IMG/VR virus record: IMGVR_UViG_3300025369_000036
Location: 1 to 36,124 of that record
Source of the DNA: a virus
DNA: 36,124 nucleotides
Strand: one strand, 5' to 3'
Shown here: positions 1 through 36,124 of the stretch, one piece after another
How the letters are laid out: the number at the start of each line of letters is the position of its first letter
How positions within the stretch are numbered: the first letter of the stretch is position 1
Notes under the pieces: model-generated
Seen by the model: the letters and a program-made list of their open reading frames with translations, nothing else
The model's database searches: none
Told to the model about the DNA's origin: nothing
Program-made: the position numbers and the translations under genes

Positions 1-405
1 CAGGATATCATAAGTAATACGAACACGAACCGGGTCTCCGTCTTCATCAAACCTGCCGTAGTCCAGGAGTTTGTTCATAAATGCCACTCGGTATTTAATT
101 GGTAGGTAATGTAGGTTTAAACCTAAAAATCCGTCCTCATACTTTTCGAGCATCAATACCAGAGGAAATTTATCGTAATATGGCAAATCTGCCTTGGTTT
201 TGGGGTCGTAATAGAAGAAAAATAGACCACCTTTGATAAATCTATTGGTATTTCTGAATTCTTCACGCCTAATAGTGTTAGGAATACGGGAAGTACCTTT
301 CAAATTGGCCATTTTCGTCATAAACCATTTAACGGATTCACGACTCAGCCTCTCAATTTGAAGTGAGTTTCTTTCTTCTGCAATTGTTTTTAATTTTGAT
401 GCCAT
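1..405 (-). CDS. Partial phage protein, possibly gp2-like DNA end protector
   Basis: The reading frame is open from an ATG at 405 (minus strand) to the window edge, so at least 135 N-terminal residues are present and the C-terminus lies outside. The N-terminus is charged and helical (MASKLKTIAEERNSLQIERL). Around residues 65-110 are an aromatic run (GGLFFFYYDPK), LPYYDKFPLVLML and GFLGLNLHYLP, which I associate from memory with proteins annotated as DNA end protector in T4-like phages. In T4, gene 2 lies directly next to gene 4, and here the neighbour 11 bases upstream is gp4, which supports the guess. gp2 of T4 binds the ends of packaged DNA and protects them from host RecBCD. The assignment is by motif memory and position only; the frame itself is secure. 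Confidence 0.5.
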   Translation of the reverse strand, partial: MASKLKTIAEERNSLQIERLSRESVKWFMTKMANLKGTSRIPNTIRREEFRNTNRFIKGGLFFFYYDPKTKADLPYYDKFPLVLMLEKYEDGFLGLNLHYLPIKYRVAFMNKLLDYGRFDEDGDPVRVRITYDIL

Positions 406-416
406 TGATTATTTAG

Positions 417-836
417 TTAGAGACCAAGGTCGTCTTCGGTTACGATTTTAAACTCCCAAGCACGATCCTTACAGTATTCTATGGCTGCTTTCCATTTGGC
501 TTCATTGACACCCCATGTAGCAACTTCGGTTAAATACTTCTTGGTGATTCGTTTTTGAGCTTCTGGTGGTTTAGTTTGTTTCTTGGGTTTAACTTCAATC
601 AATAGTGTTTTAGTCTTTGTTTTGACCAAAAAATCAGGGAAATAACGATGCCATTTACCATCTACTGGAGATTTGTATGGTATAATAAGTTCCTCTGAAG
701 CCCAAGAAACAATATTCTCATTTCTGTCAAACCAATCCATACATCTTGCTTCCCAACTTGAGCGATAGATGATGTTTTTGTGGTCTCCAACGTATTTTGA
801 AGGATTTTTAGGTGTAAATCGTCCTGAGTAAGCCAT
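417..836 (-). CDS. 4: Head completion nuclease, T4 gp4-like
   Basis: This 139-residue protein closely resembles T4 gp4 (150 residues), which is needed to finish filled heads before tails attach. Shared landmarks include the start MAYSG, the block SKYxGDxKxIxYRSxWE near residues 13-29, an RYFPDF segment at 64-69, IEVKPKK at 80-86, and the end block W-V-N-x-x-K-W-K-A-A. D68, E81 and K83 (PD-x12-ExK) look like the PD-(D/E)xK active site of a TnsA-like nuclease fold, so it probably trims or cuts DNA at the head portal. It runs opposite to the baseplate genes and is followed 11 bases later by the partial gene on the same strand. Its start codon overlaps by one base the late promoter motif that faces the other way. 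Confidence 0.9.
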   Translation of the reverse strand: MAYSGRFTPKNPSKYVGDHKNIIYRSSWEARCMDWFDRNENIVSWASEELIIPYKSPVDGKWHRYFPDFLVKTKTKTLLIEVKPKKQTKPPEAQKRITKKYLTEVATWGVNEAKWKAAIEYCKDRAWEFKIVTEDDLGL

Positions 837-843
837 ATAAATA
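836..843 (+). promoter_or_regulatory. T4-type late promoter, TATAAATA
   Basis: TATAAATA matches the T4 late promoter consensus exactly, the only perfect copy I noticed in an intergenic position. It lies 28 bases before the ATG at 872 and would open the hub operon 872-6010. In T4 such sites are read by host RNA polymerase carrying the phage sigma gp55 with co-activator gp33 and the gp45 clamp. The transcription start would be near 849. Confidence 0.65.
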
Positions 844-871
844 TAAGATTCAGTCTAAATTAAAGTAACCA

Positions 872-2092
872 ATGGCAATTATAAGTTTACCAACATCAAT
901 TGGCGGTGTTTCAATACCCGGTGGAGTATTAAACGGTCCATTGGGGTCATTATTCGGTAAAAAATCAGGTTCAAATCAGTATCAATACCCAAATGATATT
1001 GGTTCTAATCCTACCAGAGCACACTCTGTTCTTTTTACCATATTGGATATTAATCCAAATACACTACAAGAACAAAGAACTACAGCAATAAGTAACATAT
1101 TTTCTGGTTCTGGTCTTTCAAGTGCCGCCAGTTCAGCTTCAACTGCTGCAGCCGCTGCATACAATAGTTCGACTGGTGCAACATCTATTACTTCAGCCCT
1201 CACATCAGGTTTTGGCGCAGCCGTTCAATCTGTGGCACCAGGTTCATTTGCAACGACAACAAGTCTTCAAGCCGCATTGAAACCACCTATTGGTAACATT
1301 ACCGATAATATTACATTATATATGCCAGAGACATTGAACATGAGTTATAATGCTAACTGGCAAGAGTTTAGTTTGACCGATGAACTAGGTGGATTAGGTA
1401 GAATCGCTTCTGCAGCAATGGATGCTTATGAAACTAGAAATGCTGGTTGGAATGAAAACTTAAAGAACTTGGCATCAGGTCCAGCAGGACTTGATTTGAT
1501 TGGTCAGGGTGCTAATGCAATTACTGGTGGTCAACAAGGTAGTGATATTTTATTGAGGTCTGGTGGATATGCCATCAACCCACAATTACAATTACTATAC
1601 AAAGGTGTTGGTCTACGTAGTTTCCAAATGGAATTCTTATTCACACCAAAAAGTCAAACAGAAGCACAGGCAGTTAAAACAATCATTAGTAGATTCACAA
1701 GAGCTTTCTTGCCTACATTACAAGGCGCTACAAAAGGTGGTTCTAGTGGACAATATTTCACAATGCCATCAGTATTTCAAATAAAGTTTCAGTTTCATGG
1801 TGGTAATAACAATACACCAGCAGGCGCAGCCATTAATTCTGTATTAGGTAGTCTTGGTGCTGTCGGTACTGCTATAGCACCTTCATTAGGTGCAGGTTCA
1901 ACGAATGGTAATGAAAATACTTATCTTTATAAAGTTGGTAACTGTGTACTAGAAGATTTAACAGTAGATTATGCACCAAATGGTTGGGCTGCATATACTG
2001 ATGGTGGTCCAGTTCAAACTAGATTGACATTGAGCTTTAAAGAAACAGATATTATGCATCGTCAAATATTTGATAGTAAGGCGGTACGATAA
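872..2092 (+). CDS. Baseplate tube cap / tube initiator, gp48/gp54-like
   Basis: This 406-residue protein begins with a Gly/Ser-rich stretch, then a low-complexity Ala/Ser segment (about residues 85-130). Conserved-looking parts are ITLYMPETLNMSYNANWQE (near 148-166), a block with FLFTPKSQTEAQ (about 255-267), FTMPSVFQIKF (about 297-307) and the C-terminal VLEDLTVDYAPNGWAAY. T4 gp48 has the same plan, ending with a segment that contains P-N-G followed by an amphipathic strand pattern, and caps the hub to start tail-tube polymerisation. It is first in a run gp48, gp53, gp27, gp5 with one-base overlap into gp53 (TAATG). I cannot decide between gp48 and gp54 from sequence alone; only one such gene is in this window. 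Confidence 0.7.
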   Translation: MAIISLPTSIGGVSIPGGVLNGPLGSLFGKKSGSNQYQYPNDIGSNPTRAHSVLFTILDINPNTLQEQRTTAISNIFSGSGLSSAASSASTAAAAAYNSSTGATSITSALTSGFGAAVQSVAPGSFATTTSLQAALKPPIGNITDNITLYMPETLNMSYNANWQEFSLTDELGGLGRIASAAMDAYETRNAGWNENLKNLASGPAGLDLIGQGANAITGGQQGSDILLRSGGYAINPQLQLLYKGVGLRSFQMEFLFTPKSQTEAQAVKTIISRFTRAFLPTLQGATKGGSSGQYFTMPSVFQIKFQFHGGNNNTPAGAAINSVLGSLGAVGTAIAPSLGAGSTNGNENTYLYKVGNCVLEDLTVDYAPNGWAAYTDGGPVQTRLTLSFKETDIMHRQIFDSKAVR

Positions 2093-2724
2093 TGTTATAC
2101 TTTGATACTCTACCTAAGTTAATTACATTAGACCCAACAAATAATGCTGTTGTTGTCACTAATATATTATCACGTTCTAGTATAATACAAAAACTGTTAA
2201 AAAATCCTGCTCTGTTTTATCAGTATGATATACAAGACGGTGATACACCAGAGATTGTTGCTTCTAAGTATTATGGTGATTCATATCGTTATTGGTTGGT
2301 ATTATTTGCTAATCAGATTTTTGATCCACAATGGCAATGGCCACTATCGGCAAATCAATTTGAAGCTTACCTGAACGACAAGTATGGTTCTGCTGCAGCC
2401 AATAACAATCAAACTATGATTGCTTATACACAATCAACCATACAAGAATATAGAAAAATCTATACTTCATATGATTCTACGACAGCAAACACTACGATTA
2501 TTAATTATACAATAGATTCTAATACATATAACAATCTAGTGACCAGTACACAAACAGTTGCTTTACCAAGTGGTGCTTCTTGTACTATTACAATCGACAA
2601 AGAAATAATTGACATATACACATATGAAGTTGAACAAAATGATGCAAAACGAACAATCAATTTAATCAATGTAATATATGCAGGTCAATTCGAACAAGAA
2701 CTTGACAGTTTAATGAACAGCTAG
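2092..2724 (+). CDS. 53: Baseplate wedge subunit gp53
   Basis: The 210-residue product matches T4 gp53 (196 residues) in its landmarks: a middle LysM-like segment with DTPEIVASKYYGDSYRYW followed by FDPQWQWPLS (about residues 52-85), where T4 has a PEELANAIYG...YW...DPYYGW pattern, and a C-terminal amphipathic helix ending in a phage-typical E-L-D-S-L-M. gp53 clamps neighbouring wedges together and joins them to the hub. Its ATG overlaps the upstream TAA, so it is translationally coupled to the tube-cap gene, and the hub gene follows after one base. Confidence 0.88.
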   Translation: MLYFDTLPKLITLDPTNNAVVVTNILSRSSIIQKLLKNPALFYQYDIQDGDTPEIVASKYYGDSYRYWLVLFANQIFDPQWQWPLSANQFEAYLNDKYGSAAANNNQTMIAYTQSTIQEYRKIYTSYDSTTANTTIINYTIDSNTYNNLVTSTQTVALPSGASCTITIDKEIIDIYTYEVEQNDAKRTINLINVIYAGQFEQELDSLMNS

Positions 2725-2725
2725 A

Positions 2726-4105
2726 ATGGCAACAAATTTTCCTACCCCCGATAAGGCCGGTGTAACGTATCCACAGGATTATAGTCTTAAGGCACTTACC
2801 TTATTGACGCCATCTATTGGTGCGTTTGATTTAAAAGCCAGTTTTATTGAGATGTCTTATTTTGAAGATATTTTTAGTAATACAGTTACAGGTCGTTTGA
2901 TTATATCAGAAGCAGAAGGCTTTATTGAGAAGTTTCATTTAACTGGTAATGAATATATTAGAGTGATATTTACCAAGGCATCTGATAAAAACTTCGATAT
3001 CAATATTCTATTCCGTGTATATAAGATATCTGACCGTATGTTGGTTGGTAATATGACCACAGAGGGTTATGTACTGTATTTTTGTTCAGAAGAATTGGTA
3101 TTGTCTGAACAATATAAGATAAGTAAATCATATCCATCTACTAAAATATCAGATATCGTCAGCGATATTACTACAAATTATCTAAAAGTACCTAAAAATA
3201 AATTGGTTTCAATTGAGCCGACTAGAGGTATCTACGATTTTATTGTACCAAACTTTAAACCATTTGAAGCAATTAATTGGTTGGCAACATATGCACAATC
3301 AGATACTTCTAATGTGTTTGGTGCTGATATGTTATTCTTTGAGAACAAATATGGATTTAATTTTGCTTCTCTACAAACATTGTTCAGTCAACCAATTTAT
3401 AGAACATACTCTTATCAACCTAAAAATGCTGATAAAAATAGTCAAACACAAGATGATAAGTTTTATTCTGTGTTATCATATAAGTTTATGAATACGGTAG
3501 ACACTTTGGGCGCTATCAATTCTGGTCAGTTTGCCAACCAATTGATTACTGTAGATCCATTGTTACAGAGATACATTACAACAGATTTTAATTATTCGAA
3601 GTATTTTGAAAAGTCGGCCTCACTTAATAAGTATCCTATTGTAAACGGTGCTCAGAATAGATTTGGTCACGCTGTTTATGAAACACCACAGGCTGTTATT
3701 AAAATGACTGCTGGTAATCATGGACAAAAAGATGTTCCTTTTATTGGTGATAAACCTGGTTCGTATGCACATGATATTTTTGCAGAAGTGTTTATACCAA
3801 ATAGAACAGCACAGTTATCTCTTTCTAACTACAATAAAATCAAATTGGTAATTGATGGAGATCCAGGTGCTGCAGCAGGAACAACAATCAATTTCAATCT
3901 ACTGTCTATGACGCCTAGAGCACAAGACAAGAAACCTGATGACTTTTATTCAGGTAAATATTTGATTTCTGCCGTGAAACATACAATTAAAATTGATGGT
4001 TATACAACTGTTTTAGAAATTGTGAAAGATTCTACAATTAAACAGTATGTCACACCTAATAATGGTTCAACAATATGGCAAAATACTGTTAAAGGTATTA
4101 TATGA
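2726..4105 (+). CDS. 27: Baseplate hub protein, gp27-like
   Basis: This 459-residue protein sits directly before the gp5 genes. It contains a tube-like first domain (residues 20-120, with FIEMSYFEDIF and VTGRLIISEAEGF), a stretch with FIVPNFKPFEAINWLATYA (about 172-190) and GADMLFFENKYGFNF (199-213), all typical of gp27 or gpD-type hub proteins. In T4 a gp27 trimer (391 residues each) forms the hub cylinder that holds the gp5 trimer and matches the six-fold tube to the three-fold spike. The longer C-terminus (residues 330-459) has SGKYLISAVKHTI, a motif usual at the end of this domain. The last four bases overlap the next start (ATGA), coupling it to gp5. Confidence 0.8.
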   Translation: MATNFPTPDKAGVTYPQDYSLKALTLLTPSIGAFDLKASFIEMSYFEDIFSNTVTGRLIISEAEGFIEKFHLTGNEYIRVIFTKASDKNFDINILFRVYKISDRMLVGNMTTEGYVLYFCSEELVLSEQYKISKSYPSTKISDIVSDITTNYLKVPKNKLVSIEPTRGIYDFIVPNFKPFEAINWLATYAQSDTSNVFGADMLFFENKYGFNFASLQTLFSQPIYRTYSYQPKNADKNSQTQDDKFYSVLSYKFMNTVDTLGAINSGQFANQLITVDPLLQRYITTDFNYSKYFEKSASLNKYPIVNGAQNRFGHAVYETPQAVIKMTAGNHGQKDVPFIGDKPGSYAHDIFAEVFIPNRTAQLSLSNYNKIKLVIDGDPGAAAGTTINFNLLSMTPRAQDKKPDDFYSGKYLISAVKHTIKIDGYTTVLEIVKDSTIKQYVTPNNGSTIWQNTVKGII

Positions 4106-5238
4106 TAACTAAGCAAGGTTTAATGGGAGTAGATGGCTTCTACTGGTGGTTAGGAGTCGTAGAAAATAGAGATGACCCTTTAAAGATTGGTCGTGTACAA
4201 GTTCGTATATTCGGTTGGCACACACCTGATTTAAAATTAATACCATCTAAAGATTTACCATGGGCACATCCAATATTGCCAGGTAATAATTGTGATGACT
4301 TTAAGACACCAAAAGAAGGTGCTTATATCTTTGGTTTCTTCTTTGATGGTCCTTCTGGTCAGTTTCCTGGTTATCTTGGTGTAATGCCTGGTATTCCTAA
4401 TGCAGTTGCTTTACAAACGGATACACCACAAACTGGATTCCAAGACGTTAGAACACCAGAACAACTGGCAACAGCACCAACAGTTCCTGCTACTGTGGAA
4501 GCACCAAAAGATGGGTCTGGTGCAACTGTTACTAATCAACCAGCACCAAGAAATCCAGCGGTTGCTGGTGTGCCAACTACACCACCATTAGCAATCAACG
4601 ATCCTGCTAATCCACCACCACAGATAACACAAAGAGTTGAAGATTTAGTTAAAGGCATTCCTGGTCCAGAAAATGTAAACTTGGCAACTACGATTGCTGG
4701 TGCAGCTGCTGGTGCTCAACAAGCATTAACAGGTCTTGCTTCTGATTTAAATAAATTAGTACCAAATTTAAATTCTTTGACATCGGCTTTATCAGGACAA
4801 TTACCAAGTTTATCTGGTCAATTAGCTCAAGCCGCCAATTTAGCAAGTAGTTTGACTGGTACAACAGTTACACCACCATCACAAAGTGCCTTGGCAGAAG
4901 CACAAGCGTCAATCAATACTCAGTTAGCAGCCGCACAGGCCGCAGCAGCCAACGCAGCAATGCAAGCGGCAGAATCTGCTTCAAAATCATTAGATGACTT
5001 AAAAGCACAATCAGGTACAATTTCAAGTACAATATCACAAAATTTATCAAAACTTTCTTCAGGTTCTATAACTACTCAATATCCTGTTATATTAAATAGT
5101 GATGGTACACCAGTTGTTGCTGCTGAAGGTTTACAAGTTCAATTAAATCAAGTTGGTGGTACATTATCCGGTTTAGAAGCACAATTGAGTGCTTTACAGG
5201 CACAATTGCAATCACAATTAACATCATTGGTCAAATAA
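4102..5238 (+). CDS. 5: gp5 N-terminal part: OB-fold hub protein without lysozyme
   Basis: Residues 11-97 match the N-terminal OB domain of T4 gp5: WWLGVVENRDDPLKIGRVQV at 15-34 compares with WFVGVVEDRMDPLKLGRVRV in T4, followed by LPWAHPI (52-58) and a conserved Tyr-x-Leu-Gly strand. T4 gp5 continues into a lysozyme domain and a beta-helical needle; here neither is present. Instead residues 105-180 are Pro/Thr-rich and residues 190-378 are Ala/Gln/Leu/Ser-rich with heptad-like spacing, probably a long coiled coil. The next gene supplies the needle. The protein likely docks onto the gp27-like hub. The final stop is one base before the next ATG. Confidence 0.85.
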   Translation: MITKQGLMGVDGFYWWLGVVENRDDPLKIGRVQVRIFGWHTPDLKLIPSKDLPWAHPILPGNNCDDFKTPKEGAYIFGFFFDGPSGQFPGYLGVMPGIPNAVALQTDTPQTGFQDVRTPEQLATAPTVPATVEAPKDGSGATVTNQPAPRNPAVAGVPTTPPLAINDPANPPPQITQRVEDLVKGIPGPENVNLATTIAGAAAGAQQALTGLASDLNKLVPNLNSLTSALSGQLPSLSGQLAQAANLASSLTGTTVTPPSQSALAEAQASINTQLAAAQAAAANAAMQAAESASKSLDDLKAQSGTISSTISQNLSKLSSGSITTQYPVILNSDGTPVVAAEGLQVQLNQVGGTLSGLEAQLSALQAQLQSQLTSLVK

Positions 5239-5239
5239 A

Positions 5240-6010
5240 ATGGCAGACTTATTATCAATAGGCGAATTACAAACACAAATATCACTATTGGAGAGTCAAA
5301 TTGCGGCTTTGGCAAGTGTCGCCAATAATAAAACATTATATGCCGCTGCATCTAATCAATTAGAAGCTGCCGTTAATCCAAATAACTCTTATAGTGAACC
5401 AAAAACACCATTTGCACCACAATATCCATATAATAATGCAAAATTGACTGAATCTGGTCATTTAATGGAGTTTGATGATACTCCAGGCGCAGAAAGAGTA
5501 TCAATTGCACATAGAACTGGTACATATTTTGAAATTGGGCCAGATGGTGGTAAAACTGAAAAAATCTATAACAACAATATGCAAGTTGTTATGGCAGACA
5601 ATAATTTGTATGTTATGGGTAAAGGAACGGTAACTATACAAGGTGATTGTAAAGTTTATATTCAAGGTAATGCACAATTACAGGTTGATGGTGATGTAAA
5701 CTGGAAAGTTGGTGGTAACTTAAATATGGCAGTCGGTGGTCAATTTACTGCTCAGGCACAGAATTTTAATATGGTAGGACCTATTAATCATGTGGGAGAT
5801 ATTGCTTCTACTGGTAATATACTAAATGAAGGTAATATATCATCTAATCAGAGTATTCAGGCAGCCTTGGATTTTGTTGGACACAGAAATTTGACAGTTA
5901 CAGGAACTGGTACATATGGCGGTGATGTTGTTGCTAATGGTATTAGTCTCGATAATCACGTTCATGGAGGCGTTCAATCTGGTGGTTCTACTACTGGTGC
6001 ACCACAATAG
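5240..6010 (+). CDS. gp5 C-terminal part: beta-helical central spike with HxH tip
   Basis: This 256-residue protein is the cell-puncturing needle. Residues 1-30 form a short coiled coil; ESGHLMEFDDTPGAERV (71-87) with HRTGTYFEIGPDG (91-103) is the usual entry into the gp5/VgrG-type beta-helix. Residues 125-175 hold roughly eight-residue repeats rich in Val, Gly and Asn, the triple-stranded beta-prism. Residues 190-235 continue as Thr/Asn/Gly strands. The end, D-N-H240-V-H242-G-G, is the His-x-His motif that in P2 gpV and phi92 spikes binds iron at the needle point. In T4 this part is fused to gp5; here it is a separate gene one base after the OB-fold gene, so the two coiled coils may assemble together. 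Confidence 0.85.
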   Translation: MADLLSIGELQTQISLLESQIAALASVANNKTLYAAASNQLEAAVNPNNSYSEPKTPFAPQYPYNNAKLTESGHLMEFDDTPGAERVSIAHRTGTYFEIGPDGGKTEKIYNNNMQVVMADNNLYVMGKGTVTIQGDCKVYIQGNAQLQVDGDVNWKVGGNLNMAVGGQFTAQAQNFNMVGPINHVGDIASTGNILNEGNISSNQSIQAALDFVGHRNLTVTGTGTYGGDVVANGISLDNHVHGGVQSGGSTTGAPQ

Positions 6011-6053
6011 TCCAAAATTTTCGAATTTTGCGTCCGGGGCTAGAAATTTTGGA
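6011..6053 (+). other. Inverted repeat after the hub operon, possible RNA hairpin
   Basis: TCCAAAATTT at 6011-6020 pairs perfectly with AAATTTTGGA at 6044-6053, giving a 10-bp stem directly after the spike gene stop. The loop (23 bases) contains GCGTCCGGGGC, a GC-rich island in AT-rich DNA. It could be a terminator or mRNA-stabilising end for the hub operon, but there is no immediate T-tract, and the long loop makes a classical terminator uncertain. A second weak hairpin, AAAAA-GCG-TTTTT, lies at 6072-6084. Confidence 0.35.
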
Positions 6054-6093
6054 GACGAATCCAGGGAACTAAAAAAGCGTTTTTACTCCTACG

Positions 6094-6100
6094 ATAAATA
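6094..6100 (+). promoter_or_regulatory. Late promoter-like motif before gp25 (GATAAATA)
   Basis: ATAAATA, preceded by G, differs from the T4 late consensus in one base. It ends only four bases before the ATG at 6105, so with normal spacing the mRNA would begin at or next to the start codon. It would open the wedge block gp25-gp6-gp7-fibre. Confidence 0.4.
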
Positions 6101-6104
6101 AAGA

Positions 6105-6500
6105 ATGGCACAAACACTACAAAAGATATACTCAGACTTAGACCTCACTTTTAACCGTCAACCCGGTAAAGGTGATTTAGCCTTGAGATATGATGAACAA
6201 GCAGTTATTTCGTCAGTTAGAAACTTATTATTGACGAATTTCTATGAAAGACCATTTCAACCTGAGATAGGTTCTAATATTAACGGTCTATTATTTGAAA
6301 ATATTTCTCCGATTACTGCCAGCATTATTGAAACAGAAATTCAGAACGTTTTAACCAATTTTGAACCAAGAGCAACTATTTCCGATATATCTGTGACAGC
6401 ACAAGAAGACCAAAATTCTTTCTTTGCTAGGGTTACCTTCTTTATTGGTAACAATACGACACCGACAGCAGTAAATCTATTATTACAAAGAGACCGATAA
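6105..6500 (+). CDS. 25: Baseplate wedge protein gp25
   Basis: The 131-residue product has almost the length of T4 gp25 (132) and the same blocks: an N-terminal KIYSDLDLTF where T4 has KLYSDIDPEM, then RPFQPEIGSNI (about 46-56) with LFENISPITA (60-69), then a strand motif NFEPRATI (85-92). gp25 is a member of the GPW/gp25 family and with gp6 and gp53 forms the wedge core; it sits next to the sheath and helps trigger sheath contraction. It directly precedes gp6 (stop and start adjacent), the standard wedge order in this phage group. Confidence 0.93.
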   Translation: MAQTLQKIYSDLDLTFNRQPGKGDLALRYDEQAVISSVRNLLLTNFYERPFQPEIGSNINGLLFENISPITASIIETEIQNVLTNFEPRATISDISVTAQEDQNSFFARVTFFIGNNTTPTAVNLLLQRDR

Positions 6501-8555
6501 ATGGGAACAGCAAATTCAAATATTCAACTGGCTGACCTTGATTTTAATAATATCAAGCAAAACTTCATTGCCTTTCTTCAAACTCAAAATGTTTTAAAAG
6601 ATTACGACTATTCTGGTTCTGCTCTTTCTACTTTATTAGATGTATTGGCGTATAATACACAATATAATGCCTTCTATTTGAACATGGTTGCCAATGAAAT
6701 GTTCTTGGATACAGCATTACAGAGAAGTTCCGTTGTTTCTTTGGCAAAAGTATTGAATTATACCCCAAAATCTGTGATATGTCCGTCAGCCACAATCAGT
6801 ATGAATGTGTATAATGTAACGGCATCTTCACTAACTTTACCACAATATACTAAATTCTTGTCAGAATCTATTGATGGTGTTAACTATACCTTCATCACTA
6901 ATACTTCTACGACAGTTAATACTTCTGCCAATAATGTGGCACAATTTAATAATGTCACAATCGTACAAGGTACACCAGCAACTTACAGTTTCACGGTAGA
7001 TTCAGTTGCAAATCCAACATATACTTTCTCAATACCTGATGCTCAGATTGATACGACAACATTACAAGTAACAGTACAACAAACGGCTTCTAATTCTTAT
7101 TATCAAGTATATTCACAAGCAAAAGATTATTTGAGTTTAACTGGTACAAGTACAGTATATTTCTTACAAGAAGGTACTAATGGTTACTATGAAATCTATT
7201 TTGGTGATGGCATATTAGGTCAAAAATTATCTGATGGTAATGTGGTTAATGTAACTTACCTATCATCAAGAGGTACAGCATCAGCAGGTGCTAATAACTT
7301 CACATTGATGGACACAATTAGTGGTTTTGGTACTACTGTTGTCAAGTCTCTAACGGCTGCAACGAACGGTAGTAATAAAGAATCTATTGGTTCTATTCAA
7401 TTTCAAGCACCTAAATCATATGCAGCACAAAATCGTGCTGTTACCAAAGACGATTACATTACTTTGATTCAACAGAACAATGTTGGTCTAAGTTTTGATG
7501 CAGTTAACGTATGGGGTGGAGAAGAAAATAGTCCTCCACAATACGGTAAAATCTTTGTGGCAATTAAACCACAAGGTGGTTATTCTTTAACAGATAACCA
7601 AAAACAAATTATTACCAATCAAATCATTGCTCCAATATCTGTATTGACTGTTGTACCAGAGATTGTTGATGTGGATTATGTGTATGTCATTTTAAATGCT
7701 GACGTATTATATAATCCAAAGAAGACAACATTAACATCAACACAAATTTCTTCTCTTGTTACTGCCGGTATTAAAAACTATTGTAACAACACATTAAATA
7801 CTTTCAATTCTACATTTGTGATTGGTGATTTGATTCAACAAACACAAGCATTAGATCCATCAATTATTGCCATTGATTTTGATTTGTTCTTAGAGAAAAG
7901 AATAATACCAACTCTGAATAAATCTTTAAACTATACTATCAATTTTGGTAATCAATTAGAACAAGGTACTGGTGATGAAGCGTTTGTTATTAATCCTTCA
8001 TTTGCCACAGTAGATGCTTTAGGTAAGACATACGACCCGGTTTACTTTGAACCATCACCTGATACAACAACAAACATTGATTCTATTACCATAGTTTCTG
8101 GTGGTGCTGGATATACCAAACCAACTGTTACTATTTCTGGTGATGGTAATGGTGCAACTGCTACAGCAACAGTAGAAAACGGAGTCATCACAGGTATTAC
8201 AGTTACAAATGGTGGTGCTTTTTATACTCAGGCGGTCGTAGTTATTTCTGATCCAACTGGTGCCGGTGCTTCAGCAATTGCTGTTCTTCGTGGTAACTAC
8301 GGTACATTAAGAACATATTACTATGTCAATGGCGTTAAGAATATTTTAAATACTGATGCAGCAAACATAGATTATCAAAATGGTATTGCCACACTATTGA
8401 ACTTTACACCTACAGCAATTAATAATACTGATGGTATTGTTAGATTGATTGGTTATTCTGCTAACCGTATTATATCATCCACATTCAGTCAAATTATTAC
8501 CCTAGATAATAATGATCCATCAGCCATAACCGTATCCGTTACTGCTAAAAGTTAA
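6501..8555 (+). CDS. 6: Baseplate wedge protein gp6
   Basis: At 684 residues this is close to T4 gp6 (660). The N-terminal block is diagnostic: SALSTLLDVLAYNTQYNAFY (about 41-60), followed by a conserved NEMFLDTALQRSSVVSLAK (65-83). gp6 belongs to the BaseplateJ/gp6 family and forms the continuous ring of the baseplate, joining wedges pairwise. The middle part has a beta-rich domain (residues 150-260) and YGKIFVAIKPQGG (about 350-362). An unusual extra lies near residues 530-600: a Gly-rich module beginning VSGGAGYTKPTVTISGDG, not part of T4 gp6 as I know it, and repeated in other proteins of this window. Its stop overlaps the next ATG (TAATG). Confidence 0.92.
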   Translation: MGTANSNIQLADLDFNNIKQNFIAFLQTQNVLKDYDYSGSALSTLLDVLAYNTQYNAFYLNMVANEMFLDTALQRSSVVSLAKVLNYTPKSVICPSATISMNVYNVTASSLTLPQYTKFLSESIDGVNYTFITNTSTTVNTSANNVAQFNNVTIVQGTPATYSFTVDSVANPTYTFSIPDAQIDTTTLQVTVQQTASNSYYQVYSQAKDYLSLTGTSTVYFLQEGTNGYYEIYFGDGILGQKLSDGNVVNVTYLSSRGTASAGANNFTLMDTISGFGTTVVKSLTAATNGSNKESIGSIQFQAPKSYAAQNRAVTKDDYITLIQQNNVGLSFDAVNVWGGEENSPPQYGKIFVAIKPQGGYSLTDNQKQIITNQIIAPISVLTVVPEIVDVDYVYVILNADVLYNPKKTTLTSTQISSLVTAGIKNYCNNTLNTFNSTFVIGDLIQQTQALDPSIIAIDFDLFLEKRIIPTLNKSLNYTINFGNQLEQGTGDEAFVINPSFATVDALGKTYDPVYFEPSPDTTTNIDSITIVSGGAGYTKPTVTISGDGNGATATATVENGVITGITVTNGGAFYTQAVVVISDPTGAGASAIAVLRGNYGTLRTYYYVNGVKNILNTDAANIDYQNGIATLLNFTPTAINNTDGIVRLIGYSANRIISSTFSQIITLDNNDPSAITVSVTAKS

Positions 8556-11338
8556 TGTCTTATCTTAACAAAACATCGTTACTAATACCGTCACAACTGC
8601 CGGGGTTTATCCGTGACAATCCGGATTATGCCACCTTTGTGTTGTTTCTCCAAGCATATTATGAATGGATGGAACAACAAGGCGGTGCCGTATATGGTAC
8701 TAAGAATTTATCCAGTTATTTTGATATTGATACCACACTGGATCAATTCTTACAATATTATAGAAATGATTTTCTATCATTCTTTCCAGACGGTTCATTA
8801 ATTGACCAAAGAAAGTTAACTAAGATTGCCAGAGAGTTGTACCAATCTAAAGGTACACCGTCTTCTTATCAATTTTTATTCAGAATACTATACAATTCTG
8901 AAGTAGATTTATACAACGCTAGTGATTATATTCTTAGAGCTTCAGATGGTAAATGGGTTCTTACTCGTTCATTGACTCTAACTACTATAGATCCTACATG
9001 GCTAAGTGCTGTTAATTATAGATTGTTTGGTGAAACTTCATATGGTTATGCCACAATTGAAGACGTTATTATTGGTTTAAATTCAACACAGATTGTTTTA
9101 TCTGGTATTGATAGACAATTTTCTTCAGGTGAATATGTTCATGTTGTAGATATACATGGTGCACCAGTATTATTCAACGGTTCTGAACTTAGAGCACAAG
9201 TATTAGGTGTTCTTTCATCTGTTGCGGTCGATCCAAAATTTACAGGTTCAGGTTATAATGTTGGTGATCCAGTTGTATTTTTTGGTGGTTTAAATCCAAA
9301 CATTACTAATCCTGTCGGTGCTTCTGGTTATATCTCTCAAGTATCTGGTGCTAGTGTAACGGGTGTAACTCCAACATACATAGGACAAGGTTATAGACCA
9401 GGTAGTTATACTGAGGTAACTATTACATCAGGTTCTGGTTCAGGTACAGGTGCTCGTGATATTGCCACCGTATTTGACCCAACCAGTTATTATGTTTATC
9501 ATGTACCAACAGATACTTTAGGCAACAAAGCAACAGTTCAATTAGGTGACGGCTCACACCTCGTAAGTTATAATTTTGCCAATGATTCTATTGCCAATTA
9601 CAATACAAAACTATCAAGAGCATTATCATTCCCTGTATTGAATACTTATGGTATTCTAGCAACAACAGTCACATCAGGTGGTACAGGTTACGACCAAACA
9701 ACTTCAGCATCTGCTGTAGGTTTCTATCAGACAGAGACAGGTGCTTTAGATAACTTACCGTACCTTGGTATGTTAGGCCCAATACAAATTGTTGCTGGCG
9801 GTACAGGTTATGCCATCAATGATACGATTGTATTTACTGGCGGTTCAGGTTATGGTGCCTTTGCCAACGTAAAAGGTGTAGCAGGTAACGGAGCAATTAC
9901 TTCTATCAGTTTTGTTCCTGATCCATCAGGCACTACCTTGTATCCTCCAGGTGGTATGGGATATCAAAGGTCTTTACCAACATTAACTGTACATTCAGCC
10001 AATGGTACAAACGCCATAGTTACTGTGCCTGGCTTAGTTGGCGGTGATGCTAAATTTGGTATCACATCTACCAGTTATGGTCAAGTACAGGCAATCACAC
10101 TTACAAATCCAGGACAAGACTATATTACAGCACCAAGTATATCTTTACGTGTAGAAGATATGTTGGTCTATAACATCAACGTATTTGAACAACCAAAACA
10201 AGGTGATGTGGTTTACCAAGGCACATTGATAAACACCACATTTGTTGCCAATGTAGATTCAATCTCAATCAATACTGCCAACGGTTCAAATTCTTATTTC
10301 TCAACCTATAACCTGAGAACATATGATTATAATGGTTACTTAGATGCAAATACTATTATCAAAGTATCCAGAAATGGTCAAGATTTAGGTGTTGGTTTCT
10401 ATATTTCTCAAGCAAATACTGGTGTTTATACACAAGGTAGAAAGATTTATGGTAATGGTTCTGCCAAGGCAAGTGCTGTATTCTCTAATGGTATTATATT
10501 AGGTAAAGGTATTTACTTAAATGCTGACGGCCAACCATCAGCATACTCAGTTCTTGAGAATTCCAAATACAACAACTACACCTATATTTTACAGGTTGAA
10601 GCGGCATTAGCTAAATATAAACAGACCGCTCTAGCGTTCTTACATCCATCTGGTATGAATTATCAGGCATACAACGTTCTAAGAAATGAAGAATCTTATA
10701 ACCTTGGTATGTCATCAGAAGAACTAAGCATACAATCGTTGAGATATCTATTAGATGGTTCTGCTGGATCTTTCTACGCTAATGCCACATCACCTAATAT
10801 AATTACAACATACAATACTACTGGTGCCAATTTAGCCAACGTAGTATTTGCTAACTCTTACTTGACTATCTACACACAAGGTGGTAGAGATTTCTATTCA
10901 CAAGTGACTGGTGTAACGGCAAACACCATTACATTGATGGACAATTGGAATTATTTGGTGCCAAATGTTGTAACGGCAACCGTATCTGCCAATTCAAATA
11001 CAATAAATATTACCGGACTAACAGATTCCTGGAACATCGCTACAGGTAATACAGTCGGTAGATTTAGTGACTTTATGTACATCAATGACTCGGTTTCATT
11101 TGATGGTGTGTACTATACAAAGATTACTCATGTTGACCAAGCAGACCAAGGTACAACAATTAAAGTTACACATACATATCCGACAGCACAAACAGGTTTC
11201 TTAAACTTCAAACAGAATACAAATTCAAGTAATATTTGGGTGAGTGGCATCGTAGCCGTACCAGAAGTTACGGATATAATAACAGAATTTGGCCTACCAT
11301 TAACCACCGAAGACGGTAACATACTAATATTGGGATAA
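8555..11338 (+). CDS. Large baseplate wedge/structural protein in gp7 position
   Basis: This 927-residue protein follows gp6, where T4 has gp7 (1032 residues). The N-terminus (residues 8-140) carries a pattern widespread in T4-like marine phages: P-x-FI at 16-19, then FVLFLQAYYEWMEQQGG (28-44), a DIDTTLDQF helix, FLSFFPDG, KGTPSSYQFLFRILY (about 98-112) and ILRASDGKWVLTRS. After this come several Gly-rich modules of the GSGYxxGDPVVFxGG or GGTGYxxNDTIVFTGG type (about residues 225-500). The C-terminal part includes LAFLHPSGMNYQAYNVL (near 690) and beta-rich segments. I infer a wedge or peripheral baseplate role from position; direct likeness to T4 gp7 is not visible to me. Confidence 0.6.
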   Translation: MSYLNKTSLLIPSQLPGFIRDNPDYATFVLFLQAYYEWMEQQGGAVYGTKNLSSYFDIDTTLDQFLQYYRNDFLSFFPDGSLIDQRKLTKIARELYQSKGTPSSYQFLFRILYNSEVDLYNASDYILRASDGKWVLTRSLTLTTIDPTWLSAVNYRLFGETSYGYATIEDVIIGLNSTQIVLSGIDRQFSSGEYVHVVDIHGAPVLFNGSELRAQVLGVLSSVAVDPKFTGSGYNVGDPVVFFGGLNPNITNPVGASGYISQVSGASVTGVTPTYIGQGYRPGSYTEVTITSGSGSGTGARDIATVFDPTSYYVYHVPTDTLGNKATVQLGDGSHLVSYNFANDSIANYNTKLSRALSFPVLNTYGILATTVTSGGTGYDQTTSASAVGFYQTETGALDNLPYLGMLGPIQIVAGGTGYAINDTIVFTGGSGYGAFANVKGVAGNGAITSISFVPDPSGTTLYPPGGMGYQRSLPTLTVHSANGTNAIVTVPGLVGGDAKFGITSTSYGQVQAITLTNPGQDYITAPSISLRVEDMLVYNINVFEQPKQGDVVYQGTLINTTFVANVDSISINTANGSNSYFSTYNLRTYDYNGYLDANTIIKVSRNGQDLGVGFYISQANTGVYTQGRKIYGNGSAKASAVFSNGIILGKGIYLNADGQPSAYSVLENSKYNNYTYILQVEAALAKYKQTALAFLHPSGMNYQAYNVLRNEESYNLGMSSEELSIQSLRYLLDGSAGSFYANATSPNIITTYNTTGANLANVVFANSYLTIYTQGGRDFYSQVTGVTANTITLMDNWNYLVPNVVTATVSANSNTINITGLTDSWNIATGNTVGRFSDFMYINDSVSFDGVYYTKITHVDQADQGTTIKVTHTYPTAQTGFLNFKQNTNSSNIWVSGIVAVPEVTDIITEFGLPLTTEDGNILILG

Positions 11339-11341
11339 TAA

Positions 11342-13237
11342 ATGTCTAGTATAAAAATTTCACAACTGCCAGTCAGTTCAAATGTAAATCCTAATCCGGT
11401 AGACTCGGTATTTCCGATGACGGATACAACTCTTGGAGAAACATTCCAGTTGAGTGCCTTGGCATTAGGAAATTCATTGTATGCCAATAACGAATTAGTT
11501 GTTGGTACTGGTGGCGTACAATTACCAAATGCTGTTGCTCAGTTTACAGGCATTTCTGGCGGTTATACACAAGTTAATGAACAAAATTTAAATGCCAATG
11601 GTACTGCCGATTATATTGTAACTGCTGATATCGGTTCAGATGTCAATTATTATATTGATATGGGTATTACTAACTCTAACTATAGTAACGTATCACCATT
11701 CAATTCATTAGGCACATCTATTGAACCACTATCTGGTTATTTGTATGTACAAGGTAATGCCACATATGCCAACTCAGGTAACTTGGTTATCGGTACAGTA
11801 AATCCAGGTACAGAGACTCGACTACTTGCTGGTGGTGTTGGTATGGATAATGTGATTGTTAAAATTAAACCGGGTGAAGTTAAGGTTCGTGCTAACGTAG
11901 TATTGAATGTGGCTAATGTTGTTTTAGTTAATACAGTTACATTCTATGATGGTACTAAACAGACTACTGCTGGAGTTTCCAATGCTTATGCAACGGCTGC
12001 TTTTGCTCAGGCCAATTCAGCGGGTGCCAATACAGTATATCAAACAGGTGTTAACACAACTCAGAATACTTGGATTCAGGCAGCATGGAATGAAGCCAAT
12101 ACATCATTACAAAATACTGCAAGTATTATTATACCAGGTAATGTGACAATCAATGGTTCAACCACATTAAATGCCAACACATATTATAATGGCAATACGA
12201 TACAATATGGTTCCGTAACAACCTACGGAAACTTGATTACTATTGGTACGATGACTACTACTGGTAATGTTATAACCACAGGCAACTTAACAGCAACAGG
12301 ACCAGTAACATTCAACGGACAATTTGTTAATAATGGCACCACTTATAATAATGGCACCACATATCTAAACGGAAATACCACAACAACTGGTACTTTCATT
12401 ATGACGAACTCAACGTTCGCTGCAAACTCATATGCAATTGGTATTATTGGTTCATCTAGTGGTCAAACTCAACCACCAGTTGCAGATGGTACAATGTTAC
12501 AGATTACAGGTAAAGATGGTGTCAACTCTAAATTGATTGTTGATGCCGCAGGTACTGGTGTATATTCATTGTTCAATGGTCGCTCAATGCGTGGTCTTGC
12601 AAATACACCATCAGCATTATTATCGGGTGATATTCTTGTTAAATTTGGTGGTAACGGATATGGTGCAACCGGTTTTGGTTCTGGTGTAAATTCTGGTGGC
12701 GCATATATGGAATATATGGCTGCTGAAAATTACACCGATACACAAAAAGGTACTAATATTTTATTTGGTGCTACACCAATAGGTTCAAATACAATTGCAA
12801 ACGTATTGACTTTGACAGGTACCACAGCAATATTTGCAAACAATGTAAGTATTGCAAACAATTCAATTGCAAACACAAAAATTGCAAACACTTATGTATA
12901 TGGTTCTGCAACAGCCAACTCAGGTGTAACTCAAATAACAAGTAGAACTACTGGCGTTACAGCAAACGGTATTACGGGTACAATTATTGGTTATTCTGCA
13001 AGTGCTTTCCAACATGGAACAGGTTATGTATTCACAGTCAACAACAGTTCTGTACTACATACAACTGATATTGTTTTTGTTTCTATACAAAATAGTAACT
13101 GTCCAGTACCTCAAGTATCTGTGGCCAATACTAGAGTAGGAAGTTTTGATATATGTGTGTTCAACGGTTCTGGTGCAGGTAACGATGCGGCTTATACAAT
13201 GAACGTGAATTTTGGTATCATTAGAGTTGGATCATAA
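11342..13237 (+). CDS. Fibre-like virion protein
   Basis: This 631-residue protein lies between the gp7-position gene and gp8. The start, MSSIKISQLPVSSNVNPNPV, resembles baseplate-attachment ends of fibre proteins. Residues 85-180 carry a domain with ADYIVTADIGSDVNYYIDMG and SGNLVIGTVNPGTETRLLAGG, seen in many phage fibres and again in the fibre at 33608. Residues 250-360 are short Asn/Gly/Thr repeats (TINGSTTLNANTYYNGNT, then NNGTTYNNGTTYLNGNT) typical of a beta-helical shaft. Near 502-518 three pentads read IANNS, IANTK, IANTY. The C-terminus (about 540-631) is a compact beta domain ending FGIIRVGS, probably the tip. Its place inside the wedge operon suggests a short tail fibre or wedge-bound spike; exact role unknown. 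Confidence 0.6.
   Translation: MSSIKISQLPVSSNVNPNPVDSVFPMTDTTLGETFQLSALALGNSLYANNELVVGTGGVQLPNAVAQFTGISGGYTQVNEQNLNANGTADYIVTADIGSDVNYYIDMGITNSNYSNVSPFNSLGTSIEPLSGYLYVQGNATYANSGNLVIGTVNPGTETRLLAGGVGMDNVIVKIKPGEVKVRANVVLNVANVVLVNTVTFYDGTKQTTAGVSNAYATAAFAQANSAGANTVYQTGVNTTQNTWIQAAWNEANTSLQNTASIIIPGNVTINGSTTLNANTYYNGNTIQYGSVTTYGNLITIGTMTTTGNVITTGNLTATGPVTFNGQFVNNGTTYNNGTTYLNGNTTTTGTFIMTNSTFAANSYAIGIIGSSSGQTQPPVADGTMLQITGKDGVNSKLIVDAAGTGVYSLFNGRSMRGLANTPSALLSGDILVKFGGNGYGATGFGSGVNSGGAYMEYMAAENYTDTQKGTNILFGATPIGSNTIANVLTLTGTTAIFANNVSIANNSIANTKIANTYVYGSATANSGVTQITSRTTGVTANGITGTIIGYSASAFQHGTGYVFTVNNSSVLHTTDIVFVSIQNSNCPVPQVSVANTRVGSFDICVFNGSGAGNDAAYTMNVNFGIIRVGS
12329..12360 (+). repeat. 18-base direct repeat in the fibre shaft
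   Basis: AATAATGGCACCAC occurs at 12329-12342 and again at 12347-12360, a period of 18 bases or six codons. It encodes the repeated NNGTTY units of the shaft, so it reflects protein repeats and a possible site for slippage. Confidence 0.75.
12851..12895 (+). repeat. Three 15-base repeats encoding IANxx pentads
   Basis: ATTGCAAACA starts at 12851, 12866 and 12881, exactly 15 bases apart, within the fibre-like gene. The units encode IANNS, IANTK and IANTY. The same nine bases, ATTGCAAAC, also occur once at about 12793 in the same frame. A trimeric stalk with five-residue periodicity is plausible. Confidence 0.75.
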
Positions 13238-13240
13238 CGA

Positions 13241-13247
13241 ATAAATA
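13241..13247 (+). promoter_or_regulatory. Late promoter-like motif before gp8 (AATAAATA)
   Basis: ATAAATA follows the stop of the fibre-like gene and ends four bases before the gp8 ATG, the same geometry as in front of gp25. It differs from the T4 late consensus in the first base. If active, the mRNA would begin at the start codon itself. Confidence 0.35.
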
Positions 13248-13251
13248 AACT

Positions 13252-14622
13252 ATGGCTAATACAGTAAACGGAATATTAACATCATATGCTTCAACCGTAG
13301 AGGTTGAACTTACCTATTTCTTTGTGATTACTTCACAAGGATTTTCACCTAATACACAATCGACCACATATTTCTTTGTAGGTAAAACTGACCAATGGCC
13401 AGATGATGTAAATCCTGATGTACCTAACCAATCTCAGGCATATATCAAAGAAACATTTAAGAATATGTTTGCTGCCAAATTGGTAACATCATCCAATTTG
13501 TCGCCAGTTGTACCAAGAATTGACTGGACTTCTGGTGTAACCTACAACGAATACACCGACTATAATGATATGTTGGCTGTCGATTCAAATGGTTTACTAA
13601 TCAATAAATTCTATGTTCGTAATTCATACGACCAGATTTTCAAGTGTTTAAGTAATGCTAATGGTAGTCCTTCTACTGTACAACCAGTTTTACAGGCCGG
13701 AACAACAGATGCCACACAAACTTTATACTTGGCAGACGGATACAAATGGATCTATGTCACAACAATTGACAAAGGTCTAAAGAAAAACTTTTTTGATGCT
13801 AACTGGATTCCATTATCAGTAGGCACAGTTACACCAAATCCATTGACACCAGCCGGTCTAGGTTCAATCAATGCTATCAACGTAATCACAGCAGGCAATA
13901 GTTATTCTAATGGTGTTTCTACAACAACCGTAACAATCAATGGTGACGGAGAAGGTGCTTCAGCATATGCCAACGTGACAAATGGTATGGTTCAAGATGT
14001 TATTGTGACTAATACCGGTAATAATTATACATATGCCACAGTTACAATTGCTCCACAGACCAGTTATCCAGGTTCTGGTGCTACGGCCAATGCTATTATT
14101 TCACCTATTGGTGGCCATGGATATGATCCTGTTTCTGAATTAGGTTGTAACCATATTATGTTGAGTGTTGAACTAGATGGTTCCGAGAACGGTGTAGTTC
14201 CTACCGATGTATCTTATAGACAATTAGGTATTATTGTTAATCCATTATTAAAAGATGGTAGTTTACCTACAAACAGCATATATAATACATCAGATTTGGT
14301 GACTGTATCGGTTGGATTGAATGCTTTCACATCAGGTGAGGTAGTTTATCAAGGTTCAACCTTAGAAACAGCAAGTTTTACAGCCAAAGTATGTTCATTC
14401 GACACAACAAACAATATTGTTTCGCTGATAAATACAGTAGGTAATTATACTTTAGGTAGCACAATCACTGGTGTTACTTCAGGAACAACAAGAGTATTAC
14501 TACAATATACACCAACAACTTTCTCTGTCGGTTCTGGTTATATGATGTATTTTGAAAACAGAGAACCAATTCAACGCTCTGCAAACGGTAACGAACAGTT
14601 AAGATTAGTTTTAAGATTCTAA
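13252..14622 (+). CDS. 8: Baseplate wedge protein gp8
   Basis: The 456-residue product is recognisable as T4 gp8 (334 residues) from both ends. Residues 25-75 keep the order FVGKTDQWPDD then FKNMFAAK and VPRIDW, matching FGRSEPWSS, a helix and IPRRDW in T4. Near 321 is YRQLGIIVNPL (T4: FRQISIITNPL), and the end MMYFENREPIQRS followed by LRLVLRF mirrors T4 MIYMENRPPI and INILFTF. gp8 is a dimer on the outer wedge, contacting gp7 and gp10. The extra length is a Gly-rich insertion at about 203-285 (including TVTINGDGEGASAYANVTNG), the same module type as in gp6. It is followed after 9 bases by the DUF4815-Hint gene. Confidence 0.92.
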   Translation: MANTVNGILTSYASTVEVELTYFFVITSQGFSPNTQSTTYFFVGKTDQWPDDVNPDVPNQSQAYIKETFKNMFAAKLVTSSNLSPVVPRIDWTSGVTYNEYTDYNDMLAVDSNGLLINKFYVRNSYDQIFKCLSNANGSPSTVQPVLQAGTTDATQTLYLADGYKWIYVTTIDKGLKKNFFDANWIPLSVGTVTPNPLTPAGLGSINAINVITAGNSYSNGVSTTTVTINGDGEGASAYANVTNGMVQDVIVTNTGNNYTYATVTIAPQTSYPGSGATANAIISPIGGHGYDPVSELGCNHIMLSVELDGSENGVVPTDVSYRQLGIIVNPLLKDGSLPTNSIYNTSDLVTVSVGLNAFTSGEVVYQGSTLETASFTAKVCSFDTTNNIVSLINTVGNYTLGSTITGVTSGTTRVLLQYTPTTFSVGSGYMMYFENREPIQRSANGNEQLRLVLRF

Positions 14623-14631
14623 GGTAAAACA

Positions 14632-17600
14632 ATGATAAATTACAATGTAGATCCATACAATGATGATTTCGACCCAACGAAAAATTATCATAGGATTCTA
14701 TTCAAACCAGGTTATGCCGTTCAGGCGAGAGAGTTAACACAATCTCAGACTATATTACAGAATCAGATTTCTCAGTTTGCTTCTGCTATCTATTCTCAGA
14801 ATACTCCAGTTTCTGGTGGTAAAGTTACAACCAATTTGAATTGTAGTTATATCAAACTAAATTCATTGTATAATGGTTCATCTGTTGTAGCATACAATTT
14901 TTTAAATACAACTATTACCGATTCTACTGGCACAATCATTGCTCGTGTTATTGCCACAGCAGAAGCAACTGGTAATGCCACAACTGCTGGCGATCCACCA
15001 ACATTGATTGTTACATACACATCAGGTGGTCAATTCACCGATGGTATGACCATCTATATTCAAACATCTACATCCAAGACATCAGCAGCCACAACTATTG
15101 GTACATCAGGCGGTACAACTTGTACTGGCCTATCTTCTGTAGCTTCTATCTCCGATGGTGTGTTCTATGTTGTAAACGGTTACGACCAGATTATTGAAGC
15201 AAACGGAACAACTGTACCATATACTATTGGTAACTTCGTTAACGTATCTGCTCAGACAGTTATCTTAGACAAGTATGACAATACACCTTCATTACGTATT
15301 GGTCTAGAAATTGCCGAGTTAACTATTACAAGTAGTCAAGATACTTCTTTATTGGATCCAGCTGCAGGTGCTTCCAACTATCAGGCGCCAGGTGCTGACC
15401 GTTATCAAATCAACCTAACATTGGTAACATTACCATTGACATTGGGTAATGATGACCAGTTCATTGAGTTACTAAGAATCACAAACGGTTCTATTGTTAA
15501 ACAAACAGATACAACCGTCTACTCAACGATTGATGATTACTTTGCTAAGCGTGATTATGAAACTAACGGTGACTACATCGTTAATGATTTCACATTGACA
15601 CCATCAGCAAACTCATTAGGTATTAATGCTAGTTATGACCTAGGCATTGGTCCTGGTGTGGCATATGTCCACGGTTATAGAATTGAAAATCAATCTCAGA
15701 CCACTCTAACAAGCGACAGAGCAAGAACAATCAACACAATCAATAACAATGCTGCCTTCGTAGACTACGGCAACTTCTTTGTTGTTGATACAATGAGTGG
15801 TGTGTTTGATGTTGGTACAATGCCTTCTGTTGACTTACATTGTGTACCATCAACAGGTATTGTTTCTACAAATACAGCAACATATAATTCTACTCTAGTT
15901 GGTACTGGTTTGATCCGTGACTTGACATACGTTACAGGTACTGGTTCAAATACAAAATCATATATCTACAACGCTTTTGTTTCTGATATTTCTACTAGAA
16001 CAATTTCTGGTGCCACAGCATCAGCGACACCAAGTACACTAACAGTTACTGATACTACTGCTCTTCTTTCCGCTACGGCTAATGCTTATTACGGCATCGT
16101 TCTTACTGTAACAACAGGTGCTTTGGTAGACAAGAGAAACATTATCGGTTACACAGTTTCTGGTTCAACCAAAGTATTTACAGTTGATAATCCATTTACA
16201 CTCACACCAACATCATCTTCAACATGGCAACTAGGATTTGCTGTTAATGATATTGATTCAATTGTACAAACAATAAGTAGCAGTAACTTTACTTTAACAG
16301 CAAATACAAATATCAATGCTGCTGAAGGTAAAGTTAATGGTGTTCCTATCGGATCAACCATCTATAATACTACAGCTTATCCTGAGTTGTTATTCCAGAT
16401 TGGTTACCCATACGTAGCACAAGTTGCTAACACAAGTTACTTCTCTACCAGAATCTATCGTGGTAAAACATTCACAGGTTCTACACTAACATTGGTGTCA
16501 ACATCAGGTAACAGTAGTAACCCATTAAGATTTGAAGGTACTGGTACATTGTCAGCAGCCGCTGCGATGCAGAACTTTATTGTTATCAATACATCAACGG
16601 GTAATGTATTAGACTTTACAAGTGCTGGTAATACTGTTTCCGTTTCTGCTGACCACACAACAGCAACATTCACATCAGCAGCATATTCAGGTATGACTGT
16701 TGACGTTATTGCTGTAGTTCAAGTACAAAATGCTGACTCAACTAACTATGTACTAAAGTCTAAAAACTTAGTACTAGGTAATACAGCATATGTTGCTAGT
16801 TCATTTGCTTCTATTTCAGGTTCTACCACAACATATAATGCCACATCTGGTCAGACATTAATACCTCATGCAACTATAGTTTCTAATAGTAATGGTGGTA
16901 AGATGCCATTGTATGTTAACGATGTAAGAAACATTGTTAAGATTATTGACTCTGGTAATCCATCAACTAACCCAACAGGTTTGGTTGGTAGTTATGCCGA
17001 CATTACAAACAACTTCACATTTGATAACGGTCAACGTGATAGTTATTACGACTTTGGTTATATCAGTCTATTGCCTGGTGCTCCAATACCTACAGGTAAT
17101 ATTCTTGTGGTCTACAATTACTATTCACATACACAGGCATCTTCTGGTGACGGTTATTTCAGTCTACAATCATATCAATCCGCTAACTCAACCTATGGTG
17201 GTGTATCAACATCACCTGAGAACTATGCCAAGATTGCTCAGTACACATCTAAAGGCGGTACAATCTATCGTTTGACCGATGTGGTTGACTTTAGACCTTG
17301 CCGTAAGAATGGCCAAACAGGTTATCTATGGGAATATTCTCAGACACAAACAAGTACCAATGACATTGGTATTCTATTACCTAACAACCTATCTAACTTT
17401 ACAAGTAACTACTCATACTATTTGGGTAGACAAGATAGATTGGTGTTGACCAAAGATAAGAGTTTCCAAATTGTTGAAGGTACTCCATCAGTATCTCCAT
17501 CATTGCCAGCACAACCAGATGGTTCATTGTTGATTGCTAACTTATTGTTAGATCCATATACAGCATTTGTACCAGGTGAAGGACCTGCTGGTCAAACTTC

Positions 17601-20124
17601 TAACCTATCTGTTAACAAAGTACTACACAAGCGTTGGGCTAAATCTGATATTACAGACTTAGAAACTCGTGTTAACAATCTAGAGTATTATACATCTCTA
17701 AACATCTTAGAACAGAACGCTCAGTCTCTACAAGTTGCTGACGTTAACGGTTTGAATCGTTTCAAGAACGGTATTCTAGTTGATGACTTCAGTTCATTTG
17801 CTACGGCAGATACTGGTAATCCAGACTATGCTGCTAACATCAACGTTAGAAAAAATGAAATGACAGCGTTGAGTTTTGTAGACAACTTCCAGTTACAAAA
17901 CCCTGCCGTTATGGCCAGTTTGGGTACATTAACTAATACAAATACCTATGCTATCAATAGTATTCAAGGTACACAAACAAACATCTTTACATTACCATAC
18001 ACAACTGCTAACGTAGTTGTACAGAGTTTGGCAAGTTCTACGGTATCTGCCAACCCATTTGCTGTGGTGATACAACAAGGTGTTGCTCAATTGAATCCTC
18101 CTATGGACAATTGGGTAGATAACTCACAAGCACCTGCGATTCTGATTACAGATCCAAGTATGCAAGTGTACCAGCAAACCGGTGGTGTTAACTTAATTAA
18201 CTCAAGTGACTTCCAAACTATCCCTGGTACACAGAGTACGATATCTTCTTCTACTCAAGTTGTTGGCCACGGTATCAATGCAAGTCCATACGGTTATGTT
18301 GGTTACACAGCAACAACTACCTCAACATATGGTAGTCAGATTCAGAATGTAACATCTTCTGCATACAATCCAGTATCATCTACATTTGGTACAAACAATG
18401 GTTACATAACAAACATTGCTATTCTACCATACATTAGACCACAAGAAGTTATTGTACAGGCAGAAGGTCTATTGGTTAACACCAAAGTATCTACATGGTT
18501 TGACGGAACATCTGTAGACCAATACATGAGAGCACCAAACACAATCGAATTGACTGGTGTTACTGGTAAATTTAACAAAGATGATGTTGTTGGTTTCTAC
18601 CTAGACAACTTCTTCTATCCAATTGCTCGTGTTATTAATGTATATAATTATCCAAATGGTACACAGGCTCGTTTGTATGTTGCTGATATCTTAGGAGCAC
18701 CAAACACAGTTGGTACAACCACATTAACCAACGGTACATTCAATTCTGCTGGTGATTATGTTGTTGGTTCTTCTACTGCTTCAGGTACTGTACCAGCAGG
18801 TGCTATCTCTAATCTATACCAGTCAGGTGAAATCTCTGGTGTTGGTGGTGGTTATTCAAATACATTTAATGCCAACATTACAACTCAGTTGTACATGACA
18901 CCTGTTACACAAGGTTACTGTTCATTCTTAAACCAATACGGTGTATGGGGTGATCCAAATAACAGCACAACATACAACGCAGCATTCCCTGTTCCATTAA
19001 CAACCGGTGCTACATATACAATAGCATTATCATGTTCAGGTTCTGCTTCTGTAACTCAGAATGGTACAACACTTGTATCAAGTTCTAGTTCTACAACCGT
19101 ATCAACTGCCACATTTACGGCAGCAAGTTCTAGTCCAACTATTGCTTGGAATGCTACAAGTTCTGGTACAACACAGTCAGCAATTGCTGTTACTATTACC
19201 GATTCATCTGGTAATATTGTGTTCTCATCTGTTTCTCCACCAGAATTAAATTATATCAACGGTGGTACAGAGATTAATATGTATCTTGGTGGTGCCTTCT
19301 TTGAAGGTGTTACACAAGTATACCTAGGACCACAATCATCTTCAGCAACTAACTACTATGTTGGTTCTACAATCAGTATTACATCTAAGTATGTTTATGG
19401 ATTGACTGCTGCAGCAACATATGTTCCACCTCCTCCTGCTCCAACAGGTGGTGGCGGTGGCGGTTGTGGTGGATGTTTCACTGCCAATACATTAGTTACA
19501 ATGGCTGACGGTACAACTAAGTCAATCTGTGATGTTAAAGTTGGTGACAAAGTAAAGAACTATAATGGCACTAAAGTCAATACAGTTCAGTACATTGAAT
19601 ACTTACCAGATACATTGTTGAAAGCCTTGTACACACCAACTCCTGATTTTGCTCCATTTGCCACAGTCAACCACCCATTATACATTGGTGATGTTCTAAG
19701 TAAAGTAGACCAAGACATTGATTATCCATGGTTGAAGATTAAAGGTACAATCAATCCATTTGCTGTACAAGAAGCAACTGGTCAAATGGTATACAACTTA
19801 TGGTTAGACGGTGACCACACATACATCGTAAACGGTTTCGGCACAACATCTATCATTGATGATGGTGGTATGTTGAGAAAAGGTGTTGAACAAGGTGTTC
19901 TGACACATGAAGAAGCCATGAACCTAGTCGTTAGATATGCTTCTGAAGGCAGAGATGTAATGTATGGTAGTTATTTGTTTATCAAATTGTTTGGTAAGAT
20001 TAACTCTAAGACATTAAACAAAGTGATGGCCAAGTACTTGAAGAATGATGACCACCCAACAGCACAATCGGTTGTTAAAGGTATATTCAAAGTCGTTGGC
20101 AAGATAGCGAATCTGGTTGCTTAA
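14632..20124 (+). CDS. Giant DUF4815-type baseplate/fibre-base protein with C-terminal Hint domain
   Basis: The largest gene here, 1830 residues. The N-terminus has YHRILFKPGYAVQARELTQS (about 19-38), the hallmark of the DUF4815 structural family of T4-like phages; the family continues with VVDFRPCRKN (near 885) and EYYTSLNILEQNAQSL (about 1020), then GLNRFKNGILVDDF (about 1040). Residues 1265-1440 resemble the family's distal part (IRPQEVIVQAEGLLVNTKV, WFDG). After a Ser/Thr-rich beta domain (1430-1540) and a Pro/Gly linker comes a Hint domain: Cys1615 in GGCFTANTLVTMADG, T1678-x-x-H1681 in FATVNHPLY, and the closing strand WLDGDHTYIVNG (1724-1735). The usual terminal His-Asn is missing; GTTSIIDDGG and a helical tail of about 85 residues follow. 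Thus N-terminal thioester chemistry is possible, but not ordinary protein splicing. The virion role is inferred from family and position. Confidence 0.8.
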   Translation: MINYNVDPYNDDFDPTKNYHRILFKPGYAVQARELTQSQTILQNQISQFASAIYSQNTPVSGGKVTTNLNCSYIKLNSLYNGSSVVAYNFLNTTITDSTGTIIARVIATAEATGNATTAGDPPTLIVTYTSGGQFTDGMTIYIQTSTSKTSAATTIGTSGGTTCTGLSSVASISDGVFYVVNGYDQIIEANGTTVPYTIGNFVNVSAQTVILDKYDNTPSLRIGLEIAELTITSSQDTSLLDPAAGASNYQAPGADRYQINLTLVTLPLTLGNDDQFIELLRITNGSIVKQTDTTVYSTIDDYFAKRDYETNGDYIVNDFTLTPSANSLGINASYDLGIGPGVAYVHGYRIENQSQTTLTSDRARTINTINNNAAFVDYGNFFVVDTMSGVFDVGTMPSVDLHCVPSTGIVSTNTATYNSTLVGTGLIRDLTYVTGTGSNTKSYIYNAFVSDISTRTISGATASATPSTLTVTDTTALLSATANAYYGIVLTVTTGALVDKRNIIGYTVSGSTKVFTVDNPFTLTPTSSSTWQLGFAVNDIDSIVQTISSSNFTLTANTNINAAEGKVNGVPIGSTIYNTTAYPELLFQIGYPYVAQVANTSYFSTRIYRGKTFTGSTLTLVSTSGNSSNPLRFEGTGTLSAAAAMQNFIVINTSTGNVLDFTSAGNTVSVSADHTTATFTSAAYSGMTVDVIAVVQVQNADSTNYVLKSKNLVLGNTAYVASSFASISGSTTTYNATSGQTLIPHATIVSNSNGGKMPLYVNDVRNIVKIIDSGNPSTNPTGLVGSYADITNNFTFDNGQRDSYYDFGYISLLPGAPIPTGNILVVYNYYSHTQASSGDGYFSLQSYQSANSTYGGVSTSPENYAKIAQYTSKGGTIYRLTDVVDFRPCRKNGQTGYLWEYSQTQTSTNDIGILLPNNLSNFTSNYSYYLGRQDRLVLTKDKSFQIVEGTPSVSPSLPAQPDGSLLIANLLLDPYTAFVPGEGPAGQTSNLSVNKVLHKRWAKSDITDLETRVNNLEYYTSLNILEQNAQSLQVADVNGLNRFKNGILVDDFSSFATADTGNPDYAANINVRKNEMTALSFVDNFQLQNPAVMASLGTLTNTNTYAINSIQGTQTNIFTLPYTTANVVVQSLASSTVSANPFAVVIQQGVAQLNPPMDNWVDNSQAPAILITDPSMQVYQQTGGVNLINSSDFQTIPGTQSTISSSTQVVGHGINASPYGYVGYTATTTSTYGSQIQNVTSSAYNPVSSTFGTNNGYITNIAILPYIRPQEVIVQAEGLLVNTKVSTWFDGTSVDQYMRAPNTIELTGVTGKFNKDDVVGFYLDNFFYPIARVINVYNYPNGTQARLYVADILGAPNTVGTTTLTNGTFNSAGDYVVGSSTASGTVPAGAISNLYQSGEISGVGGGYSNTFNANITTQLYMTPVTQGYCSFLNQYGVWGDPNNSTTYNAAFPVPLTTGATYTIALSCSGSASVTQNGTTLVSSSSSTTVSTATFTAASSSPTIAWNATSSGTTQSAIAVTITDSSGNIVFSSVSPPELNYINGGTEINMYLGGAFFEGVTQVYLGPQSSSATNYYVGSTISITSKYVYGLTAAATYVPPPPAPTGGGGGGCGGCFTANTLVTMADGTTKSICDVKVGDKVKNYNGTKVNTVQYIEYLPDTLLKALYTPTPDFAPFATVNHPLYIGDVLSKVDQDIDYPWLKIKGTINPFAVQEATGQMVYNLWLDGDHTYIVNGFGTTSIIDDGGMLRKGVEQGVLTHEEAMNLVVRYASEGRDVMYGSYLFIKLFGKINSKTLNKVMAKYLKNDDHPTAQSVVKGIFKVVGKIANLVA

Positions 20125-20130
20125 TAAATA
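20123..20130 (+). promoter_or_regulatory. Late promoter-like motif AATAAATA
   Basis: AATAAATA overlaps the end of the DUF4815-Hint gene and lies 26 bases before the ATG at 20156. It is one base from the T4 late consensus, with room for a short leader of about 20 bases. Confidence 0.4.
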
Positions 20131-20155
20131 ATTAATAGTTTTATCGGAAAAATAA

Positions 20156-22321
20156 ATGACAACTTTAACTTATTCTAGTATCTACCATTATACGGCAAAC
20201 ATTGTTGCCTATAATGCAACCACAAAGATTGCTACTCTGGACCAACCAGTTAACATTTCTTTGGGTGTTAATAGTACTTATGGTGATGTGAACTCAAGTT
20301 ATACAATTCAAGGTAAACTAACCAATGTATCACAGGCCATCAGTCAAGGTGGTCCTGTTGCTCTTTCTACTGATGAGGCAGGTAACTTTGTAGGTATCTT
20401 CAATGTACCACCAAATACTTTCCAGTCCGGTCAAAGAGTGTTCCGTATTGACAACAGAACAGTACCAACAGACCAAACTACTGCTACAACATATGCTGAA
20501 GCAACATTCACAGCATCTGGTCTAGCCACTACATCACAACAATTAGATTTTGCTCCATCTATTGACTCATCTTCACAATCATTTACACAAGTCAATCAGA
20601 CAGCACAACATTTAATCAGTACAATCACAACATATTCACCATATGATCCTGTGGCACAGACATTTATTATTTCTAAAGATAATTATCCAAATGGTGTGTT
20701 TCTAAATTCTGTTAAGTTGTTCTTTGAATCTGCACCAACAGGCAACGAACCAATCACAGTATCAATTATACCAACATTGAATGGTTATCCTAACGGTAAT
20801 GCTTTAGATTATTCTACTGTAACATTAAATGCCAACCAAGTGGTAACATCTTCTACACCACATTATTTGGATGCCAACACATATACCGAATTCATGTTCA
20901 AGGCTCCTGTATATGTACAGGCAGGAATCTTATATGCCATTCTAGTACAGGCAAAATCACCTGACTATAACCTATACATCGGACAACAAAACCAGATTGC
21001 AGTACCGTCTACTGCTAAGTCTCTGCCTTCCGATCCAAACCCAACCAATCCAACAAAGATTGGTGCTGCTCCATATATCGGTGCTCTATTCGAATCACAG
21101 AACTCTATTACCTGGACTGCCGACCAGACCAAGGACTTGATGTTCGTTATCGACCAATGTGTGTTCAACGTAGGTTCGGCAACAGTACCATTCGTAGTAC
21201 CACAAGGTTTACCATACAGAAAACTAGGTACACAGGATATCCGTCACAAGTTGGATGCCAATACCGTTTCTAACGTATATGGTAACTATGCACCAACTAC
21301 ATTAGTGGATGCTATCAACGTATCTACAACAGACTTTGTTCCATCAGGTACAAAAGTTGGTTATGCTTATGCAACTACATTGAGCAATGGTAATCAACAA
21401 ACATCACAACAAATCATTACACCAGGTAAGTTAGGTACTCCAACACCTGAGAATGTATACTTGAATGATGGTCTTGGTGAACGTGTATTGATTCCACAAT
21501 CTAACAACTCATTCTCATTGTTCGCTACATTGTCCACAACAGACAAGAACGTATCACCTATTATTGCTGACGATGGTGTATCATTGTATTCTATCCGTTA
21601 CTTGATTAATAATATGGGCATCGGTAACAATGTAATCTCTGTTACAAACGGTGGTTATGGTTATAGTAACGGCAACACAACAGTAACTATTTCTTCACCA
21701 GATATTGGTACAGATTTACCTGTATTAGGATTCTCAGCGAACGCTAACGGTGCTATTACTTCTGTATACACTAACTATCCAGGTTCTGGTTACTTGACTA
21801 CACCTACAATTAATGTATACGATTCTACAACCAGAACAACTGGTTCAGCTAATGCTGTTATCTCTGTACACGGTGAAACATCACCAACAGGCGGTAACTC
21901 ATACGCTAAATACTATACTAAGAAGGTTGTATTGGCAGCAGGTCAAGATTCTGGTGACATGAGAGTGTTCCATACATCATACAGACCAGTTGGTACAAAC
22001 ATCTATGTGTACTACAAGATTCTAAGTTCACAAGATACATCTACATTTGAATCTGGTTCTTGGCAGTTGATGACAACTCTAAGTAATCCAAATGTATACT
22101 CAACATCTCGTAACGATTTGATTGACTTTGAGTGTGCTCCAGGTATCTTCAATAGTAATGCAGCAAACAATAATATTTCATACACTAATGCAAGTGGTCA
22201 AACATTCAATAATTATATTCAATTTGCTGTCAAAGTTGTTCTTGCTTCTACTGACCCAACCAATGTACCGTTTGTGACATCATTACAAGCACTAGCATTA
22301 CCAGCAGGAACAGGTATCTAA
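20156..22321 (+). CDS. Structural protein resembling the distal half of the DUF4815 fibre-base family
   Basis: This 721-residue protein has segments that, in other phages as I remember them, follow the DUF4815 region in the same polypeptide: NFVGIFNVPPNTFQSGQRVFR (about 82-102, the FxIPxxxFRTGxRxFRL pattern), YDPVAQTFIIS (162-172), GVFLNSVKLFFES (180-192), and SQNSITWTADQTKDLMFVI (about 316-334). A Gly-rich module with TNGGYGYSNGNTTVTISS lies near 497-575, as in gp6 and gp8. Residues 580-721 contain FHTSYRPVGTNIYVYYKIL and RNDLIDFECAPGIF, a common baseplate-fibre C-terminal domain. It probably assembles with the 1830-residue protein encoded upstream. A promoter motif and 31-base gap separate the two. 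Confidence 0.7.
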   Translation: MTTLTYSSIYHYTANIVAYNATTKIATLDQPVNISLGVNSTYGDVNSSYTIQGKLTNVSQAISQGGPVALSTDEAGNFVGIFNVPPNTFQSGQRVFRIDNRTVPTDQTTATTYAEATFTASGLATTSQQLDFAPSIDSSSQSFTQVNQTAQHLISTITTYSPYDPVAQTFIISKDNYPNGVFLNSVKLFFESAPTGNEPITVSIIPTLNGYPNGNALDYSTVTLNANQVVTSSTPHYLDANTYTEFMFKAPVYVQAGILYAILVQAKSPDYNLYIGQQNQIAVPSTAKSLPSDPNPTNPTKIGAAPYIGALFESQNSITWTADQTKDLMFVIDQCVFNVGSATVPFVVPQGLPYRKLGTQDIRHKLDANTVSNVYGNYAPTTLVDAINVSTTDFVPSGTKVGYAYATTLSNGNQQTSQQIITPGKLGTPTPENVYLNDGLGERVLIPQSNNSFSLFATLSTTDKNVSPIIADDGVSLYSIRYLINNMGIGNNVISVTNGGYGYSNGNTTVTISSPDIGTDLPVLGFSANANGAITSVYTNYPGSGYLTTPTINVYDSTTRTTGSANAVISVHGETSPTGGNSYAKYYTKKVVLAAGQDSGDMRVFHTSYRPVGTNIYVYYKILSSQDTSTFESGSWQLMTTLSNPNVYSTSRNDLIDFECAPGIFNSNAANNNISYTNASGQTFNNYIQFAVKVVLASTDPTNVPFVTSLQALALPAGTGI

Positions 22322-22322
22322 T

Positions 22323-22541
22323 ATGCCACTCGTTAAAGTTCCAGGTACTCCGTTCTTAAGAGACACAACATCAATGGCTCTTATCAATACGGACATGACA
22401 GAACGTAACGAATATTATAACAAGTTGCGTGTGATTACCAAACAAAAAGAACAAATAAATATGCTTAACGATGAGATTACCGAAATCAAAACCGAGATGA
22501 CCGAAATCAAGCAATTGCTCCAACAATTAATCAGTAAATAA
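22323..22541 (+). CDS. Small coiled-coil phage protein
   Basis: A 72-residue protein starting MPLVKVPGTPFLRDTTSMAL, a start I recognise from hypothetical proteins next to DUF4815 genes in T4-like marine phages. Residues 25-72 form a strongly charged helix with heptad spacing (KLRVITKQKEQINMLNDEI, then EIKTEMTEIKQLLQQL), likely a coiled coil and therefore an oligomer. The gene starts one base after the preceding stop and ends two bases before the next ATG, so it belongs to the same transcript. No function is known to me; a small connector or assembly factor for the fibre base is a guess. Confidence 0.7.
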   Translation: MPLVKVPGTPFLRDTTSMALINTDMTERNEYYNKLRVITKQKEQINMLNDEITEIKTEMTEIKQLLQQLISK

Positions 22542-22543
22542 TA

Positions 22544-23101
22544 ATGGCCAATACCATATCAATTCTAAGCTATGCTAACACCTTTGGTGACTTAATTGTT
22601 AACACCAATGAACTAGCACAAGAAATCGACAATCTAGGTAAAGGTAATTATACCAAAGATACTGGTCTTTTGACATTAAATGGTTCAGGTTACGGTCTAC
22701 AAGTATCAAACAATGCTTTGTTTAGTGGTAATGTGGTCATTAGTGGTACAGGTACTGCTCTACAAGTCTCACATGATGCCATCTTCTCTGGTAATGTAAC
22801 GATTCTAGGTAACACCACAATCGGTCTACAAGAGATTGATTTTGGTGACATTCAATCTAACACAATCCATGCCAACGTAGCCACAATTCAGACGATGAAT
22901 GTGGTAAACGACCTTGGTGTTACAGGCAATACATACATTACAGGTAACTTAACTGTTACAGGCAACACAAATCTAACGATTGAGAATGTAAGTTTAGATG
23001 AGGCAGTTACAGGAAACTTGACGGTCAACGGTACAATTTCAGGTGCTGGCGCAGATGCTTTATTGGGTGAAGCACTAGCATTTTCGGTGGCATTAGGATA
23101 A
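22544..23101 (+). CDS. Short beta-repeat virion/fibre protein
   Basis: This 185-residue protein starts ISILSYANTFGDLIVNTNEL, with a helix to about 35, then LGKGNYTKDTGLLTLNGSG. From residue 50 onward it is a series of repeats with the pattern (T/S)-G-N-V-x-I-x-G-x-T, for instance ALFSGNVVISGTGTALQVS and AIFSGNVTILGNT, then NTYITGNLTVTGNTNLTI. Such Gly-Asn repeats form trimeric beta-helical shafts. The C-terminus (GAGADALLGEALAFSVALG) is hydrophobic and Ala-rich, with no obvious receptor-binding domain. It follows the coiled-coil gene in the fibre-base operon; a short tail appendage or adaptor that holds a fibre is likely. Confidence 0.65.
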   Translation: MANTISILSYANTFGDLIVNTNELAQEIDNLGKGNYTKDTGLLTLNGSGYGLQVSNNALFSGNVVISGTGTALQVSHDAIFSGNVTILGNTTIGLQEIDFGDIQSNTIHANVATIQTMNVVNDLGVTGNTYITGNLTVTGNTNLTIENVSLDEAVTGNLTVNGTISGAGADALLGEALAFSVALG

Positions 23102-23104
23102 ATA
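23097..23104 (+). promoter_or_regulatory. Late promoter-like motif GATAAATA
   Basis: GATAAATA overlaps the stop codon of the preceding gene. It lies 19 bases before the ATG at 23124; a start near 23110 would leave a leader of about 13 bases. It would begin the first transcript of the adhesin array. Confidence 0.45.
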
Positions 23105-23123
23105 AAAGATAAAGAGATAAAAC

Positions 23124-23441
23124 ATGGCAAATAACTTTAAATCATACGGGCTGTCTAACAATACGGCTAACACCAATTTGTATACTGTGCCACTAGCGAC
23201 ACAGACCACAGCCATTGGTTTAGTTGTTGCAAATAAGACACAAGGTACAGTAACAGCAAGCGTACAAATTAACCGCTCAGGTGGTAATTATTACATTATT
23301 CAATCAGCACCTATTTTGACTGGTTCATCATTGGTTGTTATTGGTGGTGACCAAAAAGTGGTATTACAAGCAAACGATTCTGTTTCTATATCATCTTCCG
23401 CTAATACAGATGCCTGGATTTCTGTACTAGAAATATCATAA
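23124..23441 (+). CDS. Small virion structural protein
   Basis: A 105-residue all-beta protein: NTANTNLYTVPLATQTTAIG (about 13-32), LVVANKTQGTVTASVQI (33-49), ILTGSSLVVIGGDQKVVLQ (64-82), and an end SVSISSSANTDAWISVLEIS. This layout (a TVYTAP-like start, GLVLANKT, a G-x-K-hVL strand, ending SVLEIS) is common in small structural proteins next to tail-fibre genes of marine phages. It may be a decoration or connector protein. It opens the adhesin block, 8 bases before the next gene. Confidence 0.65.
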   Translation: MANNFKSYGLSNNTANTNLYTVPLATQTTAIGLVVANKTQGTVTASVQINRSGGNYYIIQSAPILTGSSLVVIGGDQKVVLQANDSVSISSSANTDAWISVLEIS

Positions 23442-23449
23442 GGTAAAAA

Positions 23450-24313
23450 ATGTCTTATCTAGGTTCAAGTACCACTCTTTCAGACCCAACCAGATATACA
23501 CCTAGAACCGAACAGGTTCTTCAAGGTAATGGTTCAACGACCACATTTACTTTACAGTATTCAGTATCACAATCAACAGATATTCTGGTTACAGTTGAGA
23601 ACGTTGTTCAACAACCAGACTATGCCTATACAGCAGTTGGTAATGCTCTTGTATTTACTGGTGCTCCACCAGCAAATGCTTCTAATCCAAATAACATTGT
23701 TGTTGTATATAATAGAACAGCAGGTTTGACTGGTACTGTACCTGATGGTTCAATTACTTCAGGTAAATTGGCAACTAACATTAGATTGTTAGCAACAGAC
23801 CAGTTTACAGGTAACGGTGTTGTATCAACATTTGCTTTGTCTGATTATCCAGCAGATGCAAACTCATTGGTAGTTACAATTAACGGTGTCGGTCAAGCTG
23901 CACCAGCAAACTACACGATTGCTAATAACATCATTACATTCACTTCACCACCATTGAATGGTGCTAACGTAGTGATTCGTAACTTAGGTTTCAGAACAAC
24001 ACAAACTCTATTTGCTCTAAGTGCTGGTACACCAATCGTACAACCACAGATTACTGGTGGTAACCATTTATTAGCAAGTAACTTATCTACAACAGGTAAC
24101 GTATCTGTATATGATAATACTGGTACACAATTGAAAGCACAGATTGGTCCTAACTATGTGTTGACATCTAATCCATTCTTTCTAAATAGCAATACAGTAT
24201 CAGCGAACGTAACAATACCAGCAGGTTACAATGCTTTCGCTGTAGGTCCTCTAACACAAGCCGCCAACGTACAGATTACGGTTTCTGGTGGTTCTAGATA
24301 TGTTATATTCTAA
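23450..24313 (+). CDS. Tail adhesin with two tandem N-terminal modules and GPI-type tip
   Basis: This 287-residue protein starts MSYLGSSTT. Residues 22-88 and 115-180 are two copies of one module with the pattern GNGSTTTFTL, a V-x-V-x-V-V-Q strand, then Y-x-x-x-x-x-x-x-h-x-FTxAPP and a closing h-V-h-Y strand. After a short shaft (TPIVQPQITGGNHLLASNL) comes a C-terminal tip, AGYNAFAVGPLTQAANVQITV, ending GGSRYVIF. This tip form (NAxSxGPIxIxxGxxVxVxxGSxWxI) is frequent in phage fibres and recurs here at 31227 and 35692. No partner gene follows; the next gene is another fibre. Confidence 0.65.
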   Translation: MSYLGSSTTLSDPTRYTPRTEQVLQGNGSTTTFTLQYSVSQSTDILVTVENVVQQPDYAYTAVGNALVFTGAPPANASNPNNIVVVYNRTAGLTGTVPDGSITSGKLATNIRLLATDQFTGNGVVSTFALSDYPADANSLVVTINGVGQAAPANYTIANNIITFTSPPLNGANVVIRNLGFRTTQTLFALSAGTPIVQPQITGGNHLLASNLSTTGNVSVYDNTGTQLKAQIGPNYVLTSNPFFLNSNTVSANVTIPAGYNAFAVGPLTQAANVQITVSGGSRYVIF

Positions 24314-24322
24314 GGTTAAAAC

Positions 24323-25393
24323 ATGGCACTAACATATGACGGCACAGCCGGTATAACATTTAATGATGGCAGTCAGATTAATACGGCAAGCCAACTTGGT
24401 ATGCGTAACCGTATTATCAATGGTAACATGGCAATTGACCAAAGAAATTCTGGTGCTCAAATTACGGCAAATGATGTCAGTTATCCAGTAGATAGATTTA
24501 GATTTAACAATTCACAATCTTCAAAATTGGTAGCACAACAGATGAATTCTGCCAACACATCTGCTTCAAATTATGAATCAGGTTCGGCTCCAATTGGTTT
24601 TACGAATTCATTAAAAATAACATCTTCTTCTGCATATTCAATTTCATCTTCTGATTATTTTGCTATATGCCAATTTATTGAAGGTTATAATATTGCCGAT
24701 TTTAATTGGGGAACAACAAATGCCTCAACAGTTACTTTAAGTTTTTGGGTAAAAAGTTCTTTAACTGGTTTGTTCGGTGGTACTATTTTAAATAGTGCTG
24801 CAAATCGTGCTTATCCATTTACATATACAATCAATTCAGCAAACACTTGGCAATATATAACCATTACAATTCCTGGTGAAACAACAGGAACTTGGTTGAG
24901 AGACAATGGCCAAGGATTATTATTGTTCTTAGGTCTTGGAGTAGGTTCGTCAGGAAGTGGAACACCAGGTTCATGGGCAAGTGGTAGTATTTATCGTTCC
25001 GCTACTGGTGCTACATCGTTAGTTGGTACAAATGCCGCCACATTCTACATCACAGGTGTTCAATTAGAAAAAGGCGCTGCAGCCACACCATTTGATTACA
25101 GGCCTTATGGTACAGAGTTTATGTTATGCCAGAGGTATTATGAGACAAGTGGTTTAATTTCTTGGTCTGGATCAACTAATAACGGGTCAACATATTATAT
25201 GACAATAAATTTTGCAACACCTAAAAGAGCAGCTCCAACAGTTGTTACTTCTACAGCTGATACATCTGGATTTGCAGGCGCTCCTACGGCTGGAAATATA
25301 TCCACATCAACAGCAGAAGGAACTAACGTGGCAAATGCAAGTGTAAACCCAGGTAGATTTCGTTTCACATTTACAGCATCAATAGAATTATAA
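24323..25393 (+). CDS. Tail fibre adhesin with CQRYY-type C-terminal domain
   Basis: This 356-residue protein has a short N-terminus (ALTYDGTAGITFNDGSQINT) and then a domain from about residue 27 that is shared by five genes in the array: RNRIINGNMAIDQRNSG (28-44), PVDRFRF, PIGFTNSLKITSSS, TLSFWVKSSLTG (142-153), ANTWQYITITIPG, a GATFYITGVQLExG-like block, and YGTEFMLCQRYYETSG near 265-280. It ends FTASIEL. Such domains lie at the tips of many phage tail fibres and are presumed to bind surface glycans. The following 69-residue gene starts after one base. The coupled GGAG site seen in the other pairs is absent here. Confidence 0.75.
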   Translation: MALTYDGTAGITFNDGSQINTASQLGMRNRIINGNMAIDQRNSGAQITANDVSYPVDRFRFNNSQSSKLVAQQMNSANTSASNYESGSAPIGFTNSLKITSSSAYSISSSDYFAICQFIEGYNIADFNWGTTNASTVTLSFWVKSSLTGLFGGTILNSAANRAYPFTYTINSANTWQYITITIPGETTGTWLRDNGQGLLLFLGLGVGSSGSGTPGSWASGSIYRSATGATSLVGTNAATFYITGVQLEKGAAATPFDYRPYGTEFMLCQRYYETSGLISWSGSTNNGSTYYMTINFATPKRAAPTVVTSTADTSGFAGAPTAGNISTSTAEGTNVANASVNPGRFRFTFTASIEL

Positions 25394-25394
25394 A

Positions 25395-25604
25395 ATGTAT
25401 ACATTACTTCCACAAGATTTAATAACAAACGCCCCAAAAACTGTTCAAAGAAGTTTGGACAGAGCATCTATTCCATTTGACTCAAACAACACAGACTACC
25501 AACAATTCAAAAAAGACCTAGCTAACGGTGCTGAACTCAAAGATGCTACAGGTAATGTAATGACTTCACAAGCAGTCACAGAATTTTTACAGGGATTACA
25601 ATAA
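25395..25604 (+). CDS. Small fibre-partner protein (long type)
   Basis: The 69-residue product has a variable front and the core ASIPFDSNNTDYQQFKKDLA (about 29-48), then LKDATGNVMT and an end EFLQGLQ. The IPFDxxNxDYQxF core is shared by the small genes at 27434, 28815, 30260 and 35230, each placed directly behind a CQRYY-type fibre. It resembles small tail-assembly-chaperone-like proteins that follow tail fibre genes in many phages (for example those with NTDYQxYLxWLxEGNTPxP). A chaperone or tip cofactor for the fibre upstream is inferred from linkage. Its stop overlaps the next ATG (TAATG). Confidence 0.7.
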   Translation: MYTLLPQDLITNAPKTVQRSLDRASIPFDSNNTDYQQFKKDLANGAELKDATGNVMTSQAVTEFLQGLQ

Positions 25605-26200
25605 TGAGTATTGTATTAGATGGTTCTGCCGGAATAACTTTTCCTTCAGGTAATACACAAAGCAATGCAGCTCTTATTACTTCTGGTGGTACAATTGCTG
25701 GCAATTTAGCACTTGGTGGTAACTTAACATTCAATGCAGGCACTAACGGTATCACATTTAATAATACTGGTGCTACTGTAAATAGTTCGTTGAATGATTA
25801 CGAGACAGGTACTTGGACACCTGCTTGTTATTTTAATGGTTCTGCATCTAGCGGACAAGCTGGTGCTTTTAATGGTTTTTATACAAAGGTTGGAAATTCG
25901 GTTGTAGCAACCGGAAAAATTGATTTAACAAATTTAGGAAGTGGAACAGGTAATTTTACTATTGTAGGTCTACCATTTTCGGCAAATTCAAATTCAAACT
26001 TTAGAACAATTGGAACAATGTTTTGGAGTTCAACATCCTCGTCTCTTATAACAATAGTTCCATTACTTTCCGCTGGTTCAACTTCTATAGAAATTTTAGG
26101 ATCAACATCCGCAACAAATGGTTTATCAGATTTAACAAATTCTAATTTAAGCAATAGCACTTCTTTAAGGTTTGCTATAAGTTATATTACATCTTTCTAA
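25604..26200 (+). CDS. Tail adhesin with NDYETGTWTP-type tip
   Basis: This 198-residue protein has a front resembling that of the previous fibre (VLDGSAGITFPSGNTQSNA), a short shaft of Gly/Asn repeats (GGTIAGNLALGGNLTFNAG) and a tip domain beginning SLNDYETGTWTP at about 63, continuing with FYTKVGNSVVATGKIDLTN and VGLPFSANSN. It ends SYITSF. The NDYEtGTWTP domain is widespread at the end of phage and prophage fibre proteins; the same class occurs at 31649 and 32400. No small partner gene follows. Its ATG overlaps the stop of the partner gene upstream, so it is co-translated with the first fibre pair. Confidence 0.7.
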   Translation: MSIVLDGSAGITFPSGNTQSNAALITSGGTIAGNLALGGNLTFNAGTNGITFNNTGATVNSSLNDYETGTWTPACYFNGSASSGQAGAFNGFYTKVGNSVVATGKIDLTNLGSGTGNFTIVGLPFSANSNSNFRTIGTMFWSSTSSSLITIVPLLSAGSTSIEILGSTSATNGLSDLTNSNLSNSTSLRFAISYITSF

Positions 26201-26232
26201 TTCATACATAATGACATCATTAGGCTCACGAA

Positions 26233-26239
26233 CTAAATA
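26233..26239 (+). promoter_or_regulatory. Late promoter-like motif CTAAATA
   Basis: CTAAATA, preceded by A (ACTAAATA), lies five bases before the ATG at 26245. With T4 late spacing the first transcribed base would be the A of that ATG. It differs from TATAAATA in two of eight bases. Confidence 0.3.
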
Positions 26240-26244
26240 ATACC

Positions 26245-27432
26245 ATGCCAATCATAACAGCCGTATCATCACCAACCACAGCATTAATCACCAGCACATC
26301 TGATGCTTCTGGTAATATTTCGTTTGTTACTGCCGGTTCTACGGCAATGACACTTGATACAAATCAGAATACTACACATACAGGTTCGGTTTCAGCACCA
26401 AATACATTCAGTTATAAAAATCGTATTATCAATGGTGATTTCAGAATCAGTCAATATAATGCCAACAGTTCAGTTACTGCTGTTCATAACACATATGCAA
26501 TTGATAGGTTTGTTCCTTTCTTAGATTCTTCAGGTTATTTTAATATTGGCCAGAACTTAAATTCGGCAAATCCACCAGCAGGATTTACAAACTATCTAGG
26601 GGTACAATCCACTTCTACATACGCACAATCTGGTGGTAACAGATATGGTATTAGAATGAAGATGGAAGGATATTCTATTGCCGATTTGGCATGGGGTACC
26701 GGTTCAGCCAAAGCAGTTACATTAAGTTTTTGGGCGCAATCAAGTCAAACAGGTAATTATGGTGGATGTATTCAACAAGGTACTGGTGGATACAACTACT
26801 TATTTTCATACAATATTACTTCTGCAAATACATGGCAATTCTTTACAATTGTAATTCCCGGTCCAACAGGTGGTGGTACATGGACAACCAACAGTAATAC
26901 TGGATGGACACTATGGTTAGATGTTGGTTCAGGTACATCGAATCAAGGTACTGCATACACTTGGGGAAATACAGGTTTAGCACCAACAGGTTCTGCAACT
27001 ATTCTGAATGCAACCAATACAACATTATATTGGACAGGTTTTCAATTAGAAAAAGGTAACATTGCAACACCATTTGAATATTTGGAATACGGACATCAAT
27101 TGAGAATGTGTCAAAGATATTACTGTACAGGTTTTAGTTATCCAGTAATTATTGCTGGCTCAACCACATCTATACCAGTGGTTAAATATCCTGTTGAAAT
27201 GAGAGCAGGTCCTTCCGTAAGTTACACTTCTGGTTTATATTCATGGAATCCTGTAAGTTCGAATCAACCCATAAACTCAGTTAGTTCAATACCTTCCGAT
27301 GCTGCAGGAACAAGCGGTACTCGTTTTAATACTACAACTTCTGGTATGTCTTCTGTAACGGCAGGTATGGCAGGATTTACATATCAAGCAGTAACAGGTG
27401 TCGGTAGTTTCAATTTCTCAGCGGAGCTATAA
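26245..27432 (+). CDS. Tail fibre adhesin with CQRYY-type C-terminal domain
   Basis: This 395-residue protein has a front of about 55 residues different from its neighbours (VSSPTTALITSTSDASGNIS), then SAPNTFSYKNRIINGDFRIS (about 50-69), the start of the shared domain. Later landmarks are PPAGFTNYLGVQSTS, TLSFWAQSSQTGNYGG, ANTWQFFTIVIPGP, YWTGFQLEKGNIATPFEYLE and LRMCQRYYCTG (about 288-298). It ends FNFSAEL. The codons for Ala-Glu (GCGGAG) provide GGAG at 27423-27426, seven bases before the ATG of the partner gene at 27434. A fibre tip binding cell-surface sugar is inferred. Confidence 0.75.
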   Translation: MPIITAVSSPTTALITSTSDASGNISFVTAGSTAMTLDTNQNTTHTGSVSAPNTFSYKNRIINGDFRISQYNANSSVTAVHNTYAIDRFVPFLDSSGYFNIGQNLNSANPPAGFTNYLGVQSTSTYAQSGGNRYGIRMKMEGYSIADLAWGTGSAKAVTLSFWAQSSQTGNYGGCIQQGTGGYNYLFSYNITSANTWQFFTIVIPGPTGGGTWTTNSNTGWTLWLDVGSGTSNQGTAYTWGNTGLAPTGSATILNATNTTLYWTGFQLEKGNIATPFEYLEYGHQLRMCQRYYCTGFSYPVIIAGSTTSIPVVKYPVEMRAGPSVSYTSGLYSWNPVSSNQPINSVSSIPSDAAGTSGTRFNTTTSGMSSVTAGMAGFTYQAVTGVGSFNFSAEL

Positions 27433-27433
27433 A

Positions 27434-27598
27434 ATGTTCACATATCAGTTATGTCCAAAAGATAAAGATGGAAAAGACCAAGGATGTGTTAAAAGGTCAG
27501 ATGGTTGGGTAATTCCTTTTCATCCTGATAATACGATGTATCAAGAATACTTGAAGTGGGTTGCAGAAGGTAATACGCCTTCTCCCGCTGACGAATAA
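27434..27598 (+). CDS. Small fibre-partner protein (short type)
   Basis: A 54-residue protein starting at the ATG one base after the fibre stop; an ATG further upstream in the same frame lies inside the fibre gene and is unlikely to be used, because the GGAG site is correctly placed for 27434. The sequence has CVKRSDGWVIPFHPDN (about 18-33), then MYQEYLKWVAEGNTPSPADE at the end, the pattern of small tail-chaperone-like proteins found behind fibre genes in many phages. It lacks the C-terminal DAxGN extension seen in the long type. Confidence 0.7.
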   Translation: MFTYQLCPKDKDGKDQGCVKRSDGWVIPFHPDNTMYQEYLKWVAEGNTPSPADE

Positions 27599-27601
27599 AT
27601 A
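27594..27601 (+). promoter_or_regulatory. Late promoter-like motif AATAAATA
   Basis: AATAAATA overlaps the stop codon of the partner gene and lies 23 bases before the ATG at 27625. It is one base from the T4 late consensus. It would drive the two fibre-partner pairs 27625-30466. Confidence 0.4.
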
Positions 27602-27624
27602 AACAAATAACATAGAGAAATTCA

Positions 27625-28812
27625 ATGAGTTTACAACAGATTACCGCTAACGATATTCTAAGCTTACCTGCAAACACGGTAAGTAATACTCAGTTTACGG
27701 CCGGTGCGGTTGAGAATTATATGACATCGACTGGCGTACCATTCAGCTACAGAAACATTATTCATAATGGTGAGATGTTGATTGACCAACATTTCAATGG
27801 TGCAAATACCGTAATGACATCTTCTATGGCCGTAGATAGATGGGGCGGAAATTGTTATAGTGGTACAACTGCAAACACACTTTATTCACAACAAGTAGTT
27901 GATGCACCGACAGGTTTTTACAATTCATTAAAAATTACATGTACTTCAGGTGTAGCTACTTCTTCTAATGCTAACGGTAGAAGAAATCTTTCGCAATATA
28001 TTGAAGGTGTATTCTCAAATCATCTGAATTGGGGCACAACATATGCAAGACCAATAACAATGAGTTTTTGGGCTAAAAGTTCATTAACTGGTGCTCATGC
28101 TGTTAGTTTGCAATCAAATAATCAAGCATATTCATATGCTACAACTTATACAATTTCAACTGCCAATACTTGGCAATATTTTGTATTAAATATTCCTGCA
28201 CCACCATCTGCATCTTCTGGAAATTGGACTGCAAATAATATAGCAAACATATTAACATTTTGGGATTTAGGCCAAGGTTCTTCTATTACTGCTTCATCAT
28301 CAGGTCAATTAAATTCATGGCAAGCAGCAGACTTACGTGGTTATGCTAATGCAGTTCATATTGCTGATACAACTGGTGCTACATGGCAGATTACTGGTGT
28401 TCAAATGGAACCAGGTACTACTGCAACACCATTTGAACATAGACCATATTCATTAGAGTTTGCTATTTGTCAAAGATATTTTGAACAATCGTATGATTAT
28501 GGTGTTCTTCCTGGAACAGCTACAACCGCAGGACAGATTGGTAGTTCAGGTATCCAAGGAGGAAATACAACAGGTGAAATAGATGCTGGGTTTAATTTTA
28601 AAGTTACTAAGAGAGCTTCTCCATCTTTAAATTATTGGGACACCGCAGGTAACTCAGGTAAATGTAATAGAACGCAAATGGGTGTATCGCAAACAAACAA
28701 TCAATCTGTTGCAACCAATTATTCAGGAACAAATAATGTTGTTGTATATTCAGGTTCTGGTGTAAGTGCTGGTCAAATATACTTCCACTATACTGCTTCT
28801 GCGGAGATATAA
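27625..28812 (+). CDS. Tail fibre adhesin with CQRYF-type C-terminal domain
   Basis: This 395-residue protein begins SLQQITANDILSLPANTVSN. The shared tip domain starts at about 45 with PFSYRNIIHNGEMLIDQHFN, a more diverged version, and continues with VDRWGGN, PTGFYNSLKITCTSG, MSFWAKSSLTGAH, ANTWQYFVLNIP, TWQITGVQMEPGTTATPFEH and LEFAICQRYFEQS. The end is FHYTASAEI, with GGAG at 28803-28806 eight bases before the partner ATG. The internal sequence WDLGQGSSI also occurs in the fibre at 33608, suggesting these two are the closest pair in the array. Confidence 0.75.
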   Translation: MSLQQITANDILSLPANTVSNTQFTAGAVENYMTSTGVPFSYRNIIHNGEMLIDQHFNGANTVMTSSMAVDRWGGNCYSGTTANTLYSQQVVDAPTGFYNSLKITCTSGVATSSNANGRRNLSQYIEGVFSNHLNWGTTYARPITMSFWAKSSLTGAHAVSLQSNNQAYSYATTYTISTANTWQYFVLNIPAPPSASSGNWTANNIANILTFWDLGQGSSITASSSGQLNSWQAADLRGYANAVHIADTTGATWQITGVQMEPGTTATPFEHRPYSLEFAICQRYFEQSYDYGVLPGTATTAGQIGSSGIQGGNTTGEIDAGFNFKVTKRASPSLNYWDTAGNSGKCNRTQMGVSQTNNQSVATNYSGTNNVVVYSGSGVSAGQIYFHYTASAEI

Positions 28813-28814
28813 TC

Positions 28815-28967
28815 ATGTACGAAATTTACACATCACCAGTTGGCGAACAATACATATTAAGATTAGAAGATAACGCACACATTCCAATGGTTGAAGGTAA
28901 TATGGATTACCAAAAATATTTAAAGTGGGTTAGTGAAGGTAATACTGCTAACACAATACAGGGATAA
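28815..28967 (+). CDS. Small fibre-partner protein (short type, 50 residues)
   Basis: This very short gene starts two bases after the fibre stop and is supported by the GGAG site eight bases upstream and by its likeness to the other partners. The protein reads MYEIYTSPVGEQYILRLED, then NAHIPMVEGNMDYQKYLKW and VSEGNTANTIQG. The IP-x4-N-x-DYQ-x-Y core is kept although the usual PFDPDN is changed to PMVEGN. It ends three bases before the next fibre ATG at 28971. Confidence 0.75.
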   Translation: MYEIYTSPVGEQYILRLEDNAHIPMVEGNMDYQKYLKWVSEGNTANTIQG

Positions 28968-28970
28968 TAA

Positions 28971-30260
28971 ATGAGTTTAACACAAGTACAAACTGGTATG
29001 ATTTCTGGAGTACCTATTCAGGTCTCTACGAATGGTGCTATCACAACCGTAAGTTCTAATAATGCTTCAGCCATTACACTTGATGGTGCACAGAACGCTA
29101 CGTTTACTAATGCGGTTAAGACAAGTACAATTACTACAACTGCTGGAAATAATGGTGCTTTGGCAGTAAATGCCAGCACAACATTTAATAATAATATTTC
29201 AGCACCAAACACATTCGGTTTTAAGAACCGTATTATTAATGGTAATATGGCAATCGACCAAAGAAATAGTGGATCACTTATAAATCCGGCAGTTAATGGT
29301 TCTTATTGTGTAGATAGATGGACAACAAGAACCAGCCAAACCACATATTATAAAATACAACAAAATGCAGGTTCGGTAACACCACCTCCAGGGTTTTCAA
29401 ATTATCTAGGAGTTACATCATTAAATTCATCATCTTTAGGATCTACTGATTATGCTTTTATTGCTCAATACATTGAAGGTTTAAATTGTCAAGATTTAAA
29501 TTGGGGAACTTCAAACGCTAAAACCATAACACTTTCTTTTTGGGTGCAATCATCTTTAACAGGAACTTTTGGTGGTGCAATTAGAAATTACCAAAATAGT
29601 TCTAATGGTTGTTATGTGTTTTCTTATAACATTCCAGTCTCAAATACTTGGACTTATGTTTCAGTTACTATTCCAGGACCAACGACAGGAGGTTCTTCTC
29701 AATGGCCAACAACCAACTCTGGATTTTTAGAGCTTGATTTTACTTTTGGTGTTGGAGCTACATATTCTGGTTCACCAGGTTCTTGGTTATTAAGCAATAA
29801 TATTGCTCCTACCGGAGCAGTATCCGTAGTCGGTACATCAGGCGCAACCTTCTACATTACAGGTGTTCAACTAGAAGTAGGAACTCAAGCAACATCTTTT
29901 GATTATCGTCCTTATGGTACTGAGTTGGCTTTGTGTCAGAGGTATTTTACTCAGTTAACAGCAGGTAGTGGAGCTTATACTGGTTTTGGAGCTGGTGTTT
30001 GGGGTGGAACTTCACAAGGAAATATATATTTAAAATATCCAACATCTATGAGAACCTCTCCTACATTTAATTATAGTAATGTATGCGTTAGCGATGGTGT
30101 TAATAATTTAAGCGTTACTTCTGTTACCAATTTCTTTGGTGGATCAGATAGTGGTCTGGTTACATTAGCTGTTAGTGGAAGTACAACGCAATATCGAGGC
30201 GCTTATTTATCTGCAAATAATAACACTTCTGCATATATTAATTTTTCAGCGGAGCTGTAA
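28971..30260 (+). CDS. Tail fibre adhesin with CQRYF-type C-terminal domain
   Basis: This 429-residue protein has a longer front (about 80 residues, with QVQTGMISGVPIQVSTNG and a short Asn/Thr shaft), then NTFGFKNRIINGNMAIDQRN (near 79-98). The shared domain continues with VDRWTTR, PPGFSNYLGVTSLN, LSFWVQSSLTGTFGG, NTWTYVSVTIPGP, GATFYITGVQLEVG and YGTELALCQRYFTQL. It ends YINFSAEL; GGAG at 30251-30254 lies five bases before the overlapping partner ATG (TAATG). The inner part is nearly the same as in the 24323 gene (a run of SLTGxFGG, FYITGVQLE, FDYRPYGTE), so recombination between them is possible. Confidence 0.75.
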   Translation: MSLTQVQTGMISGVPIQVSTNGAITTVSSNNASAITLDGAQNATFTNAVKTSTITTTAGNNGALAVNASTTFNNNISAPNTFGFKNRIINGNMAIDQRNSGSLINPAVNGSYCVDRWTTRTSQTTYYKIQQNAGSVTPPPGFSNYLGVTSLNSSSLGSTDYAFIAQYIEGLNCQDLNWGTSNAKTITLSFWVQSSLTGTFGGAIRNYQNSSNGCYVFSYNIPVSNTWTYVSVTIPGPTTGGSSQWPTTNSGFLELDFTFGVGATYSGSPGSWLLSNNIAPTGAVSVVGTSGATFYITGVQLEVGTQATSFDYRPYGTELALCQRYFTQLTAGSGAYTGFGAGVWGGTSQGNIYLKYPTSMRTSPTFNYSNVCVSDGVNNLSVTSVTNFFGGSDSGLVTLAVSGSTTQYRGAYLSANNNTSAYINFSAEL

Positions 30261-30466
30261 TGTATAAATTACCAATAATATTTCAAGAACAAACAAAACC
30301 AACTTGCGTAATAAGATCCGATGGGGCGGCTATTCCATTTGATCCAGACAACACAGACTACCAACAATTCAAAAAAGACATCCAAAACGGAGTAGTCTTA
30401 AACGATGCTGAAGGTAATCCTATTACCGGAACGGCTCTAACGACCTTCTTAAACACATTGCCATAA
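30260..30466 (+). CDS. Small fibre-partner protein (long type)
   Basis: The 68-residue product begins MYKLPIIFQEQTKPTCVIRS and has the core DGAAIPFDPDNTDYQQFKKD (about 21-40), then a NGVVLNDAEGNPITG segment and the end FLNTLP. It is closely related to the partner at 25395 over its last 40 residues, and their fibres (28971 and 24323) are also each other's close relatives, so fibre and partner appear to travel together. The start overlaps the fibre stop. A tail-fibre assembly chaperone role is inferred. Confidence 0.75.
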   Translation: MYKLPIIFQEQTKPTCVIRSDGAAIPFDPDNTDYQQFKKDIQNGVVLNDAEGNPITGTALTTFLNTLP

Positions 30467-30469
30467 ATA
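30462..30469 (+). promoter_or_regulatory. Late promoter-like motif CATAAATA
   Basis: CATAAATA overlaps the stop of the partner gene and lies 23 bases before the ATG of the homing endonuclease at 30493. It is one base from TATAAATA. It was probably the promoter of the fibre gene that the endonuclease gene now separates from it. Confidence 0.45.
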
Positions 30470-30484
30470 GAATATAACATAAAG
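30470..30484 (+). repeat. 15-base leader repeat, copy 1
   Basis: GAATATAACATAAAG here is identical to 32378-32392, where it lies in the leader of the fibre gene at 32400. Both copies stand directly behind a late promoter-like motif and before an ATG. Confidence 0.8.
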
Positions 30485-30492
30485 AATAACAC

Positions 30493-31224
30493 ATGACTTC
30501 CGTGGCTCATTTATATCGTATAGAGAACCTGAAAACAGGTGAATACTATATTGGTAAACACAATGGAATTACACAGAAGAAAACTCAAAGCAATAAATTG
30601 TATTGGGGTTCTGGTGATAGAATAAAAAGACAAATTAGGAAGTATGGTGTAGAGAATTTTAAATATGAAGTTTTGGTAATTGCTGAAGAAGATTACATAT
30701 ATGACCTAGAGAAAAGGTATGTAACTGTGGATCTTATTGAGAGTGATGAGAAATGTTTGAATTTGGTGGGTGGTGGATTTGGTCCTAGTGGATTAACAGA
30801 ACAAACCAGAAATAAACTCAGGTTATCTACCCTTAACGAACGTAAAAAAAATCCAGAAAAATGGAAAGAAGCTGCAAAAAAAGCAGGCCTCAATAAAAGA
30901 GGAATAATATTTTCCGAAGAACACAGAAAAAAAATCAGCGATGCTGGTAAAGGTAAAGATCCTTGGAATAAAGGCAAAACAAATACTATATCAGAAGAAG
31001 GTTTAAAAGTTTTAAAAGAAAAATGTAAAAAACTTACTTCTAATATGGTTTGGGTGAATAATGGATTACAAAATAAAAGACCACAAAAAGAAGATGTTCA
31101 AAAATATCTAAATGATGGATGGGTTGAAGGTAGATTGCGTGATTATATTGATGATAAATATAAAGAACAATGTAGACAAAGAAGTTTTAAGCGTTGGCAA
31201 AAAACTAAGAATTCTGGAGAATAA
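30493..31224 (+). CDS. GIY-YIG homing endonuclease, Seg-like with NUMOD3 region
   Basis: This 243-residue protein has an N-terminal GIY-YIG nuclease domain: HLYRI at 6-10, EYYIGK at 17-22, YWGSGDRIKRQIRKYG at 37-52 (catalytic Arg within it) and the likely metal-binding Glu73 in DLEKRYV. Residues 98-165 hold NUMOD3-type DNA-binding repeats (GLTEQTRNKLRLS and FSEEHRKKISDAGKG, then PWNKGK). The C-terminus is Lys-rich. Free-standing enzymes of this type spread their own gene by cutting phage DNA that lacks it. The Lys/Glu-rich composition contrasts with the Thr/Asn/Gly-rich fibres around it. It lies between a late promoter and a fibre frame whose start codon it appears to have taken over. Confidence 0.9.
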   Translation: MTSVAHLYRIENLKTGEYYIGKHNGITQKKTQSNKLYWGSGDRIKRQIRKYGVENFKYEVLVIAEEDYIYDLEKRYVTVDLIESDEKCLNLVGGGFGPSGLTEQTRNKLRLSTLNERKKNPEKWKEAAKKAGLNKRGIIFSEEHRKKISDAGKGKDPWNKGKTNTISEEGLKVLKEKCKKLTSNMVWVNNGLQNKRPQKEDVQKYLNDGWVEGRLRDYIDDKYKEQCRQRSFKRWQKTKNSGE

Positions 31225-31226
31225 AA

Positions 31227-31649
31227 ATTTCTTATTTAGGATCAGTTCCCACATCCGGCACCTTTCGTAGTGATTACTTTTCGGGTAATGGCTCTGCTAC
31301 GACCTTTAATTTGTCATACGGAACAGGGAATGAAAGCTCTGTTCTTGCCATTATTTCTGGTGTAGTTCAGGCTGCCTATACATACTCTTTAAATAACGGA
31401 CAAATTGTATTCTCTGCACCTCCACCAGCAGGTACTAACAATATTGAAATCAGGTACCTTGGAGAAAAGGTTCTTGTAAACCCATATCTGTCTGCTGATT
31501 CATTTGGTATCATCAGAATTAATTCAAACATCATCACAACAAACACAGTAATCTCTTTAGGTTACAATGGTAGTTCTACTGGTCCTATTTCAATTGCCAA
31601 TGGTATTACTGTACAAGTATCTAATAACTCAGTCTGGAAGATAATATAA
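31227..31649 (+). CDS. Tail adhesin frame without ATG, probable ATT start, GPI-type tip
   Basis: From ATT at 31227 the frame is open for 140 codons and reads ISYLGSVPTSGTF, matching the start MSYLGSSTT of the gene at 23450. It has one GNGSATTFNL module, with VVQAAYTYSLNNGQIVFSAP, and a tip YNGSSTGPISIANGITVQV ending SVWKII. The stretch contains no ATG codon in frame. GGAG at 31216-31219, inside the end of the endonuclease gene, lies seven bases before ATT, the same spacing as in the fibre-partner pairs, so ATT initiation is plausible. An alternative is TTG at 31311, which would drop the conserved start. It could also be a silenced gene. Confidence 0.6.
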   Translation: MSYLGSVPTSGTFRSDYFSGNGSATTFNLSYGTGNESSVLAIISGVVQAAYTYSLNNGQIVFSAPPPAGTNNIEIRYLGEKVLVNPYLSADSFGIIRINSNIITTNTVISLGYNGSSTGPISIANGITVQVSNNSVWKII

Positions 31650-32371
31650 TGGCAGGAACAATTCAAGCTGATTTTCTACAACCACAATCTTCTGCTGGTT
31701 TAAGTATTCTAAATCCATCAGGTAACACCGTGATGGCATCGGTTAACTCTGCTGGTATCTTCTCATCTACTGGTTCTTTGTTGGTTGCTAATACGGGTAA
31801 CGTATTTACTACTGGAAATATAGTCGCTTCAAATGTATCTACAAGTATTATATCAAATGCAAATGGCGGTACCAACTTAACTTTAAATACAAACAATACT
31901 ACTTCATTAGCATCTACATTGTATATGAATGGTAATATATCATTCGCCAATGGTGCTGGTGGTATTATATTTAATAATGCTTCTGCTACCACAAATAGTA
32001 CATTGAATGATTATGAAGTGGGAACATATACTCCAACAGACCAATCAGGAGCAGGATTAACTTTTACTTTTGCAAGAACTTCTATCTATACAAAAATTGG
32101 TAATCTTGTAAATGTACAAATAGATATGACATTTCCATCAACAGCAAATTCTAGCACAGCCTCTATAAGTTTACCCTTTACAAATATAAATTTTTATGGT
32201 GGTGGAATATTGATTGAAAATGGTGGATATGGATCAGTATTAAGCTCGGAAGTTGCTGCAGGTGGGTCTACATTTTCTATATTAAACACAGCTTCAAACA
32301 GCGGTTTGACAAATGCTAACTTGAGTGGAAAAAGACTTATTTTCTTGATTAATTACCGTGCGACATTCTAA
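31649..32371 (+). CDS. Tail adhesin with NDYEVGTYTP-type tip
   Basis: This 240-residue protein has a front GTIQADFLQPQSSAGLSILN, then a short region with NTVMASVNSAGIFSSTGSLL, a Gly/Asn repeat shaft (LYMNGNISFANGAGGIIFNN) and a tip beginning STLNDYEVGTYTP at about 116. The tip continues with SIYTKIGNLVNVQIDMTFPS and ISLPFTNINF and ends LINYRATF. It belongs to the same class as 25604 and 32400, without a small partner gene. Its ATG overlaps the stop of the frame before it, so its expression would depend on translation of that frame or on a site of its own. Confidence 0.7.
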   Translation: MAGTIQADFLQPQSSAGLSILNPSGNTVMASVNSAGIFSSTGSLLVANTGNVFTTGNIVASNVSTSIISNANGGTNLTLNTNNTTSLASTLYMNGNISFANGAGGIIFNNASATTNSTLNDYEVGTYTPTDQSGAGLTFTFARTSIYTKIGNLVNVQIDMTFPSTANSSTASISLPFTNINFYGGGILIENGGYGSVLSSEVAAGGSTFSILNTASNSGLTNANLSGKRLIFLINYRATF

Positions 32372-32374
32372 ATA
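32368..32374 (+). promoter_or_regulatory. Late promoter-like motif CTAAATA
   Basis: CTAAATA overlaps the stop of the upstream fibre (TCTAAATA as eight bases) and lies 25 bases before the ATG at 32400. It is close to the T4 late consensus and is followed by the 15-base leader repeat. Confidence 0.35.
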
Positions 32375-32377
32375 ACC

Positions 32378-32392
32378 GAATATAACATAAAG
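32378..32392 (+). repeat. 15-base leader repeat, copy 2
   Basis: GAATATAACATAAAG is identical to 30470-30484. Here it lies between the promoter-like motif and the fibre ATG at 32400. Confidence 0.8.
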
Positions 32393-32399
32393 TAAAACC

Positions 32400-33251
32400 A
32401 TGGCAGGAATTTTAATAGTCGACCAAATACAAAACTCATCAAACACCTTGTTGATTAACTCAGGTGCTTTGGCGGCTAATACCGTTGGTACTTCTCAGAT
32501 TCAATCTGGTATTTCTTTATCTGGTAATATTGGTGTTGGCCAATCTTCTCCTGCATATGCACTAGATGTTAAATCTTCTAGTAGCGGAGATACAGTTCGT
32601 TTCAATGGTAATGGTGGTATACCTTCATTCTTATACACAGATAGTGTGTATTTTGGATTAGCTGATGCATCCAGTTTAGGTGGCAATGCAATTTATGGAA
32701 ACCATTCTTCAAATTATGTAAGTATTCAGACAAATGGTACGGAAAAAGTTCGTGTAGATACTTCTGGTAATCTGAATATGAAAACATCTAACGCAGGTAT
32801 CGTGTTTAATAACGGTTCTGCTTCTGTAAATAGTACACTCAATGATTATGAGACAGGTACTTGGACTCCAACTCTTGTTGGTTCTTCATCAAACCCAACT
32901 TGTACATATGCCTTCAATTATGGTTACTATACAAAAATAGGAAACACAGTATATATTCAGGCATTTGTTGGGTTAAGTGCAATTTCTGGTGGTAGTGGTT
33001 CTCTACAAATGAATGGATTACCTTTTTATTGTTCCGCATCCACAAGATTTTATCCAACTTTTTCTTGTAATGTTCAGTATTTAAATTTGGGAGCAAGTTT
33101 AACTAACATTCAACCTTACATGAACGTGAACACCAATTATTTGGCATTTTTATGTTGTGGTAATAACATTGCTTGGCAAAATCCAACAGTTAGTGGAGTA
33201 GCTAGTAATTTCAGCATAATGCTTTCCGGAACTTACTTAGCACAATTCTAA
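32400..33251 (+). CDS. Tail adhesin with NDYETGTWTP-type tip
   Basis: This 283-residue protein begins GILIVDQIQNSSNTLLINSG, followed by TVGTSQIQSGISLSGNIGVG and a middle domain with SSPAYALDVKSSSSGDTVRF and TEKVRVDTSGNLNMKT, a common pattern in phage tail-spike heads. The tip starts STLNDYETGTWTPTLVGSSS at about 141, with YYTKIGNTVYIQAFV and LQMNGLPFYC. It ends GTYLAQF. The tip is the same class as at 25604 and 31649; Cys residues (in NPTCTY, PFYCS, SCNV, FLCCGN) are more numerous than in its neighbours. No fibre-partner gene follows. Confidence 0.7.
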   Translation: MAGILIVDQIQNSSNTLLINSGALAANTVGTSQIQSGISLSGNIGVGQSSPAYALDVKSSSSGDTVRFNGNGGIPSFLYTDSVYFGLADASSLGGNAIYGNHSSNYVSIQTNGTEKVRVDTSGNLNMKTSNAGIVFNNGSASVNSTLNDYETGTWTPTLVGSSSNPTCTYAFNYGYYTKIGNTVYIQAFVGLSAISGGSGSLQMNGLPFYCSASTRFYPTFSCNVQYLNLGASLTNIQPYMNVNTNYLAFLCCGNNIAWQNPTVSGVASNFSIMLSGTYLAQF

Positions 33252-33274
33252 AGACCCACAACATTAAACCAGAA

Positions 33275-33281
33275 CTAAATA
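33275..33281 (+). promoter_or_regulatory. Late promoter-like motif CTAAATA with long leader
   Basis: CTAAATA in an 88-base gap, 58 bases before the ATG at 33340. A start near 33287 would give a leader of about 53 bases containing a palindrome and a strong ribosome-binding site, unlike the very short leaders elsewhere. Confidence 0.35.
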
Positions 33282-33293
33282 AATTTTTAAATA

Positions 33294-33333
33294 CCTAATC
33301 CGGATTAGATTAGGCGGACATTAAAACAAGGAG
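33294..33333 (+). promoter_or_regulatory. Leader palindrome and strong ribosome-binding site
   Basis: CCTAATC (33294-33300) pairs with GATTAGG (33308-33314) around a seven-base loop; alternatively TAATCCGGATTA (33296-33307) is itself a perfect palindrome, so two exclusive folds exist. Fourteen bases later AAGGAG (33328-33333) lies six bases before the ATG at 33340, the best Shine-Dalgarno site in the window. Confidence 0.5.
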
Positions 33334-33339
33334 AAAATT

Positions 33340-33594
33340 ATGTCAACATTATCCAAAGTAACAGTAATCGACAAGATTGAAGTCTTAGAAGACCACACTC
33401 TACAAATTCGTCAAGCAACCAGAATATTAGAAGATGATAAGGAATTGTCTTCTTCTTTTCACCGTTGGGTGCTTCATCCTGGTGCTGACCTAACTGGTCA
33501 AGATGCAAAAATAGTTGCTATCGCTAATGCTCTATGGACACCAGAAGTAATTTCCGCCTACGAAGCTGCAGCACAAGCTAATACGGTTAAATAA
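33340..33594 (+). CDS. Small conserved phage protein next to fibre genes
   Basis: This 84-residue protein reads STLSKVTVIDKIEVLEDHTL at the start, then QIRQATRILEDDKELSSSFH and RWVLHPGADLTGQDAKI, ending with helices (IANALWTPEVISAYEAAAQA). I recognise the pattern (VTxIDxIEVLExxxhQVRxxTxIxEDGxELSxxFHRxVhxPG) as a common small protein in phage tail modules; no function is established to my knowledge. It is soluble, with no signal or membrane segment. It has its own leader with a strong ribosome-binding site, so it may be made in larger amounts than its neighbours. Confidence 0.75.
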   Translation: MSTLSKVTVIDKIEVLEDHTLQIRQATRILEDDKELSSSFHRWVLHPGADLTGQDAKIVAIANALWTPEVISAYEAAAQANTVK

Positions 33595-33607
33595 TATAGG
33601 ACAATAA

Positions 33608-35227
33608 ATGTCAGGTACCTTAAACGCCAATTATGTACAGTCTGATGTAGGTGCAAACCTATACTTTAATACTGCTGTTTCTTCAGGTCCAGTAATTGCT
33701 ACTGTGCCTGTGTATACTGGCGCAGGTGCTGCAACGCCATTAGGTGGTGCTACCAATCCAGTTTCTGGTGGTATTCAATCAGCAAACAATTATATTCAGA
33801 AGTATGTTTATAATACCGCTAACGGTACATATACTTCTGCCGACTTTACTGCCTATCCTGCCAACGGTACTGATGCTGCTGGTTGGGTTGATATGGGTAT
33901 CACAAGTCTGGCATTTAATCAATACTCATACTCTGTAACTGGACCAAACGAAGGTTACATTCTGATGTCTGCTCCTAGTGGTAGTAATACATCAGGTAAC
34001 TTGGTGTATGCTACTGATGCTACTGGTAATTACAACTCACATCAATGGTATGTAAACGGTTTCACTAATGCCAAAGCAAACGTTGCTATGACATTAGATA
34101 AGAATAGTAATTTGAAAGTTGCGGGTACCGTTTCTGCAACAAATACATTTGGTTTTAAGAACCGTTTGATAAATGGTGCTATGATGATTGACCAAAGAGC
34201 CAACGGTGCAAATACATCTCTTAATGGTAGTACAGGTAGTCAAATAGGTATTGATAGATTCCAATGTAATAATTATGGTACAGGTTTGACAGCAAACTCA
34301 ATGTACTATCAATTGATGACTTCATCAAATACTGCTGCTCCAAATTATGAAGTAAATTCTGCACCACCTGGTTTTTCAAATTCATTAAAAATTACTTGTA
34401 CAAATGGTCAAGCAACATCTGGTCTATCAGCTATTCGTAGAAATATTGAAGCTACATTAGAAGGTTATGTAATTGCAGATTTAGGTTGGGGTACTGCTAA
34501 CGCTAAAACTTGTACGCTATCATTTTGGGCAAAATCAAATCAAACAGGTACATTTGCTATAGGTATTGAAAATTATTATGGTACAACAAGTTATGTTACC
34601 ACATATACAATTTCTGCTGCAAATACTTGGACCTATATTACACTTACAATTCCTGGGCCAACAATTGGTGGTCAAGGAACAACAACTGGATTTCCTACCG
34701 ACAACAACGGTTCAGCACAAATATTTTGGGATTTAGGTCAAGGGTCTTCGATTTCTCAAAGTAATTCTGCAAACTTAAACACATGGTTATCTGGCGATTA
34801 TCGTGGTTTCACAAGTGCAGTTCACATTGGGGATACGTCAGGTGCAAACTTTTATATAACTGGCGTACAATTTGAAGTTGGTCCACAAGCTACTCCATTT
34901 GATTGGAGACCATACGGTATGGAACTTGCATTATGCCAAAGATATACTTATGTTTATAATAATACAGGTCTAAGTGACCAAACTTATGCTTATTCTCCAT
35001 ATAGTCCAGCAAGTTACACATCGTTACCAAATTCATCAGCATCAATGCCAATATATTTCCCTGTAACAATGAGGTCTGCTGCAACTATTTCAAATGTAAC
35101 CGGCGGTAGTGCTTCATCATTAAACAGACAAACAGCATCTGCTTCTCAAGTTGTTTTCCAATGGTCATCAACATCATCAGGTAGTGCTTATTATGTTGGT
35201 AGTTTTATTGCATCTGCGGAGATTTAA
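33608..35227 (+). CDS. Large tail fibre adhesin with CQRYT-type C-terminal domain
   Basis: At 539 residues this is the longest fibre in the array. After GTLNANYVQSDVGANLYFN comes a domain at about 55-175 with SADFTAYPANGTDAAGWVDM and GYILMSAPSGSNTSGNLVYA, the same domain as in the fibre-like protein at 11342. The shared tip starts near 178 with TNTFGFKNRLINGAMMIDQR and continues with IDRFQCN, PPGFSNSLKITCTNG, LSFWAKSNQTGTFAIG, ANTWTYITLTIPGP, FWDLGQGSSIS, NFYITGVQFEVG and MELALCQRYTYV. It ends GSFIASAEI, with GGAG at 35218-35221 eight bases before the partner ATG. Confidence 0.75.
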   Translation: MSGTLNANYVQSDVGANLYFNTAVSSGPVIATVPVYTGAGAATPLGGATNPVSGGIQSANNYIQKYVYNTANGTYTSADFTAYPANGTDAAGWVDMGITSLAFNQYSYSVTGPNEGYILMSAPSGSNTSGNLVYATDATGNYNSHQWYVNGFTNAKANVAMTLDKNSNLKVAGTVSATNTFGFKNRLINGAMMIDQRANGANTSLNGSTGSQIGIDRFQCNNYGTGLTANSMYYQLMTSSNTAAPNYEVNSAPPGFSNSLKITCTNGQATSGLSAIRRNIEATLEGYVIADLGWGTANAKTCTLSFWAKSNQTGTFAIGIENYYGTTSYVTTYTISAANTWTYITLTIPGPTIGGQGTTTGFPTDNNGSAQIFWDLGQGSSISQSNSANLNTWLSGDYRGFTSAVHIGDTSGANFYITGVQFEVGPQATPFDWRPYGMELALCQRYTYVYNNTGLSDQTYAYSPYSPASYTSLPNSSASMPIYFPVTMRSAATISNVTGGSASSLNRQTASASQVVFQWSSTSSGSAYYVGSFIASAEI

Positions 35228-35229
35228 TC

Positions 35230-35463
35230 ATGTATCAATTATACGGTAAACACGAAATAACAGGTCAAGATATTCAAGCAATTAAACGACTTGAAGATAA
35301 TGCTAGTGTTCCTTTTGACCATAACAACGTTGATTTTCAATTGTTTATTAAGTGGTTAAAAGAAGGTAATACACCAGAACCTGCAGCCAATACAACATTA
35401 GATTCTAATTGGGTTTCTAATATGCTTTCTGGTTATGGTTCAATAAATATAAAAAGACTATAA
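35230..35463 (+). CDS. Small fibre-partner protein (extended short type)
   Basis: The 77-residue product begins MYQLYGKHEITGQDIQAIKR and carries the core NASVPFDHNNVDFQLFIKWL (about 24-43), then KEGNTPEPAANTTL, matching the short type, plus an extra tail DSNWVSNMLSGYGSINIKRL not seen in the other partners. It follows the fibre after two bases with a well-placed GGAG site. A chaperone-like role for the large fibre upstream is inferred from the constant pairing. Confidence 0.72.
   Translation: MYQLYGKHEITGQDIQAIKRLEDNASVPFDHNNVDFQLFIKWLKEGNTPEPAANTTLDSNWVSNMLSGYGSINIKRL
35442..35449 (+). promoter_or_regulatory. Possible late promoter AATAAATA inside the partner gene end
   Basis: AATAAATA lies in the last codons of the partner gene, 31 bases before the ATG of the small membrane protein at 35481. 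It may be coincidental because the DNA is AT-rich and coding here. Confidence 0.25.
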
Positions 35464-35480
35464 AAAATATCTACCTTACT

Positions 35481-35666
35481 ATGAACACACTAATCACCGT
35501 ACTTAAAAACAAAACAGTTTTATGGTCAATCTTTATTGCTGTATTATCAGTACTACAAGGTTTTCTATTTGAACTATCATTGACACCAATACACCAAATG
35601 ATTGCTGGTATTGTAATATCTGTTGTCATAGTGTTGTTGAAATTTATTGAAACACCTGCATCATAA
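35481..35666 (+). CDS. Small two-membrane-segment protein, holin-like
   Basis: A 61-residue protein with an amphipathic, Lys-containing N-terminus (MNTLITVLKNKT), a first hydrophobic segment at about 13-31 (VLWSIFIAVLSVLQGFLFE), a short turn with LTPIHQMIAG, and a second hydrophobic segment at about 38-57 (MIAGIVISVVIVLLKFIE). This layout resembles small phage proteins often annotated as putative holins, which open the inner membrane so that lysis can start. No endolysin gene is visible nearby, so the role remains open; an accessory membrane protein is possible. It lies between two fibre genes. Confidence 0.6.
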   Translation: MNTLITVLKNKTVLWSIFIAVLSVLQGFLFELSLTPIHQMIAGIVISVVIVLLKFIETPAS

Positions 35667-35670
35667 ATAA
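35663..35670 (+). promoter_or_regulatory. Late promoter-like motif CATAAATA
   Basis: CATAAATA overlaps the stop of the membrane protein gene and lies 21 bases before the ATG at 35692. It is identical to the motif before the homing endonuclease gene and one base from TATAAATA. Confidence 0.45.
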
Positions 35671-35691
35671 AAGAATAACAGAGAATAAGAA

Positions 35692-35940
35692 ATGCCATTA
35701 AGTACCATCGGAACCAATGCAATAGCAAACAATGCCGTACAGTCATATGACTTGGCTCCAGGTGTTGGTGCTCAGTTTATTGACACACAATCTCCAGCAG
35801 TTATCTATTACAATGGTCAGAACGTAACATCAAACATTGTTATTGCTGGTACTCTTAATGCTTTCTCGGCTGGTCCAATCACAATCAACTTAGGTCAATC
35901 AGTGACTGTTAACGTTGGTGGTGTATATACAATCATATAA
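35692..35940 (+). CDS. Minimal tail adhesin with GPI-type tip
   Basis: The 82-residue product has a front PLSTIGTNAIANNAVQSYDL, then a short link PGVGAQFIDTQSPAVI and the tip NAFSAGPITINLGQSVTVNV, ending GGVYTII. The tip matches those of the genes at 23450 and 31227 (NAFAVGPLTQAANVQITV and NGSSTGPISIANGITVQV). It has no visible shaft and no GNGSTT module, so it is either a minimal tip protein or a remnant of a longer fibre. It is followed after 8 bases by another fibre start. Confidence 0.65.
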   Translation: MPLSTIGTNAIANNAVQSYDLAPGVGAQFIDTQSPAVIYYNGQNVTSNIVIAGTLNAFSAGPITINLGQSVTVNVGGVYTII

Positions 35941-35948
35941 GGTAGAAA

Positions 35949-36124
35949 ATGCCAGGTACACTTAAATTAAAATCAGAAGCAGGGGGTTCGGTTGTATTGA
36001 CCGCTAACACTAATGCGGCTACTGATTTAACTGTTAATATTTCACCAGTTGCCGGTACATTGGCAACATTGGTAGCGAATACAACTGGTCCATATTTTGC
36101 TCAGGGTGGTGTGGCAGGTAACGG
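35949..36124 (+). CDS. Tail fibre protein, 3' end outside the window
   Basis: From ATG 35949 the frame is open to the end of the window (58 complete codons). It reads PGTLKLKSEAGGSVVLTANT, then NAATDLTVNISPVAGTLATL and VANTTGPYFAQGGVAGNG. This start (MPGTLxLxSxxGGSVxLTAxNTAxxxTLTLP) is widespread in phage fibre proteins. The tip class cannot be seen because the gene is cut off. AGGTAG at 35940-35945 may serve as a weak ribosome-binding site. Confidence 0.7.
   Translation, partial: MPGTLKLKSEAGGSVVLTANTNAATDLTVNISPVAGTLATLVANTTGPYFAQGGVAGN

Follow-up and report, generated by a model that had tools for sequence, protein, structure and literature searches.

What does a Hint domain do at the end of a phage baseplate protein? 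The question is raised by a viral DNA stretch of 36,124 nucleotides, here called the window (IMG/VR record IMGVR_UViG_3300025369_000036, positions 1 to 36,124). Self-cleaving Hint domains are found in inteins, in bacterial secreted proteins and in animal Hedgehog. As read from the sequence and from structural models, the Hint domain in the window probably acts as a C-terminal autoprocessing cap, which would free a baseplate chain of 1614 residues via Cys1615.

Split VrlC genes in the window

The window encodes the baseplate protein VrlC (DUF4815) in two genes, ORF1 and ORF2 (Table 1), which are separated by a stop codon and 31 bases. A single continuous VrlC polypeptide, as present in isolates, was not found in the window. 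Judged by its family matches, ORF1 covers just the N-half of a VrlC that is split in two, which the original prediction had not noticed, and the Hint domain ends this first gene. A second record of the same virus has an identical architecture, differing at 11 of 12,267 positions, and an assembly artefact is unlikely since the two records agree. In pelagimyophages and cyanomyophages, VrlC takes the place of T4 gp7, and it is associated with double-layered baseplates (PMC7029224). The homologue in phage A511, Gp106, forms pyramidal structures on the tail fibre that reorient on adsorption (PMC11406892).

Other genes were observed around the split VrlC. An ORF of 631 aa at 11342-13237, amid baseplate genes, has no PHROG match. 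Downstream of VrlC, five paralogous genes (24323-30260 and 33608-35227) match the C-terminal part of the tail fibre family phrog_4492. A GIY-YIG/NUMOD3 homing endonuclease is encoded amid these tail fibre paralogues, at 30493-31224.

Table 1. Features of the split VrlC locus and its Hint domain, with positions in the window
Feature	Position	Strand	Evidence
ORF1, 1830 aa: N-half of the VrlC/DUF4815 baseplate protein with C-terminal Hint cap	14632..20124	+	DUF4815, E 1.6e-59; phrog_358 5-1258, E 1.8e-225
Conserved VrlC N-half, residues 2-1334 of ORF1	14635..18633	+	phrog_358 match; 33% identity to VrlC of Pelagibacter phage Mosig
Flexible linker PPPAPTGGGGGGCGG, residues 1600-1614, with Cys1612 at -3 (CGGC)	19429..19473	+	Sequence
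Hint core, residues 1615-1740, without terminal His-Asn	19474..19851	+	Profile matches, AlphaFold2 model, fold comparison, family alignment
Cys1615, Hint Cys1, predicted nucleophile of the N-S acyl shift	19474..19476	+	Cys in 51/51 non-redundant relatives
Glu1656, Hint position 42, aligned with the Hedgehog general base D46 (D303)	19597..19599	+	50/51 relatives; alignment; role of D303 from PMC9163320
Block-B motif Thr1678-Val-Asn-His1681	19663..19674	+	T and H in 51/51, N in 50/51
Asp1728 in the block-F-like YNLWxDGD motif	19813..19815	+	51/51 relatives
C-terminal helical extension, residues 1741-1830, up to the stop	19852..20121	+	Helices in both models; every distinct relative ends 0-40 aa past the profile match
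ORF2, 721 aa: VrlC C-half as its own gene	20156..22321	+	phrog_358 1299-1638, E 1.3e-83; separate downstream C-half ORF in tail-type VrlC loci
DPVAQTF motif, ORF2 residue 164	20645..20665	+	In relatives, site of His-Asn-type Hint arrays or gene breaks

Sequence and predicted fold of the Hint domain

The end of ORF1 consists of PPPAPTGGGGGGCGG, Cys1615, FTANTLVTMADGTTKSICDVKVGDKV, T1678-V-N-H1681 and YNLWLDGDHTYIVNGFGTTSIIDDGG, in this order, with the remaining tail of about 90 residues and the stop codon behind them. The original prediction had described Cys1615 after a Gly-rich linker, LVTMADGTTKSICDVKVGDK, T1678-x-x-H1681, WLDGDHTYIVNG and a C-terminal tail, all of which are present as claimed. 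Its boundaries are likewise good, with a core of about residues 1615-1740 and a tail of about 1741-1830 (~90 residues). The Hint core ends in NGFGTTSIIDDGG, directly followed by the tail and the stop, and has no His-Asn and no +1 Cys, Ser or Thr. The HMM search that had been proposed as a check matched the Pfam families Hom_end_hint, Hint and Vint over the first 36-40 Hint residues, with E of about 1e-5 to 1e-4 and scores below the gathering scores. A profile built from the Hint-cap family finds BIL2 in the PDB, with E 1e-4.

AlphaFold2, with an alignment of 12 relatives as input, gave a Hint model of twelve strands followed by five helices, with a mean pLDDT of 91.2 and a pTM of 0.88. The best PDB matches to this model in Foldseek/VIA-align 2 are Hint-fold proteins, with Z of 9.8-15.3 to 50 Hint-type entries. 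BIL2 of Tetrahymena BUBL1 reached Z 15.3 (2.8 A over 130 residues), followed by the gp41-1 intein (12.7), a BIL of Clostridium thermocellum (12.6), a Tetrahymena Vint domain (11.3) and Hedgehog 1at0 (11.0). On the predicted structure, residues 1615-1740 are a Hint domain, the fold that had been proposed from the motifs. The tail alone, predicted from 49 sequences, gave a helical bundle of moderate confidence (pLDDT 78, pTM 0.63). A fold search with this bundle against the PDB returned no usable match, an absence that is weak evidence.

A viral clade of C-terminal Hint domains

Profile scans of IMG/VR revealed 66 loci with Hint domains of this tail type, corresponding to 58 distinct sequences, of which 51 are under 90% mutual identity. 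The median pairwise identity among these 51 non-redundant members is 39%. Cys1, Thr64, His67, Trp86 and Asp114 are invariant (51/51), and Glu42 and Asn66 are present in 50/51; these counts are favoured for Thr64, Asn66, His67 and Asp114, which were partly in the collecting search patterns, and Cys1 and Glu42 were outside the patterns of the collecting scan (Cys1, though, was in an earlier one). Cys1615 and His1681, the two positions on whose conservation the original prediction had staked its case, are both kept in 51/51 non-redundant relatives. Fold and conservation together rule out a chance motif. When 48 His-Asn-ended Hints were included in a tree, all tail-type Hints fell on one side of a branch with a support of 100/100. 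The profile match always ends 0-40 residues before the stop in distinct full-length copies, and upstream of the Hint there is either a flexible Gly/Pro/Arg-rich linker or a hydrophobic stretch.

Among 84,980 bacterial and archaeal genomes scanned, a single match turned up, on a MAG contig of 3.96 kb. A bacterial origin was discarded, because this sole match is itself a phage VrlC locus. The search with tblastn of the window Hint and an array Hint against 50,697 phage records detected no Hint in VrlC; 1,485 of the records match the VrlC protein. Phage isolate records contained no relative of the window Hint except weak matches to inteins in other proteins. Since the single bacterial or archaeal match is a phage locus and isolate records showed no relatives, the Hint-cap clade seems to be confined to viruses, none of them cultured so far. 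The literature covered, mostly open-access papers, did not mention Hint domains in VrlC. Hint domains in single phage proteins have already been annotated, as uncultured Caudovirales Hint-domain proteins in BFVD are among the structural neighbours.

Proteins that carry the Hint cap

Among the 58 distinct caps, 32 are fused to the VrlC N-half and 26 are located on other ORFs. Ten carriers were examined: two correspond to baseplate hub/tail lysozyme, three to a glycine-rich virion structural protein, two to PHROG 773 (phrog_773, annotated as major head protein), and three had no informative match. Four proteins of ~575-590 aa were observed to end in the same Hint cap, two of which match baseplate hub/tail lysozyme families. 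In five proteins of ~375 aa the cap comes after a hydrophobic stretch (e.g. WDIIPLLIVLAAIAE) and not after a polar linker.

The cap-bearing VrlC loci with both halves in view, which include some near-identical records, have the order N-half, cap, stop and separate C-half ORF in 31/31 cases, and none is fused. The association of the cap with a split gene has a P of 1e-19 in a Fisher test against the Hint-less survey described below, with related contigs taken as independent and the association being partly definitional, as the cap ends the ORF. The break in cap-bearing VrlC lies either ~170 residues before the DPLAQTF motif, which is the type of the window, or 6-20 residues before it.

Hint arrays and gene breaks in related VrlC proteins

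Other relatives possess a second type of Hint, which ends in His-Asn and is found in 1-4 copies inside an unsplit VrlC, immediately before the DPLAQTF motif. At locus L040, the C-half matches residues 6-161 of the window ORF2, continues with four Hints, and then matches residues 163-721 of ORF2 directly; the array ends in ...LVHNK and DPLAQTF comes next. Eight further loci have one to four Hints at the same site, and some arrays include a few extra residues (e.g. HNKGG) ahead of DPLAQTF. Arrays and cap are also found together, with four array Hints plus the cap at locus L002 and six plus the cap at L039. Tandem arrays of three to six His-Asn-ended Hints in the baseplate protein, often with one Lys between them, were observed at six loci, including L002, L039 and L040.

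All 40 array-type VrlC Hints possess Cys1 and the block-B motif T/SxxH, and 37 of the 40 end in His-Asn. The residue after His-Asn, scored in 36 of them, is Lys in 31, Arg in four and Ile in one, and is never Cys, Ser or Thr. Lys was rejected as an essential +1 nucleophile for the arrays, given the Arg at that place in 4/36. The Lys common to HNK-DPLAQTF and the M(T)KP-IAQTF starts may be a coincidence.

VrlC was surveyed in 80 loci chosen by the C-half only, which are the best 80 of at least 528. Among these best 80, 66 are unsplit and Hint-less, eight have a gene break at the array site, and one has a Hint array. The C-half at the eight gene breaks starts with M(T)KPIAQTF or similar. Split VrlC without Hint, in which the C-half begins at a DPLAQTF-like motif, was recorded at eight loci. 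By analogy with A-type BILs, the array Hints are expected to cleave and not to splice. The C-half released by such cleavage, beginning with (K)DPLAQTF, would be almost identical to a protein for which other phages have a separate gene. This sequence agreement supports, but does not prove, that the arrays cut VrlC at the DPLAQTF site.

Tandem Hints of the His-Asn type were also observed elsewhere, with three or four of them at the end of viral proteins of 913-925 aa (L072-L078). A terminase-like ORF with an inserted Hint ending in VHNC (L005-L009) probably contains an ordinary intein.

A natural CGGC motif before the Hint

Cys1612 is located at -3 to Cys1615 and makes a CGGC motif (window 19465-19476). 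A Cys within the six residues before Cys1 is present in 15/51 tail-type members, whereas the Cys content of these proteins would predict 2.4% (P 6e-13, with relatives counted as independent). An engineered CPGC at the equivalent place provides a split intein with a redox trap (PMC10772547). By analogy, a natural redox lock formed by Cys1612 and Cys1615 is an attractive guess.

Predicted autoprocessing and alternative readings

In the proposed mechanism, the peptide bond between Gly1614 and Cys1615 would, with the help of Thr1678 and His1681, become a thioester of Cys1615. Attack on this thioester by water or by an external nucleophile, for which Glu1656 is the probable activator, would set residues 1-1614 free from the Hint domain and the helices behind it. 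The acceptor might be determined by Glu1656 and the helical tail, through their choice of a nucleophile. With no His-Asn terminus and no +1 nucleophile, the domain is not expected to splice; both are absent clade-wide, and the original prediction was right to prefer cleavage or transfer over splicing. B-type BILs, which are Hints without the C-terminal motif, are known for N-side cleavage (PMC7765530).

Hedgehog uses C258, T326 and H329 for the N-S acyl shift and D303 (Hint D46) for the activation of cholesterol (PMC9163320). The D303A variant retains DTT cleavage, and replacement of D303 by Glu makes DTT cleavage faster, so Glu need not act exactly like Asp (PMC9163320). Glu42 of the cap family, Glu1656 in the window, is aligned with D46 in two independent alignments, and most array Hints have Arg or His there. 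By its aligned residues, the tail type holds the set of Hedgehog, namely nucleophile, TxxH, acidic base, no His-Asn and a C-terminal extension. We infer the activity of the Hint, its timing and its acceptor from sequence and models, and consider hydrolysis or attack by an undefined nucleophile more likely than transfer to a dedicated acceptor. The carrier viruses probably trim or chemically tag tail parts by Hedgehog-style chemistry. Pointing against a need for a Hint, most VrlC proteins work without one (66/80, among the best 80 of at least 528).

A special case of the autoprocessing cap, with an acceptor other than water, is a Hedgehog-like transfer. Here the helical tail would be an adduct-recognition region passing the thioester to a specific acceptor, such as a lipid, a glycan or a lysine of a fibre or host surface group, so that the chain is modified covalently. 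We consider this transfer a tentative possibility. It agrees with the order protein, linker, Hint, extension and stop, with Glu42 at the D46 position, which is occupied by Arg or His in His-Asn Hints, with a conserved tail in every complete member, and with the isopeptide bonds to lysine that the nearest fold, BIL2, forms (PMC8616854). However, the tail had no match to a known fold in the searches, no acceptor is known, and conservation is lower in the tail than in the Hint core (0.42 compared to 0.59). A covalent link of the baseplate chain to a partner, which the original prediction had raised, is possible, with some support from the alignment of Glu1656 with Asp46 and the conserved helical extension. 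The wider proposal is somewhat more doubtful still: that a virus-only, Hedgehog-like cap joins the C-termini of virion proteins covalently to a specific lipid, glycan or protein, giving modified or cross-linked tails, possibly timed by the CxxC motif.

The repeated use of the domain on virion proteins would also suit a catalytically inert structural or assembly module of the virion. This is improbable, as Cys1, TxxH and Glu42 are kept at 98-100% despite a median pairwise identity of 39%, and Cys1 is present in every full-length member.

Trans-ligation would rebuild one VrlC chain from the two genes, with the ORF2 product attacking the ORF1 thioester through its N-terminus or a lysine. The C-half gene lies immediately downstream in most cap-bearing VrlC loci, and unsplit VrlC exists. 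Nevertheless, proteins of the ORF2 type start with MTT, MKP or MLGF and have no conserved Cys or Ser, the same cap is also found on proteins without a second half, and the break occurs without a Hint in other phages; trans-ligation therefore seems quite unlikely. A split-intein C-part at the start of ORF2 was rejected, as residues 1-40 lack an intein C-motif and can be aligned inside the L040 protein.

A remnant of a selfish intein is very unlikely: His-Asn-ended Hints are present in relatives of the same protein, but the tail type forms its own well-supported clade across several protein families, is always C-terminal, has intact active-site residues, and no homing endonuclease was seen inside the domain. 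A canonical (class 1) intein was discarded, as there is no His-Asn, no +1 nucleophile and no extein on both sides. A polymorphic-toxin pretoxin domain (PT-HINT) was discarded as well, since only the tail comes after the Hint.

Comparison with known systems

If the reading of the domain as an autoprocessing cap is true, a virus-specific Hint clade at the termini of virion proteins, including those of the baseplate, would represent a new route to mature or chemically tag a phage particle, and would place Hedgehog-type chemistry outside animals. Such a clade also bears on how large baseplate proteins came to be produced in one piece or in two. For protein engineering, ready-made parts are available in the natural CGGC motif and the His-Asn arrays.

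ORF1 and ORF2 match the VrlC or A511 Gp106-type proteins (DUF4815, phrog_358), a family tied to the second layer of double-layered baseplates (PMC7029224, PMC11406892). In contrast to the window, no Hint was detected in isolate members, and the inspected proteins of Mosig and HTVC008M are single genes.

Similar to Hedgehog/Hog proteins (Drosophila Hh, PDB 1at0), the domain in the window has a Hint fold (Z 11.0), Cys1, TxxH, an acidic residue at the D46 position and no His-Asn end. As in Hedgehog, an extension is located C-terminal to the Hint, at the end of a protein whose N-part is the product. However, the window has Glu instead of Asp, the identity is ~16%, no sterol is expected in a phage, and the extension is helical and resembled no solved structure in the searches.

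BIL2 of the Tetrahymena BUBL1 polyubiquitin locus (6y75, 6tmm) is the closest solved fold and also sits in a multi-part protein. Unlike the domain in the window, BIL2 has an Asn end, lies between two ubiquitin-like domains and makes isopeptide bonds. The arrays of the relatives resemble A-type BILs, with Cys1, T/SxxH, His-Asn (37/40) and then Lys or Arg instead of a +1 nucleophile. They differ in being arranged up to six in tandem before a cap, or as 1-4 copies at one fixed site of an unsplit baseplate protein, and the domain of the window itself has no His-Asn. B-type BILs share with it the intein motifs A and B, the missing C-terminal His-Asn and the expected N-terminal cleavage (PMC7765530), a likeness by motif definition. 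Unlike these, the domain in the window carries a helical tail and belongs to a viral clade that sits at the C-terminus of virion proteins.

Follow-up and report, generated by a model that had tools for sequence, protein, structure and literature searches.

How a virion gene can be expressed when its reading frame lacks a methionine codon, and how such a frame came to lie directly behind a homing endonuclease gene (HEG), are the questions raised by a short fibre gene in the viral DNA analysed here. The window, meaning the whole stretch of 36,124 nucleotides, is part of a T4-like phage with a fibre gene array, and its baseplate wedge protein has its best match in Pelagibacter phage HTVC008M (38%). 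The features on which the analysis rests are the following.

30462-30469, plus strand: late-promoter-like CATAAATA of the T4 type, which overlaps the stop codon of the gene before it (sequence)
30470-30492, plus strand: leader, which precedes the fibre ATG in insert-free relatives (blastn against L207)
30493-30495, plus strand: ATG starting the HEG, the presumed original fibre start codon (breakpoints in six pairs)
30493-31224, plus strand: GIY-YIG/NUMOD3 HEG, 243 aa (phrog_314, NUMOD3, conserved motif)
31206-31208, plus strand: TAA in the fibre frame (sequence)
31216-31219, plus strand: GGAG, putative Shine-Dalgarno (SD) within the HEG end, 7 nt before ATT (sequence)
31227-31229, plus strand: ATT, proposed fibre start codon (sequence, relatives, tree, pN/pS)
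31227-31649, plus strand: short tail-fibre gene, 140 codons, with an N-terminal T7-fibre-like anchor domain by weak fold match (phrog_5342, model, Foldseek)
31311-31313, plus strand: TTG codon 29, the first standard start inside the frame, without SD (sequence)
23450-24313, plus strand: paralogous fibre, ATG behind AAGGT (sequence)

The fibre frame opens with ATT TCT TAT TTA GGA (ISYLG) and reads ISYLGSVPTSGTFRSDYFSG..., whereas the paralogue at 23450 reads ATGTCTTATCTAGG from an ordinary ATG. A first-pass annotation of this DNA had reported this replacement, the ISYLGS start and a GGAG supplied by the HEG end seven bases before ATT, and all of these, coordinates included, were correct. It had also stressed that the frame is free of methionine, which holds for all 140 codons; however, internal methionines are equally absent from relatives such as L003, so that the lack of a start ATG alone carries information. 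An assembly error was ruled out, since contigs of two other metagenomes (L001 and L002) carry the identical junction. The HEG stop is separated from the ATT by 2 nt, and the in-frame TAA at -21 relative to ATT closes the fibre frame on its 5′ side, so no upstream ATG, GTG, TTG or CTG could start it.

The HEG product matched the phrog_314 homing endonuclease family (E=2.6e-27) and the NUMOD3 DNA-binding module (32.8 bits, cut-off 20.4), and scored 22.5 bits against Pfam SegE_GIY-YIG, just under the cut-off of 25. Its alignment contains an invariant H-L-Y...Y-Y-I-G-K and E, and tblastn retrieved segE-like genes. The catalytic domain, the NUMOD, the occupied and empty sites described below and the lack of an intron or intein identify it, as far as sequence can, as a free-standing GIY-YIG homing endonuclease, and the proposal of such a gene directly before the fibre, with its ATG behind a late-promoter-like site and a leader, was thus confirmed. 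The HEG protein tree was too poorly resolved to trace donors. The fibre matched phrog_5342 tail fiber (E=4.3e-9), its structure model was confident over residues 10-80 (the anchor domain), and Foldseek returned weak matches to the N-termini of fibres and tailspikes, including T7 gp17 (best E 0.02). Separately, an 82-aa ORF at 35692-35940 matches PHROG tail families 34255 and 5342, which are also hit by the C-terminal portion of the fibre at 31227.

Several dozen related loci were collected from IMG/VR; a scan of genome contigs found no host-genome copies, and cultured phages yielded distant relatives only (Melnitz), the Melnitz fibre starting with ATG. If the element entered right after the fibre ATG, an empty site should read leader-ATG-SYLGS. 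Such a site was found, synonymous changes aside, in the nearest insert-free relative (L003/L207, 79% protein identity), where the junction is ...cataaataaaagaatatcataaagaataacat-ATG-AGC-TAT-CTT-GGC-AGT. The blastn match between the window and L207 (88% over 153 bp) ends at the L207 fibre start codon plus 1 nt. In six pairs that each combine a HEG-bearing and a HEG-free locus, upstream homology ends 0-2 nt from the fibre start codon: at its third base in L214/L213, L221/L213, L226/L219 and L226/L231, one base past it in window/L207, and two bases past the ATG of the HEG in L233/L234. Downstream, five of the six pairs match again from codon 2 or 3 onwards, and window/L207 from codon 7-8; these breakpoints are alignment ends and movable by a few bases. 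Moreover, the leader gaataaatagaacact stands 5′ of the fibre ATG in L013 and 5′ of the HEG ATG in L004 and L043, and in L046 and L047 the HEG starts on a TTG whose leader also precedes the fibre TTG of the HEG-free L029. The breakpoints, the shared leaders and these TTG cases indicate that the element enters directly behind a start codon and adopts whichever codon stands at that place, so that the earlier suggestion of a takeover of promoter, leader and start codon is well supported. Flanking divergence was raised near the insert in L214/L213, L228/L231 and L234/L233, but also in the HEG-free pair L217/L213, and is therefore weak evidence for co-conversion.

Joining the flanks of the insert would give leader-ATG-TCTTATTTAGG, and T4 relatives have introns and one case of bypassing. 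Splicing of the insert from the mRNA, or its bypassing by the ribosome, could therefore restore ATG-TCT-TAT. However, the HEG ORF takes up nearly the whole insert and leaves no room for an intron core, an Rfam search at E<=1 gave no match, and ATT or ATC starts persist without any HEG in L215, L233 and L016. We regard either process as extremely unlikely.

We then compared fibre start codons, counting each distinct junction once. L240 had seemed to be a HEG-linked ATG locus through a false motif hit; the HEG is absent there and it was counted as HEG-free. The nine HEG-linked fibres of the window's type start with ATT (six) or TTG (three) and never with ATG, all behind an SD; a tenth HEG-linked locus, L049, belongs to another fibre type and has GTG. 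Among HEG-free fibres, 16 start with ATG and 14 do not (TTG 7, ATT 3, GTG 2, ATC 2). An SD was present at 22/22 non-ATG loci versus 1/16 ATG loci (p about 1e-9, uncorrected for relatedness), with GGAG spaced 7 nt from the start in the window and AGGTGA 6 nt in relatives. On the fibre tree, the minimum number of changes was at least 7 for the HEG, at least 11 between ATG and non-ATG, and at least 9 for ATT and ATC together. In contrast to this SD-led group, 13 of the 16 HEG-free ATG fibres carry TAAATA 4-7 nt before the ATG, and should TAAATA act as a late promoter, as it does in T4, the mRNAs of these fibres would have almost no leader; the WATAAATA late-promoter motif did not exceed chance in the window. 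In E. coli, leaderless mRNAs rely heavily on an AUG start (PMC9031893). A need for AUG in near-leaderless fibre messages, and tolerance of rare codons in SD-led ones, would explain the observed split, which is however no law of this phage, because the paralogue at 23450 combines AAGGT with ATG.

Where did the ATT come from? The block AAGGTGAACTAAA-ATT is identical after the HEGs of L221, L214, L226/L228 and L123, although L123 has a different type of fibre, and it recurs in the HEG-free L232 and L143. The window's own tail, GGAGAATAAAA-ATT (GGAGAATAAAAATTTC), agrees with the common GGTGAACTAAA-ATT (GGTGAACTAAAATTTC) at 13 of the last 16 positions, compared by eye only. On the fibre tree, judged by topology and path, the HEG-free loci that are sisters or nearest neighbours start with ATG (for the window, L214, L221 and L210) or TTG (for L226 and L228), and never with ATT. 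Hence the 3′ end of the element appears to have brought both the ATT and the ribosome site in front of it, rather than the ATT being a decayed ATG; we read the ATT as the element's own start because the block is common to unlike fibre backgrounds and to apparent scars. In the HEG-free L232 and L209, micro-ORFs (MSIHLIKVN* and MSKHLIKVQS*) open with the former fibre start codon, ATG, and close with a stretch that resembles the C-terminal end of the HEG (HLIKV); shuffled leaders matched the HEG end equally well in 2/400 cases for L232 and 0/400 for L209. L222, the sister of L209, is empty with a plain ATG, and in L054, L189 and L210 the HEG is broken to 76 aa while its tail and a TTG are retained. 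We read these loci as stages of insertion, decay and scar formation. Between HEG tails and the TTG leaders of HEG-free L219, L224 and others the similarity was not significant; a scar origin is therefore not proven for every non-ATG start, and these leaders may have a different past.

Such loci bear on the possibility that the SD and rare start were already the fibre's own in some lineages, with HEGs merely inserted between promoter and start. HEG-free SD loci with TTG, ATT or ATC do exist (L219, L224, L215, L233), the HEG of L046 took a TTG also present in HEG-free L029, and the fibres of L233 (HEG-free, ATC) and L234 (HEG, TTG) are near-identical. Against this, the absence of ATT from the nearest HEG-free loci and the same SD-ATT block in unlike fibre backgrounds make a pre-existing rare start unlikely overall, although single lineages may have had one, and we favour delivery of the ATT by the element.

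The first-pass annotation had further suggested that the fibre is rescued by initiation at ATT, coupled to translation of the endonuclease. ATT is a weak start codon, but ATT and ATC recur in several lineages, each with an SD and an in-frame stop just upstream; in the common type, TGA-ACT-AAA-ATT, the in-frame TGA lies at -9 and no other start is possible. The reading frame is intact in every complete ATT/ATC relative translated. For codons 2-28 of the ATT/ATC genes, pN/pS was 0.34 versus 0.32 for the rest (0.43 and 0.36 in ATG genes); these codons thus remain under purifying selection. The fibre is therefore probably initiated at ATT 31227: rescue is the best reading of the SD, the recurrence, the upstream stops and the selection, short of proof. 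Coupling would be possible, with the HEG stop 2 nt from ATT and the SD lying in the HEG end, but it is not essential, because L233, L016 and L143 start with ATC or ATT and have neither a HEG nor an upstream ATG in the leader.

If the start had instead been lost on insertion, a shortened product might begin at TTG codon 29, or the gene might be dying. This TTG is a standard start in the window, L228, L233 and L016, but it has no SD and is missing from L226, L215, L232, L214 and L221. The constraint on codons 2-28 speaks against a shortened product, with a start at codon 29 the modelled N-terminal domain would lack strands 15-18 and 26-28, and the intact frames speak against a dying gene; both variants are quite improbable. 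Frameshifting at the HEG stop could also yield one fused protein, since in the window the fibre frame is already open from TAA 31206, inside the HEG, which gives the two frames an overlap of a few codons. But the offset from HEG to fibre frame is +2 in the window and +1 in L004 and L024-L026, the common type has its in-frame TGA 9 nt before ATT/ATC, and ATT loci exist without a HEG, leaving fusion hardly credible. Initiation at ATT remains the preferred reading.

We propose the following account, which as a whole we consider likely. A GIY-YIG HEG would insert directly after the start codon of a fibre gene, whose late promoter, leader and start codon would then drive HEG expression. Its 3′ end would contribute an SD inside the final HEG codons, the stop and, set in phase with codon 2 of the fibre, a rare start, this substitute being ATT in the window and TTG or GTG in relatives. 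The fibre would be made from ATT by SD-led initiation, perhaps aided by ribosomes finishing the HEG 2 nt upstream. Homing, we infer, would spread the unit among related fibre genes, and later deletion of the HEG could leave its last codons, with the SD and rare start, as a scar. Of this account, the insertion point, its repeated use, the exchange of the start codon, the conserved SD-ATT block, the scars of some lineages and the purifying selection are visible in the sequences themselves, while initiation at ATT, homing activity and coupling are inferred. That HEGs of this family regularly integrate by capturing a start codon, ATG or TTG, while a portable AUU/UUG/GUG ribosome site keeps the virion gene alive and micro-ORF scars remain after HEG loss, is a generalization towards which we lean only slightly. 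If true, invaded genes would shift from near-leaderless AUG to SD-led non-AUG translation.

The element resembles the free-standing Seg-type GIY-YIG HEGs of T4 (segA-G) in its GIY-YIG and NUMOD3 domains, its phrog_314 membership, its position between structural genes and its late-promoter-like site. Five free-standing endonuclease ORFs of T4 overlap the end of the upstream ORF (PMC2988022), whereas the ORF of the window's element begins with the start codon of the gene behind it, for which it provides a substitute. In phage Aeh1 the HEG MobE lies in nrdA, and the split gene is still functional as two protein pieces (references in PMC2988022 and PMC10448857). Here too a HEG would interrupt a gene read as still functional, without intron or intein, but the cut lies between the start codon and codon 2, so that the whole fibre protein would be kept and initiation alone replaced. 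Natural AUU-started genes include E. coli infC and pcnB and S. aureus cvfC1 (PMC13009471 and references in it), and PMC13009471 also reports extended SDs at AUU starts. The predicted start in the window shares with them AUU, an SD at proper spacing and the lack of a standard in-frame start upstream. Those are single cellular genes; here, AUU and AUC have arisen several times over in one family of virion genes, and these starts seem to move together with a mobile element. In the open-access literature searched, we came across neither a HEG described as borrowing the start codon of the gene behind it nor a paper linking a homing endonuclease, a phage and an ATT start codon. The account would mean that a selfish gene can occupy an expression unit without intron or intein, swapping the start codon and leaving the protein uninterrupted. 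It would also explain how the true N-termini of such virion proteins would escape gene callers, and the pairs with and without the HEG offer a natural repeated set for testing AUU and AUC initiation.

Other genes of the window (6105, 13252, 22544, 26245) also have an ATG 3-5 nt behind TAAATA, a spacing which suggests that messages almost without a leader may be widespread among these phages. In L183, L184, L185 and L187, related HEGs lie at the start of the next cassette gene, a MAG-type fibre, which starts with ATG after the HEG, or TTG in L187; HEG-free L217 has a micro-ORF, MKTKRVK*, at the MAG-type fibre start (about 3420), a possible scar. In L188 and L190, the fibres behind more distant HEGs are of the MAYIGRSP/MAYLGRSP kind, and their ATG overlaps the HEG stop (GCATAATGGCA); because these fibres keep ATG, a HEG in front does not always entail a rare start. 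Finally, small genes with a motif like DNTDYQQFKK or NTDYQKYLKW lie between fibre genes in the window (30260-30466 and 35230-35463) and in relatives, often directly 3′ of a fibre, and may encode fibre chaperones.
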